This document shows positions 1 through 64,000 of a DNA stretch of 64,000 nucleotides, one piece after another. The notes under the pieces were generated by a model, which saw only the letters and a program-made list of their open reading frames with translations, made no database searches and was not told the DNA's origin. The DNA comes from Rhizobium sp. BK196. GTDB taxonomy: Bacteria; Pseudomonadota; Alphaproteobacteria; Rhizobiales; Rhizobiaceae. A program made the translations under genes and the position numbers. The stretch is from assembly GCF_014193255.1 (NCBI RefSeq), contig NZ_JACHZB010000002.1, positions 868,001-932,000 of the forward strand, read 5' to 3'. Position 1 is the stretch's first letter, and each line of letters begins with the position of its first letter.

Positions 1-360
1 TTCGCTCGTGGAGGCCTGGAAGATCTTCGCCTTTGTTCGTTTGGCGAGACCAAGCATATTGATGGCCCCGTGCACGTTGGTTTTGACCGTCTGAACCGGA
101 TCGACCTGATAGTGGACCGGAGATGCCGGGCAAGCGAGGTTGTAGATCTCGTCGACCTCCACATAAAGCGGGAAGGTAATGTCGTGCCGAAGGATCTCGA
201 AGCGTGGGTCGTCGAGAAGATGCAGCACGTTGTCGCGCGAGCCGGTGTAATAATTGTCCACCGCGAGGACATCATTGCCTTCTCGCAAGAGCCTTTCGCA
301 CAGGAAGGATCCCAGAAACCCGGTGCCGCCGGTTACCATAATTCGCTTTTGTCCGTGCAT
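1..360 (-). CDS. UDP-glucuronate decarboxylase (UDP-xylose synthase), N-terminal part, cut by window edge
   Basis: An open frame starts at the ATG complementary to 358-360 and runs off the left edge, so about 120 N-terminal residues are visible. They begin [19 protein letters not shown], an NAD-binding Rossmann motif GGTGFLG, followed by DNYYTGS, HDITFP and [12 protein letters not shown], which are hallmarks of the extended SDR family that decarboxylates UDP-glucuronate to UDP-xylose or its 4-keto intermediate. It lies 44 bases after the priming transferase on the same strand and is probably the last gene seen of that operon. It would supply a nucleotide sugar in the cytoplasm for the polysaccharide made by this locus. 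The catalytic YxxxK lies outside the window. Family assignment is firm; the exact product is inferred. Confidence 0.88.
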
Positions 361-404
361 TGGTGTGCTCCGTTGTTGATGGTTGCCTCGTGAAAAGAGG
401 ATGG

Positions 405-1898
405 TCAGTAGGCTCCCCTGCGTTTGAAGACTGCAGGGATCGTGCTGAGAAGAATTTGGCAGTCGAACCACAAGGACCGGTTGTCTATGTAGAACTCGTC
501 GAGTTGCTGCTGCAGTTCGATATCCGCGTTGCTCCGTTCCGATATCTGCCAAAGGCCCGTGAGCCCCGGCGTTACGGAGCGTCGCTTGTCTCGAAACTCA
601 CCATCCATCGCGAGCAGGTGATATTCCGGAAACGGACGCGGGCCGACGATCGCCATCTCGCCTGCAATAATATTCGCCAGTTGCGGGAGCTCGTCGAAGC
701 TCGAAGAGCGCAGGAGGTGTCCGATAACCGGCAGGACGCGCGGATCGTCCTTGAGCTTGAAGTGGCTCAACCATTCGGCTCGCATGGCAGGGTTTTCTGC
801 GAACAACGCTTCGAGGCGCTGTTCTGCATCTTGGTACATCGTCCTCAATTTCAGGACGTGCACCGGCTTGCCGGACAGTCCTTCCCGGGTATGTCGGAAG
901 AAGACGGGGCCGGGATCGATGGCATAGATCGCGGCTGCTGCAATCGCGATGAAGGGCGCAACCACGATCGTTGCAGGAATGGCGATCGCGAGATCGAGGC
1001 CCCGACGAACCAGGTCTGTGTTGACCGAACGCCCACCGGTGGTGATGCGAATACCGATCTCTCCGCCGACATCCGCTGGCCGCAATCCGGTAACCTTGAG
1101 ACTCGGCGTATCGGACAGAAGAACGACCTCGGCGAATTTTTGGCGCATCGCCGCCAGATCGGGGATAAGCGAGCCGATGTCCCCCGCAATCAGGGCAATG
1201 GATGGCCCGCCCTCAGACGATGCTTCAAACATGTCCTGGGAAAAGGGCTCCGGCCTGATGCCATACTGCCAGTGGTCCCTAAAATGCGCCATGAGCGCGG
1301 GAATGAGATTCCGTCCCCCTATGATGACTGCCCGCTCTCCCCAGATTCCAAGTCTCCGGCACAGGCCTCTGGCGAGCCAATGCATGACCGGCTGAACAAT
1401 CAGCCCAAGGCCGAGGAAGCCAATGATGGCAAGCAGCAGTCGTTCCCCTTCCGGTAAGATGAGTGCTCCGAATGCCGTTAGGGCAGCCACTTTGACGGCG
1501 GCTATCGTGCGGCGCCGCAGATGTTCGTGGTCGTGCAGCCGATACCCAGGATAGAGGCCGACCGATGCATAAAGAACGATCGCAGCCACTGCTGCGAGGA
1601 TGAAAGCACGCTCTACTACCGCGCCCTCCGGACCACTGGGAAGAAAAGTCAGGAGAACAAAATAGATAAGCAGATAGCTTCCAATATCCCCGGCAATCAT
1701 CAATGACGAGGTTGCAAGCCGAGGAAGCCGGCGTCGTAGCGAAGCAGGCATAGTCAGCCCTGACTGCCCTAGCGGACCAACAGTCTTACCTGCTATGGGC
1801 GGAACGGAACCTGCTGGAATTGCCCGTGACGCCATTTCATTTGTGGTGGATGCCTTCGACGGACCCGATGTCATCGCTGACGGCGCAAATGAGGACAT
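405..1898 (-). CDS. polyprenyl glycosylphosphotransferase (WbaP/ExoY-like priming enzyme)
   Basis: A 497-residue inner-membrane protein of the family that transfers a sugar-1-phosphate onto undecaprenyl phosphate, the first step of exopolysaccharide or O-antigen assembly. Hydrophobic segments lie near residues 65-85, 97-117, 130-148 and 153-172, then a soluble nucleotide-binding-like middle, a fifth membrane segment near 302-326 and the C-terminal bacterial sugar transferase domain. In that domain KLRTM (350-354), DELPQL (402-407), VGPRP (418-422) and [10 protein letters not shown] (444-453) are the family motifs. The following S-G-R-S found in many homologues reads SERS here. The length fits the long, five-helix WbaP type rather than short ExoY. 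A GAGGGG stretch lies about 11 bases before the ATG. It follows the WecG-like gene by 15 bases, so the two are probably co-transcribed. Sugar specificity cannot be read. Confidence 0.92.
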
Positions 1899-1913
1899 GA
1901 TGCTTTTACCCCT

Positions 1914-2771
1914 CTACGGCCTTTGTCCCGACGCACCCGATCCGGAAATGGCGTCTTCGATCGGAAATTTCCGAAGCCCCAGTCTCTGGAAGGCAGTCAG
2001 GGAGATGAAGGTCGGCACGACGAGCGCATAGCGCCGCCACAGCCGTCGCGGCTCGCATAGAAGACGAAACGCCCATTCGAAGCCGCTTCTTTGAATGGCC
2101 CTCGGCGCCTGCCGCTTGAGGCCGGCGTGGAAATCGAAAGCAGCGCCGACACCGATGAGCATCGGTACCTCCAGACGATCGCGCATACGCGCCATCCAGA
2201 GTTCCTGCTTGGGGCTGCTCAGCCCCACCCAGACGATATCGGCGCCCGACCGATTGAGCCGGTCGGCAATATCCGCTTCCTCCTGCATCGATAGTTGGCG
2301 GAAAGGCGGTGCATAGGACCCAATGATCCGTGCCTGCGGAAATTTTTCGAGAAGACGCGTCCGCAGCTGCTCGAGCGTTTCGGCTGTTGCTCCATAAAGG
2401 AAGTGCCGTAACCCTTTGGAGATGCCGGCGCCGAAAACGGATAACATGAGATCCGGTCCGTAGACCCTGTCGCTTTCCGCATGACCCGCGCGCTTCAGTG
2501 CCCATACCAACGGCATGCCGTCAGGAGTGACGAGGAACGCCCGGTTATGGATGGACCGAAGCTTGGAATCTTTTTGACACCGCACGACGCCGTGCGCGTC
2601 GCGAACGCAGACATACTCTCTCCTGCCGTCTTCAATCGCCTTTTCGATAAGTCCGGTCGCGCTTTTGAGATTGACCGCAGAAACTCGAACACCAAGGACA
2701 TTCGTCCACTTCAGAGAGTCCCCCGGATCAAGGGTTGAAGTTTGGTTTCTGTCTGTTGGTGAATTTCTCAT
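1914..2771 (-). CDS. WecG/TagA/CpsF family glycosyltransferase
   Basis: A 285-residue GT26-family enzyme that adds a sugar (N-acetylmannosamine or its uronic acid in the characterised members) to a lipid-linked acceptor on the cytoplasmic face of the membrane. The family signature is clear: NLKSA near 35, TPDGMPLVW at 82-90, GPDL at 105-108 and SSPKQE at 185-190, with the usual C-terminal EPRRLWRRY tail. Length is slightly above the family norm of about 240-250 because of a 20-residue polar N-terminus. It is the first gene of the minus-strand group, upstream of the priming transferase, so it may act on the second sugar. The divergent region 2772-3064 should hold its promoter. Confidence 0.92.
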   Translation of the reverse strand: MRNSPTDRNQTSTLDPGDSLKWTNVLGVRVSAVNLKSATGLIEKAIEDGRREYVCVRDAHGVVRCQKDSKLRSIHNRAFLVTPDGMPLVWALKRAGHAESDRVYGPDLMLSVFGAGISKGLRHFLYGATAETLEQLRTRLLEKFPQARIIGSYAPPFRQLSMQEEADIADRLNRSGADIVWVGLSSPKQELWMARMRDRLEVPMLIGVGAAFDFHAGLKRQAPRAIQRSGFEWAFRLLCEPRRLWRRYALVVPTFISLTAFQRLGLRKFPIEDAISGSGASGQRP

Positions 2772-3064
2772 GATCTACGCTTTTGCCAACTGAACCTGTA
2801 GCAAGAGTATGCTGGCAAGCCCGTTGCCTCCATACTTTCAACTCCAGCTATTGGACGTAGAAAGACTTCACATTTCTGCGCGCCGCATAGAACGAATTAC
2901 GATATTCGAAGTAAGGCGGCACCTTCCGGGTATGCACGATTGCTCTTTTTGATAAGCATTACCCCGAAAAGAGCGGTTTGACCTTCGCGTTGCCGCAGAA
3001 GACAGTCGCTTTAGCGCAACCAAAGCTGGGGAGGTTTGAGCGCGACAAAGCCGGGAGAAAGACA
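2772..3064. promoter_or_regulatory. divergent intergenic region between the WecG-like gene and the dioxygenase gene
   Basis: This 293-base stretch separates two divergently transcribed genes and must carry promoters for both. It is AT-richer than its surroundings. An in-frame upstream ATG for the dioxygenase exists at 2978 but has no ribosome-binding site. I see no clear operator repeat or terminator. Confidence 0.4.
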
Positions 3065-3970
3065 ATGGCGAATTCAACAGAAGTGAATTCAACAGATGAA
3101 ATACGGGTGCCGGTCAGAGAACCTTCAAAGACGCCCGGCACGACCAATCGGCTGCAGAACGACTTGACCTCTGATGGCTACGTCGTCATCAGGGATGTCC
3201 TGACGCCTGAGCAGGTGGAGAGATTACGGCGCGTTTCCAAACAGTATCTGAGGTCAGGTGGCAAGTATTTGTACGGCGGCAAATTTCAGCTTCACGCGAT
3301 GTATGTTGTAGACGAAGTTGCCAGATTTATGACTTCCGATACGATCCTCAACCGCCTCAAGGAAATTACCCGACCGCTCGATGTCGTTCTTACAGGCGAA
3401 TGCGATCTCATGATCAACACGACATCGTCGTGGCACAATGACATTCCTCACCATCCTCGCTGCGCTGATGGAAGCATTTTCTCGGACGAGAATTTCAAGG
3501 TCTACAAGATTGCATTCTACCTGCAGGATCAGGACGAAAACTCGAACGCCACCTTGAAGGTGCGGCCCAGATCCCACCTCAAGGGCTTGGTCCAGAGCCT
3601 GCCGGCGAAGGGCCTTGGAGTGCGGGCGGGGGATGCGATCATCTTCGACGTGCGGATCGAACATGCTGGGCAGATGCCGACCCTGCTTGACAGGGGCCTT
3701 CGCAAAATCTTCGAGCGGATCGGTCCATTGCTTCGCCTGGACGTTCAGAAGGCATTCACCGTGACGCGATCGATCATTCGACGGCTCGGCAGAACGCCCG
3801 ACCGTGTCGCGGTTTTCATGACATTCGGTCCGTCGGATGCGGAGACCTACTCCTATGCCGAAGAGGGCCGCCATCGCCATCCCGGCGTTCGAGGGACGCT
3901 CAGTGCGGACGTGTTGACACAACTCGCTGTCAACAACATCGTTCCTCCGATCATCGGGGCGCCTGCCTAG
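3065..3970 (+). CDS. phytanoyl-CoA dioxygenase (PhyH) family Fe(II)/2-oxoglutarate oxygenase
   Basis: A 301-residue soluble protein with the double-stranded beta-helix oxygenase pattern. The iron ligands are visible as H124-x-D126 in SSWHNDIPHH and H200 in VRIEHAGQMP. A basic residue in the C-terminal part (RVAVFMTFG) may bind 2-oxoglutarate. I chose the ATG at 3065 because GGGAGAAA lies just upstream; an in-frame ATG at 2978 would add 29 residues of unlikely composition. PhyH proteins hydroxylate lipids, amino acids and other small molecules. Placement beside polysaccharide genes suggests, but does not show, hydroxylation of a sugar or lipid carried by this pathway. The substrate is unknown. 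Confidence 0.8.
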   Translation: MANSTEVNSTDEIRVPVREPSKTPGTTNRLQNDLTSDGYVVIRDVLTPEQVERLRRVSKQYLRSGGKYLYGGKFQLHAMYVVDEVARFMTSDTILNRLKEITRPLDVVLTGECDLMINTTSSWHNDIPHHPRCADGSIFSDENFKVYKIAFYLQDQDENSNATLKVRPRSHLKGLVQSLPAKGLGVRAGDAIIFDVRIEHAGQMPTLLDRGLRKIFERIGPLLRLDVQKAFTVTRSIIRRLGRTPDRVAVFMTFGPSDAETYSYAEEGRHRHPGVRGTLSADVLTQLAVNNIVPPIIGAPA

Positions 3971-4619
3971 CCACGCGAAGCTTTCGGGGATTGATCCCAA
4001 TGCCCACAATTCAGCAACTTCATGACTGCGCAACGTCGACAATGGCGCGCAGTCATGCCGATCGCGCGCTGAGCCGCCAGCGGTGCCGAACGCCCCAGCG
4101 TTCTCTATTAGTCTTTCGCGATCATGATTGCGTCAACCACCGGCAAGGTGGGCCGACAGCATCTACGTCTAAAGCATGTACCCTTTATCTGAGGACTGCA
4201 TCGTACTTCCGCTTTCGGCGACCCCTCCCCCAAAGGGTGGCGGCCAGAGTCAAGGGGATTGCCAATAAGAGCAGATGTTACATGTGTCCATTCACCGGTA
4301 GCTTGGAAAAGATGCAAGTGCGAAGGACATGGCCGGGCGGTAGTTTCTGATGACGTGAGGCGATGATTCCGGCGCAGGCTGATTGTTCATAGTTGAAGCT
4401 TGGAGGGTTGGGATTCCTATGGTTTCGCGTTCTGGACCTGGTTCTGCACAGTACATGATGGACATGTCCCTCGCGCCGGCATTAGCAGCGGCGACCTATT
4501 CAGTTACAAGCGAGCCCCCCGTCGAGCAAAGGGACACCGTCATGGAGATCCCTACGGACGTGATCGTGATCATGTTGCTGCACCACGGTGCCGGGCAACA
4601 AGCCGCTTGAGAGGGTGTC
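3971..4619. other. 649-base gap without a convincing gene
   Basis: Open frames here (for example 3991-4350 and 4383-4610 on the plus strand) have no recognisable domain and poor composition. The region should hold the promoter of the glycosyltransferase gene that starts at 4620. No clear terminator, repeat or RNA gene was seen. It could be decayed coding DNA. Confidence 0.4.
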
Positions 4620-5570
4620 ATGGAGCGGCCGGGCATCAGCGTCCTTATCAACAATTACAATTACGGCCGCTTCGTCGGACGTGCGATAGACAGCGCCTTG
4701 GGCCAGGAGGTTCCCGACGTCGAGATAATCGTCGTCGATGACGGGTCCAGCGACGAGTCGCTTTCCATTCTGGAAGCCTATGACAGCCGCGTGAGGGTGA
4801 TTGTTCAGGAGAACTCGGGACAGGCGGCCGCGATCAACACCGCCGTGAAGTTCAGCAGCGGCGGCATCCTCTGTTTTCTGGACGCCGATGACTGGTGGGC
4901 ACCCGGCAAGCTGTCGGCGACGGTGGCGACTTTTCGTTCACACCCCGAGGTCTCGCTCGTCTACCACCGGCTTCAGCCGACTTCGATTGATGGCGCGCCG
5001 ACCCTCAAACCGATTCCCCGGACGTTGTGCTCGGGAGATCTGTCGCCGCAGCTGACGAGATCAGCAGGCTGGTGGCCCTTCCCGATGACGTCGGCCATCT
5101 CGGTACGACGCAGCGCATGGGATGCTGCGGGTCCTATTCCCGAACAGTTCCGCATCTCCGCGGACGCTTGGCTCACTGGGATCTATCCGTTTCTGGGCGA
5201 CGTTGCCGCCTTGCCGGACTCACTTGGATTCTACCGAATTCACAGTAACAACTGGTACCGGCCAATCGATGATGTCTCCATGCTGAAAAGGCGAATGGCC
5301 CATTGGCAGCGTAGCGTCGAAGCGACGAACCGGTTTCTCTCGTTCCACGATTTACCGGCAAGGCTCAGTCTGGCGGATCACTATCCCTACCAAATGGCAG
5401 CGGCAGGCTTGGATGGCGTCAATGCGCGCACCCGGCTCAAGCTTGCCGTCGAAGGGCTGCTTTTCGCCGGGGAACCAAACTTGCTGCGGCGGACCCGCGA
5501 CGCGCTGCGTAGCGCTTATTACCTCCCTCGCCCCGGTCAAGACATCGGCTTGTCGGAGGCAGCGGAATGA
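4620..5570 (+). CDS. family 2 glycosyltransferase
   Basis: A 316-residue GT-A fold glycosyltransferase. The N-terminus ISVLINNYNYGRF is the nucleotide-binding strand-loop, VDDGSSD lies at 39-45 and the metal-binding LDADD at 87-91. There is no membrane segment, so it should act at the cytoplasmic face on a lipid-linked oligosaccharide. The ATG follows a GAGGGTGTC stretch. Its stop overlaps the next start by four bases (ATGA), giving a tight run of three glycosyltransferases and the co-polymerase through 10010. Donor and acceptor are not predictable. Confidence 0.9.
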   Translation: MERPGISVLINNYNYGRFVGRAIDSALGQEVPDVEIIVVDDGSSDESLSILEAYDSRVRVIVQENSGQAAAINTAVKFSSGGILCFLDADDWWAPGKLSATVATFRSHPEVSLVYHRLQPTSIDGAPTLKPIPRTLCSGDLSPQLTRSAGWWPFPMTSAISVRRSAWDAAGPIPEQFRISADAWLTGIYPFLGDVAALPDSLGFYRIHSNNWYRPIDDVSMLKRRMAHWQRSVEATNRFLSFHDLPARLSLADHYPYQMAAAGLDGVNARTRLKLAVEGLLFAGEPNLLRRTRDALRSAYYLPRPGQDIGLSEAAE

Positions 5571-6667
5571 AGGCGCTGCTGCTGGTTTCCGAACTGGAGG
5601 ACTACACTATTTCCTTCGCAAGCGGCGTTGCGCGACATATGCCGGTCGTCCTTGGCGTCCCGCGCCGGCGCTATGCTCATCTTGCTTCCTGGTTCGATCC
5701 GGCCGTCGACCTTCACCTTCTTGACTGGCCACGACATCGGTCGCTTGCCAATCCCTGGTTCCTGCATCAGCTCACGCGCCTCATCCGGCACGAGCAGCCG
5801 AACCTCATTCATCTCTTGAGCAATACTACGCTGTGGTTGAACTTTGCCGTGCCGTTCTGGCGACCGGTCCCGCTCGTGACCACCGTTCATGATGTGGAAC
5901 TGCATCCCGGCGATTCCGATACGCGTACGCTGCCCGGCTGGGCACCGGGATTAATGGTGAGACAGTCCGGGCATGTCGTCGTGCATGGCGAGGGACTGAA
6001 GCGGATGGTCCTCGATCGATATTCAAAATCTCCAGACTGCGTGCATGTCCTGTCGCATCCCGCCATCCATCGCTATGCGGAACTTGCTCGGCGGCAAAAG
6101 CTGGCGCGGCGTGCCGCCGATGGAACTGTGCGCGTTCTGCTCTTTGGGCGAATTTTCGCTTACAAGGGTTTGAAGCAACTGATCCGTGCCGAGGCGATAC
6201 TTAAGGATGCGCTCCCCAATCTGCGCATTACGGTCGCAGGCCGCGGCGATGATCCCTGGGTCTTCCGGCCGCTCATGGGTGAAGCTGGCCGCTACGACAT
6301 TCGCAACCGTTTTATCGAAGACGAGGAGGTCGCCCAGCTCTTCCTCGATGCCGATATCGTTGTCCTTCCCTACACGGAAGCATCCCAAAGCGGCGTGCTC
6401 AACCTTGCTGCGGCCTTCGGCAAACCCGTTATCGTAACTGACGTGGGCGAATTGCGAGCGACCGTTCAGCCCAACGGACTGGGAATGGTGGTTCCGCCTG
6501 ATAATGCGGAAGAGCTCGCGAAAGCGATCCGTACATTGGCGGATAATAACGATCTTAGAAACGATCTCGGCACCAAGGCACTCGAATGGGCCACAGGACC
6601 GAACTCGCCCGAACAGGTCGGCGCCCGGGCAGCCGCTCTTTATCGCGAGGTGGTCGGATCATGCTGA
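5567..6667 (+). CDS. family 4 glycosyltransferase
   Basis: A 366-residue GT-B fold protein. The C-terminal half contains LLFGRIFAYKGLKQLI, where the donor site begins, and VVLPYTEASQSGVLNLAAA followed by GKPVIVTDVGE, the usual GT4 nucleotide-sugar binding region, although the E-x7-E motif is imperfect. The N-terminal half has TTVHDVELHPGD, a typical acceptor-side loop. It overlaps both neighbours by a few bases, pointing to translational coupling in the exopolysaccharide operon. It is probably soluble or peripheral, extending the repeat unit on undecaprenyl diphosphate. Sugar specificity is unknown. Confidence 0.88.
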   Translation: MKALLLVSELEDYTISFASGVARHMPVVLGVPRRRYAHLASWFDPAVDLHLLDWPRHRSLANPWFLHQLTRLIRHEQPNLIHLLSNTTLWLNFAVPFWRPVPLVTTVHDVELHPGDSDTRTLPGWAPGLMVRQSGHVVVHGEGLKRMVLDRYSKSPDCVHVLSHPAIHRYAELARRQKLARRAADGTVRVLLFGRIFAYKGLKQLIRAEAILKDALPNLRITVAGRGDDPWVFRPLMGEAGRYDIRNRFIEDEEVAQLFLDADIVVLPYTEASQSGVLNLAAAFGKPVIVTDVGELRATVQPNGLGMVVPPDNAEELAKAIRTLADNNDLRNDLGTKALEWATGPNSPEQVGARAAALYREVVGSC

Positions 6668-7803
6668 TGAAAGTACTTATGGATGGTCATCCGTCAGTGG
6701 TGCGGAACACGACAAGGGTCCGCCATTATGTTCCGGGTGGCTGCGAGAACGGCGGCGGTATTGGCAGGCTGATCGGATATCTGACCAGCACGGCGAAAGA
6801 AGGCGGGGCAGAACACGCCGTCACCGACACCAGAGGGCCTCGATGGTCTGCCGCGTCGTCGTCTCTGCGTCTGCTGGGCGCAATCCTGACAATGGCGAAG
6901 GATCGAGTCGTCGATCCGAAACGCATTCACCATATCCATGTCGCAGGCCGCGGCAGCACCTTCCGCAAGCTGATCCTGACTGAAGCTGCCCATTTGCTCG
7001 GGTGCTTTCACATATTGCATCTACACGACTACGATTATGCCGGCGATTTTGCTGCACGCTCGCCGCGTCAACAATCGCTGATACGCCGGATGTTTCAACG
7101 TGCTGATTGCGTCGTGGCGCTGGGTGAGCGTGATCGCGTGACGCTTGCGACACGTCTGGGCGTAGACGAGCGCCGCCTCGTGATCGCTCACAATTGTGTC
7201 CCCGATCCCGGGGCACACAACATTCGTGCCGGCGAGCCGCCGTTGATCATATTTCTCGGCCGGCTGAGCGAACGCAAAGGCGTTCCGGAACTTCTGCTCG
7301 CCCTTAGCCATCCGGTCATGAAAGAGCTTCGCTGGCGCGCCGTGCTGGCAGGAGACGGGCCTGTCGAAGATTATCGCCGCCAGGCTACGGATATGGGCCT
7401 TTCAGGCCTGGTGGACATGCCGGGATGGCTTGGCGCCGACGAGGCGCGCGCGCTGTGTGCACGTGCCGATATCCTGGTCTTGCCCTCGCATGCCGAAGGC
7501 TTGGCGATGGCGGTGCTCGAAGGGCTTTCCCACGGGCTTGCTGTTGTCACCACGCGCGTTGGGGCGCACGAAGAGGTCATTTCCGACGGTGAAACCGGTG
7601 TCTTCGTCCCTGTCGGAGACAAGGATGCCTTGGCAGCGGCCCTTGCGAGACTGGTTGCGGATCCAGATGTCCGCAGCCGCCTCTCGACGAGGGCACGCGC
7701 CCATTATCTCAACCATTTCAGTATGAAGGCCTATATGCGGTCGATGGAAAAACTCTACGAAACCATCTCCGCGCAACCTCAAGCAAGGGTTAGCGCAAAA
7801 TGA
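6661..7803 (+). CDS. family 4 glycosyltransferase
   Basis: A 380-residue GT-B protein if begun at the ATG at 6661, which overlaps the previous stop by seven bases; an upstream in-frame ATG at 6586 would add 25 residues lying wholly inside the previous gene and is less likely. The N-terminus has GGCENGGGIGRL, a glycine-rich acceptor loop. The donor domain shows FLGRLSERKGVPELL and PSHAEGLAMAVLEGLSHG, the E-x7-E pattern of retaining GT4 enzymes at about residues 278-287. It overlaps the co-polymerase start by four bases. It should add one sugar of the repeat unit in the cytoplasm. Confidence 0.9.
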   Translation: MLMKVLMDGHPSVVRNTTRVRHYVPGGCENGGGIGRLIGYLTSTAKEGGAEHAVTDTRGPRWSAASSSLRLLGAILTMAKDRVVDPKRIHHIHVAGRGSTFRKLILTEAAHLLGCFHILHLHDYDYAGDFAARSPRQQSLIRRMFQRADCVVALGERDRVTLATRLGVDERRLVIAHNCVPDPGAHNIRAGEPPLIIFLGRLSERKGVPELLLALSHPVMKELRWRAVLAGDGPVEDYRRQATDMGLSGLVDMPGWLGADEARALCARADILVLPSHAEGLAMAVLEGLSHGLAVVTTRVGAHEEVISDGETGVFVPVGDKDALAAALARLVADPDVRSRLSTRARAHYLNHFSMKAYMRSMEKLYETISAQPQARVSAK

Positions 7804-10010
7804 CAATTTCGACTTTTCCGCCAGACCGCAACGTGCCGCTCCCGGCGGTCCATTACGAACCCCGCTTTCAGACGGAGATGAAATCGGAGGAGTTTGATCT
7901 AACGTCTGGTTTACGTTTGATCCGTCGGCGGCTGGTGATGATCGTTGCTGTGACGGCGGTGCTGATGGCGGCGTCGATCGTGCTGATCTCGGGATTGCAA
8001 CCGAGCTATCATGCCGGGTCCCGGCTGATGATCCACAAGCCCCTGGCAACTGCGCTGAGCAGCGGCGATGCCGGCAACAATGCGCCGCTCAACGTCACCT
8101 CCGAGACCGAGCGGCTTCTGTCGAGAAGCGTGGCCGAGCGGGTCATCGGCGACTTGCGGCTCGACGAGCGGCCGGAGTTCAACCCGGCCCTGCGCCAAGC
8201 CTCCGTCGTCGATGAGATCAGGGCAACCTTGCGCGGCTTGGTGAGCGGCGATAAGCCGTCGCAGCCGGCAGGAGACAATGTCGAGCCGATCATCCAGGCC
8301 TATTACAAGGCGCTGAGTGTGTGGCGCGACGGCCAGAGCGACGTCGTCCAGATCGGCTTTACGGCCGGCGATCCAGAACTCGCAGCCGCCGTCCCGAACC
8401 GGCTCATCAGCATCTATCTCGAAGAACGCAAGGACAGTATCCGCGCCAGCCTGGACACGGCGCAAGCATGGATCGGCCAGCGCATCGCCGAACAGCAGGA
8501 TCGCGCCAAAGCCGCCCGCGATGCTGCCGACACCTATCAGCAAACGATGGGCGTCGTTCAAAACGACGATGATCAGAGCGAACAGATCAAGGCGATCGTC
8601 GAGCTGAGCGACCGGCAGGCGAAGATCGGACAAAGCCGCGCCGACATCAAGGATACGATCGCCGCGCTGGAAGCGGCCGACGATCCTTCGCTTGCCGCCC
8701 AGACCAAATCCGTTCCCGACAGCATCGGCGTGATGCAGGCCGACCTGCGGACCCAGCAGCAGGATCTGGCCCGCCTTCTCGACATCTATGGCACCGATGC
8801 TCCCGCCGTGGTCGACCTGCGGGCAAAAATCGACAGGTCCCGCGCCGATCTCAGCACGGCGGTCGACCGGTACCTGCAGTCCATGCGCGCCAGGCTGACC
8901 GCTCTGGATGACGAGGATCGCACGGTCCGATCGGCCCTGACGGCCGCCTATGAGCAGCGCTCCCGCTCTTTCCTGGCGCAGACCGAGCTTACGCGGCTGC
9001 AGCGCATCGCCGACAAGGAGCAGACGGCCCTCGACAAGCTCGAGGAGCAGCGCCGCGGCCTCGTCGGGCAAGCCATGCTGCCGGGCGCCGAACTGGAGGT
9101 TCTGTCACCGGCTGCAGTGCCGCTCACCCCCCAGGGACGCAGCCGGCTGTTCTATCTGATCGGTGCCTTCTTCGCTTCCATCTCGGTTGCGGTAACGGCT
9201 GCCTTCGTGGTCGAGATGATGGACAGGACGGTGCGCAGCTTCGACCAGATCACCGGTATGGCGCGCATCGTGCCGGCCGGCTTCGTCCCGCACTTGCGAC
9301 GCAAAGACCGCAGAGACCCTTCAAGGCTGTTCGGGCAAACGCAGATCGGCATGTTCGACGAAGCGATCCGCACCATCATGATCTCGCTCAAACAGACCAA
9401 TGGCGGAAAGCTGCCGAACAGTATTGCCGTGACCTCGGCCCACAGCGGCGAAGGCAAGTCGCTGGTGGCCGGATCGCTGGCAATCGAACTCGCCGCCAAC
9501 GGCACGCCTGTGCTGCTCGTCGACAGCGACATCCGGCGCGGACATCTCGACACGTTGTTCAGGTCCGGCCTGACGCAGGGGCTAAACGAGTTCTTGAGTG
9601 GGCAGGCAGCTCTTGAGGACATCGTCCATCACCACCCGAGCGGCATCGACTTCATCCCGGCCGGCAATCCCGGTCTGCAGCGGCGCATGCGGTCGGCCGA
9701 CCTGGCCGAGATCATCGAGATGGCCCGCGCCAGAGGCCAGATCGTTATCTTCGACAGCGCCCCAGTGCTCGCCTCGGCCGATACGATGCATCTGACGGCG
9801 CTTGCCGAGCGAACGCTGATGGTCGTGCAATGGGCAAAGACCAGCCGCCGGGCCGCAGAATTCTGCCTGCAGCAGCTCAGGAGCGCCCGCAATGCCGACA
9901 TCGTCGTCGCCATCAACAACGTCAAACCCAAACGTCACGCCAAATACAATTTCCGCGACTCCGAATTATACGCAAGGTCGTTGATGAAATATCACGATAT
10001 CAAAGCGTAA
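7800..10010 (+). CDS. polysaccharide co-polymerase / BY-type tyrosine autokinase (Wzc-like), copy 1
   Basis: A 736-residue inner-membrane protein that controls chain length and export of polysaccharide. Order: polar N-terminus, TM1 near 43-64, a periplasmic Wzz-like region with long coiled coil (about 225-430), TM2 near 450-472, and a cytoplasmic kinase domain. The kinase has Walker A SGEGKS (549-554), Walker A' LLVDSDIRR with D575, D577 and R579, and Walker B VIFDSAP with D652, the BY-kinase set. The C-terminus carries only a few tyrosines (KYNF, ELYARS, KYHD), fewer than the tyrosine cluster of E. coli Wzc. Residues 33 to about 731 are nearly identical to the second half of the fusion gene at 14023-17460. 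It ends the glycosyltransferase operon. Confidence 0.93.
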   Translation: MTISTFPPDRNVPLPAVHYEPRFQTEMKSEEFDLTSGLRLIRRRLVMIVAVTAVLMAASIVLISGLQPSYHAGSRLMIHKPLATALSSGDAGNNAPLNVTSETERLLSRSVAERVIGDLRLDERPEFNPALRQASVVDEIRATLRGLVSGDKPSQPAGDNVEPIIQAYYKALSVWRDGQSDVVQIGFTAGDPELAAAVPNRLISIYLEERKDSIRASLDTAQAWIGQRIAEQQDRAKAARDAADTYQQTMGVVQNDDDQSEQIKAIVELSDRQAKIGQSRADIKDTIAALEAADDPSLAAQTKSVPDSIGVMQADLRTQQQDLARLLDIYGTDAPAVVDLRAKIDRSRADLSTAVDRYLQSMRARLTALDDEDRTVRSALTAAYEQRSRSFLAQTELTRLQRIADKEQTALDKLEEQRRGLVGQAMLPGAELEVLSPAAVPLTPQGRSRLFYLIGAFFASISVAVTAAFVVEMMDRTVRSFDQITGMARIVPAGFVPHLRRKDRRDPSRLFGQTQIGMFDEAIRTIMISLKQTNGGKLPNSIAVTSAHSGEGKSLVAGSLAIELAANGTPVLLVDSDIRRGHLDTLFRSGLTQGLNEFLSGQAALEDIVHHHPSGIDFIPAGNPGLQRRMRSADLAEIIEMARARGQIVIFDSAPVLASADTMHLTALAERTLMVVQWAKTSRRAAEFCLQQLRSARNADIVVAINNVKPKRHAKYNFRDSELYARSLMKYHDIKA
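7896..9994 (+). repeat. 2.1-kb direct repeat, copy A (co-polymerase/kinase coding segment)
   Basis: This stretch aligns without gaps to 15286-17384 at a constant offset of 7390 bases. By eye there are about 20 mismatches over 2099 bases, roughly 99% identity, with several crowded into the first 30 bases. Only about five amino acids differ (I/L, T/M, N/G, N/D, G/S). Similarity ends abruptly at both borders. No terminal inverted repeats or target duplications mark it as a transposon. Confidence 0.95.
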
Positions 10011-10134
10011 ATCTGAATATTACCAATGGTTTAATAGACCTTATCGCCCGCCGTCGCTTAGGCAGCAGGCGAACGCCATCAATCATCGCAGCCAGTACCC
10101 GCGGGATCAGCACACTAGGGACAGGAGAAGAGCG

Positions 10135-10714
10135 ATGGCGGACTATTACATCGCCACTGATGGAAGCGACATCGCCAAAGGCAGCTTGTCAGCACCATGG
10201 AAGACGATCAGCCGCGCCAAGCAGGCCAACTCAGGCCCGACGATCAGGTCGTGGTAAAGGTACGCACCAGAGCAGATCGATAACGAAGGATAGTGCGGCG
10301 GACCCGGAATCGAGCCATCAACGACATCAGCACCAACGGCTACGTGAACAAGGGTGTGAAGTGGTACAACAATATCACGTTCAACGGCACTCCGCGCGAG
10401 GCGTCGGTACTTTCGGACGGCCGTTCGTCGGACGCTGCCGACGGGAACCTGCTTGGGTTTGATCCGCTGCTTTCCGACCCGGCCACGGAAAATTTCCACC
10501 TGAAGCCGGCTTCGCCGGCCATCAATGCCGGAACGTCCGCTTTCGGGCTCGGATACGTCGCCCTGACGGGCAGGCCCGTGTGAACGGCAAGGTCGACATC
10601 GGAGCAGATGAGGCCGATTCCGATGCAGACACGCCGCCGAATGCCCGAGAACGTTTCTGGCTCGGCACCGCGATGAATACGGTCGCCGAGAACATTCTCG
10701 CCAACGGCGGCTAG
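10135..10714 (+). pseudogene. decayed right-handed beta-helix (polysaccharide lyase/glycanase-like) gene
   Basis: A good ribosome-binding site (AGGAGAAGAGCG) precedes ATG at 10135, and the product starts MADYYIATDGSDIAKGSL with SAPWKTISRAKQAN, the usual start of secreted or exported beta-helix proteins. The frame stops after 40 codons. Shifting frame restores RPDDQVVVKV and, after a further shift, YAPEQIDNEG. A later frame (from about 10293) gives NGYVNKGVKWYNNITF, DPLLSDPATENFHLKP and SPAINAG, and a last shift gives KVDIGADEAD, a typical beta-helix C-terminus. So at least three frameshifts and a large internal deletion are visible; intact relatives are several hundred residues. Such enzymes often trim the polysaccharide made by the neighbouring cluster. 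Confidence 0.75.
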
Positions 10715-10769
10715 CTCATAGTGAGCTCAGTGGCGTCGATAGCAGCAGCTCGGAGCGTGATATAGGCGG

Positions 10770-12353
10770 TTAGCGGCAAGGCAATGGATCCGTCGACGGC
10801 GCGCGTCGCCAGATCTGGAAAGCCTGAAAGGTCTCGGTGATTTGAAAATGTTGGTCGGACAGGAACGCGGTCAGGATCCCTTCCGGATCGTAGATATCAG
10901 ACTTGCTGGTGACGATGAGGGTTGGAGCCTCCAGTGTGGAAGCAAAGCCTGGCCGCGGCTCGGAGACATAGAGCGCACTGCCGCACTCGCGGCCGAGCGG
11001 CACGCTGTAAACGAGAGCGCCGAGCGCGTCGGCATTCCACCAGACGCGATCACCCTCAGCGAGAGCTGAGCGCACGACGCCGGCCGCGGAGCGATAGTCG
11101 TCCTTGGCGTGGCGGGGAGCGAACCTGATGCTCGCGCCGGAGGCCAATGCCATCATCAGAAAGCCAAGCACCACGAGCTTGCCGGCGGGCCTACGCCAGA
11201 GCAACGCCACGCCCGCCGCCTGCAGCGCCAGGATGACCGCGATTGCGGGCGCAAGATGGCGACCGACGACGCGCCAATGCAGAATATATCCGGCAATCAG
11301 GATCAGTGCAGCAGCGGACGTGAAGGCGATCGCGCACGCTGCCAGCGTGCGAGGCGGAATATTTCGAATGGCCTGGATCAACCCCGCCAACGTAACCGCC
11401 GCGACCAGGATGGCGTAGCTCGCCAGAGCAACCACGTAAGAAAAGACGATCGCCCCCTCCCCTGTGCGCAGATCCGTGCGGCCCGGCCCGAGGCCTGCAA
11501 AACCGAACAGTTCGTAGGCCGAAAAAAACAGAGTCCGCGCATCGGTCGTCGCCACTTTGGTGCCGCCTGCCCCTCCGATCACCGTCCAGAGATAATAGAG
11601 CCCGAGCGGCGCCATCACGACCACGAGGAGAACCGACGGCCCGATGAGATGGCTGGCTGCAAGCCGGCGACTGCGCCAGGATACGGCGCACGCGGCGGCG
11701 GCAACCGCGGCTGCGGCCCATATCGCGCCGAGCAAGCTGCTTCCGGCAAGAGCGATAAGCCCGAACGCGAGCAGCCATGCTTGACAGCGGCTAAGAAGGG
11801 GGACCTCTGCGCCGCGATCGCTCGCTGCAACGACCGCGCGCTCGAGCAGGCCGAAGACCATGAGGCTCGCCCCGATCTGCATACCATAGGGCCGCGCCTC
11901 ATCGATGTAGTACCACAGGAAGGCGCTGGTCCCGGCCACCAGAAGGCGATCAACCCGAGCGTTAGCGAAAATGTAGAGGCCAGGAATAAGCCAAAGCAGG
12001 TTCATCACCCTGAGAGCGATCTCGCCGTCGCCTGCGATTTTCTCCCAAGCCCAGATCGCCACGAGGAAAAACGGCATCTGCGCATCTGAACCGGTCTCTG
12101 CGACCATGCGGGCCAGAAACGCCCCGAAGTGCGGCTCCGCTGCGCGCCAGGCGGTGTTGGCTTCGTCTATCCAGTAGCTCTGTCCGCTGATCGCGATACA
12201 CAGCGCCCCCAAGGTGGCACCCATGGCAACCCACGAAATGACCTGCCACGACGACGGATGCGACCTCTGTGAAAACGATCCTGGTTTATTTACCGGGTTC
12301 GATGGTGCGGCGATCTCCGCGCCCGTCGTCAGATCGAGGTCAGATATGCCCAT
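10770..12353 (-). CDS. multi-pass membrane glycosyltransferase, GT39/ArnT-like
   Basis: About 527 residues from the ATG at 12353 (MGISDLDLTTG); an upstream in-frame ATG at 12401 would give 543 residues, and neither has a strong ribosome-binding site. Many hydrophobic helices span the protein. The first external loop carries SYWIDEANTAWRA, resembling the acidic D-E catalytic motif of GT39/GT83 enzymes that use polyprenyl-phosphate sugars on the periplasmic side. A soluble C-terminal domain of about 100 residues (KDDYRSAAGVVRSALAEGD onward) follows the last helix. It is the only minus-strand gene in this part of the polysaccharide locus and faces the GtrB-like gene at 12834, a possible supplier of its polyprenyl-phosphate sugar donor. 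The specific reaction is unknown. Confidence 0.7.
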   Translation of the reverse strand: MGISDLDLTTGAEIAAPSNPVNKPGSFSQRSHPSSWQVISWVAMGATLGALCIAISGQSYWIDEANTAWRAAEPHFGAFLARMVAETGSDAQMPFFLVAIWAWEKIAGDGEIALRVMNLLWLIPGLYIFANARVDRLLVAGTSAFLWYYIDEARPYGMQIGASLMVFGLLERAVVAASDRGAEVPLLSRCQAWLLAFGLIALAGSSLLGAIWAAAAVAAAACAVSWRSRRLAASHLIGPSVLLVVVMAPLGLYYLWTVIGGAGGTKVATTDARTLFFSAYELFGFAGLGPGRTDLRTGEGAIVFSYVVALASYAILVAAVTLAGLIQAIRNIPPRTLAACAIAFTSAAALILIAGYILHWRVVGRHLAPAIAVILALQAAGVALLWRRPAGKLVVLGFLMMALASGASIRFAPRHAKDDYRSAAGVVRSALAEGDRVWWNADALGALVYSVPLGRECGSALYVSEPRPGFASTLEAPTLIVTSKSDIYDPEGILTAFLSDQHFQITETFQAFQIWRRAPSTDPLPCR

Positions 12354-12401
12354 CCACGTACAAGTCCTAAAACCGTGTCCAGCGCGCCGCCGGCAATACA
12401 T

Positions 12402-12833
12402 CTATCCCGGCTTAGATCAGCGCTAAGACTAACGCTTTCTCCGTTCGAGCAACAATCAGCACAAAGTGGTACGCGTACGTCTTATGGCTCGCTTTCGACC
12501 AGCCGGCATAAAGAATAAAGTTCATTTCTACAAAGGCTTGTGCGTCATCATAGACGGAGATTCCGAGAGAAGTTCGATGAGCCTTGAAGCTTGCAAGTTC
12601 GGCAAGCTGGATGGAGCCGGGCATGGTCAAGAGTAAGACTATTGTAAAGAGTGATCGGATCGAGCGGCTTCCTCAAAACACCTGTGGGCGGCTCCGCTGT
12701 CTCGGCGAAGACTTTTATCAGGCCCGATCCCTATTCGGCATGTGCCTGCAGTTGCTCGATCGGCTGAGCGCCGATCGTCGTGCGGTCGCTGGCACGCATG
12801 GTCCAACCCATTTCATCACATCGGGGGCTTGAA
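12402..12833. other. gap between the divergent GT39-like and GtrB-like genes
   Basis: About 430 bases with no convincing gene. Short frames such as 12412-12630 on the minus strand have no recognisable features. The stretch presumably carries promoters in both directions. No operator or terminator stood out. Confidence 0.35.
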
Positions 12834-14021
12834 ATGTTGCCGCACAGCACGGAACTCCCCCGCACATGGCCAATTGCTACAACTGATCTTTCGCCCCGAG
12901 GCATGTCCGATACGGAAGGCCTGGTACTGAGTATCGTGGTGCCGGTGTTTAACGAGGAGGAGACGATTGTGCTCTTTCTCCAGGCTCTGGATGCACAGAC
13001 TAACGCGATCCGCAGCGCTCTCGGATCAGGCGGGCAGGTGGAGATTCTCTTCGTCGACGACGGCAGCAGAGATCGCACTGTAGAGATCATCGAAGGCCTC
13101 GTGGCGCAGCGATCGGATGTCGGCCTGATTTGCCTGTCGCGAAACTTCGGCAAGGACGCAGCGCTGGCCGCCGGCCTTGCCCATGCCCGCGGCGACGCAA
13201 TCATCCCGATGGACGTCGATCTGCAGGACCCGCCGGACATCGTTCCTGATATGGTAAGCGCCTGGATGCGCGGCGCAAAGGTGGTCAACGCACGCCGCAA
13301 GAGGCGCGGCAGCGACACCTGGCTCAAGCGCTGGAGCGCCACGGCTTTTTACGGCCTCTATAATCGAATGGCCGATTATCCCATCCAGGACAATGTCGGC
13401 GACTTCCGACTGCTGGACCGCAGCGTCGTCGATGTTCTGAACGGCATGCCGGAGCGCATCCGCTTTATGAAAGGCCTGTTCTCCTGGGTTGGCTTCACGC
13501 AGGCGACGGTCGAATACGACCGGCCGAAACGCACGGCAGGCACCTCGAAATGGGTATATTGGCGCCTGTGGAATTTCGCTTTGGACGGGATCACCGGATC
13601 GACGACGATGCCGCTGCGGATCTGGACCTATGTCGGCCTCGTCGTCGTTTTTCTGGCGCAACTCTACGCGGCCATCATCATCGGGCGAACGCTAATATTC
13701 GGCGTCGATGCGCCTGGTTATGCATCGATAATGGTGGTCATCCTGGTGTTCGGCGCATTCAACATGATCTCCGTCGGGCTCCTTGGCGAATATGTCGGCC
13801 GCATCGCTGTCGAGGTCCGGCAACGGCCGCTTTATCTGGTGGAGCATCTGACGGGCCGAGCCGCTGCCGTGTCGGATAGCGGCACCGTTGCCGATCAGGC
13901 GAGGCGCAGCGCCCCCGCCACCGCCGGCTCTGTGCGACGGGTCGGCATCGCCGCAAGTTCCGCAGTGGCGAGCGCGAGACCGCCGGAAGGCCAGTTGAGC
14001 AGCCAATATCCGGCAGAATGA
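12834..14021 (+). CDS. GtrB/DPM1-like polyprenyl-phosphate glycosyltransferase (GT2)
   Basis: About 395 residues from ATG 12834, preceded by GGGGG at good spacing; alternative starts are 12780 and 12903 (MSDTEGLVLS), the last giving the usual family N-terminus. GT-A motifs are plain: IVVPVFNEEET, FVDDGSRDRT and DVDLQDPPD. The middle has NVGDFRLLDR and the C-terminal part two strong membrane helices, as in GtrB and its relatives, which load a sugar onto undecaprenyl phosphate for later use by periplasmic transferases. The neighbouring GT39-like protein could be that user. A proline/alanine-rich tail of about 50 residues ends the protein. It is followed by one base and then the polymerase fusion, so they are likely co-transcribed. 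Confidence 0.85.
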   Translation: MLPHSTELPRTWPIATTDLSPRGMSDTEGLVLSIVVPVFNEEETIVLFLQALDAQTNAIRSALGSGGQVEILFVDDGSRDRTVEIIEGLVAQRSDVGLICLSRNFGKDAALAAGLAHARGDAIIPMDVDLQDPPDIVPDMVSAWMRGAKVVNARRKRRGSDTWLKRWSATAFYGLYNRMADYPIQDNVGDFRLLDRSVVDVLNGMPERIRFMKGLFSWVGFTQATVEYDRPKRTAGTSKWVYWRLWNFALDGITGSTTMPLRIWTYVGLVVVFLAQLYAAIIIGRTLIFGVDAPGYASIMVVILVFGAFNMISVGLLGEYVGRIAVEVRQRPLYLVEHLTGRAAAVSDSGTVADQARRSAPATAGSVRRVGIAASSAVASARPPEGQLSSQYPAE

Positions 14022-14022
14022 C

Positions 14023-17000
14023 ATGGTGGATAAGGCTTGCTACCCGGCAATCTACAGCCCCAGTGTCCTCATGCCTTGGCGTTCGATGGAATGCGTCGGT
14101 GTCATCATTGCGCTGCTCCTTCTGAGCGGTTGCGTTTTCCCTCTGATCGATCGCGATGGCTACCTGGATGCCAGTGAAATGGCGACTCTTCGCCTGCTTG
14201 GGATGCCTATCTATATGATTTCTCTTGGGCTCTTGGCTCGAAATCAGGCAGAGCTGCTGGTCGCCATCCGCCGCAGCCTGCCGTTCGTTGTGCTCCTCCT
14301 TTTACCGCTTGTCTCGGTGCTGTGGTCGCCCAGCCCCGCTCTCACCCTGCAGCGGGGCGTCGCGCTCGTTCTCTCGGTATCGCTTGCGTATCTTCTCGCC
14401 ATCCTGTTCACGCCGCGGCAATTCCTATTGCTGACGGTCGTGGTGCTCGGCTCCGGCATGGCGTTCAGTCTTTTGATGGCTGTGGCATGGCCCAGTCGCG
14501 CGTTCACCGTGGGCGAGAGCTCCCTGAGAGGGGTCTTTGACAACAAGAACGCGCTCGGGTGGAACGCCGCAATCGCGACTTTCGCATGCAGCGTGATGGC
14601 AGCGGATCGGCGGGCGGGGCTGAGAATCGTCAGCATACCGCTGCTGTGCGCCAGTCTCGTTTGCCTTGTCGCGTCTCAGTCGATGACGGCCATGACCTCG
14701 CTGGCCAGTGCGGTGGTGGCCACGGTTTTCTTCCTTGCTCTATCAAAGACCCGCGATCTCGGACGGGTGACCCTCGTGCTAGTCTGTCTGCAATTGGTCG
14801 CGCTGGTCCTTGTAGGCCTCAGCGAACTGCTCGTTCCCATGCTCGAAGCGCTGGGCAAGGATGCGACGCTGACCGGCCGTGTTCCGCTCTGGCGGGAAGT
14901 GGATCACGCGATTGGAAGGCGGTTGTTGTTCGGGTACGGATATCAGGCCTTCTGGGCCGACTCCAACGCCGATGGCTGGCACGTCCGAGCCGCGGCGGGG
15001 TGGCCGGCGCCGCACGCCCATAATGGATTTCGCGACACATTGCTAAGTCTCGGGCTCCTGGGCTTCATCCCCCTGGTCTGGACCATCGCCCGCGCAGTGC
15101 GGCAGGGAGCGGCGCTGCTATGTGACGCTCCCGAGGAAGGCTGGCTGTGGCTGAACGTACTGGTCATCATGTTCCTGGTGATGAACCTCACGGAAACGAT
15201 CATCCTCACTCAGAATAGCATTCTCTTCGTCCTGTTTGCGACTGCCGTGATTATGTTCGCGATCCGGTTTCCCACCGAAGCGAGAGATCTAACCTCCGGG
15301 TTACGTTTGCTGCGTCGGCGGCTGGTGATGATCGTTGCTGTGATGGCGGTGCTGATGGCGGCGTCGATCGTGCTGATCTCGGGATTGCAGCCGAGCTATC
15401 ATGCCGGGTCCCGGCTGATGATCCACAAGCCCCTGGCAACCGCGCTGAGCAGCGGCGATGCCGGCGGCGATGCGCCGCTCAACGTCACCTCCGAGACCGA
15501 GCGGCTTCTGTCGAGAAGCGTGGCCGAGCGGGTCATCGGCGACTTGCGGCTCGACGAGCGGCCGGAGTTCAACCCGGCCCTGCGCCAAGCCTCCGTCGTC
15601 GATGAGATCAGGGCAACCTTGCGCGGCTTGGTGAGCAGCGATAAGCCGTCGCAGCCGGCAGGAGACAATGTCGAGCCGATCATCCAGGCCTATTACAAGG
15701 CGCTGAGTGTGTGGCGCGACGGCCAGAGCGACGTCGTCCAGATCGGCTTTACGGCCGGCGATCCGGAACTCGCAGCCGCCGTCCCGAACCGGCTCATCAG
15801 CATCTATCTCGAAGAACGCAAGGACAGTATCCGCGCCAGCCTGGACACGGCGCAAGCATGGATCGGCCAGCGCATCGCCGAACAGCAGGATCGCGCCAAA
15901 GCCGCCCGCGATGCTGCCGACACCTATCAGCAAACGATGGGCGTCGTTCAAAATGACGATGATCAGAGCGAACAGATCAAGGCGATCGTCGAGCTGAGCG
16001 ACCGGCAGGCGAAGATCGGACAAAGCCGCGCCGACATCAAGGATACGATCGCCGCGCTGGAAGCGGCCGACGATCCTTCGCTTGCCGCCCAGACCAAATC
16101 CGTTCCCGACAGCATCGGCGTGATGCAGGCCGACCTGCGGACCCAGCAGCAGGATCTGGCCCGCCTTCTCGACATCTATGGCACCGACGCTCCCGCCGTG
16201 GTCGACCTGCGGGCAAAAATCGACAGGTCCCGCGCCGATCTCAGCACGGCGGTCGACCGGTACCTGCAGTCCATGCGCGCCAGGCTGACCGCTCTGGATG
16301 ACGAGGATCGCACGGTCCGATCGGCCCTGACGGCCGCCTATGAGCAGCGCTCCCGCTCTTTCCTGGCGCAGACCGAGCTTACGCGGCTGCAGCGCATCGC
16401 CGACAAGGAGCAGACGGCCCTCGACAAGCTCGAGGAGCAGCGCCGCGGCCTCGTCGGGCAGGCCATGCTGCCGGGCGCCGAACTGGAGGTTCTGTCACCG
16501 GCTGCAGTGCCGCTCACCCCCCAGGGACGCAGCCGGCTGTTCTATCTGATCGGTGCCTTCTTCGCTTCCATCTCGGTTGCGGTAACGGCTGCCTTCGTGG
16601 TCGAGATGATGGACAGGACGGTGCGCAGCTTCGACCAGATCACCGGTATGGCGCGCATCGTGCCGGCCGGCTTCGTACCGCACTTGCGACGCAAAGACCG
16701 CAGAGACCCTTCAAGGCTGTTCGGGCAAACGCAGATCGGCATGTTCGACGAAGCGATCCGCACCATCATGATCTCGCTCAAACAGACCAATGGCGGAAAG
16801 CTGCCGAACAGTATTGCCGTGACCTCGGCCCACAGCGGCGAAGGCAAGTCGCTGGTGGCCGGATCGCTGGCAATCGAACTCGCCGCCAACGGCACGCCGG
16901 TGCTGCTCGTCGACAGCGACATCCGGCGCGGACATCTCGACACGTTGTTCAGGTCCGGCCTGACGCAGGGGCTGAACGAGTTCTTGAGTGGGCAGGCAGC

Positions 17001-17460
17001 TCTTGAGGACATCGTCCATCACCACCCGAGCGGCATCGACTTCATCCCGGCCGGCAATCCCGGTCTGCAGCGGCGCATGCGGTCGGCCGACCTGGCCGAG
17101 ATCATCGAGATGGCCCGCGCCAGAGGCCAGATCGTTATCTTCGACAGCGCCCCGGTGCTCGCCTCGGCCGATACGATGCATCTGACGGCGCTTGCCGAGC
17201 GAACGCTGATGGTCGTGCAATGGGCAAAGACCAGCCGCCGGGCCGCAGAATTCTGCCTGCAGCAGCTCAGGAGCGCCCGCAATGCCGACATCGTCGTCGC
17301 CATCAACAACGTCAAACCTAAACGTCACGCCAAATACAATTTCCGCGACTCCGAATTATACGCAAGGTCGTTGATGAAATATCAGAATTTCGAGATATCG
17401 CCGATCGCGGCATGGTTCACCTTGCGTTGGCTGCACCCGTATCTGGGGATGCAAAAATGA
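14023..17460 (+). CDS. Wzy/O-antigen-ligase-type polymerase fused to co-polymerase/BY-kinase (copy 2)
   Basis: A single 1145-codon frame. Residues 1-421 are a polytopic membrane protein with about ten to twelve helices and PHAHNGFRDTLLSLGLLG, the conserved loop motif of the Wzy_C/O-antigen ligase family. At residue 422 it changes without a stop into a Wzc-like co-polymerase: TM, coiled-coil periplasmic part, second TM and a kinase with Walker A SGEGK at 938-942, D964/D966/R968 in Walker A' and D1041 in Walker B. Residues 1121-1145 form a unique tail that ends GMQK. Residues 422 to about 1120 match the gene at 7800-10010 almost perfectly. The polymerase half ends after a last helix, so the junction is cytoplasmic on both sides. 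Whether the fusion is made and active is untested; a rearranged or misassembled locus is possible. Confidence 0.85.
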   Translation: MVDKACYPAIYSPSVLMPWRSMECVGVIIALLLLSGCVFPLIDRDGYLDASEMATLRLLGMPIYMISLGLLARNQAELLVAIRRSLPFVVLLLLPLVSVLWSPSPALTLQRGVALVLSVSLAYLLAILFTPRQFLLLTVVVLGSGMAFSLLMAVAWPSRAFTVGESSLRGVFDNKNALGWNAAIATFACSVMAADRRAGLRIVSIPLLCASLVCLVASQSMTAMTSLASAVVATVFFLALSKTRDLGRVTLVLVCLQLVALVLVGLSELLVPMLEALGKDATLTGRVPLWREVDHAIGRRLLFGYGYQAFWADSNADGWHVRAAAGWPAPHAHNGFRDTLLSLGLLGFIPLVWTIARAVRQGAALLCDAPEEGWLWLNVLVIMFLVMNLTETIILTQNSILFVLFATAVIMFAIRFPTEARDLTSGLRLLRRRLVMIVAVMAVLMAASIVLISGLQPSYHAGSRLMIHKPLATALSSGDAGGDAPLNVTSETERLLSRSVAERVIGDLRLDERPEFNPALRQASVVDEIRATLRGLVSSDKPSQPAGDNVEPIIQAYYKALSVWRDGQSDVVQIGFTAGDPELAAAVPNRLISIYLEERKDSIRASLDTAQAWIGQRIAEQQDRAKAARDAADTYQQTMGVVQNDDDQSEQIKAIVELSDRQAKIGQSRADIKDTIAALEAADDPSLAAQTKSVPDSIGVMQADLRTQQQDLARLLDIYGTDAPAVVDLRAKIDRSRADLSTAVDRYLQSMRARLTALDDEDRTVRSALTAAYEQRSRSFLAQTELTRLQRIADKEQTALDKLEEQRRGLVGQAMLPGAELEVLSPAAVPLTPQGRSRLFYLIGAFFASISVAVTAAFVVEMMDRTVRSFDQITGMARIVPAGFVPHLRRKDRRDPSRLFGQTQIGMFDEAIRTIMISLKQTNGGKLPNSIAVTSAHSGEGKSLVAGSLAIELAANGTPVLLVDSDIRRGHLDTLFRSGLTQGLNEFLSGQAALEDIVHHHPSGIDFIPAGNPGLQRRMRSADLAEIIEMARARGQIVIFDSAPVLASADTMHLTALAERTLMVVQWAKTSRRAAEFCLQQLRSARNADIVVAINNVKPKRHAKYNFRDSELYARSLMKYQNFEISPIAAWFTLRWLHPYLGMQK
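15286..17384 (+). repeat. 2.1-kb direct repeat, copy B (inside the fusion gene)
   Basis: Second copy of the segment at 7896-9994, same orientation, no gaps. The borders are the GATCT at 15286 and ATCA at 17381-17384; sequence outside is unrelated between copies. If 2100 bases are removed the flanking polymerase frame and the terminal tail stay in phase, which would give a polymerase of about 445 residues, a normal length for the family. Confidence 0.95.
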
Positions 17461-17640
17461 CGCAAAACGCTTCGCTCCCCCGCATGGCAGGTAAGGCCGG
17501 AGCCCCCCGTTCAAGCTGCAAGGCACCGCCCCGTCGATGTATTCGGCAAGGCATTCCGCCTGACTGACGCGGCGCAGCGCCCGTCCCTTGCAGCATCAGC
17601 TTGTCAGAAACAGCGTTCGTATTCGAGTTGGAGAGCGATC
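17461..17640. other. short gap with a possible gene remnant before gmd
   Basis: An ATG at 17457 overlaps the fusion-gene stop as ATGA and opens a frame of about 35 codons ([15 protein letters not shown] onward) that ends at a TGA near 17566. The coupling arrangement resembles an operon junction, so this may be the head of a deleted downstream gene. The rest up to gmd shows nothing clear. Confidence 0.3.
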
Positions 17641-18744
17641 ATGGATACCGGAATGAGACAGAACAGGAAAGTTGCACTAATTACCGGCGTAACGGGTCAG
17701 GACGGTGCGTATCTGGCCGAGTTGCTGTTGGATAAGGGCTATATTGTTCACGGCATCAAGCGGCGTTCGTCGTCCTTCAACACCAATCGCATCGAACACC
17801 TCTACGAGGATCCTCATGTCGACAATCCGCGTTTCATCCTGCACTACGGCGATATGACGGATGCAACGAACCTCATAAGGGTCGTCCAGGAAACGCAGCC
17901 CGACGAAATCTATAATCTTGCCGCACAGAGCCACGTCCAGGTCTCTTTCGAGACGCCGGAATATACCGCCAACGCGGATGGAGGCGGCACGTTGCGGCTG
18001 CTTGAAGCCATTCGCCTGCTGGGCATGACCAAGAAGACCCGTTTCTACCAGGCATCCACCTCCGAACTCTACGGCAAAGCGCAGACGGTTCCACAGAACG
18101 AGACGACGCCCTTCTACCCTCGATCCCCCTATGCCGTTGCCAAGCTCTATGCCTACTGGATCGTCGTCAATTATCGCGAAGCCTATGGCATGCATGCCTC
18201 GAACGGTATTCTGTTCAATCACGAAAGCCCGATCCGCGGCGAAACCTTCGTAACGCGCAAGATCACTCGGGCGGCCGCAGCCATCCATCTTGGCCTGCAG
18301 GACCGGCTCTATCTCGGCAATCTGGATGCTAAGCGCGACTGGGGACATGCGCGAGAATATGTCCGCGGCATGTGGCTCATGCTGCAGCAGGACGAACCTG
18401 AGGATTATGTTCTTGCGACCGGCGAAACGCACACCGTTCGCTCCTTTGTCGAGAAGGCCTTTGCCAGGCTGGGCATGCCGATCGATTGGCGTGGGGAGGG
18501 TATCGACGAAAAGGGATATGACAAGCTCTCCGGCCGATGCGTGGTAGAAATCGACCCCGCCTACTTCCGCCCCACTGAAGTCGACCTTCTGCTTGGCGAT
18601 CCGACAAAGGCGCATACAAAACTCGGCTGGAAACACGAGATCACTCTTGACCAGCTGGTTTCGGAAATGGTTCGCGAGGATTTGAAAGTCATGGCCCGCA
18701 ATGTTCCGTCGGTCGGTGCGAACAAGGGCTTGGTTCATGCCTGA
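17641..18744 (+). CDS. gmd: GDP-mannose 4,6-dehydratase
   Basis: A 367-residue extended SDR that converts GDP-D-mannose to GDP-4-keto-6-deoxy-D-mannose in the cytoplasm. The NADP motif GVTGQDG is at 16-22, HYGDMTD near 68-74, STSELYG near 139-145, and the catalytic Y164-x3-K168 sits in [25 protein letters not shown] and [17 protein letters not shown] are near-invariant Gmd stretches. Length matches the family (about 350-375). The stop overlaps the fcl start by eight bases, so the two steps to GDP-fucose are coupled. It closes the polysaccharide locus and feeds it a nucleotide sugar. Confidence 0.97.
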
Positions 18745-19708
18745 TGTCATCTACAGCCTTGCCGGAAAGAGGGTCTATGTCGCCGGCCACCGCGGCATGG
18801 TGGGCTCTGCGATCGTGCGGCGCCTCGGGTCCGAGGGTTGCGAGATTTTGACGGTCCCGCACGCCGAAGTCGATCTGAGGCGGCAGGATCAGGTGGAGGC
18901 ATGGATGGCGAAGAACCGTCCCGATGCCGTCTTCCTGGCCGCTGCCAAGGTTGGCGGCATTCTCGCCAACGATACCTATCCGGCCGACTTCCTTTACGAC
19001 AACCTGATTCTCGAGGCGAACATCATCCACGCCGCTTATAAAGTTGGCGTCCAAAAGCTGATGTTTCTAGGTTCGTCCTGCATTTACCCGAAGTTCGCCG
19101 ATCAGCCGATTGTCGAAGCTGCGCTTCTGACCGGATCGCTCGAGCCCACGAATGAATGGTATGCGATCGCCAAAATTGCCGGATTGAAGCTCTGCGCTGC
19201 CTATCGAAAGCAACACGGCACGGATTTCATCTCGGCCATGCCCACCAATCTCTATGGGCCAGGCGACAATTTTGATCTCGCATCAAGCCATGTCATGCCG
19301 GCCCTGATCCGCAAGGCACATGAGGCGAAGGCCAACGGCGATAAGGAAATGCGCATCTGGGGCACTGGCACACCAAAGCGAGAATTTCTCCATGTCGATG
19401 ATTGCGCCGATGCCTGTGTCTATCTGATGAAGACCTATTCCGCCGAAAGCCATGTGAATGTCGGCTCCGGAAAAGACATTAGCATCCTCGAATTGGCGCA
19501 GCTGGTTGCGGAGGTTGTCGGCTTCGAAGGCGAGATCACCCGCGATCTCACGAAACCGGACGGCACGCCACGCAAACTCATGAGTGCCGACAAACTTCGC
19601 AGGCTTGGCTGGTCTCCAAAGATCGTCCTGAAGGAGGGCATTGCCGATGCCTACCACTCTTTCCTGAATGGGCACTATCTCAAGCGCCAAATCGAGGCTG
19701 CGGAGTGA
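18737..19708 (+). CDS. fcl: GDP-L-fucose synthase
   Basis: A 323-residue SDR that epimerises and reduces GDP-4-keto-6-deoxymannose to GDP-L-fucose. It has the Rossmann motif [24 protein letters not shown] and the catalytic Y142-x3-K146 in [12 protein letters not shown], plus [13 protein letters not shown] chose the ATG at 18737, inside the end of gmd, because [17 protein letters not shown] matches the normal family N-terminus; an ATG at 18701 would add 12 residues. Overlap with gmd suggests translational coupling. Together the pair predicts fucose, or a fucose-derived sugar, in the polymer. Confidence 0.96.
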
Positions 19709-19901
19709 GTGCAGCCGGCCATTGCCACCTAACTGACGCGGCTGATCGTCAACGGATTCATTGGCCGGCCCCGCGGCCCTGGTCAACGAAACGCTGGCGG
19801 TCGGCACGAAAACTTTTCTCGGCACCTCAGATTTTCTTCAATGCCGATCACGCTTCGGTGCCGGATCGAGGTCGGCGCAATGTTCCACGGCGCACGTATC
19901 G

Positions 19902-20795
19902 TCATATTGTCCTGACGAGGCGAGCGGCATCAGACGCCGGAGGCGCCCCGAACATTCGCTTGTAGTCTCTGCTAAATTGCGATTGGCTGTCATAGCCTAC
20001 CGCGACGCCCGCCGTGCCGGCCGCAGCGCGTTCTGAAATCAGCATACGTCTTGCCTCCTGCAGGCGCACCTGAGTTCGGTACTGTATCGGCGTCATCAAT
20101 GTGACGGCTTTGAAATGGCGGTGGAAGGACGTGACGCTCATCCCTGCCATTTCGGAAAGTTCCTCGATCCTCATGGGCTCCTTGTAGTTCGCCTTGATCC
20201 AACTCGTTGCTTTTCCAATCTGCCACAGGTGGGAGCCGCTCCAGGCGAATTGGCCGAGCCTCTCGCTAAGACCGGTCCGCGCAAGCCGATAATGGATCTC
20301 TTGAACGATCAAGGGCCGGATAAATTCAACCTCGTCCGGGTTGTCCAGCAAATTCAGCAATCTCGCGAAAGGCTCAAGCAGCGATCTTGTAAGCTCGGAA
20401 GCGATAATGCCGGCCGGAGGGCTGGTCGGCGTCTGATGCGGTGGAAGGCGTTGCAGGACATCGGCAAGCATCGTCCGGTCGAGGTCCAAAGTGAGGGCAA
20501 GGTGAGACTTTCCGTTATCGGCTTTGAACACCTGTGATGCGACAGGTAAATCGACGGTGACGAGCAGGAATGTCGATTGGTCCACGTGAAACCGCTCGTG
20601 GCCGAGACTAACTGTCTTGCCTCCCCGCAAGATGATGCACACCCGTGGATGATAAAAAGCGTGGATCGGATTGATGCTTGTCTGCATCTGGTGGAGCACA
20701 AGACCCGGAATGATTGTCGGCGTACGCAGCTTATCGGCGTGACACTCGACGATGCCGCACATCGTTTCAACGATTTGTTTCACGATCATCTCCAT
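19902..20795 (-). CDS. AraC-family transcriptional regulator
   Basis: About 297 residues from the ATG at 20795; an ATG at 20864 would add 23 residues. The N-terminal part matches the AraC_N type (FYHPRVCIILRGGKTVSLG), a cupin-like sensor. The C-terminal 100 residues form the double helix-turn-helix, with RIEELSEMAGMSVTSFHRHF and VAVGYDSQSQFSRDYKRMFG. It is divergent from an SDR gene across about 200 bases and most likely controls it. The effector is unknown. Confidence 0.92.
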   Translation of the reverse strand: MEMIVKQIVETMCGIVECHADKLRTPTIIPGLVLHQMQTSINPIHAFYHPRVCIILRGGKTVSLGHERFHVDQSTFLLVTVDLPVASQVFKADNGKSHLALTLDLDRTMLADVLQRLPPHQTPTSPPAGIIASELTRSLLEPFARLLNLLDNPDEVEFIRPLIVQEIHYRLARTGLSERLGQFAWSGSHLWQIGKATSWIKANYKEPMRIEELSEMAGMSVTSFHRHFKAVTLMTPIQYRTQVRLQEARRMLISERAAAGTAGVAVGYDSQSQFSRDYKRMFGAPPASDAARLVRTI

Positions 20796-20995
20796 TGCTC
20801 CGTGTCTGATACGTACTTTCCGATACGGAAAGGCTGGAGCGGACTGCTTGGCAGGATGGTGCAAAATATTGGCATGATTGCCGTAGTTTCAAAGGGGGCT
20901 TGTTGCCAAATTCAGCGGCGTTCAGCTTCGCAGGCGGTGGCGTTACGGTTCCTGTCTGCCGAGCCAAGGAAGTTTGAAACAGGAAAGGCAATCCC

Positions 20996-21835
20996 ATGTC
21001 ACAGAAGATTTGGTTCATAACCGGCTGCTCGACCGGTTTTGGTTACGAGCTTGCCAAGCAGGTGCTGGAGCGCGGCGATCGCGCTGTGCTAACCGCTCGC
21101 CGCCCGGAAAATCTCGAAGACCTCGTTGGAAGATATGACGGCAACGCTATCGCGCTGCCACTCGACGTAACCGATGAGAAGGCAGTCGAGACGGCCGTTT
21201 CCGGCGCCGAAGCGCACTTTGGTCATATCGACGTGCTGGTGAACAATGCTGGCTACGGCTACTTCTCCGCCATCGAAGAAGGCGAAGACGCCGAAATTCG
21301 CCGTCAGTTCGAAACCAACGTCTTCGGCCTCTATTCAGTGACACGAAAGGCCCTGCCCCGGATGCGCGCTCGCCGAAACGGTCACATCATCAACATATCC
21401 TCGGTTGGTGGTCTGATGGCGTTTCCGGCGACCGGTTATTATCATGCCAGCAAGTTCGCCGTTGAGGGGTTTTCGGAATCTCTGTCGCAGGAAGTCGGGC
21501 CGCTCGGCATCAAGGTGACAATCGTGGAACCAGGCGGCTTTCGAACGGATTGGGCTGGTCGCTCCATGATCGAATCCAAGACCGTGATCGACGATTACGC
21601 CGAAACAGCGGGCGCCCGACGCAGGGCCGCGCGTGAATATTCAGGCAAACAGCCGGGCGATCCAGTTCGCGGCGCGGCGGCCATAATCAAGGCAGTCGAC
21701 GCAGCCGAGCCTCCTCTCCGGCTCCTCCTCGGTTCGGATGCATATAAGCTCGCGCAGGGACGCCTGGAGGTTCTGCGGAAGAATTTCGACGCCTGGCAAC
21801 ACGTGACTGTTAGCACGGACTTTCCGCAGAACTAA
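20996..21835 (+). CDS. short-chain dehydrogenase/reductase
   Basis: A 279-residue classical SDR. The cofactor motif TGCSTGFG is at 9-16, VNNAGYG near 82-88, the catalytic serine region NISSVGG at 133-139 and Y149-x3-K153 in YYHASKF. The C-terminal extension of about 50 residues is that of the oxidoreductase group annotated as SDR family NAD(P)-dependent oxidoreductases paired with AraC regulators. GGAAAGGCAATCCC precedes the ATG. A strong terminator follows. The substrate cannot be told from sequence. Confidence 0.92.
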   Translation: MSQKIWFITGCSTGFGYELAKQVLERGDRAVLTARRPENLEDLVGRYDGNAIALPLDVTDEKAVETAVSGAEAHFGHIDVLVNNAGYGYFSAIEEGEDAEIRRQFETNVFGLYSVTRKALPRMRARRNGHIINISSVGGLMAFPATGYYHASKFAVEGFSESLSQEVGPLGIKVTIVEPGGFRTDWAGRSMIESKTVIDDYAETAGARRRAAREYSGKQPGDPVRGAAAIIKAVDAAEPPLRLLLGSDAYKLAQGRLEVLRKNFDAWQHVTVSTDFPQN

Positions 21836-21849
21836 ATTACGACAACATT

Positions 21850-21879
21850 CGGCCGGCGTCATAGACGCCGGCCGATTTT
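21850..21879 (+). terminator. rho-independent terminator after the SDR gene
   Basis: A perfect 11-bp stem (CGGCCGGCGTC with GACGCCGGCCG, loop ATA) followed by ATTTTG begins about 15 bases after the SDR stop. Confidence 0.85.
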
Positions 21880-21911
21880 GGGGCTCGCTCCACCCCATAC
21901 GCCACAATTCG

Positions 21912-22202
21912 CTAGTGAACGGCCATGCTCACCAATCTATAGGGGTGGGCGGCTTTGAATTCTGAAAGCATTGTCGTTGCCTGCTGCAGCACGCGCTCAG
22001 CATTTCGAACGTCATCGCGCGCAAGCTCGTCGGCGTTGATCCGGATTGCCGCGGCCATGTTGTTGGATAGCACCGCAAAATGCTTGTTGCCTTCGACAAA
22101 GGCCTCCCGTGCTGTGTCCTCCAGAATCCGCGCGATATCGATGAGGGTCTCTTCGCGTTCCTCAACGCTAAGGTTCTTGATGACACTGATCTTCTCTTCC
22201 AC
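21912..22202 (-). CDS. hypothetical small helical protein
   Basis: A 96-residue, charged, probably all-helical protein (MEEKISVIKNLSVEEREETL at the start). I recognise no domain, signal peptide or membrane segment. A plausible coding composition, the ATG start and its position in a run of minus-strand small genes upstream of groESL support it as real. It lies about 100 bases from the usg-like gene and may share its transcript. The function is unknown. Confidence 0.6.
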   Translation of the reverse strand: MEEKISVIKNLSVEEREETLIDIARILEDTAREAFVEGNKHFAVLSNNMAAAIRINADELARDDVRNAERVLQQATTMLSEFKAAHPYRLVSMAVH

Positions 22203-22299
22203 GTTCCGTCACCCATTCCAAAAAGACATGAGATAGCGACCGAACTCATCGGCTTCGGTCGCAAGAAGAGCTAGGAAGATAAAAATCCAGTTTCAAGTC

Positions 22300-22572
22300 T
22301 CAGTGCAGCTTGAACTCGCCTTCGACACGGCGCCATTCGTTCGGCCCTATCAGGCGCTGGTGGGAATAGCGGACCGAATGCAGCGGCCCATCGAGATTGG
22401 TTTGCCAGAAATCCAGAAACTTATGCATCTCAGGGAAATCCGGCGCAAGATCGTAATCCTGCCAGACGTAGGTCTGCAGAAGTGATTCAAAATCGGGAAT
22501 GCGGTAGAGAATGTGAGCGGTGGTGAGCCCGTAGCCATTCAATTGACGTTCGAGATCCGATGAAAATCGCAT
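22300..22572 (-). CDS. Usg-like family protein
   Basis: A 90-residue protein of the small alphaproteobacterial Usg family, named from its place near tryptophan genes. Recognisable stretches are LNGYGLTTAHILYRIPDF, LQTYVWQDYDLAPDFPEM and LDGPLHSVRYSHQRLI. No biochemical role is established. Here it is divergent from groES and shares the 280-base region that holds the CIRCE element, so heat control is conceivable but not shown. Full family length is about 85-95 residues, so it appears complete. Confidence 0.85.
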   Translation of the reverse strand: MRFSSDLERQLNGYGLTTAHILYRIPDFESLLQTYVWQDYDLAPDFPEMHKFLDFWQTNLDGPLHSVRYSHQRLIGPNEWRRVEGEFKLH

Positions 22573-22675
22573 GCTTCATCTCCGTTTCATGACAGTCAAA
22601 AGGTGGCGCAATTTTTTGCGGCCATCAACGGAATTGTGAACGTCTGATTCAGGTTTTCTGTTCCTTTCCAGTGTG

Positions 22676-22702
22676 TTAGCAGCCAGTAAGTGCGAGTGCT
22701 AA
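22676..22702 (+). promoter_or_regulatory. CIRCE operator (HrcA site) upstream of groESL
   Basis: TTAGCAGCC, nine bases, then GAGTGCTAA. The right half matches the CIRCE consensus exactly and the left half differs at two or three of nine positions. The site lies about 150 bases before groES. Binding by the HrcA repressor, which is encoded elsewhere, is the known role of such elements. Confidence 0.9.
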
Positions 22703-22853
22703 TTTTTTTCATTCGCCCTCTTGAAATCGAAAAAATGCAAAACCAGATCATTTTGCGCAAAACGCTCGACCGAGGTCTTTGCACCCGCCCGGACTGGTCA
22801 TCCGGTCCGGCCAGGGGAACAACATCATCATTGTTTGTCCATCGGAGGAAAAC

Positions 22854-23168
22854 ATGTCGTTCCGACCGCTTCATGATCGCATTCTCGTCCGCCGTGTCGA
22901 ATCGGAAGAAAAGACCAAAGGCGGCATCATCATCCCCGACACCGCCAAGGAAAAACCGCAGGAAGGCGAGGTAATCGCCGTCGGCTCCGGCGCGCGCAAC
23001 GATGCCGGCCAGATCCAGGCGCTCGACGTCAAGGTCGGCGATCGCATTCTATTCGGCAAATGGTCCGGCACCGAGATCAAGATCAATGGGGAAGACCTTC
23101 TGATCATGAAGGAAAGCGATGTCATGGGCGTCATCGAAGCCCAGGCCGAGCACAAAAAGGCGGCCTAA
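22854..23168 (+). CDS. groES: co-chaperonin GroES
   Basis: A 104-residue Hsp10 that caps the GroEL ring. The start is [16 protein letters not shown] with [16 protein letters not shown], the mobile-loop region, and a C-terminal half with [16 protein letters not shown]. The ATG at 22854 is preceded by CGGAGGAAAAC; an upstream in-frame ATG at 22779 would prepend 25 unrelated residues. It is followed by groEL after about 50 bases and controlled by the CIRCE element upstream. Several rhizobia carry more than one groESL copy; this one sits in an accessory-looking setting. Confidence 0.97.
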
Positions 23169-23195
23169 GGCGCTTTCCAACCATCAGTCAAATAG

Positions 23196-24848
<1,653 letters not shown>

Positions 24849-24857
24849 AGCGATTGC

Positions 24858-24890
24858 GGAGGTCCGCGCCGTCTGCCGGGGCGGACCTCC
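24858..24890 (+). terminator. hairpin after groEL, probable terminator
   Basis: A perfect 10-bp stem (GGAGGTCCGC with GCGGACCTCC) around a 13-base loop, starting 10 bases after the groEL stop. There is no T-run, so termination may be weak or the hairpin may stabilise the message. Confidence 0.55.
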
Positions 24891-25351
24891 CACATGCATC
24901 GAAACCAACCAAGTTCCATCGGTCGAGATCAATGGAGCCAGGCGATGAGAAAGGAAGATATAAACAGACCGATAGGGCGGAAAACCGCGACAGTGATCGG
25001 TACCGCGTATCCGCTTAACCCGACTATGCATGTCGAGGCCCCTGCCGAGGCGTTTGCTGACGCCGGCAATGATGCGAAACGGTCCGTACTCGCTTCATGG
25101 GCACCCGAGAAGAACGATCGCCTATCTCAAGGGATAATTTCATCCCATTTCTTCGACATCCAAAGGCCTCGTCGGGGGAACCCGCTGCGAGTTCGCGGGT
25201 TAGGTAGCCCTGGCCTGTGCAGCTACCGGAAAGGAGGATGTCGCCGACAATCATTCGAAACCTAGACATCCTATCCGGCCGCTGCGTGCCTTTAAGGATG
25301 CAGAGGCGGTTCTTTCCCGAGGACTCTTTGCTCAATTGAGGAGGTTTGCCG
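24891..25351. other. 461-base gap between groEL and the GT4 gene
   Basis: A frame from the ATG at 24945 runs 106 codons (MRKEDINRPIGRKTATVIG onward) with a fair upstream GGAG, but the second half has poor composition and I recognise nothing, so I do not call it a gene. An inverted repeat AACCCGC/GCGGGTT lies at about 25179-25202. The end holds the GAGGAGG ribosome-binding site of the next gene. Confidence 0.4.
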
Positions 25352-26446
25352 ATGAAGATCGCTCAGATCGCACCGCTCGCCGAAAGCGTTCCGCCCAAGC
25401 TTTACGGGGGGACCGAGCGGATTGTCTCTTATCTCACCGAAGAACTTGTCGCCCAAGGCCATGACGTCACGCTTTTCGCCAGCGGCGATTCGATCACCAA
25501 CGCCAAGCTCGTGGCGTGCTCGGATGTCGCGCTCAGGCTCAACCCGGCGGTCAGGGACCACCTGCCGCATCAGGTTGTGATGCTGGAGGAGATCCGCAGG
25601 CGCGCACACGAGTTCGACGTCCTGCATTTTCATATCGATCTCCTGCATTTCCCGCTGATCCGGGACTTCGCCGATCGTACGGTCACCACGCTGCATGGGC
25701 GTCTCGACCTGCCTGATCTCAAGCCCTTCTACGAGGCTTTTGCCGATACTCCCCTCGTCTCGATCTCCAATGATCAGCGCCGCCCGATGCCGCCGGTCAG
25801 ATGGTCTGGAACAGTTTATCATGGCCTGCCTCGCGACCTGCTGCCGTTCACGGAAAAGCCGAAAGGTAATTACCTTGCCTTCCTCGGTCGCATATCTCCC
25901 GAAAAACGACCGGACCGTGCCATCCAGATCGCCGCAAAGGTCGGTATGCCGCTGAAAATGGCAGCCAAGATCGACAATGCCGACAAAGCCTATTGGCAAA
26001 CCGTTATCGAGCCTATGGTCAAAAGCCATCCGAACGTCGAATTCATCGGCGAGATTAACGAGCATCAGAAGGCAGCCTTCCTCGGCAATGCCGGCGCGCT
26101 GCTCTTCCCGATCGACTGGCCGGAGCCCTTCGGGCTGGTCATGATCGAAGCCATGGCGTGCGGCACGCCGGTTATTGCCTTCCGTTGCGGTTCCGCTCCT
26201 GAAGTGATCGACGAAGGCGTCTCGGGTGTGCTGGTCGACAGTGTTCAGGAAGCCGCAGAAAATATCGAATGGCTGCTGCGGCTTGATCGTCGTAAGGTCC
26301 GAGCAGCCTTTGAGAAGCGTTTCACAGCCGAACGGATGGCGCGGGACTATCTCGGCATCTACCACGACCTGCCGGGCGTTCGTACCAGGGCCGCGTCTGT
26401 TCGCCGGGCGAACGGCCAGTCGCTCGACCTGAAAGTCGTTGCCTAA
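25352..26446 (+). CDS. family 4 glycosyltransferase of the stress block
   Basis: A 364-residue GT-B protein. The N-terminus MKIAQIAPLAESVPPKLYGG and GGTERIVSYLTEEL give the acceptor-side glycine loop. The donor domain has FLGRISPEKRPDRAI, FPIDWPEPFGLVMIEAMACG (E-x7-E) and GTPVIAFRCGSAPEVI. The ATG at 25352 has GAGGAGG upstream. It is followed after about 20 bases by a debranching-type glycosidase, so the two probably form an operon acting on the same glucan or glycoside. Homologues are often annotated simply as glycosyltransferases; the product is not known. Confidence 0.9.
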   Translation: MKIAQIAPLAESVPPKLYGGTERIVSYLTEELVAQGHDVTLFASGDSITNAKLVACSDVALRLNPAVRDHLPHQVVMLEEIRRRAHEFDVLHFHIDLLHFPLIRDFADRTVTTLHGRLDLPDLKPFYEAFADTPLVSISNDQRRPMPPVRWSGTVYHGLPRDLLPFTEKPKGNYLAFLGRISPEKRPDRAIQIAAKVGMPLKMAAKIDNADKAYWQTVIEPMVKSHPNVEFIGEINEHQKAAFLGNAGALLFPIDWPEPFGLVMIEAMACGTPVIAFRCGSAPEVIDEGVSGVLVDSVQEAAENIEWLLRLDRRKVRAAFEKRFTAERMARDYLGIYHDLPGVRTRAASVRRANGQSLDLKVVA

Positions 26447-26467
26447 CCGCACGGAGGAGCCATTTCG

Positions 26468-28672
26468 ATGGTTGCAACAGGCAGTAATCCGGCCGTTACA
26501 TGGGCGAGCCCGTCAGCGCCGATCGCACAGTTTTTTATTCCTGCGACAGCATCTCTGCAGGAGAGGCGACCCCGCACCCTTAAACACGGCGACACCTTCG
26601 CCGTCTTCGATCACAACGGCGACGTGCTTTCCGGGCCTGGCAGCCCGGAAGGCCTGTTTCACGGGGATACACGCTATCTCTCGCATCTCTATCTGACGAT
26701 CAACGGCAAGCGACCAATGCTGTTGTCGTCGACTCTGCGCGACGACAACGCTACCCTGAGGTGCGACCTGACCAATCCCGATCACTTCGACGACAAGGGC
26801 AAGCTCACGCTTGGCCATGACCTGATCCATCTGCGCAGGACCCGCTTCCTCTGGAATGCGGGCTGCTACGAGCGGCTGACGGTCAAGAACTATGACGAGC
26901 GACCGCAGCATGTCCGGATAGAGATCGGATTTGGAGCTGATTTCGCTGATTTGTTCGAGGTGCGGGGAACGGTAAGGGCTAGGAGGGGACGACATCTTCC
27001 AGCTATCACGGAGCGGGATGCGATCCTGCTCTCCTATATAGGCTTGGACAACCGGAAACGGTCGACGCGGCTATCCTTCGATCCGCAGCCGTACCAACTT
27101 GGCAGCGATCATGTCGTCTATGATCTTTTCCTAGCGCCACACGAGACGCGGTCGCTGTTTATAGAGATCGGTTGCGACCGGACGGCGACCCAACACCGCG
27201 GCCACCGTTCCTTCTTCTTTGCCCTGCGGGATGCTCGCCGGGCATTGCGCGCCTCGTCCTCACGCGCGGCTTCGATTGCAACATCAAACGGGATCTTCAA
27301 CGAGGTCGCGCGTCGCAGCATTGCCGACCTCTACATGCTGATGACCGACAAGCCTGAAGGGCCATATCCGTATGCCGGGATCCCCTGGTTCAGTACGGTC
27401 TTCGGGCGCGACGCCATCATTACCGCTCTTGAGATGCTTTGGCTCGATCCCCAGATCGCCCGCGGCGTTCTTGGACATCTCGCAATCAACCAGGCGACGG
27501 AGATCGACCCCGCCTCCGACGCCGAGCCAGGGAAAATTCTGCATGAGGTCCGCGCCGGAGAAATGGCTGAACTACGCGAAGTTCCTTTCCGCCGCTATTA
27601 TGGCAGCATCGATTCTACTCCGCTCTTCGTAATGCTCGCCGGCGAATATGTCAGGCGGACCGGCGATGTCGCCACTGTCTCTCGTCTTCTGCCGCATATC
27701 GAGGCGGCGCTCGCCTGGATCGACGAGCACGGAGATCGCGATGGCGACGGCTTCGTCGAATATGGGCGCTTGACCGAAGAAGGCCTAGTCAATCAGGCCT
27801 GGAAGGACAGCCACGACTCCGTTTTCCATGCCGACGGCGCATTGGCGAAGGGACCGATCGCCATCGCCGAGGTGCAGGCCTATGTCTATGGCGCTTGGCA
27901 GGCGGCAGCCGAAATCTTCCGGCTGCTCGACCGGTCGGAGCGGGCTGCAAGCTTCCTTGCCCGGGCAGAAGGCTTGCGCCGCGCCTTCGATGCCTCCTTT
28001 TTCGATGAAGAACTCGGCACCTATGTGCTGGCGCTCGATGCAGACAAGCAGCCTTGCAGGGTCCGCTCCTCCAACGCCGGCCATGCGCTGTTTACCGGTA
28101 TCGCCTATCCCGAAAGGGCTGTAAAGGTGGCCCGCACGCTGATGGGTGCCTCCTCCTTCAGCGGTTGGGGCATCCGCACCATCCCCTCGACCGAGGCGCG
28201 CTACAATCCCATGAGCTACCACAACGGCTCGATCTGGCCGCATGATAATGCCATGATTGCCAGCGGGCTTGCCCGCTACGGTTACCGCACTGAGGCTGCC
28301 CGGATCTTCGAGGGCCTTTTCGCCGCATCGACCTATATCGAGCTGCGGCGGCTTCCAGAACTCTTTTGCGGCTTTGCGCGTCGGCGGGCACAGGGGCCGA
28401 CCTTCTATCCGGTTGCCTGCTCTCCCCAGGCGTGGGCAGCCGCAGCACCCCTCTCGCTGCTGCAATCCTGCCTAGGGCTCGATTTCGATCCGAACGCTCT
28501 GCAGATCAGTTTTCTTGAGCCAGAGCTGCCCTCTTTCCTGGATGAAGTGCTCTTGCGGCATCTATCTATCGGCAACGGCTCGGCTGATGTCGCCATCCGC
28601 CGCTCCGGTCGCCAAGTGGTGGTCGATGTCGTCGAACGCAGGGGCGACGTGCGGGTGCTTACAATAGTGTAG
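26468..28672 (+). CDS. glycogen-debranching-type glycosidase (amylo-alpha-1,6-glucosidase family)
   Basis: A 734-residue protein with the N-terminal debranching-enzyme beta-domain (DHNGDVLSGPGSPEGLFHGD, TRYLSHLYLTINGKRP) and a C-terminal alpha/alpha-barrel hydrolase domain. In the latter, AGIPWFSTVFGRDAIITAL, DEHGDRDGDGFVEY, NQAWKDSHDS and SYHNGSIWPHDNAMIA are typical of the MGH1/GDE_C superfamily, whose members cleave alpha-1,6 or related glucosidic links. There is no signal peptide, so it should be cytoplasmic. It is paired with the GT4 gene upstream. Exact substrate is unknown; glycogen side chains or an osmoprotectant glucoside are possible. Confidence 0.85.
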   Translation: MVATGSNPAVTWASPSAPIAQFFIPATASLQERRPRTLKHGDTFAVFDHNGDVLSGPGSPEGLFHGDTRYLSHLYLTINGKRPMLLSSTLRDDNATLRCDLTNPDHFDDKGKLTLGHDLIHLRRTRFLWNAGCYERLTVKNYDERPQHVRIEIGFGADFADLFEVRGTVRARRGRHLPAITERDAILLSYIGLDNRKRSTRLSFDPQPYQLGSDHVVYDLFLAPHETRSLFIEIGCDRTATQHRGHRSFFFALRDARRALRASSSRAASIATSNGIFNEVARRSIADLYMLMTDKPEGPYPYAGIPWFSTVFGRDAIITALEMLWLDPQIARGVLGHLAINQATEIDPASDAEPGKILHEVRAGEMAELREVPFRRYYGSIDSTPLFVMLAGEYVRRTGDVATVSRLLPHIEAALAWIDEHGDRDGDGFVEYGRLTEEGLVNQAWKDSHDSVFHADGALAKGPIAIAEVQAYVYGAWQAAAEIFRLLDRSERAASFLARAEGLRRAFDASFFDEELGTYVLALDADKQPCRVRSSNAGHALFTGIAYPERAVKVARTLMGASSFSGWGIRTIPSTEARYNPMSYHNGSIWPHDNAMIASGLARYGYRTEAARIFEGLFAASTYIELRRLPELFCGFARRRAQGPTFYPVACSPQAWAAAAPLSLLQSCLGLDFDPNALQISFLEPELPSFLDEVLLRHLSIGNGSADVAIRRSGRQVVVDVVERRGDVRVLTIV

Positions 28673-28710
28673 ATGAACCACGATCTTCGGAAGGCTGGTG
28701 TCTGCCTTCC

Positions 28711-28938
28711 CTATTCCAGTTCCTCTTCATCCGACGTCAGCAGATCCACGAGCGCAGCAACCCTGCCCGTAGCCAAGCGCCGCCCTTGGCCTATCAGGGC
28801 CTCGTCATTGCTGGCCCACGCAAATGCCTCAGCGAGTTCAGCCTGCGTTGCACCAGTCGCGATGACCTCGGCTACAAGTGCTTTATCGACAGGGCCAAGC
28901 ACGGCGATGACATCGTCTGAAGTCATTGTCATATCCAC
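28711..28938 (-). CDS. hypothetical small protein
   Basis: A 75-residue acidic, helical protein (MDMTMTSDDVIAVLGPVDKA at the start, ending TSDEEELE). It has the look of a conserved small rhizobial protein, but I cannot name a domain. It lies convergent to the glycosidase gene, with a 7-bp hairpin (28689-28710, GGAAGGC/GCCTTCC) between the two stops. A start at either M1, M3 or M5 is possible. The function is unknown. Confidence 0.65.
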   Translation of the reverse strand: MDMTMTSDDVIAVLGPVDKALVAEVIATGATQAELAEAFAWASNDEALIGQGRRLATGRVAALVDLLTSDEEELE

Positions 28939-29017
28939 TGCTCCTCTGTTAGCTACTTACGCTCGGATGTGGTGACACTGCCCTAAAAATCAATTTTTTA
29001 TCGAAGAATTCCGGTCC

Positions 29018-29046
29018 CTTGAAACAGCAAGTCACTGAATTATATT
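29018..29046 (+). promoter_or_regulatory. possible RpoH-type heat-shock promoter before hsp20
   Basis: CTTGAAA at 29018-29024 and TATATT at 29041-29046, 16 bases apart, resemble the -35 and -10 of alphaproteobacterial heat-shock promoters. The position, about 100 bases before the hsp20 start and just upstream of the thermometer hairpins, fits. Confidence 0.5.
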
Positions 29047-29083
29047 AGCATTGTCGGTCGCCAAAAGGAACCGGCACAAGTCC

Positions 29084-29144
29084 AGGAGACGCCTGTCGCT
29101 CTTGGCGTCTCCTTGTATCCATGTTGCTTATAAGGAGGATATGG
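29084..29144 (+). promoter_or_regulatory. ROSE-like RNA thermometer in the hsp20 leader
   Basis: Two hairpins are visible. The first is a perfect 10-bp stem, AGGAGACGCC (29084-29093) with GGCGTCTCCT (29104-29113). The second, 29119-29144, pairs CCAT with ATGG at its base and TTGCT against the AGGAGG ribosome-binding site across a short TATA-like loop. The TTGCT/AGGAGG pairing that hides the Shine-Dalgarno is the diagnostic feature of ROSE elements, which repress rhizobial small heat-shock genes at low temperature. Confidence 0.82.
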
Positions 29145-29146
29145 CT

Positions 29147-29623
29147 ATGAGGACAAACCTCGATTTCTCTCCCCTCTTCCGGTCAAGCGTCGGCTTCGAC
29201 CGAATGTTGACTGCGCTCGAAACAGCAAGCCGCATCGACACCATCGACAACTGGCCGCCTTACGATATCGTCAAGACGAGCGAGGATGACTATCGCATCG
29301 CAATGGCGGTCGCGGGCTTCTCGCAGAACGAGCTGACAATGACACAAGAGCAGAACATGCTCGTGGTTTCTGGTCAGAAGGTGAATTCCGAGGAGGTGAA
29401 ATATTTGCACCGCGGTATCGCCGGGCGGAGCTTTCAGCGCCGGTTTGAGCTCGCCGACCATGTAAAGGTCGTGACCGCAGGTCTCGTCAATGGTCTGCTG
29501 ACCATCGATCTCAAGCGCGAAATCCCTGAAGAGATGAAGCCACGTCAGATCGAGATCAAGACCGACCAGGCGCTGCCCAAGGCCGAGACAAAACAGATCG
29601 ACGCTGAGAAACAAGCGGCTTGA
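29147..29623 (+). CDS. small heat-shock protein Hsp20, IbpA-like class A
   Basis: A 158-residue alpha-crystallin-domain chaperone that binds unfolding proteins in the cytoplasm. The N-terminus MRTNLDFSPLFRSSVGFDRM is the class A (IbpA-like) type; the domain includes DYRIAMAVAGFSQNEL and ends with GLVNGLLTIDLKRE. A GGAGG eight bases upstream favours the ATG at 29147 over the one at 29141 or the distant one at 29051. The leader carries a ROSE-like element. A second hsp20 gene follows after about 50 bases. Confidence 0.94.
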   Translation: MRTNLDFSPLFRSSVGFDRMLTALETASRIDTIDNWPPYDIVKTSEDDYRIAMAVAGFSQNELTMTQEQNMLVVSGQKVNSEEVKYLHRGIAGRSFQRRFELADHVKVVTAGLVNGLLTIDLKREIPEEMKPRQIEIKTDQALPKAETKQIDAEKQAA

Positions 29624-29673
29624 GCCTTCCGCCGACGGGAGAGCTGTGCCCAATCAACAGAAAGGAGAAAATT

Positions 29674-30183
29674 ATGAGTGTCCGTGATCTCATTCCCTGG
29701 AGCCGCAACACCGGCAACCAGGTTCCCAGCCTGTTTCGCGACGACGATCGCGATCCTTTTTTATCGTTGCATCGCGAGGTAAACCGGCTGTTCGATGACG
29801 TCTTCCGTGGCTTCGGTTCCGGCTTGCCGTCTCTGAGTGGCACGACAGGCTTTGGCGGCGGATGGCCGACCGTCGAGATCTCCGATAGCGAGAAGGAGAT
29901 CAAGGTGACGGCTGAAGTGCCCGGGCTTGAGGAGAAGGACATTGAAGTCCTGCTCAGCGACGGCGTGCTGACGTTGAAAGGCGAAAAGCAGTCGGAAACC
30001 GAGGACAAGGACCGTCGATTCTCTGAGCGCTATTACGGTCGCTTCGAGCGCCGCATTCCGCTCGGCGTCGAGGTCAAGGAAGATAATATCGATGCCCGGT
30101 TCAAGAACGGCGTGCTGACGGTGACCTTGCCGAAAACCGAGAAGGCGCAGTCGCAGGTCAAGCGCATCGCCATCAAGAGCTGA
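29674..30183 (+). CDS. small heat-shock protein Hsp20, class C-like
   Basis: A 169-residue Hsp20 of the type with a long N-terminal arm (MSVRDLIPWSRN, HREVNRLFDDVFRGFGSG) rather than the IbpA-like N-terminus of its neighbour. The alpha-crystallin domain shows WPTVEISDSEKEIKVTAEVP and FKNGVLTVTLPK, the conserved G-V-L near the end. AAAGGAG precedes the ATG at 29674. An upstream in-frame ATG at 29620 overlaps the previous gene and is unlikely. The two hsp20 genes are probably one transcript, and such paired classes can form mixed or separate oligomers. Confidence 0.94.
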   Translation: MSVRDLIPWSRNTGNQVPSLFRDDDRDPFLSLHREVNRLFDDVFRGFGSGLPSLSGTTGFGGGWPTVEISDSEKEIKVTAEVPGLEEKDIEVLLSDGVLTLKGEKQSETEDKDRRFSERYYGRFERRIPLGVEVKEDNIDARFKNGVLTVTLPKTEKAQSQVKRIAIKS

Positions 30184-30447
30184 TCGAAACGACTTTGCTG
30201 GCGGCGTGCCTTACGGCAGCCGCCGGCGTCATCGTCCCGATTCGGGAAGACCTATCTTGCCTGAAGAATGAACAGCGCGATCCGCCTGCACGCCGAAATT
30301 CAGGCCCGAGGCCATGTGGACAGGAATATTCCATGGATAGAGCCTTGCCGTGCTCGTAAAGCAACGCCTACGTCGTTATTCGTGTGGCTGCGGGTATTGC
30401 GATCGACGAACCCGACATTGGACAAATCCATTGCGAAGGAGTCAGCT

Positions 30448-30825
30448 GTGGCCAATCTTCCCGATATGACGAAACACCGCGGCTTTCCATCGGGTATGCC
30501 GGGGAGCGGCATTCAATTCACCATTCGCCGCGCCAACCCAAAGGGTGTGACGCCGATTAAGGCTCTGCCTCGTCGCGCCCGGCCAGGCACCGCTGAACAC
30601 CGAGTCGACGCAGCTTTCCTGCATGCGCTTTGGCATTATTTCGGGGCGGAACCCTTCGAGCGCGGCAATCTGGACGCGGCTCGGCTCAACCTGCTCTTTG
30701 GACGAGAAGTGGTGGCTGTCGACAAGGATTTCGACCCGATGTCCTATGCGGCAATGCTGATCATCAACGAGAAAGTGGCACGTCAGAGTTTCCCGGAAGC
30801 GTTTGAAGACGTGATGGAAGTTTGA
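30448..30825 (+). CDS. hypothetical protein, 125 residues
   Basis: Read from the GTG at 30448, six bases after GAAGGAG, the product is about 125 residues with a proline/arginine-rich start and an ordered C-terminal half (AAFLHALWHYFGAEPFERGN, LNLLFGREVVAVDKDF, AAMLIINEKVARQSFPEAF). An upstream in-frame ATG at 30268 would add 60 residues of poor composition. There is no signal peptide or membrane segment. I do not recognise the family. It stands alone between hsp20 and a minus-strand hypothetical gene. Confidence 0.6.
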   Translation: MANLPDMTKHRGFPSGMPGSGIQFTIRRANPKGVTPIKALPRRARPGTAEHRVDAAFLHALWHYFGAEPFERGNLDAARLNLLFGREVVAVDKDFDPMSYAAMLIINEKVARQSFPEAFEDVMEV

Positions 30826-30874
30826 TGAGAGGCTGATGATGGACGCTGTCGGTCGGCTCTCGCCGATCGGCGAG

Positions 30875-31207
30875 CTAGTCTCCCGTTTCAATGTCCACTT
30901 CATAGTCGTCAAGCGTATGCTGAACGGCCTTATTTCCAGCATAGACGCGCTTCAGTCGGGCAAGTTCTGCATCGGTTCCGATGCAGAGTCGCTGCAGTTC
31001 CCTATCAATTTGCGTCCTGCGCTCCGCGTCGGAGGAATCTTCGCCGCGGTAATGATCGCATCCATTGCGCCGCTCCATAAAAGCGCGCACGTCCTCCGGC
31101 AGTTTTGACACATCTGCTTTCCCATCTGCAGCCAACGATGGCCCGCAGCACGAACTGGAGAATGCGAGAAGCAGGAGACCTTTTGCAATCACGCGTCTGA
31201 CTATCAT
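30875..31207 (-). CDS. hypothetical exported protein
   Basis: About 110 residues from the ATG at 31207 (MIVRRVIAKGLLLLAFSSS), which gives a basic start, a hydrophobic core and a likely cleavage near SLAA-DG, hence export to the periplasm. Upstream in-frame ATGs (up to 31261) would weaken the signal peptide. The mature part contains VRAFMERRNGCDHYRGE and ELQRLCIGTDAEL, cysteine-containing stretches that recur in small rhizobial proteins of unknown role. It is convergent with the preceding hypothetical gene. Confidence 0.65.
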   Translation of the reverse strand: MIVRRVIAKGLLLLAFSSSCCGPSLAADGKADVSKLPEDVRAFMERRNGCDHYRGEDSSDAERRTQIDRELQRLCIGTDAELARLKRVYAGNKAVQHTLDDYEVDIETGD

Positions 31208-31294
31208 CAGGTTGAGGAATGCCATCATCATCGGAAAACCAGGCTCATAGCGATCGCCCATATGTTGTCTCAGCCAGAGCTGCCAATAAACCCT

Positions 31295-31846
31295 TTATGG
31301 CGCAAAGCTTAGTGGATCTCCAAGAATGAAATCATAGACTGGCTCCGGCTGTCCCGGCGTGGTCATCCGCAACACTGGCGCGGCCCTTGCCGATGCTTCC
31401 GCTTTATCGGCAAGCGTCGTCAGTGACATTCCGAGCGCCTGCGAAAAGGCGTCATGCGGGATTTTCGATAGCTGACGAAACAGTCCGGCAGCACGACCGG
31501 CATGACGCAGAGCCGGTGCGCGTTTGCCTTCGCGGGTCTTCACGCCGGCGGCGGAAAGCAGGATCAACCCCTTGAGCAAGGTGCGCAGCGCAGTGCCTCT
31601 TTCCGCGACGTGCCAGATCCCTTCCCAGGCCTCATGCGCTTCCCAGTAATAACCATGGTTGAAAAGATCCGCGCCCCACGCGAATTCGTCGGAATCGAGT
31701 GTGGGAAGAACTGGCTCCATCTCGACCCGATAACTATGTCCTGCCGGATCCCGCACAGGATGAGGCATCCGGCCTGGCAAATAGGCGTAACGCGGAAAGC
31801 TCCGCTGCGGCAGTAGACGAGGACGCTGCATAACCTGAACCGTCAT
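31295..31846 (-). CDS. DUF309 family protein
   Basis: About 183 residues from the ATG at 31846 (alternatives 31831 and 31897). The DUF309 signature is plain: FNHGYYWEAHEAWEGIWHVA, followed by a helical bundle with LKGLILLSAAGVKTREGK. The N-terminal 50 residues are proline-rich with LPGRMPHPVRDPAGHSY. DUF309 proteins are small alpha-helical proteins of unknown function, sometimes thought to be metal-binding because of conserved histidines and acids. It lies downstream of the MYG1 gene on the same strand. Confidence 0.8.
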   Translation of the reverse strand: MTVQVMQRPRLLPQRSFPRYAYLPGRMPHPVRDPAGHSYRVEMEPVLPTLDSDEFAWGADLFNHGYYWEAHEAWEGIWHVAERGTALRTLLKGLILLSAAGVKTREGKRAPALRHAGRAAGLFRQLSKIPHDAFSQALGMSLTTLADKAEASARAAPVLRMTTPGQPEPVYDFILGDPLSFAP

Positions 31847-31961
31847 CACGCCGAAAACGATGATCGCAAGCGAAGCTGTACGCAAGCCGCCAGACAAATC
31901 GCTTCATCGCACACCATTGGATCCTCACAAGCCCAAAGGGGCGTCGTTGATGCGTGACGTC

Positions 31962-32882
31962 CTACGATAGCGCCTGTTCTACGGCGATTTGTGCCATCGC
32001 AAATGCTGCTTCTCGAGTTTTTGCTGCCGCGACGAACAGACCCTTATGGCAGAAAGTCGCTCCTTCGACGCCGCAGATACGTTCGAGTTCATCGCCGGTC
32101 AGGCCCGCCCAAGATGCGGGCAGGTCGGCGCGCAGCTCGAAGCCTTCGTCAGCACGGCGGATACCGGTCACGCACCAATCGTTTTCCCGCGGGTGAACGA
32201 CGAAAAGCAGATGATCGGCCTTGGCTCTTACGATCGCCGCGCGAAAAGGCATGCCCATCGGCAGTTCGAGGACGCGCCCCTCGCCTGTTTCGTCGATCGC
32301 CTTGAGAACGAGCGCTTCGGCACGCAGCTTGGCATCCTGCGTCGCGATACCGGCCTCGACGAAGCTTCGCGCGATCGAAAGGGCGGCATGGAACGCCCGG
32401 TCGTCGGCCTCGGGAATCTTGACATCGAAAACGGGTTTCAGAGTTTCCAGCAAGGCCGGCAGCGTAAGGCCGGCCAGCTCGCCTGCGATGGAAGGATCAA
32501 GCACACCATTGTCGGTCAGATCGACAGGCAAGACGAACTTGGCGTCGAAAGAGGCATGCACCGACGAAACATGCGCTTCGGGCACTCCCAGAGCTGCAAG
32601 ATAATCAGTTCCATAGTGTTTCCAGACCAGACCGAAGGAACTGTAGGGCCGCCCGTCCTCACGCACGGGCGCACCACGCTGATGGTGGTCGAAGATGCCT
32701 GCGGCGGGATCATACCGCCCACCGACGTCGTAGATGATGCGATCGGTGGCCGGTGTGGTCCATTCGACATTTCGGCTGCGAATGATCTTGGCCTCAGGGA
32801 ACAGTCGAGTCAGGATGACGCTCGAAAGCAGCTCATCGGCGTGGAAGCCGCCAGAATGCGTAACCAGGTATGAAGGGGTCAT
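31962..32882 (-). CDS. MYG1/UPF0160 family metal-dependent hydrolase
   Basis: A 306-residue protein of the MYG1 family, related to DHH phosphoesterases. THSGGFHADELLSSV and GIFDHHQRGAP give the conserved histidine/aspartate metal ligands; YSSFGLVWKHYG and LPVDLTDNGV follow. The MYG1 family in eukaryotes has been described as an RNA exonuclease; the bacterial members are uncharacterised. Length matches the family (about 300-340). It is probably co-transcribed with the DUF309 gene. No membrane or export signal is seen. Confidence 0.9.
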   Translation of the reverse strand: MTPSYLVTHSGGFHADELLSSVILTRLFPEAKIIRSRNVEWTTPATDRIIYDVGGRYDPAAGIFDHHQRGAPVREDGRPYSSFGLVWKHYGTDYLAALGVPEAHVSSVHASFDAKFVLPVDLTDNGVLDPSIAGELAGLTLPALLETLKPVFDVKIPEADDRAFHAALSIARSFVEAGIATQDAKLRAEALVLKAIDETGEGRVLELPMGMPFRAAIVRAKADHLLFVVHPRENDWCVTGIRRADEGFELRADLPASWAGLTGDELERICGVEGATFCHKGLFVAAAKTREAAFAMAQIAVEQALS

Positions 32883-33343
32883 TGTCAGATGCGTCTCTCG
32901 GAACCGGGACTTTGTCGCTCGTCCTGATACCCTGCGTTGGTAGCGAGCTCAACAGCAGGTGCGGGAAGCGACAGAATTCTTTCGATCTGGATAGCTTGGA
33001 GGCTTCGCGGACGTGATGCAGCCACAATGCTACAGTAATGTCGTAAACATCCGAGGATATTGTATGCTCGATGATGCAGGCTCCGTTGCCCGATTGCCGA
33101 CGCGCGCTTGCCACCTTCCCACCAGCGATTTGTAGCAGCCGCAATGGAGTATAGCTTCTGCGCGTGGATCTCATACAGACCAGATCAGAACAACCCCATC
33201 TGCCAGCGGAAACGCCGCCTCGCTGATCGCTAACGCAGCTTGCCGCAGTCTCCTAAGACAGCGCATCAGTTGCAAGCTGCGCAGAGCACTCAAGCAATCA
33301 TTTTCAGACAATCAGGAGCGAACCCTCGTGGTTCGGATTTATC
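32883..33343. other. 461-base gap between MYG1 and the mini DUF4167-like gene
   Basis: No convincing gene; frames on either strand are poor in composition. It should hold divergent promoters for the MYG1 gene and for the small gene at 33344. I see no strong hairpin or operator. Confidence 0.35.
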
Positions 33344-33544
33344 ATGAATAATCACCATTTCGCCCACCCCAAAAGAAGTGCTACACCATCGAGGCAGCGC
33401 CTGCTGGATCGACACAAGCAATACCTTCAGTTTGCCGAGCTGAAATCTTTGGCCGGCGACCGGATCGGCGCAGAAAATGACTACCAGCATGCCGAACATT
33501 TCTTCCGCAGCGCTGCCCAACAGAAAGACGCCGACCGACTATGA
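33344..33544 (+). CDS. mini DUF4167-like protein
   Basis: A 66-residue protein whose core YLQFAELKSLAGDRIGAEND and YQHAEHFFRSAA closely resembles the conserved segment of DUF4167 proteins (their usual wording is close to ENYYQHAEHYFR). Full DUF4167 proteins carry a long, disordered C-terminal tail, which is missing here. The N-terminus MNNHHFAHPKRSATPSRQR is basic. Its stop overlaps the desaturase start as ATGA, so it is probably translated in tandem with it. The upstream ribosome-binding site is weak. The function is unknown. Confidence 0.65.
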   Translation: MNNHHFAHPKRSATPSRQRLLDRHKQYLQFAELKSLAGDRIGAENDYQHAEHFFRSAAQQKDADRL

Positions 33545-34566
33545 ACGCAACGATGACGGCCGGCCAAGACGCCGGTGCCGAAAAAGCCTGGCTCAAGATT
33601 CTTTCGAATTACCGAAAACCCAATACTGGCCGAAGCCTGTACGAACTGGCCGTGACGTTGATCCCGTTTATCCTTCTTTGGGCGGCAGCATGGGTCACGA
33701 TCCACTTCGGCTATTGGCTCGGCTTAATCCTCGTCGTCCCGGCAGCCGGATTCCTGCTACGGCTCTTCATGCTACAACATGATTGCGGACACGGCTCGTT
33801 CTTCGGACGACGTCAGTGGGATGACTGGACGGGGCGCCTTATCGGCGTCCTCACACTCACCCCCTACGACTATTGGCGCCGTGCGCATGCGGAACACCAT
33901 GCCTCAGCCGGCAATCTGGACGAGAGAGGTGTCGGTGATATCGCCACGCTGACGGTCGCGGAATATCGTGCCCTGACGCGTCGGGGAAAACTGGCCTACC
34001 GCCTCTATCGGCATCCGCTGGTCATGTTCGGCATTGGTCCTGCCTATCTTTTTCTCTTCAAACAGAGACTGCCGTTCGGTATGATGCGCTCCGGGGCGCT
34101 GCCCTGGGTTTCAACGATGGCGACCAACGCCGGCATCGCTGCGCTTGCCATTCTTCTCATCTGGGCCGTCGGCATCGTTCCCTTTCTGCTGATCCATCTG
34201 CCGATCGTTCTGCTTGCAGGAGCGGCGGGTGTCTGGCTGTTCTATGTCCAGCACCAATTCGAAGACACCCACTGGTCCACGCCTCCGGAATGGACGTTTC
34301 CCCATTCCGCCATGCATGGTGCCTCGCATTACGATCTGCCGCGCCCGCTGCGATGGATCACCGCCAATATCGGCATGCACCATGTCCACCATCTGTCGAG
34401 CCGAGTGCCGTTTTACAGGCTGCCGGAAGTGCTGCGTGACTATCCGGAGCTGGCGAAGCTTGGGCGCATCAATATGCGTGACAGCCTCGGCTGCGTGAAG
34501 CTCATCCTCTGGGATGAGACGGCACGACGGCTGATTTCGCTGCGTGAGGCAGAGGTAAGCGCCTGA
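33541..34566 (+). CDS. membrane fatty acid desaturase
   Basis: A 341-residue di-iron membrane desaturase. The three histidine boxes are HDCGH at 80-84, HAEHH at 116-120 and HHVHH at 280-284. Hydrophobic segments flank them near 40-75, 195-215 and 220-245, as in the DesA/omega-6 class that introduces a cis double bond into acyl chains of membrane lipids, using ferredoxin or another donor. The start overlaps the mini DUF4167-like gene. Regiospecificity cannot be read. It might adjust membrane fluidity, in keeping with the nearby stress genes. Confidence 0.9.
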   Translation: MNATMTAGQDAGAEKAWLKILSNYRKPNTGRSLYELAVTLIPFILLWAAAWVTIHFGYWLGLILVVPAAGFLLRLFMLQHDCGHGSFFGRRQWDDWTGRLIGVLTLTPYDYWRRAHAEHHASAGNLDERGVGDIATLTVAEYRALTRRGKLAYRLYRHPLVMFGIGPAYLFLFKQRLPFGMMRSGALPWVSTMATNAGIAALAILLIWAVGIVPFLLIHLPIVLLAGAAGVWLFYVQHQFEDTHWSTPPEWTFPHSAMHGASHYDLPRPLRWITANIGMHHVHHLSSRVPFYRLPEVLRDYPELAKLGRINMRDSLGCVKLILWDETARRLISLREAEVSA

Positions 34567-34593
34567 CGACTGTCCGGGTACGCACCCCAATCG

Positions 34594-35397
34594 TCAGCTC
34601 AGATTTTTCAGATAGAGCGAGAGCAATTGCGTCTGCGAGGAGATGCCGAGCTTGCGGTAGACGTTGCGGCGGTGGACCTTCACCGTTCCCGTCGAAATAT
34701 TGAGCTTGAGACCGATCGATTCCGACGAATGGCCCTGTAACACCAGTTCGACGATTGCCGTTTCCCGACCCGTAAGGTTGAGATCGTGCCAGACGGTGTC
34801 AGCGCGTGGCATGACCTCGCTTTTACGGCGGCTTTTACCCCTTGCGGCAAGCTGGGCAACGAAGCGCGGCGCGAGCCCAGCCCAGTAATGTTTCACCATA
34901 CTGGCCACGAGCGGCTCGACCTTTTTCAGCGTCGCGAATTCGGCGGTCGGAAAAACGCCGGTCCTTTCGCGCCGCATCAGCGACAACACGACAGTAATAT
35001 CGCCATCGACGGGCACGAAGAAGCCGATTTCCTCGGCAAGTCCGGTCTGGACGTAATAGGTGCGGTAATATTCGCTGGAGAAGAACCTGTCCGGCGCCAG
35101 TTCGCGCATCCTGAAGACTCCTTCACGACGTTCTCGAGCGGTATGATAGAAGGGGTCGAGCAGATAAGGACCGGCCTGATAGAGTGTGACGAAAACAACG
35201 TGCTCCTCGCGGTCGAAGGTGCTGTAGAGATCGATCGGCCGCTCTTTGCCGCGATAGGCGAAGACGACGACATAGTCGAAGCGCACGAGCGCGGCCATCA
35301 TCTGGCGGAAGGTGTCGCCGAAAGTGACATCGGTCATGGCGGCCTTGCCGACCGTTGCATTGAAGGCGGCAAACAGCGTTTCCAGGTCTATGCTCAT
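34594..35397 (-). CDS. LuxR-family transcriptional regulator
   Basis: A 267-residue regulator with an N-terminal sensor of about 190 residues and a C-terminal LuxR helix-turn-helix (LTGRETAIVELVLQGHSSES, STGTVKVHRRNVYRKLGISS). The sensor does not show the set of residues that define acyl-homoserine-lactone binding, so it is probably not a quorum receptor. It is divergent from the spermidine/putrescine-type ABC operon across about 190 bases and is the obvious candidate to control it. The ligand is unknown. Confidence 0.9.
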   Translation of the reverse strand: MSIDLETLFAAFNATVGKAAMTDVTFGDTFRQMMAALVRFDYVVVFAYRGKERPIDLYSTFDREEHVVFVTLYQAGPYLLDPFYHTARERREGVFRMRELAPDRFFSSEYYRTYYVQTGLAEEIGFFVPVDGDITVVLSLMRRERTGVFPTAEFATLKKVEPLVASMVKHYWAGLAPRFVAQLAARGKSRRKSEVMPRADTVWHDLNLTGRETAIVELVLQGHSSESIGLKLNISTGTVKVHRRNVYRKLGISSQTQLLSLYLKNLS

Positions 35398-35589
35398 CTA
35401 GCCCTTTCCCTCTGCCGTTCCACGCAAATTCGCGCAGACCGGATATACACCTTCCACGAAACGTTATGCGCCTAAATACCTCTCTCGGGGTATATACCGC
35501 GCAGGAAGCTCAGGCTTACTCTTTCCTTAACGACGGTGGCAATAAGGCAGCGACAGACTGCCACTCCGAACCAACCGCAGGGAACAGAC

Positions 35590-36681
35590 GTGGCATCCGC
35601 TTCGACGAACGATATCGAGTTCCGTTCGGTCACGAAAAACTATGGCGCCGTGACCGCCGTGACGGACATCAACCTGACTGTACCGGAGGGAGCGTTCCTG
35701 GCGCTGCTCGGACCTTCCGGCTGCGGCAAGACGACCTGCCTGCGCATGATCGGCGGCTTCGAACAGCCGAGCGAAGGCACCGTGCTGATCGACGGGCGCG
35801 AGATGAACGGAGTTCCGGCCTATTGCCGCCCGGTCAACATGGTCTTCCAGCACTACGCGCTGTTCCCGCACTTCAACGTCGAGCAGAACGTCGCCTATGG
35901 GCTTAAGCAGATGCGACCGAAGATCGCGGCAAAGGAGATCGACCGGCGCGTCGCCGAGGCGCTCGAAATGGTCCGGCTCGGCGGTTTTGCCAAGCGGCGC
36001 ATCCATGAAATGTCGGGTGGGCAACAACAACGTGTGGCGCTTGCCCGCGCCATCGTCAACCGCCCTTCGGTATTGCTGCTCGACGAACCTCTGGCGGCAC
36101 TCGACAAGAAGCTGCGGTCGGCCATGCAGATCGAGCTGCAGACCCTGCAGCGCGAACTCGGCATCACTTTCGTCCTCGTCACCCACGACCAGGAAGAGGC
36201 GCTTTCGATGGCCGACGTCGTCTGCGTCATGAGTGCCGGGCGCATCCGTCAGCTCGGCAGCCCGCAGGAAGTTTACGACCGCCCTGCAGATCTTTTCGTC
36301 GCCGATTTTGTTGGCAAGACGAACCGTATCGCTGCGGCAATGGAAGCCGATGGTACGACGCTCAGGCTGGCGGATGGCTCAGCAATCGCCTCCGGCAAGC
36401 AGCTCGCGTCGGGCGAAGTCATCGCTGCTTTGCGCCCCGAGGCAATCCATCTGACGCGCAAAGCTGCGCCATCAGGCACGTCGTTCAAGGGAACCGTGAC
36501 GCATCGCATCTTCCTCGGCTCGTCCGCGGAATATGCCGTCAACGTACCCGGGCTCGGCGATTTCCTGATCACGGTGGACCGCCGCAGCATGAACGAGAGT
36601 GATCTCGTGGAGCCAGGCGAGGAAGTTTTCCTCGGTTTCGACCCTGCCGCCATCCATGTCTTTCCAGCATCGAATGCATAA
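35590..36681 (+). CDS. ABC transporter ATPase, spermidine/putrescine (PotA) class
   Basis: A 363-residue importer ATPase from the GTG at 35590, with AGGGAA upstream; a GTG at 35536 would add 18 residues. Walker A GPSGCGKT is at 41-48, the signature [15 protein letters not shown] and Walker [12 protein letters not shown] follow, and the C-terminal third is a TOBE regulatory domain. It energises the permease pair at 37949 and 38815, with the binding protein between. The class imports polyamines and related cations or opine-like compounds; the true ligand is not defined. Confidence 0.93.
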
Positions 36682-36703
36682 ACCAAAACAAGGGAACAGC
36701 ATC

Positions 36704-37867
36704 ATGAGCAAGGATTATAAGGACAATCTGCCCATTTCCGCCGAAGGGTTCATGGACGAATTCATGCGCCTGAAGCGCGGTTCCGTCAGCCGCCGTCACT
36801 TCCTCGGGGTCACCGGCCTCGGTCTTGCGACCGCCGTACTGTCGCGCTTCCCGGGCGCACTGTCGACGCCTGCCTATGCGGCCGAAGATCTGGGCACGCA
36901 GATGTCGATCGCCACATGGCCGAACTATCACGACCCGGCAACCTTCGAGAATTTCAAGGCAGCAACCGGCGTTGCCGTCGAGGTCAACGTCTTCAGTTCG
37001 AACGAGGAAATGCTCGCAAAGCTACAGGCCGGCGCTTCCGGCTGGTCGCTCTTCGTGCCGACCAACTATACGATTTCGACACATCACAAACTCGGCCTGA
37101 TCGACGAGCTCGACCTGTCGAAGATCCCGAATTTCAGCCAGGCAACCGAAAGCCCGCGCTTCACCAAGGAAGGCCAGATCGACGGCAAGACCTATGCCGT
37201 GCCGAAGAACTGGGGCACGACCGGGTTCTCTGTCAACACGTCCAAGATCAAGACCAAGCTTTCCAGCTGGAAGGACTTCTTCGAGATCGCCCAGACCGAA
37301 GCCGATGGCCGCGCCATGGTGCATGACTATCAGCTGACGACAATCGGCAGCGCGCTTGTCTCGCTCGGCTACGACTTCAATTCGATCAAGGCCGACGAAC
37401 TTGCCAAGGCAGAAGAACTGCTGATCAAGGTCAAGCCGCATCTCTTCGCCATCAACTCCGACTACCAGCCGTCGATGCGTTCGACTGATGCATGGCTCAC
37501 CATGTGCTGGACCAATGACGGGGCGCAGCTCAACCGCGACATGCCGGAACTTGCCTATATCCTCGGCACCGACGGCGGTGAAATCTGGACCGACTATTAT
37601 GCGATTCCGAAGGATGCGCCCAACAAGGCCGCGGGTTACGCACTGCTCAACTATCTGATGGACCCGCAGAATGCGGTAAAGGAGCACATCGCCAACGGCG
37701 CGCCGACCACCGACAGCCGCGTCATCGCGCTGCTGCCCAAGGAGGTCACATCGAACAAGATCGTCTATCCGGACGAAGCAGCGCTCACGCCACTGGAATT
37801 CGGCGCCGCCGTGACACTCACCGATCCGGGTCGCGCGGAACTGATGGCGCGCTTCAAGTCGGCGTAA
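36704..37867 (+). CDS. extracellular solute-binding protein, PotD/PotF class, Tat signal
   Basis: A 387-residue periplasmic binding protein. The N-terminus has a twin-arginine motif (SRRHFLG, arginines 30-31) in front of a hydrophobic stretch and a likely cleavage after AYA near 59, so it is probably exported folded by Tat. The mature part shows IATWPNYHDPATFENF, NVFSSNEEMLAKLQAG, VPKNWGTTGF and DAWLTMCWTND, all typical of the polyamine-binding family. The ATG at 36704 follows AGGGAACAGC. It delivers substrate to the two permeases downstream. Confidence 0.93.
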   Translation: MSKDYKDNLPISAEGFMDEFMRLKRGSVSRRHFLGVTGLGLATAVLSRFPGALSTPAYAAEDLGTQMSIATWPNYHDPATFENFKAATGVAVEVNVFSSNEEMLAKLQAGASGWSLFVPTNYTISTHHKLGLIDELDLSKIPNFSQATESPRFTKEGQIDGKTYAVPKNWGTTGFSVNTSKIKTKLSSWKDFFEIAQTEADGRAMVHDYQLTTIGSALVSLGYDFNSIKADELAKAEELLIKVKPHLFAINSDYQPSMRSTDAWLTMCWTNDGAQLNRDMPELAYILGTDGGEIWTDYYAIPKDAPNKAAGYALLNYLMDPQNAVKEHIANGAPTTDSRVIALLPKEVTSNKIVYPDEAALTPLEFGAAVTLTDPGRAELMARFKSA

Positions 37868-37948
37868 GTCTATCCTGCATCCCGGTTTCCCTAGCCCGCA
37901 GCGTGGAAGCCGGTTCAGCTTCGTGATCCGGTGGATGAAGACCAAGCC

Positions 37949-38815
37949 ATGCCCCTGCCCCACGCCACCAAACGGCGCCTGATCACCGCGGCCCTCGTTG
38001 GCCCGGCCAGTGTCTGGCTGTTCGTCTTTTTGGTGCTGCCCTTCATCGCCATCATCGTCTTCGCCTTCGGCGAACGGGCGCCGGAAGGCGGCTATCAGGC
38101 GGCTTTCACCTTCGAACAGTTCGCCAATCTCGGCGCGCGCTCGGCCGCCTTCGTCAATACGCTCATCCTGGCGCCGATTGGGGCGGCTGCCTGCCTCATC
38201 GTCGCCTATCCGGTCGCCTATTACCTCGCAGTCAAGGCAAGCCCGCAGCGCCGGCTCCTTCTGGTCTCTCTTGTCGTCGTGCCCTTCTGGACCAGTCTGC
38301 TGGTGCGCACCTATGCCTGGATGTACCTTCTCGGCGCGCGCGGCATTCCGCACCTGCTCGAATTTGTCGGCATCGAAAATGTCAGGCTGATCAATACGCC
38401 CGGCGCCGTGCTGCTCGGCATCGTCTACGGTTACCTGCCGCTGATGATCATGCCGATCTATGTCAGCCTGGAAAAGCTGGATCGCCGGCTGCTCGAAGCC
38501 TCGGCCGACCTTGGCGCCAGACCATTCTCCACTTTTTTTGGCATCACCCTGCCCCTGTCGCTGCCGGGCGTGATGACCGGCGTTGCGCTGGTAACCATCC
38601 TGCTCCTCGGTGAATATCTGATCCCGCAGCTTCTCGGCGGCGGCAAAGTCTTCTTCATCGGCAATGCACTTGTCGATCTCTTCCTGCAGTCGCGCAACTG
38701 GCCTTTCGGATCGGCGATTGCCGTCACACTGGTTGCCGTCGTTGTCATCGTGCTGCTTGTCGCCATGCGCATTGCCTGGCGCATTGCCGGTACCCGGCAG
38801 GTGGATCTCATCTGA
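37949..38815 (+). CDS. ABC transporter permease, PotB class
   Basis: A 288-residue inner-membrane permease with about six helices. RLLEASADLGARPFSTFFGI is the EAA-type loop that contacts the ATPase. I use the ATG at 37949; a GTG at 37931 is a possible alternative. It overlaps the next permease by one base. Together they form the channel of the polyamine-class importer. Confidence 0.92.
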   Translation: MPLPHATKRRLITAALVGPASVWLFVFLVLPFIAIIVFAFGERAPEGGYQAAFTFEQFANLGARSAAFVNTLILAPIGAAACLIVAYPVAYYLAVKASPQRRLLLVSLVVVPFWTSLLVRTYAWMYLLGARGIPHLLEFVGIENVRLINTPGAVLLGIVYGYLPLMIMPIYVSLEKLDRRLLEASADLGARPFSTFFGITLPLSLPGVMTGVALVTILLLGEYLIPQLLGGGKVFFIGNALVDLFLQSRNWPFGSAIAVTLVAVVVIVLLVAMRIAWRIAGTRQVDLI

Positions 38816-39627
38816 TGCGCGCGCTCGTCACTTTCGTCTATCTGTTTCTCTACACGCCGATCGCGCTCGTCGTGCTGTTCTCCTTCAACGCGGGCCGCAA
38901 TGCCAGCGAGTTCACTGGCTTCTCGACGCAATGGTATGGCCGGGCGCTGTCGAATACGTTCCTGATGGAAGCGTTGCGCAACAGCCTGATCATCGCGGTC
39001 ACCAGTGCCGCGCTGGCAGCGATCTTCGGAACCATGGCTGCCATCGGCATGGAGCGGCTAGGCGCCCGGACGCGCGCCGTCTTCGACGGGCTCTTTGCAG
39101 CGGCGATCGTCGTGCCCGGTGTTGTCATTGGCATTGCAACACTCGTTGCCCTCGTCGAGGTCTTCGGCTTCATCAACCCCGTCATCGCCGCCCTTTGGCC
39201 GGGCGACCAGCCGCCGAAGCTCGCGCTCGGTTACGGCTCGATCATTGCCGCGCACGGTCTCTTCACCATGGCACTGGTGACGATGATCGTGAAAGCCCGC
39301 ATCGCGAGCCTCGGACGTGATATCGTCGAGGCCTCCAGCGATCTCTACGCGACGCCATTCACAACATTCCGGCAGATCGTGCTGCCGCAGATCATGCCGT
39401 CGATCCTGGCGGGCTTCTTGCTGGCTTTCACCTTCTCGTTTGATGATTTCATCATCGCCTTCTTCGTGGCCGGCTCGAATACGACGCTGCCGATCTATGT
39501 CTTCGCCTCCATTCGCCGCGGCGTGACGCCTGAAATCAATGCGATCGCGACTATGGTGCTCGTCGCCTCGCTTGCCCTCATTCTCATCGCGCGTTTCCTG
39601 ATGCGTGAAAAGACAACGACAAACTGA
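38815..39627 (+). CDS. ABC transporter permease, PotC class
   Basis: A 270-residue permease with about six helices. The ATPase-contact loop is IVEASSDLYATPFTTFRQIV, and FTFSFDDFIIAFFVAGSNTT is a conserved PotC stretch. It shares the stop/start overlap with PotB. An SDR gene follows on the same strand after about 13 bases, so that enzyme may act on the imported compound. Confidence 0.92.
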   Translation: MRALVTFVYLFLYTPIALVVLFSFNAGRNASEFTGFSTQWYGRALSNTFLMEALRNSLIIAVTSAALAAIFGTMAAIGMERLGARTRAVFDGLFAAAIVVPGVVIGIATLVALVEVFGFINPVIAALWPGDQPPKLALGYGSIIAAHGLFTMALVTMIVKARIASLGRDIVEASSDLYATPFTTFRQIVLPQIMPSILAGFLLAFTFSFDDFIIAFFVAGSNTTLPIYVFASIRRGVTPEINAIATMVLVASLALILIARFLMREKTTTN

Positions 39628-39640
39628 CCGGGGAAATGCC

Positions 39641-40402
39641 ATGATACTGAAAGATCGCGTTGCAATCGTCACGGGCGCAGGCTCGGGCATCGGTCGCGCC
39701 GGCGCGCAGATCATGGCGCGCGAGGGCGCCCATGTCGTCGTTGCGGATATCAACTTCACGAATGCCGAAGAGACCGTGAGCCTGATCGCCGAGGCAGGCG
39801 GTAGCGCCGAAAGCCTGGTGGTCGATGTGACCGACGACAGCGGGCTTGAAGCCGGCATTGTCGCTGTTGCCGCACGCCACGGCCGGATCGACATTCTGCA
39901 CAATCACGCGGGCGCACAGGTGGCGGGTGATCTGGAACAGGTTGCGATCGAAGGCTTCGACAAGTCCTGGAGCCTGAACGTGCGGGCACATTTTATGGCG
40001 GCGCGTTTCGTCATGCCGATCATGAAGAAAGCCGGCAAAGGCGTGATCCTGAACACATCCTCATCATCAGGTGTGCTCTACGACCGCGAGATGATCGCCT
40101 ATACGACGACCAAACATGCTGTCATCGCCATGACCCGGCAGATGGCCGGTGACTATGCAAAATTCGGCATTCGCGTGAATGCGCTCTGCCCCGGATGGGT
40201 CGACACGCCGTTCAATGAGCCGTTCATCGCGCAGATGGGTGGGCGCGGCAAGATTGAAAGCTATATCGCTGAAAAGGTGCCGCTCGGCCGCTGGGCTGAT
40301 GTTTCGGAAATCGCCGAACCGATCCTGTTCCTGGTATCGGACCGCTCCTCCTATATGACGGGCCAGATCCTCGTCGTCGATGGCGGCGAGACAATCGTCT
40401 GA
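39641..40402 (+). CDS. short-chain dehydrogenase/reductase with altered NNAG motif
   Basis: A 253-residue classical SDR. The cofactor loop is TGAGSGIG and the catalytic YTTTK lies after NTSSSSG. The usual NNAG reads HNHAG here. The ATG at 39641 follows GGGGAAA; a GTG at 39605 would overlap the permease gene. It lies immediately downstream of the polyamine-class permeases and convergent with the dehydrogenase at 40407, so it probably oxidises or reduces the imported compound. It is closest in style to the 3-oxoacyl/gluconate-dehydrogenase group; the substrate is unknown. Confidence 0.9.
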   Translation: MILKDRVAIVTGAGSGIGRAGAQIMAREGAHVVVADINFTNAEETVSLIAEAGGSAESLVVDVTDDSGLEAGIVAVAARHGRIDILHNHAGAQVAGDLEQVAIEGFDKSWSLNVRAHFMAARFVMPIMKKAGKGVILNTSSSSGVLYDREMIAYTTTKHAVIAMTRQMAGDYAKFGIRVNALCPGWVDTPFNEPFIAQMGGRGKIESYIAEKVPLGRWADVSEIAEPILFLVSDRSSYMTGQILVVDGGETIV

Positions 40403-40406
40403 CCGA

Positions 40407-41441
40407 CTAGAAGGTGAGCTGTACCTTGCAAGCCAGCGAACGATCGCCGGCAATGATAAAGGCTGAAACGGCATCGTCGAGCGGCAGGCTGTGGCTGATG
40501 ATCGGCCGCACATCGATCCTCCGACGTGAAATCAGGTCGACGGCCGTCGCGAATTCCTCGTGAAACCGCTGTGTTCCGTGGATATGCAACTCCTTGCCGA
40601 CGATGGCGTTGAGGGGAAGAGGCACATCCCCGGTAACGCCGACCTGAACGATGGTGCCGCGAGGCCTGATCGCCGCAATGGCGCTATGAATGGCCGGGGC
40701 GGCAGCAGAACATTCGAAGACAAGATCGAAATAGCCTTTTCCCGCCTGGAATTCGGCAAGTGAGGCTGCATCCTGCACCACATTGATCGTGCGATTGGCG
40801 CCCATGGCTTTCGCCCGCGCGAGCGCCGCATCGGCAAGATCAGTGACGACGATTTCGCTGGCTTCATAATGACTGACAACGGCAACCATCAGGGAACCGA
40901 TCGGTCCGGCGCCTGTCACCAGGACCTTTTTGCCGGCAATGCCCGGCGCACGCGATGCGGCGTGCAGGCAAACGGAGAGGGGCTCGCTGCAGGCCGCTTC
41001 AGCAGGCGTTGTCGAGGTTCCGACTTCGACGCATTGTCTGGCCGGCACCACCAGCCATTCCCGGAACATGCCCTGCTCATGCGGCAGGCGCATTGCGCTG
41101 CCCATGAAGCGCATTTTCAGGCAGTGGATCGGCATTCCGATGCTGCAATATTCGCAAGCACCGCACGGCTGGCTTGGATTGACCGCCACCAGCGTGCCTG
41201 GCTCCAAGCTCACCCCCTCGCCTGCCAGTTCGACCGTTCCGGCGGCCTCGTGACCTGGTATCATCGGCTCGCGGACCCGAACCGGTCCGAAGCCGCCGTC
41301 CTGGTAATAATGCAGGTCGGAGCCGCAGATCCCTGCGGCCGCCATCTTCAAAAGCACCTCGCCCGGAGCGGGAGCTGTAACCGGAGCAGTCTCGATCCTG
41401 AGATCCCCCTTCGCATAAAGCCTTGCCAGCCGGGTCTGCAT
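40407..41441 (-). CDS. zinc-dependent alcohol dehydrogenase, L-idonate 5-dehydrogenase type
   Basis: A 344-residue medium-chain dehydrogenase. Catalytic zinc ligands are C39 (GICGSDLH) and H64-E65 (PGHEAAG); the structural zinc cysteines are C95, C98, C101 and C109. The NAD-binding motif is VTGAGPIGSL. The length and GGFGPVRVREPMIPGHEAAG resemble the IdnD group, which oxidises L-idonate to 5-keto-gluconate, but sorbitol-type dehydrogenases are close. It is the last gene of the TRAP operon on the minus strand, and so probably handles the imported sugar acid or polyol. Confidence 0.88.
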   Translation of the reverse strand: MQTRLARLYAKGDLRIETAPVTAPAPGEVLLKMAAAGICGSDLHYYQDGGFGPVRVREPMIPGHEAAGTVELAGEGVSLEPGTLVAVNPSQPCGACEYCSIGMPIHCLKMRFMGSAMRLPHEQGMFREWLVVPARQCVEVGTSTTPAEAACSEPLSVCLHAASRAPGIAGKKVLVTGAGPIGSLMVAVVSHYEASEIVVTDLADAALARAKAMGANRTINVVQDAASLAEFQAGKGYFDLVFECSAAAPAIHSAIAAIRPRGTIVQVGVTGDVPLPLNAIVGKELHIHGTQRFHEEFATAVDLISRRRIDVRPIISHSLPLDDAVSAFIIAGDRSLACKVQLTF

Positions 41442-41450
41442 CGCAACCTC

Positions 41451-42857
41451 CTACTTCAGGAGCCCGAGCTGCTGTGGCAGCCAAAGCGATACGGACGGAA
41501 CGAAGGTGATCAGGATCAGGGCGATGAAGAGCGGCGCCAGCCAGGGCAGGATCGCCATCGTCGTGCGCTCCACGGATAGTTTCGCCACCCGCGACAGTAC
41601 AAAAAGCACCATGCCGAGCGGAGGGTGAAGCAGGCCAATCATCAGATTCAGGGTCATGATGAGGCCGAACTGCACCGGATCGATGCCGAACTTCGCAACG
41701 ATCGGCAGAAGGATCGGCACGAGGATGGTGATGGCCGCGATTGTATCGAGAAAGCAGCCGACGAAGAGCATCAGCAGATTCACCAGGATCAGGAAAATCC
41801 ACTTATTGTCAGTGATGGATAGGATCGCATCGGACAGAAGCTGCGCGGCCTGACTGACGGTCAGCAGCCATGCGAAGACCGAGGCGGCAGTGACGATGAA
41901 GAGAACCGAAGCCGTCGTCTCGATCGTGTCGAAGCTTGCCTTGGCGAGCGTCGAAAGCGTCATCGTTCGGTAGCGCACAAGGCCGAGGAATAGGGACCAG
42001 AGGACAGCGGCGACGGCCGCCTCCGTCGGCGTGAACCAGCCCATGGTCATGCCGCCGATCAGGATGACCGGCGTCATCAGCGCCATGACGGCGGAAAAAC
42101 GGAAATACCAATCGAGCACCAGAAGCACGGCAAGGGCAATACCCGCCGCAGCGTTCATCGATACGCCGGATCGCGTCATCAGGTAAATCGTCAACGGTAC
42201 GAGTAGGACGACGATAATCTCCATTCCGGCCGAAAGTAACTGTTTGACGTCGAACGGCGCATCGGAACCCCAGCGCTTCACATAAGCAAAGGCGGCGACT
42301 GTGATCATCATCAGCAACGTCATGACGATGCCGGGCAAAATGCCAGCCATGAAAAGAGCGCCGATCGAGACATTCGCCATCATGCCGTAGATCACGAAGG
42401 GCAAGGACGGCGGGAAGATCGGGCCAAGCGTCGCGGATGCCGCCGTCACCCCAACCGCAGCCTCGACCGGGTAGCCGTGATCCTTCATCGCCTTGATCTC
42501 GATCGTGCCGATGCCGGCTGCATCGGCAAGCGCCGTACCCGACATGCCGGAGAAGATGACGGAGCCAATGATGTTGACCTGCGCGAGACCACCTTTCATC
42601 CAGCCGACGAGCGCGACGGCGAAGGAATAGATGCGGCCGGTCACTCCGGCAGAATTCATCAGATTGCCGGCAAGGATGAAGAAAGGAACAGCGAGTAGCG
42701 GGAAGCTTTCGACACCCGCGATCATGCGCTGGGCGACGATGATGTCAGGGGCAATGCCATAGAGGACAATGTAGAGAACCGATGCGACGGCCATCGAGAT
42801 TGCGACGGGCACGCCGATCAGCATCAGCAGCAGAAATGAACCAAGCAAGAGCAGCAT
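41451..42857 (-). CDS. TRAP transporter large permease (DctM)
   Basis: A 468-residue polytopic protein (about 12-13 helices), slightly longer than the common 425-440. Family stretches are SFPLLAVPFFILAGNLMNSA, GMSGTALADAAGIGTIEIKAM, TAASATLGPIFPPSLPFVIYG and FDPVQFG-like GIDPVQFGLIMTLNLMIGL. It uses an ion gradient to drive uptake. The operon order downstream to upstream is dehydrogenase, DctM, DctQ, DctP, and a FadR-family regulator. Confidence 0.95.
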   Translation of the reverse strand: MLLLLGSFLLLMLIGVPVAISMAVASVLYIVLYGIAPDIIVAQRMIAGVESFPLLAVPFFILAGNLMNSAGVTGRIYSFAVALVGWMKGGLAQVNIIGSVIFSGMSGTALADAAGIGTIEIKAMKDHGYPVEAAVGVTAASATLGPIFPPSLPFVIYGMMANVSIGALFMAGILPGIVMTLLMMITVAAFAYVKRWGSDAPFDVKQLLSAGMEIIVVLLVPLTIYLMTRSGVSMNAAAGIALAVLLVLDWYFRFSAVMALMTPVILIGGMTMGWFTPTEAAVAAVLWSLFLGLVRYRTMTLSTLAKASFDTIETTASVLFIVTAASVFAWLLTVSQAAQLLSDAILSITDNKWIFLILVNLLMLFVGCFLDTIAAITILVPILLPIVAKFGIDPVQFGLIMTLNLMIGLLHPPLGMVLFVLSRVAKLSVERTTMAILPWLAPLFIALILITFVPSVSLWLPQQLGLLK

Positions 42858-42861
42858 CAGG

Positions 42862-43434
42862 TCATCCTTCGACGGCGTGGAATTCTTCGGGGCGCTCCAG
42901 AACGGAATAGCCGCGGCGCATATTGGCGATGAAGACGATCACCGCGCGGATCAGCATCAGCACGAAGGCCGCAAGCACGCTGTAGAACACGATGTTGCGT
43001 GGCAGATCGACGGTGACCATCTGCTCGTCGGCAACGATCTGAACATAACGCCACATCAGATAGCAACCATAGGCAAAGAAGCCGATGCGGACGATATCGA
43101 CGAAGGTCGCGAGAAGGCGCGCAAGGCCTGCCGGCATGTAATGGTAGAAGACGTCCACCTGGATGTGGCGCGATGTGCGCACGCACATGACGGCGCCAAG
43201 AAAAACGACGCCGATCAGGCAGTTGACGGCGATCTCTTCGGTCCAGGCATAGCTATTGTTTAGAACATAGCGGGTGAAGAACTGCAGGAAGACGCAACCG
43301 GCCATCAACCAGAAGACGATCAGCGTTATCCAGTCCTCGATGGCGTAATCCGAGACATTGGCGGTGGGCGCATGCCCTTCGAACTCGTGGCCGATTTCCT
43401 CGGCAGTGATTGGAGTATGCGTTTCTTGCGACAT
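42862..43434 (-). CDS. TRAP transporter small permease (DctQ)
   Basis: A 190-residue protein with four hydrophobic segments and a polar N-terminus of about 30 residues. NSYAWTEEIAVNCLIGVVFLGA is close to the conserved DctQ stretch W-x-E-E, and SRHIQVDVFYHYMP follows. It ends four bases before the DctM start. It forms the membrane complex with DctM. Confidence 0.93.
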   Translation of the reverse strand: MSQETHTPITAEEIGHEFEGHAPTANVSDYAIEDWITLIVFWLMAGCVFLQFFTRYVLNNSYAWTEEIAVNCLIGVVFLGAVMCVRTSRHIQVDVFYHYMPAGLARLLATFVDIVRIGFFAYGCYLMWRYVQIVADEQMVTVDLPRNIVFYSVLAAFVLMLIRAVIVFIANMRRGYSVLERPEEFHAVEG

Positions 43435-43495
43435 GATCGGCCTTGTTCCGGTTGCGGAAGAAGGACGCGCAGCGTTCCCGCGCGCCCTTGGGCTT

Positions 43496-44470
43496 TTATT
43501 GGATGGCGCGGATCGCTTCCCAATCTGCTTTATCGTAGCCGAAGTCCTCGAACTTGACCTTTTCCATCACCGCCTTTTCGAAATCGGCCTTGTCGACTTC
43601 AGTGACGCTCAGGCCCTTCTCCTTGAAGGTGGCGATCAGGCCATTTTCCTTGCCCTCAATGGTTTTGGTCGTGCGCTCAGCGGCTTCCTGCATGACGTCG
43701 CCGAAGATCTTCTTGTCTTCATCGGAAAGGCTGGCCCAGAGCGTCTTCGAGATCACCGTATTCAGGTGATCGACGATGTGACCGGTCAGGCTGATGTTCT
43801 TCTGGACTTCGTAGAACTTCTTGGCCTCGATCGTCGTCAGCGGGTTTTCCTGAGCTTCGACCGTGCCGTTCTGGAGCGCCAGATAGACTTCCGCAAAGGC
43901 GATCGGCGTGGTGTTGGCGCCGCAGGCCCGCGGCATGGCTAGATAGGCAGGAACATCAGGCACCCGGATCTTCAGGCCTTGCATATCGGCGCATTTGGCA
44001 ATCGGCTTGTTGGACGTTGTGTGGCGCGTCCCGTAATAGCTGACGGCGGCGATATGGTTGCCGGTCTTGTCCTCATAGCCCTTGGCGAGGCGCTTGAAGA
44101 CGTCGCTCTTCGTGTAGGCGATCAGGTGTTCAGGATTGCGGAAAATATAAGGGAAGTAGGTCACGCCGATCGGCTTGTAGTCGCGGGCAGCAAAGCTCGA
44201 ACCGGAGATGATGATGTCGACCGTCCCGAGTTTCAGGCCCTGATTGATATCGGCTTCCTTGCCGAGCTGCGAAGCCGGATAGACCTCGATCTTGTAGCGG
44301 CCGTTGGTGCGCTTGTTGATCTCTTCGGCGGCCCAGACGGAATCCGTATGGAACGGTTCCGAGGTCTCGTAGACATGCGCCCATTTCAGCGCGGTCTGAG
44401 CATGGGCGATTGCCGTCGTCGCCATGATTGCGGCGGCGGTGCAGAGTATCGTCGTCAGTTTCAGCTTCAT
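43496..44470 (-). CDS. TRAP transporter substrate-binding protein (DctP)
   Basis: A 324-residue periplasmic protein with a standard Sec signal (MKLKLTTILCTAAAIMATTA, cleavage after AHA). LKWAHVYETSEPFHTDSV, MQGLKIRVPDVPAYL and ALQNGTVEAQENPLTTIE are characteristic of DctP proteins; the arginine in KIRVP usually holds a ligand carboxylate. This favours a sugar acid or other organic acid as substrate, which agrees with an idonate-type dehydrogenase in the operon. Confidence 0.94.
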   Translation of the reverse strand: MKLKLTTILCTAAAIMATTAIAHAQTALKWAHVYETSEPFHTDSVWAAEEINKRTNGRYKIEVYPASQLGKEADINQGLKLGTVDIIISGSSFAARDYKPIGVTYFPYIFRNPEHLIAYTKSDVFKRLAKGYEDKTGNHIAAVSYYGTRHTTSNKPIAKCADMQGLKIRVPDVPAYLAMPRACGANTTPIAFAEVYLALQNGTVEAQENPLTTIEAKKFYEVQKNISLTGHIVDHLNTVISKTLWASLSDEDKKIFGDVMQEAAERTTKTIEGKENGLIATFKEKGLSVTEVDKADFEKAVMEKVKFEDFGYDKADWEAIRAIQ

Positions 44471-44493
44471 CGCTCTCTCCTCCTGAGATTTCG

Positions 44494-45252
44494 TTAAATG
44501 CCTGCGTTTCCCTTGTTTGGCCCGGCCGGATGGCCGCGCCCCTCCTCGCCCGAAAACTCCTCCCCGAAGCTTTCGGAAAATCTCTTCTGCGAATTCGTCA
44601 GATGCGTGCGCATGGCGGCCTTCGCTCCTGCCGTATCACCAGCGGCGATCGCGTCGCGGATAACCCGGTGTTCTTCCAGCGCGGTGCGCCATGACACCGG
44701 TCCTTCGAAATGGCTGGCAAGCTTTTCGAAATACGGCGTCATGCGCATGTCAAACAATTCGCCGGTGACACGGAGCAAGGTCGCGTTGCCGACGATTGCC
44801 GCAATGCCGGTATGAAAGGCGCGGTCGGCGACAAGAACGGCGCGCGCGTCCTCAACCACGCCGCTCATCGCGTTCAGCGCCTTGTCGAGAAGGGCAATGT
44901 CCTGTGGACCAGCGTTCCTTGCAGCTTCCTCTGAGATCGCGCACTCGATGATCGCGCGGGCTTGCAGCAGTTCGAAGGGCCCTTCTACCGGTTCACGGTA
45001 GTTACTGATCGCTTCGGCCGCAGATTTGCGTGTGACATAGATGCCGGAGCCCATGCGGATATTGATGTAACCCTCGACTTCCAGCACGATGAGCGCTTCG
45101 CGAAGCGTGGGGCGCGAAACCGAAAGCCGCTCCGCAAGGTCGCGCTCAGCCGGCAGCCTGTGGCCGACAGCGAGTTCGCCTCGGATGATCATCAGACGAA
45201 TCTGGTCTGCCACCTGCCTGTAGAGGCGGCGTGATTCAACTGCCGAAAACAT
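44494..45252 (-). CDS. FadR/GntR-family (FCD) transcriptional regulator
   Basis: A 252-residue repressor-type protein. The N-terminal winged helix shows RLYRQVADQIRLMIIRGEL, LPAERDLAERLSVSRPTLRE and VEGYINIRMGSG; the C-terminal FCD domain, with metal-ligand histidines in AFHTGIAAI and MRTHL, binds the effector. It is the first gene of the TRAP operon by orientation and lies next to an inverted repeat TGGTCA/TGACCA, a likely operator. Typical FadR-FCD effectors are sugar acids and related carboxylates. Confidence 0.92.
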   Translation of the reverse strand: MFSAVESRRLYRQVADQIRLMIIRGELAVGHRLPAERDLAERLSVSRPTLREALIVLEVEGYINIRMGSGIYVTRKSAAEAISNYREPVEGPFELLQARAIIECAISEEAARNAGPQDIALLDKALNAMSGVVEDARAVLVADRAFHTGIAAIVGNATLLRVTGELFDMRMTPYFEKLASHFEGPVSWRTALEEHRVIRDAIAAGDTAGAKAAMRTHLTNSQKRFSESFGEEFSGEEGRGHPAGPNKGNAGI

Positions 45253-45289
45253 TGTGGCCTCCCGGCGCGCTTCTCCTCAAGCGCACAAC

Positions 45290-45308
45290 TGGTCAACTGG
45301 CCTGACCA
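45290..45308. promoter_or_regulatory. inverted repeat upstream of the FadR-type gene, probable operator
   Basis: TGGTCA (45290-45295), seven bases, TGACCA (45303-45308). It is about 40 bases upstream of the regulator's start codon. Short T-G-G-T/A-C-C-A type palindromes are usual binding sites for GntR/FadR proteins, so autoregulation is plausible. Confidence 0.65.
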
Positions 45309-45445
45309 ATTAACCTCAAACTATCATCGGGAAAGTTGTGCGTCAATCGGACGCATGCACTCAGACCAGGCTGCTCAATTGATAGGAGGAAGCAGATCGT
45401 GCCCGGATTTGCCATTCCTCGACCGCGCTCCGATCAGGATCCACG

Positions 45446-46300
45446 CTACGGCTTACCGAGCGACAGACGGAACTGTCGCGGTGTCGTGCCGGTTCGCTGT
45501 TTGAAGATGTCGTAAAACCGGCTGCTGGAGCCGAAGCCGCAGTCGAGGGCAATCTCCAGGATCGAGTCCTCCGTCTCGGCCAGTCGCTGCATCGCTCGCG
45601 CGAGGCGATATCGTGTCAGATATTCCATCACGGAAATGCCAAGCACATCTCGAAACGCCCGGTTGGCCGTGGTTGGATGCACATTGGCACGTCTTCCAAG
45701 ATCCACCAGGTTGAGCGGTTCGGAAAAATGCCGGTTGATCAGGTCGGTCAGTACCTCTGAGTGGCGGATGGCGGGACTTACCGGGGTCGCAGCGGCTGTA
45801 GCGGACGAGCCTCGATCATCGGCGTGATCAAGGATGAGCCTGCGCACCCTGAGCTTGGCCTCGTCGGCGATCAGCTGACGCCGGACGGGATCGCCCCTGT
45901 CCCACTCCTCGACCCAGGCAGAGACCGTGGCCGGCGTCGTCTCGCGGCGGCGGGGCTCGACGACGAAGGCACCCTGCATGATCGCCTGTCTCGCCTTCTT
46001 GTCGATGGAGAGCGCGAGAAAATCGACGAGCGGAAGGTAGACGCAGATGAGCGGCGCCTCCGGCGTCACCAGGATTGTTTGATGGGGAATGGCCGCCCAG
46101 AAGAGGACAAGACGCCCGGCCTCGACCCGCTCCTGCCGGCCATTGAAGAGATAGGTCATGGCGCCATCGAGAAGCAGGTTGATCTCGACATGGTCGTGCC
46201 AATGCGCTGCACTCATGGCATCGGCCGTGTGGCGCTCGATCAGGAAACTCCGCGGCGATCCCGCCCACTCGCCGCTCCTGCTGAAATGATCGTCCGTCAT
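45446..46300 (-). CDS. AraC-family transcriptional regulator with cupin sensor
   Basis: A 284-residue regulator. The N-terminal half is a cupin-like sugar-sensing domain (SAAHWHDHVEINLLLDGAMT, LFWAAIPHQTI). The C-terminal domain has two helix-turn-helix units (LNLVDLGRRANVHPTTANRA, EIALDCGFGSSSRFYDIFKQ). It is divergent from the GH4 glycosidase across about 100 bases and most likely activates it in response to an oligosaccharide, like MelR or RhaS-type regulators. Confidence 0.92.
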   Translation of the reverse strand: MTDDHFSRSGEWAGSPRSFLIERHTADAMSAAHWHDHVEINLLLDGAMTYLFNGRQERVEAGRLVLFWAAIPHQTILVTPEAPLICVYLPLVDFLALSIDKKARQAIMQGAFVVEPRRRETTPATVSAWVEEWDRGDPVRRQLIADEAKLRVRRLILDHADDRGSSATAAATPVSPAIRHSEVLTDLINRHFSEPLNLVDLGRRANVHPTTANRAFRDVLGISVMEYLTRYRLARAMQRLAETEDSILEIALDCGFGSSSRFYDIFKQRTGTTPRQFRLSLGKP

Positions 46301-46402
46301 GTCCTTCCTGCGCTTCGATCCGGGAATACTCCCTCCAATAACAGGAAGAAATTCTGATTTGGAAGAGGCACCAGTATGACGGTTTTAATTGCGGAGATCG
46401 AA

Positions 46403-47719
46403 ATGCCGAAGATTTGCCTCGTGGGTGCGGGCAGCACCGTTTTTGCGCAGAACATTCTGGGGGATGTGCTCTCCACACCCTCGGGCAGTGATTATGTGAT
46501 CAGCCTCTTTGATATCGACCCGGAGCGGCTGAAGACGTCGGAGATCGTGGCGCGACGCATCTGCGAGGCGCTCGACCTGACGAAAGTCAAAGTCGAGGCA
46601 ACCCTCGATCGTCGCGAGGCACTGCGCGGATCGGATTTCGTCATCCTGATGATGCAGGTCGGCGGCTACAAGCCTGCGACTGTCACGGATTTCGACGTAC
46701 CGAAGCGATACGGGCTGCGGCAGACCATTGCCGATACGCTCGGCATCGGCGGGATCTTCCGCGGACTTCGCACCATTCCTGTGCTGGAGGCGATCTGCCG
46801 CGACATGGAAGAGGTCTGCCCCGACGCGCTGCTGATGCAATATGTGAACCCGATGGCAATCAATTGCTGGGCGATCAAGGAGCTGGCACCCAGTATCCGT
46901 ACGGTCGGCCTTTGCCATAGCGTGCAACATACCGCCGCTCATCTCGCCGCCTGCCTTCGCGAAGACATTGCAGACATCAATTACATCTCGGCTGGCATCA
47001 ACCACGTCGCCTTCTTCCTGAAATACGAGAAGCTGCATGCCGATGGCCGGCGCGAAGATCTCTATCCCCGCCTGAAGGCCCTCACCGGCGAGGGACGCGT
47101 GCCGGACGACGACCGGGTGCGTTTCGATGTGCTGAAGCGGCTCGGCCATTTCGTCACGGAATCCAGCGAGCATTTCTCCGAATATACGTCCTGGTACATC
47201 AAGGACCGCCGTCCCGAGCTCATCGACAAGCTCAACATCCCGCTCGACGAATATATAAGCCGCTGTGAGCGGCAGATTTCCGAATGGCATGCCCTGCGCC
47301 GCGATCTCGAAGGCGACAAGCCGATCGAGGTCTGCCGCAGCAATGAATATGCCGCAGGCATCATCAACGCTGCCGTCACAGGTAACCCCGCACTGATCTA
47401 CGGCAACGTTCCCAACAATGGCCTGATCGAGAACCTGCCGCCCGAATGTATCGTGGAAGTGCCCTGCCATGTGGACCGGAACGGTATCCAGCCGACCCGC
47501 ATCGGCAGAATTCCCTCGCAGCTTGCCGCGGTCATGAAGCTCAGTGTCTCGGTTCAGGAACTGACCGTGGAAGCGGCGCTGACAGGCAAGCGCGATCGCA
47601 TCTATCAGGCCGCGCTGCTTGATCCGCATACATCGGCAGAACTGTCGCCGGATGAGATCTGGGGCCTGGTTGACGACCTGATCGAAGCACACGGCGATCT
47701 GCTGCCGAAATACCACTGA
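46403..47719 (+). CDS. GH4-family alpha-galactosidase/alpha-glucosidase (NAD-dependent)
   Basis: A 438-residue enzyme of glycoside hydrolase family 4, which cleaves alpha-glycosides by a redox-assisted mechanism using NAD and a divalent metal. The N-terminus PKICLVGAGSTVF is the cofactor loop; QYVNPMAINCWA, VGLCHSVQ (metal-binding cysteine) and GINHVAFFLKYE (metal-binding histidine) are diagnostic. It resembles the MelA/LplD subgroup. The ATG at 46403 has GGAG upstream; an ATG at 46376 is also in frame. A terminator follows, so it is a separate unit from the DeoR operon downstream. Confidence 0.92.
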   Translation: MPKICLVGAGSTVFAQNILGDVLSTPSGSDYVISLFDIDPERLKTSEIVARRICEALDLTKVKVEATLDRREALRGSDFVILMMQVGGYKPATVTDFDVPKRYGLRQTIADTLGIGGIFRGLRTIPVLEAICRDMEEVCPDALLMQYVNPMAINCWAIKELAPSIRTVGLCHSVQHTAAHLAACLREDIADINYISAGINHVAFFLKYEKLHADGRREDLYPRLKALTGEGRVPDDDRVRFDVLKRLGHFVTESSEHFSEYTSWYIKDRRPELIDKLNIPLDEYISRCERQISEWHALRRDLEGDKPIEVCRSNEYAAGIINAAVTGNPALIYGNVPNNGLIENLPPECIVEVPCHVDRNGIQPTRIGRIPSQLAAVMKLSVSVQELTVEAALTGKRDRIYQAALLDPHTSAELSPDEIWGLVDDLIEAHGDLLPKYH

Positions 47720-47758
47720 GGCCGTCAGAGCCGCGACCACCAGAATGCTAGTCGTCAA

Positions 47759-47796
47759 GAAGCACGCCATCCCTCGGGAGGGCGTGCTTTTGTTTG
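47759..47796 (+). terminator. rho-independent terminator after the GH4 gene
   Basis: A 9-bp stem AAGCACGCC with GGCGTGCTT around a GC-rich loop, followed by TTTGTTTG, lies about 40 bases after the stop. Confidence 0.85.
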
Positions 47797-47835
47797 TCTT
47801 TTAAATCCCCGTCGCGGTCCGCAAAAAGATCACAA

Positions 47836-47865
47836 ACGATCAGAATCTTGATTGACATTGATCGT
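47836..47865. promoter_or_regulatory. inverted repeat and possible promoter before the DeoR operon
   Basis: ACGATCA (47836-47842) and TGATCGT (47859-47865) form a perfect 7-bp inverted repeat with 16 bases between. TTGACA at 47853-47858 lies inside and could be a -35 box. It is about 50 bases before the DeoR gene, a good place for an autoregulated operator. Confidence 0.55.
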
Positions 47866-47916
47866 ATTGAGTGGGAACGTTGACGCAAATAAAGGATAAA
47901 CAGCAGGGGGCGATCC

Positions 47917-48711
47917 GTGAATCAGACTGGCGGCGTGAAAACTGACCGGCTCGATGCCATCCGCAGCCATCTCTATGCGAACGGCTTTTCGACCATTCAG
48001 GATCTGGCCGATGCGGTCGGCGCTTCGCTCGCAACAGTCCGGCGCGACCTGCAGGTTCTTGAGCAGGACGGCGCGATCGACAGGGTGCACGGCGGAGCCC
48101 GCATCGCCGAAGGGTCCTCGGTCGAACTGGCCTTCCAGGAGCGTGAAAAGCGTCATCTTTCGGCCAAGCGCGCGATCGCGAACGCGGCCTATGAAAAGCT
48201 TCTGCCGCGCACGGCGATTTTCCTCGATGCCGGCACGACGGTGCTTCAGCTCGCCCGCCTGATCCGCATCAATCCGATGCCACTGCGCATCTTCACCAAC
48301 GGCCTGATCGTCGCTCAGGAATTCCTGAACATTCCGCATCTCGAAGTCGTGCTTCTCGGCGGCCATCTGCGCAGTGAAAATGCCTCTCTCGTCGGCCCGC
48401 AGGCTGAAGCAATGCTGGAAACGATCTGGTTCGATCAGCTCTTTCTGGGTGCCAGCGCCATCAGCCCGGATGGGGCGATCTATAGTGTCGACAGCGCGGA
48501 AGCCAGCTTGAACAGGCGCATGCTCGCCCGCTCTGCCGATGGTTATGTTCTCGCTGATTCCTCGAAATTCGGGACGATGGCGACTTACAAGGTCGCGCCG
48601 CTGAATGCGGCAAAACTCATCACCGACAAGGGCCTGACGCCTCAATGGCGCTCCGAACTCGCCAATTTCGGTGTCGATGCAACCTATGCCGAGCTCGGAG
48701 CAAAAGAATGA
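47917..48711 (+). CDS. DeoR-family transcriptional repressor (AgaR-like)
   Basis: A 264-residue regulator. The N-terminal DeoR helix-turn-helix shows STIQDLADAVGASLATVRRD and LEQDGAIDRVHGGARI. The C-terminal sugar-phosphate sensor carries FLDAGTTVLQLA, GGHLRSENASLVGP, LGASAIS and ADSSKFG, as in repressors of sugar operons that respond to a phosphorylated intermediate. The start is the GTG at 47917. Its stop overlaps the kinase start by four bases. It heads the operon to about 56133 and probably represses it. Confidence 0.93.
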   Translation: MNQTGGVKTDRLDAIRSHLYANGFSTIQDLADAVGASLATVRRDLQVLEQDGAIDRVHGGARIAEGSSVELAFQEREKRHLSAKRAIANAAYEKLLPRTAIFLDAGTTVLQLARLIRINPMPLRIFTNGLIVAQEFLNIPHLEVVLLGGHLRSENASLVGPQAEAMLETIWFDQLFLGASAISPDGAIYSVDSAEASLNRRMLARSADGYVLADSSKFGTMATYKVAPLNAAKLITDKGLTPQWRSELANFGVDATYAELGAKE

Positions 48712-49670
48712 GCGACGAGCTGATCCTTGGCATCGACGGCGGCGGCAGCAAGATGCTCGTCACTCTGGCCGACAAAGACGGCAGGATTCTGCGCACCGCG
48801 CTTGGCGGCGGCGTCAATCCGATGGACAACCCGGACTGGCGGCGGGAACTGGAGAAGTATATCGAACCTTTCCGCAATGAGCCGGGACTGGCCGCCGTTG
48901 GCGCTGCCTTGCCTGCTTATGGTGAAGTTGCGCATCTTTCCGCTCTCCAGAAGCGATGCATCGATGAAGCCTTCCCGGATATCCGCAGAACTGTCCTCAA
49001 CGATGTTGACGCCGCCCATCTCGGCGCATTTGCCGGGCGCCCGGGCATACTCGTCCTGTCGGGGACCGGTTCCATGTCCTGGGCACGCAACGGCACAGGT
49101 GCCTCCGCACGCGTCGGCGGTTGGGGCGATGTGATCGGCGACGAGGGCAGCAGCTACTGGATCGGCCGCGCAGCATTGCATCTCATCAGCCAGAGCCTTG
49201 ATGGGCGTGCCAAACCGACTGTGCTGGCAGAGGCGATTTATGATCACCTCAAGCTCGACATTTCCGATCCGATCAATGCGCTCGGCAGCTGGATCGACGG
49301 GCTCGCAAGGCCGCGCGCCGGTATTGCCGCGCTCTCGATCCTCGTCGACCGAATTGCCCAGCAGGGTGACGAAGGGGCGATTGGCCTGATCGAAAAGGCG
49401 GCCGACGAGCTTGCCAAGCACCACCGGGCGATATCAGGCCATTGCGAGAGCGGAACCGACTGGACCTATGCGGGCGGCACCTTTTCCAGCCGTCTCCTGC
49501 TCGAGGCGGTCGAACGGCGGATCGGCCGGCGAGCGATCGCACCTGCACTTCCTCCCATTGGCGGCGCGCTTCTGGCTGCCGCCCAACTCCTCGACTGGCA
49601 GCTTGATGGGCGCTGGTTCGGGCAAATCGCGGTCGAGGCTGAAGCCGTGATCGCACGATCAAGACAATGA
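48708..49670 (+). CDS. BadF/BadG-type ATPase, probable amino-sugar kinase
   Basis: A 320-residue protein of the actin-like ATPase superfamily, BadF/BcrA group, which includes N-acetylglucosamine kinases. The phosphate loop LGIDGGGSKMLV, VDAAHLGAFAG and LSGTGSMSWARN (second phosphate motif) are present, with GGWGDVIGDEGSSYWIG after. I chose the ATG at 48708, which overlaps the DeoR stop; a start at 48645 would lie inside it. It should phosphorylate the imported sugar at C6. Neighbouring AgaS suggests an amino sugar such as galactosamine. Confidence 0.88.
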   Translation: MSDELILGIDGGGSKMLVTLADKDGRILRTALGGGVNPMDNPDWRRELEKYIEPFRNEPGLAAVGAALPAYGEVAHLSALQKRCIDEAFPDIRRTVLNDVDAAHLGAFAGRPGILVLSGTGSMSWARNGTGASARVGGWGDVIGDEGSSYWIGRAALHLISQSLDGRAKPTVLAEAIYDHLKLDISDPINALGSWIDGLARPRAGIAALSILVDRIAQQGDEGAIGLIEKAADELAKHHRAISGHCESGTDWTYAGGTFSSRLLLEAVERRIGRRAIAPALPPIGGALLAAAQLLDWQLDGRWFGQIAVEAEAVIARSRQ

Positions 49671-49697
49671 CTGTCAACGATAAAGAAGGATGGGAAC

Positions 49698-50954
49698 ATG
49701 CGTAAATTGATATTGCCTTTGCTTGCCTCAGCCGCCCTTGTGATTGGTCTGCCTGCGTTGGCAGACGATGCCAAGCCACTTGCCGGCCAGTCGATCACGG
49801 TCCTCATGCCATCGCCGCAGGGCGCCACGGTAGCGGCCGATTTCGAAGCCGAGACCGGCATCCATGTAGACCTCCAGACACTCTCCTGGGACGACATCCG
49901 GCCGAAGCTGGTAACGGCGCTGGTCGCCGGCACGGCACCGGCCGACGTTACCGAATTCGACTGGTCGTGGACGGGACAGTTCAGCGCTGCCGGCTGGTAC
50001 ATGCCGCTGAACAATGTGATCGACAAGGATACGGTCGCTGACATCGGCGTCGCCAAGATCTTCACTGTCGACGGCCAATTGCTCGGCGTGCCCTATACCA
50101 ACGACTTCCGCGTCATGCTCATCAACAAGAAGCATTTCACGGATGCCGGCGTCACCGAGACGCCAAAGACGCTCGACGCGCTGGTCGCTGCCGCCAAGAA
50201 GATCAAGGAAAAGGGCATCTCCACCTATCCAATCGGCCTGCCGCTCTCGGCGACGGAGGGTGCCTCCACCAGCTGGTATCTGCTGACCAAGGCCTTCGGC
50301 GGCGAACTCTTCGACAAGGACTTCAAGCCGCTTTTCCTCACCCCCGATTCAGCCGGCTATAAGGCGCTCGCCTTCGAACTGAGCCTGCTGAAGGATGGTC
50401 TGGTCGACCCGGCATCGACGGGCCTCAAAGACAGCCAGATCAACGAGAGCATGTTCGCCCAGGGCCTGACCAGCATCATGATCTCGGGCGAACCCGGTCG
50501 CCTGGGTCAGATGAACGAGCCGAAACAGTCGAAGGTCGCCGGCCAGGTGGAAGCGATCCTCGTGCCGACCGAAAGCGGCCAGACTCGCAGCTTCGGCCTT
50601 CCGGAAGCACTCGCCATTCCGAACGTCTCGCAGAACAAGGAAGCGGCAGTCGCTTTCGTCAAATGGTTCACCAGCAAGGAGTTCCAGAAGAAGAATGCGG
50701 CAAACGGCTTTCTGCCGACACGCACTTCCGCCCTATCCGAGCTCAACACGGAAGGCAAGCTGACGAGCGGCGATGCGCTCGTTGCGCAGTCGAAGACTGT
50801 CGAGCCGCTGTTCCAGCAGGGAACGCCGCCGTGGTATCCGCAGTTCTCAAGCGCGGTCAACACGGCGATCAACAGTGCGGCAAAGGATCAGATGACGGTT
50901 GATCAGGCCATGCAGGCCATCGCCGACGCCGCCAAGCAGGCCATGGCGCAATGA
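49698..50954 (+). CDS. sugar ABC transporter substrate-binding protein
   Basis: A 418-residue extracellular solute-binding protein, family 1. The first 22 residues (MRKLILPLLASAALVIGL and PALA) are a Sec signal peptide. The mature protein has ITVLMPSPQGATVAADFEAE, LQTLSWDDIRPKLVTALVAG and AAVAFVKWFTSKEFQKKNAA, typical of oligosaccharide- and sugar-binding proteins. AAGAAGGATGGGAAC gives the ribosome-binding site. It feeds the two permeases that follow, overlapping the first by four bases. Confidence 0.94.
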   Translation: MRKLILPLLASAALVIGLPALADDAKPLAGQSITVLMPSPQGATVAADFEAETGIHVDLQTLSWDDIRPKLVTALVAGTAPADVTEFDWSWTGQFSAAGWYMPLNNVIDKDTVADIGVAKIFTVDGQLLGVPYTNDFRVMLINKKHFTDAGVTETPKTLDALVAAAKKIKEKGISTYPIGLPLSATEGASTSWYLLTKAFGGELFDKDFKPLFLTPDSAGYKALAFELSLLKDGLVDPASTGLKDSQINESMFAQGLTSIMISGEPGRLGQMNEPKQSKVAGQVEAILVPTESGQTRSFGLPEALAIPNVSQNKEAAVAFVKWFTSKEFQKKNAANGFLPTRTSALSELNTEGKLTSGDALVAQSKTVEPLFQQGTPPWYPQFSSAVNTAINSAAKDQMTVDQAMQAIADAAKQAMAQ

Positions 50955-51868
50955 CGACAGCTACTGTCGAAGGTATCGCAGCCAAGCGGAGTGTCGGCTT
51001 CAATGCCGACACGATGCTCGGCCTGCTGCTGGTACTGCCGATCCTTGTGACAATGGCAGCACTTGTCTTCTATCCGATGGGCCGGACGGTCTGGGACTCG
51101 CTGCACCGGGTCAATCCAATGCAGGCGGGAACGCCCTTTGTCGGACTGGAAAATTACACCCGCATGCTGTCGGACGGACAGCTGGCGACGACCTGGACGA
51201 ATACCCTTATCTATGTCGTTTTCGCCGTCGCTGCCGAAACCATCTTCGGCGTGCTGGCTGCAGCGCTCATCAATCAGATGAAGATCGGGCGCCAGTGGGT
51301 GCTTGCCGCCGTCATCCTGCCCTGGGCGCTTCCCGGTGTCGTCAACTCCGTCATCTGGCTATGGATCTATCAGCCCGGCGCCGGCCTGTTGAACGGCATT
51401 CTCGTCGCACTCGGCCTGCCCTTCGAAAACCATGTCTGGTTCAATGACCGGACGAGCGCGATCATCGCGGTCACCGTCGTGCATGTCTGGCGCATGATGC
51501 CGTTGACGATCGTCATCGTGCTGGCGGCCATGCAGAGCATTCCGGCGCATCTCTATGAGGCTGCCCGTATCGACGGCGCGACGCGCGTGCAGATGTTCAG
51601 CCTGGTCACGCTTCCGCTCGTGCGCAGCGCCATCGCCGTCGCCATGACGAATGCAACTGTCAACGCTTTCAACCTCTTCGACGAGGCCTGGGTGCTCGCC
51701 GGATCGAGCCTCGAAACACGGCCGATCCTCGTGCAGATCTATCTCGAGACGTTCCAGAACCTTCGCTTCTCCTACGGGATGGCGCTGTCGGTAGTCATTA
51801 CCCTGGTGTCGCTGCTCGTCTCGCTGGTCTACGTCCTCCGCGTCTATCGCAACACACGGTTCGACTGA
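50951..51868 (+). CDS. sugar ABC transporter permease (MalF/UgpA class)
   Basis: A 305-residue permease with six helices. The ATPase-contact loop is YEAARIDGATRVQMFSLVTL. NTLIYVVFAVAAETIFGVLA and WALPGVVNSVIWLWIYQPGA are typical of this class. Four-base overlap with the binding-protein gene and one-base overlap with the next permease show tight coupling. Confidence 0.94.
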   Translation: MTTATVEGIAAKRSVGFNADTMLGLLLVLPILVTMAALVFYPMGRTVWDSLHRVNPMQAGTPFVGLENYTRMLSDGQLATTWTNTLIYVVFAVAAETIFGVLAAALINQMKIGRQWVLAAVILPWALPGVVNSVIWLWIYQPGAGLLNGILVALGLPFENHVWFNDRTSAIIAVTVVHVWRMMPLTIVIVLAAMQSIPAHLYEAARIDGATRVQMFSLVTLPLVRSAIAVAMTNATVNAFNLFDEAWVLAGSSLETRPILVQIYLETFQNLRFSYGMALSVVITLVSLLVSLVYVLRVYRNTRFD

Positions 51869-52725
51869 TGAAACCAACCATTCTCTATCGCCTGATGATA
51901 TGGACGGGTCTTGCCGTGCTGCTGATCTGGTCGCTCGGCCCGATCTACTGGACGATCGCAAGTTCCGTGACGCCGACAGAAGATTTTTCCACGCGGCCGA
52001 TCCATTTCTTCCCGCAGCATTTCACGCTCGACCATTATTCGCGCCTGCTCGGCATCAACATTGCGCGGATCGGCGGAGTGGAAGTGTGGAAGCAGTTCCG
52101 CGCTGCGCTGCTCAACAGCGTGATCACATCTGCGGCCGCCACGGCTCTCTGCGTCGCGATCTCGGCACTCGGAGCCTACGCCTTCACCCGGATGCGCTTT
52201 CCCGGGCGTCACCTTCTGTTCGGTGCTGTCGTCGCGACACTCGCCATCCCTGCCTATGCGGTGCTCATCCCGCTCTATCAGATCATGATCAAAATGCATC
52301 TGGTCGACACCTATACCGGCGTCTCGCTGATCTATGTCTCAGCCTATCTGCCGCTCTCCCTCTGGTTGTTGCGCAGCGTCTTCGAGCAGCTTCCGATCGC
52401 TCTCGAAGAGGCGGCACAGCTCGATGGCGCGGGTCGCCTCTTCATCTTCTTCCATATCGTGCTGCCACTCGCCGGCCCCGGTCTGACGGCAGCCGCCATC
52501 CTCACCTTCCTGGGAGCCTGGGGCCAATATCTCGTTCCCCTCATCTTCTCGCCCCAGGCGACGAAACCCTTGACGGTTCTAATCCCCGAATTCGTCACCA
52601 AGAACTTCATCGACTACGGGCTGATCACGGCAAGCGGATCGATCGCCATCGTCATCCCTGCCCTCGTCGTCATCTTTCTCAACCGGTACCTCGTCAGCGG
52701 TCTGCTGGCTGGTTCGGTCAAATAA
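51868..52725 (+). CDS. sugar ABC transporter permease (MalG/UgpE class)
   Basis: A 285-residue permease with six helices. The contact loop is LEEAAQLDGAGRLFIFFHIV. FTRMRFPGRHLLFGAVVATL and PLYQIMIKMHLVDTYTGVSL are typical of the MalG group. A long open frame in another phase (from 51900) overlaps it and is not coding. The AgaS-type gene follows after 11 bases. Confidence 0.94.
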   Translation: MKPTILYRLMIWTGLAVLLIWSLGPIYWTIASSVTPTEDFSTRPIHFFPQHFTLDHYSRLLGINIARIGGVEVWKQFRAALLNSVITSAAATALCVAISALGAYAFTRMRFPGRHLLFGAVVATLAIPAYAVLIPLYQIMIKMHLVDTYTGVSLIYVSAYLPLSLWLLRSVFEQLPIALEEAAQLDGAGRLFIFFHIVLPLAGPGLTAAAILTFLGAWGQYLVPLIFSPQATKPLTVLIPEFVTKNFIDYGLITASGSIAIVIPALVVIFLNRYLVSGLLAGSVK

Positions 52726-52736
52726 TCGGAGACCTC

Positions 52737-53693
52737 ATGAACACGACCGAAAAGGTAATCCTCGAGCAGTTTCCCTATTGGGAAAAAGCCATCGGCTCGA
52801 ATACGGCAAGCGGCAAAGCGGACGACCTCCTCGTCTTTATCGGCTGCGGCACCTCCTTCAACCTCGCTCTATCTCTGGCCGCCTATGCCAACAGCCTCAA
52901 GCGCAGGGCGATTGCGGTGCCCGGCGCAGAGTGGCTGAACCGCCCCTCCTATTTCTGGCCGGAATGGCAGAAGACCCATGTGGTTGCGCTCTCGCGCAGC
53001 GGCGAAACGACGGAAACGGTCGCTGCGGCCAAGGCGAGCCGCGCTGCCGGCGCGTTCGTTACTGCCGTCACGGTCGAGCCCAAAAGCGCACTCGCCAGGA
53101 ATTGCGACCAGCTGATCTGCTCGCCAACCCATCCGGACGAAGGCATCGTCATGACGGTGTCGGCAAGCCTCATGGTCTTGCTCAGCCTGCAGATGATCGG
53201 TCAGACCGTGCCGGCTTCGATCGTCGCATCGGCGAGGCAGCTTGCGAACACGCTCGACGCTTCCCTGCCCGATATCATCAAGGACCGTTTGCACTTCGTC
53301 TTTCTCGGCGGTGGACCGCTTTTCGGCATCGCGCTTGAAGGTGCATTGAAGCTTATGGAGATGAGCCAGCTCATGACGCAGGCCTTCCATCCGCTCGAAT
53401 ACCGCCATGGGCCAATCAGCCTCGTCGATGAGAAGACGGCGGTTATCGTGCTCTACAGTTCGGACCAGAGAGACGCCGAGGCCAAGCTGGTTGGCGAGCT
53501 GCGCGAAAAAGGCGCCGTCGTTATCGGCTTCGGCGGCCCCGGCGACCTGGAGCTACCAGTCGATGTCGACCTGTCGCTTGGCGGCCTCGCCGTTCTGCCG
53601 GCGCTGCAGATACTCGGCGAACGTGCCGCTCAGGCACGCCACATCGATACGGTCTCACCGCGTCATCTCACTAAAGTTGTCACACTCGCATGA
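52737..53693 (+). CDS. SIS-domain sugar isomerase/deaminase (AgaS-like)
   Basis: A 318-residue protein with two SIS domains. FIGCGTSFNLALSLAAYANS, ALSRSGETTETVAAA and AFHPLEYRHGPISLV are the sugar-phosphate binding stretches. AgaS proteins in the galactosamine/N-acetylgalactosamine pathway deaminate and isomerise galactosamine-6-phosphate to tagatose-6-phosphate. The ATG at 52737 is preceded by CGGAGACCTC. An open frame starting at 51900 in the same phase is only read-through of the preceding gene region. It overlaps the next gene by four bases. Confidence 0.88.
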   Translation: MNTTEKVILEQFPYWEKAIGSNTASGKADDLLVFIGCGTSFNLALSLAAYANSLKRRAIAVPGAEWLNRPSYFWPEWQKTHVVALSRSGETTETVAAAKASRAAGAFVTAVTVEPKSALARNCDQLICSPTHPDEGIVMTVSASLMVLLSLQMIGQTVPASIVASARQLANTLDASLPDIIKDRLHFVFLGGGPLFGIALEGALKLMEMSQLMTQAFHPLEYRHGPISLVDEKTAVIVLYSSDQRDAEAKLVGELREKGAVVIGFGGPGDLELPVDVDLSLGGLAVLPALQILGERAAQARHIDTVSPRHLTKVVTLA

Positions 53694-54991
53694 GCGCCGC
53701 GGTCGATCAAAATCGCCAGATTGCTCTGGCGAAACTCTTCGGGGACAGAGGGCTGCCCCTGCCCCGTGGCATCACGTCCGTTTGCTCCGCCCATCCGCTG
53801 GTCATCGAGGCAACATTGCGACGTGCCGCCCGGCAGGGCGACGTGGTCCTGATCGAGGCAACCTGTAATCAAGTCAATCAGGAGGGCGGCTATACCGGTA
53901 TGACGCCGGCGGATTTCCGCGCCTTCATCGAACGAATTGCGGCAAGCGTCGGCTTTCCCGCCGCGCGCATCATTCTCGGCGGAGACCATCTCGGCCCGAA
54001 CCCGTGGCGGAAACTCAGCGCTGACGATGCCATGGCACGCGCCGAAGCCATGGTAAGAGCATATGTGGAAGCCGGCTTCGAAAAGCTGCATCTCGACACA
54101 TCAATGGGCTGCGCCGACGAACCTGTGGCTCTTGCCGATGAACTGACCGCAGCAAGAGCCGCGCGGCTGGCAGGGGCCGCCGAAGACGCCGCCCGCCGCA
54201 GCGGCCGTCGTCCGCCGGTCTATATCATCGGCACGGAAGTGCCGCCGCCGGGTGGCGCCACACATGCCCTGGACGAGATCGAGGTCACGCGACGGGAGGC
54301 CGCCGTGAAGACGCTTGACGTTCATCGTGAGGCTTTTACCCAGGCTGGGGTCGGTTACGCACTGGAGCGGGTAATCGCCATCGTCGTCCAGCCGGGCGTC
54401 GAGTTCGGCAACGCCAATGTCGCGCTCTACAGGCCCGAGCGCGCGCAAAAGCTGATCTCCGCGCTCGACGGGATGAAGGGACTGCTTTTCGAAGCCCATT
54501 CCACCGACTACCAGCCGGCAGCCGCGCTCTCGGCCCTGGTCGACGGCGGGTTTGCGATCCTGAAAGTCGGCCCCGGCCTGACCTTTGCATTGCGGGAGGC
54601 GCTCTACGGCCTCGACGCGATCGCCGCTATTCTCTCCGGGGACAAGAGAGCCGGCCGGCTGGCGGTGACCATGGAGGAGATCATGCTTGCTCAGCCCAGC
54701 CACTGGTCCGGCCATTACAGCGGCACGACTGACGAACAACGCCTGCAGCGACATTTCAGCTATAGCGATCGCATCCGGTACTATTGGCCCGACGCGCGGG
54801 CAGCAACGGCAGTCGACGAACTGCTCGCCCGGCTGCCCGACGCGATCCCGGAAACGCTAATCAGCCAGCATCTCGCTCGCCTCTACCCTGATGTGGTTGA
54901 AAAGCGTGTCGTGCCGAAAGCCCGCGATCTTTGCCTAGCTGCCATTGACGCGGCGCTGGCTCCTTACGCCACCGCGACGGCGCCTCGGTAG
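53690..54991 (+). CDS. GatZ/KbaZ-family protein (tagatose-bisphosphate aldolase non-catalytic subunit family)
   Basis: A 433-residue protein of the GatZ/KbaZ family. GITSVCSAHPLVIEATLRRA, EATCNQVNQEGGYTGMTPAD, ILGGDHLGPNPWRK and HLDTSMGCADEP are the conserved stretches. In E. coli these are accessory subunits of tagatose-1,6-bisphosphate aldolase, but no aldolase (GatY/KbaY) gene is in the window. Homologues in Agrobacterium have been reported, from memory, as tagatose-6-phosphate 4-epimerases, which would be a direct step to fructose-6-phosphate. It overlaps the AgaS gene and fits the next step. Confidence 0.9.
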   Translation: MSAAVDQNRQIALAKLFGDRGLPLPRGITSVCSAHPLVIEATLRRAARQGDVVLIEATCNQVNQEGGYTGMTPADFRAFIERIAASVGFPAARIILGGDHLGPNPWRKLSADDAMARAEAMVRAYVEAGFEKLHLDTSMGCADEPVALADELTAARAARLAGAAEDAARRSGRRPPVYIIGTEVPPPGGATHALDEIEVTRREAAVKTLDVHREAFTQAGVGYALERVIAIVVQPGVEFGNANVALYRPERAQKLISALDGMKGLLFEAHSTDYQPAAALSALVDGGFAILKVGPGLTFALREALYGLDAIAAILSGDKRAGRLAVTMEEIMLAQPSHWSGHYSGTTDEQRLQRHFSYSDRIRYYWPDARAATAVDELLARLPDAIPETLISQHLARLYPDVVEKRVVPKARDLCLAAIDAALAPYATATAPR

Positions 54992-55062
54992 AAGAGGCGT
55001 CGCATGTCGCTCTTTCCGAGCGAACGCAGATCCGAAATCAGATTTTTCAGCCGGAGACAGTT

Positions 55063-56133
55063 ATGGCGTCCGTAAACGTGGCAAACGTCCGCAAGAATTA
55101 TGGTCACTTCGAAGTGTTGCACGGGGTCGACATCGACATCCGCGATGGAGAATTCGTCATCCTCGTCGGACCCTCCGGTTGCGGCAAGTCGACCTTGCTG
55201 CGCATGATCGCAGGGCTTGAGGAGATTTCTGGCGGTAATGTTTCGATCGGCAGCAAGGTCGTCAACAATGTCGCTCCGAAGGAGCGCGACATTGCCATGG
55301 TCTTTCAGTCCTACGCGCTTTATCCGCATATGACGGTCGAAGCGAATATGGGATTTTCGCTGCGACTGGCGAAAGCGCCGAAAGAGCAGATCAAAGAGCG
55401 TGTCCGCGATGCGGCGCAGATCCTCGGCCTCGAACATCTCCTCGACCGCTACCCGAGAAATCTCTCCGGCGGCCAGCGGCAGCGTGTTGCCATGGGCCGC
55501 GCAATCGTGCGCCAGCCACAGGTCTTCCTCTTCGACGAGCCGTTGTCCAACCTCGACGCCAAGCTTCGCGTGCAAATGCGCTCCGAGATCAAGCAGCTGC
55601 ATCAGCGACTGAAAACGACGACCATATATGTGACGCATGATCAGATCGAAGCCATGACCATGGCCGACCGCATCGTCGTTATGCGCGATGGTTATGTTGA
55701 GCAGATCGGCTCACCGCTCGATCTCTACGACCGGCCGGCCAATCTCTTCGTCGCCGGTTTCATCGGTTCGCCGGGCATGAACGTCATCAAAGGCAAGATC
55801 AGCGCGTCCGGGCCGCTTGAATTCATCGCAGACGGAGGAGCGCACCTGCCGCTTCCGGAGACTGCCGCGGCAGCGCGTGGTACGGAAGTGGTCTACGGCA
55901 TCCGTCCGGAACATCTGATCGTCAGCCCGGAAGGCGTGAGCGCCGAGGTGGCGGTCATCGAACCGACAGGCGCTGAAACCCAGATTAACGCCAAGCTTGG
56001 ATCGGATCCCCTGGTGGCAACGGTGCGAGACCGGCTTTCCCTGCAGGCTGGCGATACCGTCAGGATGATGCCTGATCTCACCAAACTGCATCTCTTCGAC
56101 GCCAAAAGCGAAAAGCGCCTGTCGATCGGCTAG
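55063..56133 (+). CDS. sugar ABC transporter ATPase (UgpC/MsmK class)
   Basis: A 356-residue ATPase with a C-terminal TOBE/OB domain. Walker A GPSGCGKST lies near 37-45, signature LSGGQRQRVAMGRAI and Walker B VFLFDEPLSNLD follow, and the H-loop is in VTHDQIEAMTM. It ends the operon and should energise the permeases at 50951 and 51868. A spacing of about 70 bases from the GatZ-like gene carries its own GGAGACAG ribosome-binding site. Confidence 0.95.
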   Translation: MASVNVANVRKNYGHFEVLHGVDIDIRDGEFVILVGPSGCGKSTLLRMIAGLEEISGGNVSIGSKVVNNVAPKERDIAMVFQSYALYPHMTVEANMGFSLRLAKAPKEQIKERVRDAAQILGLEHLLDRYPRNLSGGQRQRVAMGRAIVRQPQVFLFDEPLSNLDAKLRVQMRSEIKQLHQRLKTTTIYVTHDQIEAMTMADRIVVMRDGYVEQIGSPLDLYDRPANLFVAGFIGSPGMNVIKGKISASGPLEFIADGGAHLPLPETAAAARGTEVVYGIRPEHLIVSPEGVSAEVAVIEPTGAETQINAKLGSDPLVATVRDRLSLQAGDTVRMMPDLTKLHLFDAKSEKRLSIG

Positions 56134-56209
56134 CACCTCCTTTGGGCCACTGAACGAAAACGGCGCGGCGATGATCGCCACGCTGCGCCTTGCATTAACG
56201 GTTCGAGCT

Positions 56210-58438
56210 TTAGAACTCTTCCCAATTGTCGCCCTTCGTATCAAGTGCGCTATTTCCTGAGAAAGCAGAGGCGATCTTGCGGCCGAGGGCGCGAACCGGT
56301 GACGGCGCCGGTGCATCGTTTCGCGCGGCGGCACGAGGTGCTGCAGAACGCGGAGCATGACCGGTCTCGTTCAGCTTGAACTGGGCAAGAAGCTCGTTGA
56401 GCGAAGCGACCTCCTTCGCAAGGTTGTGACTTGCGGCAGTCGACTCTTCGACCATCGCAGCGTTTTTCTGCGTATCCTGGTCCATTTGATTGACGGCCAG
56501 GTTGATCTGGTCGAGACCGGAGGACTGTTCCTGCGATGCTTCGACGATCGCGGCGATATGGCGGTTGATTTCCTGGACCTCGGCGGCGATCGCTTCCAGA
56601 GCCCTGCCGGTTTCGCCGACGAGACCGACACCGGAATTGACCTGTTCGCTCGACGTGTTGATCAGCGACTTGATCTCCTTGGCGGCGTTTGCCGAGCGCT
56701 GGGCGAGTTCACGCACTTCCTGGGCGACGACCGCAAATCCCTTGCCGGCTTCACCGGCACGGGCGGCTTCGACGCCCGCGTTCAAAGCGAGAAGGTTGGT
56801 CTGAAAAGCGATATCGTCGATGACGCCGATGATGTTGGAGATCTCGCCCGAGGACTTTTCGATCTGCTGCATGGCCGAAACCGCTTTGCGGACGACTTCG
56901 CCGGATTTTTCCGCGCCAGTCTTGGCGCGTGAGACGAGCTCTCCGACTTCCTTCGCACGCTTGCTCGAATCCTTCACCGTCGTGGTGATTTCTTCGAGGG
57001 CAGCAGCGGTTTCCTCGAGCGCTGCCGCCTGCTGTTCCGTGCGCTTGGCAAGGTCGTCGGCGGCCGACTTGATTTCGTTTGCTCCGGAGTCGATACCGCG
57101 CGCATTCTGCGACACCCGGTTCAACGCCGATTGCAGCTTGTCGGCGGAGTTGTTGAAGTCGCTGCGAACGCCATCGAGCTTCGTCACGAAGGGCTGATCG
57201 ATGCGATAGGACACATCGCCGTCGGCGAGCTTGGCGAGACCGACGGCAAGGTTGTCGACGGCAAACTGCACATCGGCAGCATCTTTCGCCTTTTCCTTCT
57301 CCCGCTCGATCTGCTCCCTTTCGCTCATGCTGCGATTGGCTTCTGCCTCCTGCTCGAGGCGAACCCGCTCGATCGCATTCTGCTTGAAGACCTGAACAGC
57401 GCGCGCCATGGCGCCTATTTCATCCGGCCGGGCCTGACCCTGAACCTCGACATCGAGATCGCCTGCAGCCAGACGCGCCATCGTGCTGGTCGTCTTCTTG
57501 ATAACCGCAGCAATCGATCGCGCAAAGACGAGGAAGCCAACAAGCGAAATCAGCGAGACGATAACCGTACCGATCGCAGCCATCCAGAGCGCCTGCCGCG
57601 ACGCTTCAACGACCTCCGTCACATTGGAGCCGATTTCGAAAACGCCGATCTTGCGGCCGGAGAAATCTTCGAACGGAATGGCCGCGACTTCATAGTCCTT
57701 ATCGCCGAGAATCGCGTGGACACGGACGCGGTCACCGTTGAATGCTGCCTGCAACTGCTCTTGAGTGAGAATTGCCTTGTCGCCGAAAGTCGAGGCCTGT
57801 GATACGAATTTCCCGTCCTGAAGGATATGGACTGCAACGGCCGCATCGACCGACTGCGCCAGCGGCGCAAAATAGTCGTTGGTGAGCGAGGTGCCGACAT
57901 CGACGATGCCGACGGTCTTGCCGTCCTTGATGACGGGAGCCGAAGCAAACATGCTGACGGCGGTCCGCCCAGGTTCGATGCCGGCGCTCAGCTTACCCTG
58001 CGTTAGTGCTGCAACGATCGTCTTGCGACGTCCCTTGAGATCGTCGCCAAAAGTATCCGGCGCATGGATACGTGCAACGGCCATGCCATCGGAATTGCTG
58101 AAGGTGATGAGCTGAAGGCCCTGCGCTTTGATCGCCGGTAGGCTCGCAGTATATTTTGCAAGAAGGGATGCGCGATCATTCTTGCTGATCAGATCAGCCG
58201 TTTCAGGCTCGCCGGCAAGGGTTACCGCAAGCCCGGCTGCCGCCCGCTTCTGAGCCTCCATATCCGCCTGGATTACATGCAGATCCGACGAAAGCTCCTT
58301 CTGAAGCGATTGATCGCTCATCGCATTCTGACGATACCAGGCAAGACCACCGATTGCCGCGCTCGCAAACATAACGGCCGCAAATCCATAGGCCGTGATG
58401 CGGATCCATATCGGCCGCTTGATCTCTTCCGCGTTCAT
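56210..58438 (-). CDS. methyl-accepting chemotaxis protein
   Basis: A 742-residue chemoreceptor. TM1 lies near 13-31, a periplasmic Cache-type sensor follows ([47 protein letters not shown]), TM2 near 280-305, then a HAMP domain and a second HAMP-like segment ([13 protein letters not shown]). The signalling hairpin carries [20 protein letters not shown] and [17 protein letters not shown]. The C-terminus ends NWEEF, matching the pentapeptide that tethers CheR and CheB. It lies convergent with the amino-sugar operon, so it could sense a related compound; this is inference. Confidence 0.95.
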
Positions 58439-58730
58439 GACGTCCCCTCAAATATCGATGCCCTTAATTCTTGAGGGGAAAACTTGTTTTTTACTTAATT
58501 TCGGATGGTCAATATTCAGTAACGAACTGCAGCTTTGCGTCGCTGATGATACCGTGTTCAGCCGCGCCTCAGGTTCATGCACGGCGGTTTATTTCTTTAT
58601 AAATCAAAGAGTTTTCTATCCTCACCCAATCGGGTGATGCTCAAGTATCGATCCCTTCTCTAAAAGATCAGGCTGGACTAATATTCGGCCTCGGCCGCTC
58701 ATATGACTTTGCCAATCGAGAGACAGTCAA
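58439..58730. promoter_or_regulatory. divergent region between the chemoreceptor and LuxR genes
   Basis: About 290 AT-rich bases that should carry the promoters of both genes. No clear operator repeat or terminator was found. Confidence 0.35.
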
Positions 58731-59870
58731 ATGGAGCATACGGATATTGTCAATGCGATCTACCAGGCTTCTGTAAACATACAGTTGTGGTCGAGTACTC
58801 TATGCGCGGTTGTCGATTATGTCGGAGCAACAGCCGGCAATATTGTCTATCAGGCACCTGATGGGAAAAGCAGCTTTCTGATCCCCGGCCGGATGCGCGA
58901 AGATCTGAACGATCTCTACCTGCAACATTACGCCGGCAATCCCTATGCAAGGGCGTTCGAGAAAATTCAGCCGGACCATGTGGCAATCGGCAATGAACTC
59001 ATCGACGATGCTGCCGTTCGACAGACCGCTTATTATGCAGACATCTGCGCGCCTCAGAATATCTACAATCAGCTCTTCGTTCCCCACGCCAGCCTGCATG
59101 AACGCGGTGGCATCGGCGGGGTAGCGCTTTTTCTCTCCAAAACCCAGGATGCGGAAAACGCCCAGGCTGCCCGGAAGCTCCTGCAGTTGACGCCGCACCT
59201 TTCCCGTTCGATAGAGCTTTCCCTTCTCGTCGGAAGCATAAGGCATGAGGCCAGCCTTCTGCAGCGGCTGCTCGAAGCTCTGCCGGATGCCGCCATGCTG
59301 CTTGATGACCAGGGCGAGATTGTTCTGTTGAACTCCGCCGCTGAAGACATCCTGAGACGCGGCGACGGCCTTTCGATCAACAGACATGAGCGCATGGCGC
59401 TGCCGAGCATTTCCAGCAGCTCTAAGGCTCTGACCCACGCGATCCGGCAAGCCATCGAAATCGCAGGCGGCTCCGCCGCGCAATTACACGGCGCAGTGCA
59501 GATTCTCCGGCCGTCGGGCCTGCCACCCTACCTCGCGCAGGTTACTCCCTTGCCGCCAAATTCCTTTGTCGCCTGGGATTCGGCAGATTCCGGCGCCCGC
59601 GTGCTTCTTCAGATCGTCGATGCGGAAAGCCGGGCCACCGGGCAGGCAGAACAGCTCCGCAGCATCTTCAGCCTGACTGCTGCGGAAACGAAGGTAGCTG
59701 TACTCGTCGGCTGCGGATTCTCAGTTCCAGAGACCGCCCGGATGCTTGCCCTTTCTCCCAATACCGTCAAAACGCATACGGCACGGCTTCTGTCCAAGAC
59801 AGGTGTGCGATCTCAAGCGGCATTTGCGCGGCTAATGGCTTCCGTTCCTGCGCGGCCGGGTCGGCCTTAG
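58731..59870 (+). CDS. LuxR-family transcriptional regulator with PAS-like sensor
   Basis: A 379-residue protein. A GAF/PAS-like N-terminal region (about 1-165) is followed by a PAS-like segment (LLEALPDAAMLLDDQGEIVL, LNSAAEDILRRGDGLS). The C-terminal LuxR helix-turn-helix has FSLTAAETKVAVLVGCGFSV and LALSPNTVKTHTARLLSKTG. No phosphate-accepting receiver domain and no homoserine-lactone motif is seen, so the signal is unknown. It stands alone between the chemoreceptor and an MFS gene. Confidence 0.9.
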   Translation: MEHTDIVNAIYQASVNIQLWSSTLCAVVDYVGATAGNIVYQAPDGKSSFLIPGRMREDLNDLYLQHYAGNPYARAFEKIQPDHVAIGNELIDDAAVRQTAYYADICAPQNIYNQLFVPHASLHERGGIGGVALFLSKTQDAENAQAARKLLQLTPHLSRSIELSLLVGSIRHEASLLQRLLEALPDAAMLLDDQGEIVLLNSAAEDILRRGDGLSINRHERMALPSISSSSKALTHAIRQAIEIAGGSAAQLHGAVQILRPSGLPPYLAQVTPLPPNSFVAWDSADSGARVLLQIVDAESRATGQAEQLRSIFSLTAAETKVAVLVGCGFSVPETARMLALSPNTVKTHTARLLSKTGVRSQAAFARLMASVPARPGRP

Positions 59871-60192
59871 TCTGTCTCCATCGAGGCCCGGGCCGTAGCA
59901 AGGGTCAGCGCCAGCGCGGCGATGGGACTTGAACATCATATTTTTCTGCCGGGCTCGTTACGGTCGAGGCTGGCTAAGCCCGCACACCGCGAAAGGTCAG
60001 ATATACGATGGTTTGACGTCCTGCTTACGGCTGTCAGAACAGAACGCGAGCATCTGCCGACACCTCGTAAAGGTTGCTGTTGCGGTTGTCATCAACAAGA
60101 TATATCTCAAAAATGCCACTCGAAATTGTCTTTTTCGCCGTCGTTGCGATTAAGGTCCAACTCCCGAACCGATCACATCCTGGAGCGATCGA
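59871..60192. other. 322-base gap before the MFS gene
   Basis: No convincing gene; short frames at 59922-60278 and 60074-60328 have no recognisable features and overlap the MFS gene start. The region should hold its promoter. No terminator with a T-run was seen after the LuxR gene. Confidence 0.35.
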
Positions 60193-61383
60193 ATGCACGT
60201 CCAGCCGCAACATCGGATCTATGTCTGCTTCTTTCTCTTCGCGATCTCGATGGGAGCGCTGCTCTCGCGCTTGCCTGACCTTCAGGATGCCTTGGGCGTC
60301 AACAAGTCCGAACTCGGCCTCACGCTGATCGGCGCGGCGATCGGCGCGCTGATTTCCCTGACATTCGCGTCACCGCTCATTGCCCGCGTCGGCGCACGCA
60401 GGACGGCGTTTCTGACGGTGCTCGGCACGTCTGCGCTGCTGGCGACGATCCCCTGGACCAATACCGCCTGGCTCGTCTTCTTCATTCTGCTCTGCGAAGG
60501 GTTGCTCGCCGGAGCGCTGGAGATCAATCTGAATGTGGAGATCGATCGGATCGAAGCCCGGCTCGGCCGCGGCGTGATGAACAGAGCGCACGGCTTCTGG
60601 AGCCTTGGATTCTTCCTGACCGCTCTCGTCGGTTCTGCCCTCCGTCAGGCGGGCGTTCCGATGCATCTGCATCTCGCGCTGACATTCACTTTCGTTTTGA
60701 TCGTCGGCATTGTCGTCATCTCCGGCATTGAGAATGCACCGGCCCGTGCTGGGGTCAAACATGTGGAAGGTGCAAGCATAGCGTTGCCGACATGGGGGCT
60801 TATGCCCCTTTGCATTATCGGTATTGCCGCCTTCCTGGTGGAAGGCGCCGGCATCGACTGGTCGGCTATCTATATGCGCGACGCCTTCACAGTCGAGCCC
60901 TTTATCGGTGGTCTCGGGCTCACGCTGTTCACTTTCTTTATGGCCGCAGCCCGACTGTTCGTCGACCCGCTTGTCGACCGGTTTGGTGCTCGCGCCGTTG
61001 CGACCTTTCTCCTGGTTCTCTCGGTAGGGGGCGTCTGCGCCGTCTGGCTTGCGCCGCACCCCTATGTCGCACTCTTCGGTTTCGCCCTGATGGGCGCCGG
61101 TTGTAGCGCAGTCTATCCCCTTGCCGTTTCCGCAGCGGCACAGCGGACCGACCGCCCGGCCCATCTCAATGTCGCGGCCCTCGGACAAATGTCCTTCGTC
61201 GTGTTCTTCCTGGCGCCGCCATTGCTTGGCTTCGTCGCCGAACATGCCGGCATCAGGATCTCGTTCCTTGTCTGCCTGCCGGTTATCATCGCGGCTCTGT
61301 GTCTGACGAGAGCGCTGAAGCCGCGCGGAATTGACAACAAGGCGAGAATCGAGAGCGAAGCCAATCAAGCAGCGCGTGTGTGA
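60193..61383 (+). CDS. MFS transporter (YbjJ-like)
   Basis: A 396-residue secondary transporter with about 12 helices in two halves. ISMGALLSRLPDLQDALGVN and IARVGARRTAFLTVLG (loop 2-3 motif) resemble the YbjJ-like subgroup. The second half has MAAARLFVDPLVDRFGARAV, the repeat of the same motif. The substrate is unknown. The ATG follows GGAGCGATCG. The neighbours give no operon clue. Confidence 0.92.
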   Translation: MHVQPQHRIYVCFFLFAISMGALLSRLPDLQDALGVNKSELGLTLIGAAIGALISLTFASPLIARVGARRTAFLTVLGTSALLATIPWTNTAWLVFFILLCEGLLAGALEINLNVEIDRIEARLGRGVMNRAHGFWSLGFFLTALVGSALRQAGVPMHLHLALTFTFVLIVGIVVISGIENAPARAGVKHVEGASIALPTWGLMPLCIIGIAAFLVEGAGIDWSAIYMRDAFTVEPFIGGLGLTLFTFFMAAARLFVDPLVDRFGARAVATFLLVLSVGGVCAVWLAPHPYVALFGFALMGAGCSAVYPLAVSAAAQRTDRPAHLNVAALGQMSFVVFFLAPPLLGFVAEHAGIRISFLVCLPVIIAALCLTRALKPRGIDNKARIESEANQAARV

Positions 61384-61640
61384 TCGGCTATGGCTGGCCA
61401 AGCTCGGGCTTGGTCAGGCCGGCCAGAAGAATGGCGAAGGGCGAGCGTACAGGGCAACCTCTGGATGCCTGCCTCCACCTTTTCGCCTTTCGACACATCG
61501 TGGACATGGACACCGGGGATCGTTTATTCGCTGACGAGCACGAGGCAAATCCTGTGGAATGTTTGTCGACACAGTGCCCGCAACCGTCCTATGCTGGAAT
61601 CAATCATCTAATTTCGGCAAAAAAATAACGGATATATAGC

Positions 61641-62786
61641 GTGTCTCTCCCAGCTTGGTCCCACTCCGTCGCAGCCATTGCAGATGAGGAACGAAACAGT
61701 CGGCTGTCTCGCTTGCGCGAGCGCATGGAAGCGCATGGCATTGCCGCCACGCTGCTTGGCCCAACCGAGAGTCTACGCTATTTCACCGGACTCGCCTGGC
61801 ACCTGAGCGAGCGGCTGCTCGGCGCGGTCGTGACGGACGACAAGCTCACGTACATCGTACCCGGTTTTGAGCGCAGCCGCGTCGAGACGCTGCCACATCT
61901 GCCCGGTGAGATCGCCGTCTGGGAAGAAGAAGAAAGCCCTGCCGCATTGGTATCGCGGCTCGTCGGCCCGTCCGGCAAGCTCGCGCTCGACGATGCGTTA
62001 CCGCTCGCCTTCTACCACGCCTTTACGAAAGAGATGGGGGCGACCCGCCTTGCCGATGCAGGGCCTGCCATCCATGCACTACGCGCCATCAAATCGCCGG
62101 CGGAAATTGCCCTCATCCGGTATGCGATGGGCATCACGCTGGATATTCACCACAAGGTCCGCAACATCCTTGCCCCCGGCACAGCAGCCTCGGATGTGGT
62201 CCGTTTCATCGACCAGCAGCATCGTTTGGCCGGCGCCGATGGCGGCTCGACCTTCTGTATCGTCTCCTTCGGTGAAGCGACTGCACTGCCACATGGGGCG
62301 GACGGCGAACAGATCCTGCAGGCGGGTGACGTCATTCTCGTCGATACGGGCTGCCGGATCGATGGCTATCATTCCGACCTGACACGCACCTATATGCTGG
62401 ACGAGGGCAATAACGCGTTCGAACGCGCCTGGGCGATCGAACGCGAGGGCCAGGAGGCCGTTTTCGATGCGGCAAAACTCGGTGCGGCCTGCGAAAGCCT
62501 TGATGCCGCTGCCCGAAACACTTTCGCGCGCCACGGCCTCGGTCCGGACTACCGCCTGCCTGGCTTGCCGCATCGCGCCGGTCACGGTCTCGGCCTCGAA
62601 ATCCATGAAGCGCCTTATATCGTCCGAGGCAACAAAACTCCGCTGGCCCCAGGAATGTGCTTTTCGAACGAGCCGATGATCGTCTTTCCGGGGGAATTTG
62701 GTGTCCGCCTGGAAGACCATGTGCATATGACCGAGAACGGTCCCTGCTGGTTTACGACGCCGGCTGCAAATCCTTACGCAGTCTGA
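61641..62786 (+). CDS. M24-family metallopeptidase (Xaa-Pro aminopeptidase/creatinase-like)
   Basis: A 381-residue pita-bread-fold enzyme. The N-terminal creatinase-like domain (LLGPTESLRYFTGLAWHLSE) precedes the catalytic domain with the five metal ligands: two aspartates in VDTGCRIDGYHSDLTRT, a histidine in GHGLGLEIHEAPYI, and glutamates in FSNEPMIVFPGEF and RLEDHVHMTE. It should cleave X-Pro or an amide such as in creatine-like substrates in the cytoplasm. The GTG start at 61641 has weak upstream signals. Confidence 0.9.
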   Translation: MSLPAWSHSVAAIADEERNSRLSRLRERMEAHGIAATLLGPTESLRYFTGLAWHLSERLLGAVVTDDKLTYIVPGFERSRVETLPHLPGEIAVWEEEESPAALVSRLVGPSGKLALDDALPLAFYHAFTKEMGATRLADAGPAIHALRAIKSPAEIALIRYAMGITLDIHHKVRNILAPGTAASDVVRFIDQQHRLAGADGGSTFCIVSFGEATALPHGADGEQILQAGDVILVDTGCRIDGYHSDLTRTYMLDEGNNAFERAWAIEREGQEAVFDAAKLGAACESLDAAARNTFARHGLGPDYRLPGLPHRAGHGLGLEIHEAPYIVRGNKTPLAPGMCFSNEPMIVFPGEFGVRLEDHVHMTENGPCWFTTPAANPYAV

Positions 62787-63012
62787 GTTCCATTCCGAAG
62801 ACATGCGTAGCCTGGTCACAGATGCTGCCACGTGCCGCTGCATCAAGCTGAGCCGAGGTCCGCGACAACAGCCCGCAGAAGGCGCACGTCGGCGACCACG
62901 GAAGGACCACTTTGCGGATCAAAGATCTTGCTGACATGTTTCGTCATCACAGCAGCGTAACAGGCTAGGCCGTCGCATCGGCAGATCAGACAGATCCAGG
63001 ATGGAGCAAAGA
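62787..63012. promoter_or_regulatory. gap upstream of phnM
   Basis: About 225 bases with no gene. A loose direct repeat (CTGACAT at 62931 and CGTCATC a little after) slightly resembles a Pho box but matches poorly. GGAG at 63003-63006 is the likely ribosome-binding site for a start at 63013. Confidence 0.3.
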
Positions 63013-64000
63013 ATGTGGCTGAGTGATTTCGAAGTCGTGCTGCGTGATAGGGTAATACCTCGGGGCGCAGTCAGGATCGAAGACGGCATGATCGCAGAAA
63101 TCAGGGAAGAACCTGCGGCTTCCGCTGATGTCAACGGCGACGGCAGGCTGCTGCTTCCCGGGTTCGTCGACATGCATGGAGACATGATCGAGCGCGAGAT
63201 CGAACCGCGTCTGAGTGTGCGCTTTCCTTTGGAACTTGGCATCTTCGAACTGGACAAGAAACTTGCCGGCAATGGCATCACCACCGCCTTTGCCGCGCTG
63301 TCCTTCCACGCCAGCAACGGCCATGGCCAAATACGCTCGGAAGAACACTCGCGTTCGATTATCCAGACCCTGATTCAGCTCCGAAAAAATGACTTACTTG
63401 TCGACCACCGGGTCCATGCACGCTTCGAAATCACCTTCACCCATGCCCGCGCCGTCATCGAGGACCTGCTGCGGGCCGGAGCGCTCGACCTCGTTTCACT
63501 GATGGACCATACGCCGGGCCAGGGCCAGTATCGCGATATCGAACGCCATATCGAAACGATCGCGCGCAATAACAGGATCACCCTTGAACAGGCCGCCCAG
63601 CGTGTTCAGCAACGCATGGAAAATCGTGCCCAGAACAATGACGCGGTTGACAATCTCCAGTGCATAGCCGCGACGGCGCGCGAGCACGGCGTCATCATCG
63701 CCTCCCATGACGATGACAGCGCCGAGAAGGTGATGGTCGTCGAGGGATTGGGTGCATGCATCAGCGAGTTTCCAGTCACCATGGCAGCGGCCCAGGAAGC
63801 TCGCAAACTCGGACTGGCAACAGCCATGGGGGCGCCGAACGCGCTTCGCGGCTTGTCCTACTCGGGCAATCTTTCTGCCCGCGAGGCCTATGAACACGGC
63901 GTTCTCGACATTCTGGCAAGCGATTATCATCCCGCCAGCATGTTGCCAGCCGCCATCGCGCTTGCGAAAGCCGGAGCAGGTGGGCTGTCGGCATCTGTGG
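63013..64000 (+). CDS. phnM: alpha-D-ribose 1-methylphosphonate 5-triphosphate diphosphatase (PhnM), cut by right edge
   Basis: About 329 N-terminal residues are visible; typical length is about 375-380, so some 50 residues lie outside. The amidohydrolase fold is clear: GFVDMHGDMIERE (metal-binding H-x-D type loop), SLMDHTPGQGQYRD, IIASHDDDSAEKV and LDILASDYHPASML. PhnM removes diphosphate from the triphosphorylated ribose-phosphonate intermediate of the C-P lyase pathway. The start is ATG 63013 (after GGAG) or ATG 63001. No other phn gene lies upstream within the window, so the rest of the pathway must be downstream or elsewhere. Confidence 0.93.
   Translation, partial: MWLSDFEVVLRDRVIPRGAVRIEDGMIAEIREEPAASADVNGDGRLLLPGFVDMHGDMIEREIEPRLSVRFPLELGIFELDKKLAGNGITTAFAALSFHASNGHGQIRSEEHSRSIIQTLIQLRKNDLLVDHRVHARFEITFTHARAVIEDLLRAGALDLVSLMDHTPGQGQYRDIERHIETIARNNRITLEQAAQRVQQRMENRAQNNDAVDNLQCIAATAREHGVIIASHDDDSAEKVMVVEGLGACISEFPVTMAAAQEARKLGLATAMGAPNALRGLSYSGNLSAREAYEHGVLDILASDYHPASMLPAAIALAKAGAGGLSASV

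Follow-up and report, generated by a model that had tools for sequence, protein, structure and literature searches.

A predicted polysaccharide polymerase fused in frame to a predicted Wzc-like co-polymerase kinase, with a near-identical free co-polymerase gene, in Rhizobium-type genomes

The number of polymerases that serve each co-polymerase ring is unsettled in the field, as is the question of a place for them within it, and a 2025 review asks for work on this stoichiometric interplay (PMC12004945). A stretch of 64,000 nucleotides from Rhizobium sp. BK196, hereafter the window, puts the question in covalent form. What kind of ring could be built when both partners are read from one frame and a free copy of the co-polymerase lies nearby?

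One frame, two predicted proteins

The original prediction was of a 1145-codon in-frame join between a Wzy/WaaL-type polymerase of about 421 residues and a Wzc-like BY-kinase, and this frame is indeed open and occurs in 10 genomes. The features of the window that enter the argument are as follows.

6586..7803, + strand: GT4 glycosyltransferase, 5' of the free co-polymerase gene (B11 annotation; true start probably nearer 6661)
7800..10010, + strand: stand-alone co-polymerase/BY-kinase gene, 736 aa, intact
7896..9994, + strand: duplicated segment, stand-alone copy (DNA alignment)
10770..12401, - strand: membrane protein of unknown family in the inserted cassette, no Pfam match
12780..14021, + strand: GT2 glycosyltransferase immediately preceding the fused gene (PF00535, 111.7 bits)
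14023..17460, + strand: fused polymerase and co-polymerase/BY-kinase gene, 1145 aa, P0001, open frame
14023..15285, + strand: polymerase half, residues 1-421, WaaL/ExoQ type
15268..15321, + strand: junction, residues 416-433, polymerase tail FPTEAR followed by co-polymerase DLTSGLRLLRRR
15286..17384, + strand: duplicated segment, fused copy, 2099 bp, 99.0% identical to 7896-9994 without gaps
15286..17457, + strand: co-polymerase/BY-kinase half, residues 422-1145
16825..16851, + strand: Walker A, SAHSGEGKS, residues 935-943
16900..16926, + strand: Walker A', VLLVDSDIR, residues 960-968
17131..17154, + strand: Walker B, IVIFDSAP, residues 1037-1044
17385..17460, + strand: C-terminal tail of the fused copy, unlike that of the free copy; kept in G049, G147 and G116, absent in R. 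setariae
17641..18744, + strand: GDP-mannose 4,6-dehydratase (PF16363, 529 bits)

The polymerase half has in common with the WaaL/ExoQ/Wzy family a Pfam match above the curated cut-off (PF04932, Wzy_C / O-antigen ligase, 57.5 bits against 31.7, residues 209-350), a whole WaaL-like membrane fold over residues 17-417 of the structure model, and the residues R286, H333 and R337, which do not vary across an alignment of 38 sequences (37 relatives, out of 120 listed, plus the window protein). The names of these relatives and the surrounding cluster suggest an ExoQ-like role, which would make the protein a polymerase rather than a ligase. The relatives listed are of lone-polymerase length, within a search range of 232-737 aa, except P0123, a partial sequence of the same fusion; the longer relatives found were P0002, again the same fusion, and P0122, a polymerase joined to a beta-helix. 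In a polymerase tree built from 12 of the proteins that our searches returned and from five of the eight unfused loci, the fused polymerases group as a single clade next to P0124, an unfused 428-aa metagenome protein that is 75% identical and with which a PDB sequence search gave nothing useful. An independent fusion in each species is not favored, given the single clade with its moderate support (94/83) and the identical junction.

The second half is modeled as a Wzc fold, kinase domain included, over residues 421-1119, and in the hydropathy plot two membrane helices flank a long extracytoplasmic part. Walker A, A' and B motifs, numbered from an alignment to BceF, can all be read in the sequence, as had been claimed for this half. 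Fold, helices and motifs are those of a Wzc-type PCP-2a co-polymerase with BY-kinase; unlike Wzc, the fused protein carries a whole polymerase on its N-terminus and a tyrosine-poor tail. The fused copy has 4 tyrosines among its final 41 residues, and the free copy has 3 among its final 21. The Wzz domain (PF02706) scores 20.3 bits in the free copy against a cut-off of 25.5 and is without a listed match in the fused protein. NCBIfam models of Wzc-like proteins stay under their cut-offs, eps_transp_fam (TIGR01005) giving 121.5 bits for the fused and 126.4 for the free copy against 411.7.

Homology to the free gene starts at 15286 in the DNA alignment, and the sequence across the junction is FPTEAR/DLTSGLR in both the window strain and R. 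viscosum, with a trypsin site right on the joint; the junction-spanning tryptic peptide predicted for R. mesosinicum HU56 is FPTETGDLTSGLR. In the hydropathy plot a Lys/Arg-rich linker of 15 residues (pLDDT <50 in the predicted structure) separates the final helix of the polymerase from the first one of the co-polymerase. The C-end of the polymerase and the N-end of the co-polymerase are both predicted to be cytoplasmic, as the original prediction also had it. The one frame is predicted to encode a complete WaaL/ExoQ-type polysaccharide polymerase together with a Wzc-type co-polymerase kinase, and since no stop interrupts it at the junction, we infer that every molecule of the window polymerase bears a co-polymerase domain. 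A separate co-polymerase start inside the frame was considered and set aside, as in 3 of 4 genomes no Shine-Dalgarno-like core precedes the in-frame start codons near the junction, while in R. setariae AGGA precedes two internal codons; the missing core is not decisive because both genuine starts in the window likewise lack one. A promoter scan of 9900-18000 gave nothing above chance.

Had such a chain been described before? The suggestion that it had no one-chain precedent agrees with our searches: no other polymerase/co-polymerase single chain occurs among the protein-database and literature matches listed, and the only entries listed with the same domain order are this same fusion. We scored 7992 candidates, 630-2004 aa long, that have words in common with the polymerase half; 4 matches were listed, three being the same fusion and one a beta-helix fusion. 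The best Wzy_C matches listed from 398 Pseudomonadota genomes include no open frame longer than 746 codons, and one frame above 1000 codons occurs among the listed Wzz matches. Several long frames proved to be something else: the Wzz frame of G1226, at 1068 codons, belongs to an ordinary Wzc-like gene and happens to stay open upstream of it, the polymerase frame of G751, at 1182 codons, joins a polymerase to a beta-helix, and the long Wzc-like frames of G143, G101 and G086 have a glycosyltransferase at the C-terminus (Pfam covering G143).

Two copies evolving in concert

The original prediction left out that the second half duplicates the neighboring free co-polymerase gene and is kept near-identical to it in 5/5 genomes with both copies readable; we therefore read the fusion as belonging to a pair of genes that form one system. 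The copies are direct repeats 7.39 kb apart, the free one upstream of the fused one, and relative to the free copy the fused half is missing 32 N-terminal residues and differs in its tail in 4 of 5 genomes. Five carriers allow the free gene to be read whole, and in these it contains no internal stop. In the co-polymerase tree, from which five carriers with broken contigs are omitted, the two copies pair by genome in all five genomes with 99-100% support, and an AU test rejects a single clade of fused copies (p 3.5e-5). Copy-versus-copy DNA identity in these five is 99.00-99.76% within a genome against 77-96% between genomes. The two copies evolve in concert, and the locus is a clear example of such evolution in a pair of bacterial genes that differ in architecture. 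Their near-identity is likely upheld by recombination. Because silent sites are near-identical as well (within-genome dS 0.006-0.028, four genomes), recombination alone explains the identity, and selection for co-assembly is not needed.

The joined frame occurs in 10 Rhizobium-type genomes, with an identical junction and no junction stop in any of them. Four carriers are open end to end, five are open to the end of a contig, and one, G116 (Sinorhizobium sp. B11), is frameshifted near polymerase codon 172, which may mean a dispensable polymerase in that genome or a wrong base call. Purifying selection acts on both halves and on the junction: across the four whole carriers dN/dS is 0.11-0.20 for the polymerase half, 0.14-0.20 for the fused co-polymerase half, and 0.07-0.22 for an 80-codon stretch at the junction.

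At unfused loci (five examined of eight fetched), the co-polymerase gene in every case lies between a GT4 gene and gmd, and the polymerase is separate and on the opposite strand; the carriers have lost this separate polymerase. The free copy holds the 5' neighbor and the fused copy the 3' neighbor in G000, G049, G147 and G116, and the GDP-mannose 4,6-dehydratase gene that follows the fused copy also follows the single co-polymerase gene of the unfused relatives. Outside the carriers, co-polymerases are at most 72% identical among the matches listed from 148 genus genomes. Within the cassette, the membrane protein at 10770..12401 is present in all five other carriers examined (G049, G147, G116, G461 and G093), and a single base separates the GT2 stop codon from the start codon of the fused gene. 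The carriers do not come together in trees of the flanking GT4 (p 0.04 and 0.0002), but within carriers the cassette is old, its genes having diverged at silent sites about as far as the flanks. A recent horizontal transfer was rejected; an old transfer or a loss in the other lineages may explain the distribution.

A proposed ring with one polymerase-bearing subunit

We give an even chance to a model in which the fused product contributes the only subunit with a polymerase to a co-polymerase ring, the near-identical stand-alone gene supplying all the others. In enterobacterial common antigen synthesis, WzyE and WzzE pair at approximately 1:8 with WzyE in the lumen of the ring (PMC10030265), and an AlphaFold3 model has the Wzc cavity holding a single Wzy (PMC12881504). 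Through the tether the polymerase would be held at the co-polymerase ring, as in WzyE-WzzE, but there the partners are two separate proteins and include no kinase, whereas the window has a covalent chain plus a free co-polymerase copy. If all eight chains of a ring were fused, it would carry eight polymerases, though published models fit one; with one, the free gene would supply approximately seven subunits. The published 1:8 model rests on a low-resolution kinase-less co-polymerase and an AlphaFold3 prediction. Recombination between the copies would keep the ring interfaces alike, and the kinase domain would regulate ring assembly as in Wzc; the coupling of length control to tyrosine phosphorylation in the original prediction is a conjecture. 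The 32-residue N-terminal loss and the differing tail could hinder mixing of fused and free chains. In R. leguminosarum, two-hybrid data show that the C-terminus of PssT is required for its interaction with PssP (PMC4182512), and this is the site at which the window fusion joins; PssT and PssP are separate proteins, and we liken them to the window pair without claiming orthology.

If the fusion were instead a tolerated accident, the polymerase would work alone and the co-polymerase half would be a passenger kept intact by conversion from an essential free copy. Identity of the copies at silent sites fits such a passenger, as do mismatches lying mainly at the repeat ends in 3 of 5 genomes (14 of 14 in G116, 5 of 5 in G461 and 12 of 21 in G000, with 3 of 8 in G147 and 1 of 14 in G049), which is what conversion tracts would leave. 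The polymerase side of the junction is outside the repeat, however, and its frame is kept in all carriers; the junction dN/dS given above and the conserved fused-specific tail in four genomes also tell against an accident, and the junction stop that would free the polymerase is seen in 0 of 10 genomes. We consider it doubtful, though it is the strongest of the rivals. Less probable still is that the fused protein builds a homo-oligomeric ring of its own, with a polymerase on each subunit and perhaps another polymer or chain length as its product. Each chain has the predicted ring-forming Wzc fold, and rhizobia can hold two co-polymerases, opposite chain-length roles having been speculated for PssP and PssP2 (PMC4182512); yet copies so nearly identical would be expected to mix, and published models have room for one polymerase per ring.

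The 2,099-bp direct repeats could also act as a recombination switch, looping out the polymerase cassette to leave one intact co-polymerase gene and the polymer off or changed. Their 99% identity and 7.39-kb spacing would suit this, as would the neighbors split between the copies in four genomes, the arrangement that one-crossover integration gives, and the failure of flanking-gene trees to unite the carriers. However, no cassette-free member of the carrier clade appears among the matches listed from the 148 genus genomes, and the cassette looks old by silent divergence, so that we hold a switch to be very unlikely. An assembly or sequencing artefact is hardly credible: five draft assemblies do have contigs that end inside the repeat, but the fusion is intact in the 3-contig assembly of G147, the G116 sequence (CP091033, described as a complete plasmid sequence) is joined across the junction, and independent assemblies have the identical junction. 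The G147 assembly and the G116 plasmid record rule it out for the carrier clade.

The locus was probably formed by a cassette, made of a new polymerase and a 5'-truncated co-polymerase, that recombined into a co-polymerase gene and so would have left a co-polymerase copy on each side. More tentatively, and with less confidence than in the ring itself, we envisage a polymerizing ring of hard-wired stoichiometry with about seven free subunits, its copies kept interchangeable by gene conversion so that mixed rings could form at any time, and its cassette spread among Rhizobiaceae in place of a separate polymerase. Evolution has here joined both partners covalently and kept one free copy, and the locus could serve as a natural test of stoichiometry; the 1:8 idea becomes approachable in soil bacteria, R. 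viscosum among them.

Sugar genes and annotation

R. viscosum is grown for a viscous exopolysaccharide composed of galactose, glucose and mannuronic acid (PMC9823382). The window cluster has GDP-fucose-type genes, namely gmd (from Pfam) and fcl (from the B11 annotation); given this mismatch with the sugars of R. viscosum, a link to its exopolysaccharide was dropped, and we claim no polymer for the locus. In two species, gene calls begin inside the polymerase, so that automatic annotation hides the fusion.

One co-polymerase, fused and free

The original prediction of a single frame joining a polymerase to a Wzc-like co-polymerase holds, although it had overlooked a free twin of the co-polymerase half. 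DNA alignment matches 2,099 bp of the fused gene, with 21 mismatches and no gaps, to a stretch upstream of it:

7896-9994, plus strand: shared part, within the free co-polymerase gene (7800-10010)
15286-17384, plus strand: shared part, within the fused gene (14023-17460)

The upstream stretch falls inside a stand-alone gene that is intact, has 736 codons and starts 32 codons ahead of the shared part, and the window therefore holds one co-polymerase in both fused and free versions. The fused protein, used as a query against its own genome, returned 5 matches, 1 of which covered the polymerase half, and PF04932 returned 7, with the fused gene among the 5 over the cut-off.

Distribution of the joined frame and other one-chain arrangements

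The predicted domain order recurs elsewhere. Of 148 genomes searched in the genus, 9 showed the joined frame, a 394-genome sample of the family added one carrier from another genus, and protein databases held two further fragments of the same fusion (P0002 and P0123). No additional carriers were found in a 397-genome sample of the order.

Carriers of the joined frame (open: up to the contig end, with codons past 421 without a stop)
G000, window genome: whole
G049, R. mesosinicum HU56: whole, 96% identical
G147, R. viscosum: whole, 92% identical; assembly of 3 contigs
G461, R. setariae KVB221 (family sample): whole, 77% identical
G116, Sinorhizobium sp. B11: frameshift at polymerase codon ~172; assembly of 3 contigs
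G093, Rhizobium sp. P32RR-XVIII: open, 45 codons
G117: open, 103 codons
G129: open, 58 codons
G127: open, 27 codons
G134: open, 8 codons

Gene calling hides the fusion, since the protein annotations for R. viscosum (P0003) and R. setariae (P0006) begin within the last polymerase helix and lack the polymerase half, despite a genomic frame that is open across the entire polymerase.

The polymerase and co-polymerase halves each belong to known families. A one-chain polymerase/co-polymerase outside the carrier clade was not found in protein or genome searches, nor among the papers listed in literature searches that lay mostly outside subscription papers. Among 7992 scored candidates sharing words with the polymerase half, the 4 long relatives returned were this fusion (3) and a beta-helix chain (1). 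No open frame exceeded 746 codons among the best Wzy_C matches listed for 398 Pseudomonadota genomes, and the sole frame of more than 1000 codons among the Wzz matches listed proved to be an ordinary Wzc-like gene; both lists hold best matches only, so that rare fusions could be missed.

Other fusion types were also noted. Rhizobial Wzc-like co-polymerases of 1083-1095 residues with a C-terminal glycosyltransferase are another co-polymerase fusion type, and the polymerase/beta-helix chain is a second kind of polymerase fusion, in which P0122 (1151 aa) joins an ExoQ-type polymerase and a parallel beta-helix in one chain (Pfam). The long polymerase frame of G751, from the order sample, is such a chain and not a further carrier. 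At locus L098, related frames are grouped together.

L096, 2820-6071: protein with Wzz, GNVR, CbiA and GT2 over the cut-off (Pfam)
L097 and L099, minus strand: Wzc-like with C-terminal glycosyltransferase, read by eye
L105 (G751), 295-3750, minus strand: genome copy of the polymerase/beta-helix chain

Concerted evolution, selection and a proposed mode of working

The fused and free co-polymerases undergo concerted evolution. In a DNA tree of 18 sequences (5 fused, 5 free and 8 from single-gene genomes, with the five carriers whose contigs break in the repeat, G117, G129, G127, G134 and G093, left out), the two copies pair by genome in all five genomes with 99-100% support, and the AU test rejects a topology in which the fused copies group with one another (p 3.5e-5). 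Copy identity within a genome is 99.00% in the window genome, 99.33% in both R. mesosinicum and B11, 99.62% in R. viscosum and 99.76% in R. setariae; between genomes it is 77-96% (four genomes). Silent sites are homogenised too, and the direct cause of the identity is therefore recombination. The outer 290 bases hold 14 of 14 mismatches in B11, 5 of 5 in R. setariae and 12 of 21 in the window genome, and only 3 of 8 in R. viscosum and 1 of 14 in R. mesosinicum.

Comparisons between the four whole carriers give dN/dS values of 0.11-0.20 (polymerase half), 0.14-0.20 (fused co-polymerase half) and 0.07-0.22 (80 codons around the junction). Read in its other two forward frames, the polymerase half has 16-19 and 6-7 stops. 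Such a pattern would be expected of a working protein. B11 is the exception, and its frameshift is either young or a base-call error, since its near relative G117 lacks it.

In the Wzx/Wzy pathway, the polymerase partners an oligomeric co-polymerase. One study describes a WzyE-WzzE complex with about 8 WzzE per WzyE, WzyE located in the ring lumen and an antibody to a C-terminal WzyE tag positioned centrally at the cytoplasmic face (PMC10030265), and another an AlphaFold3 model of moderate confidence in which one Wzy fits the Wzc cavity (PMC12881504). The fusion joint is at the C-terminal end of the polymerase, comparable to the C-terminal part of PssT that is required for PssP binding in R. 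leguminosarum (PMC4182512). Because the frame has no stop, every polymerase of the fused kind would have to carry a co-polymerase domain. If a ring were built entirely of fused chains, room for eight polymerases would be needed; a mixed ring of mostly free subunits would not need it, and the retention of a near-identical free gene would fit such a ring. We give roughly even chances to the full model, in which a polymerase-bearing fused chain would sit among mostly free co-polymerase subunits.

Origin of the locus

In the 5 unfused loci examined, out of 8 retrieved, a GT4 gene and gmd flank the co-polymerase gene on either side, and a separate polymerase, 46-49% identical, runs in the opposite direction. 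In carriers, the GT4 neighbour stays with the free copy and gmd stays beside the fused copy in the window genome, R. mesosinicum, R. viscosum and B11; no gmd was found within the stretch examined in R. setariae. The stretch between the two copies encodes a membrane protein, a GT2 glycosyltransferase and the new polymerase; B11 also has a beta-helix protein there, next to the free co-polymerase. About 680-690 bases that follow the free gene in R. mesosinicum, R. viscosum and B11 are absent at window 10303-10308, the place of the beta-helix gene in B11.

One crossover between the co-polymerase gene and a circle carrying the polymerase and a truncated co-polymerase could produce the carrier layout. 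The fused polymerases form one clade (94/83), next to the unfused P0124 (428 residues, 75% identical), which shares their last helix and ends in its own short tail; the fusion therefore cost the polymerase little beyond its tail. No ancestral polymerase was found within the stretches examined in the window genome, R. mesosinicum, R. viscosum, B11 and R. setariae. Strain P32RR-XVIII retains it as a broken gene (L046 5491-6680, contig C19) alongside the fusion, likely an intermediate stage of polymerase replacement.

Two flanking-gene trees (p 0.04 and 0.0002) do not unite R. setariae and P32RR-XVIII with the remaining carriers, which suggests either transfer of the cassette or its loss elsewhere, and silent divergence does not decide between these. 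The far end of a second P32RR-XVIII locus (L045, contig C45) holds only the 3' end of the co-polymerase (codons ~695-735) near a piece of fcl, in an order that differs from that of the other carriers, through either rearrangement or an assembly join.
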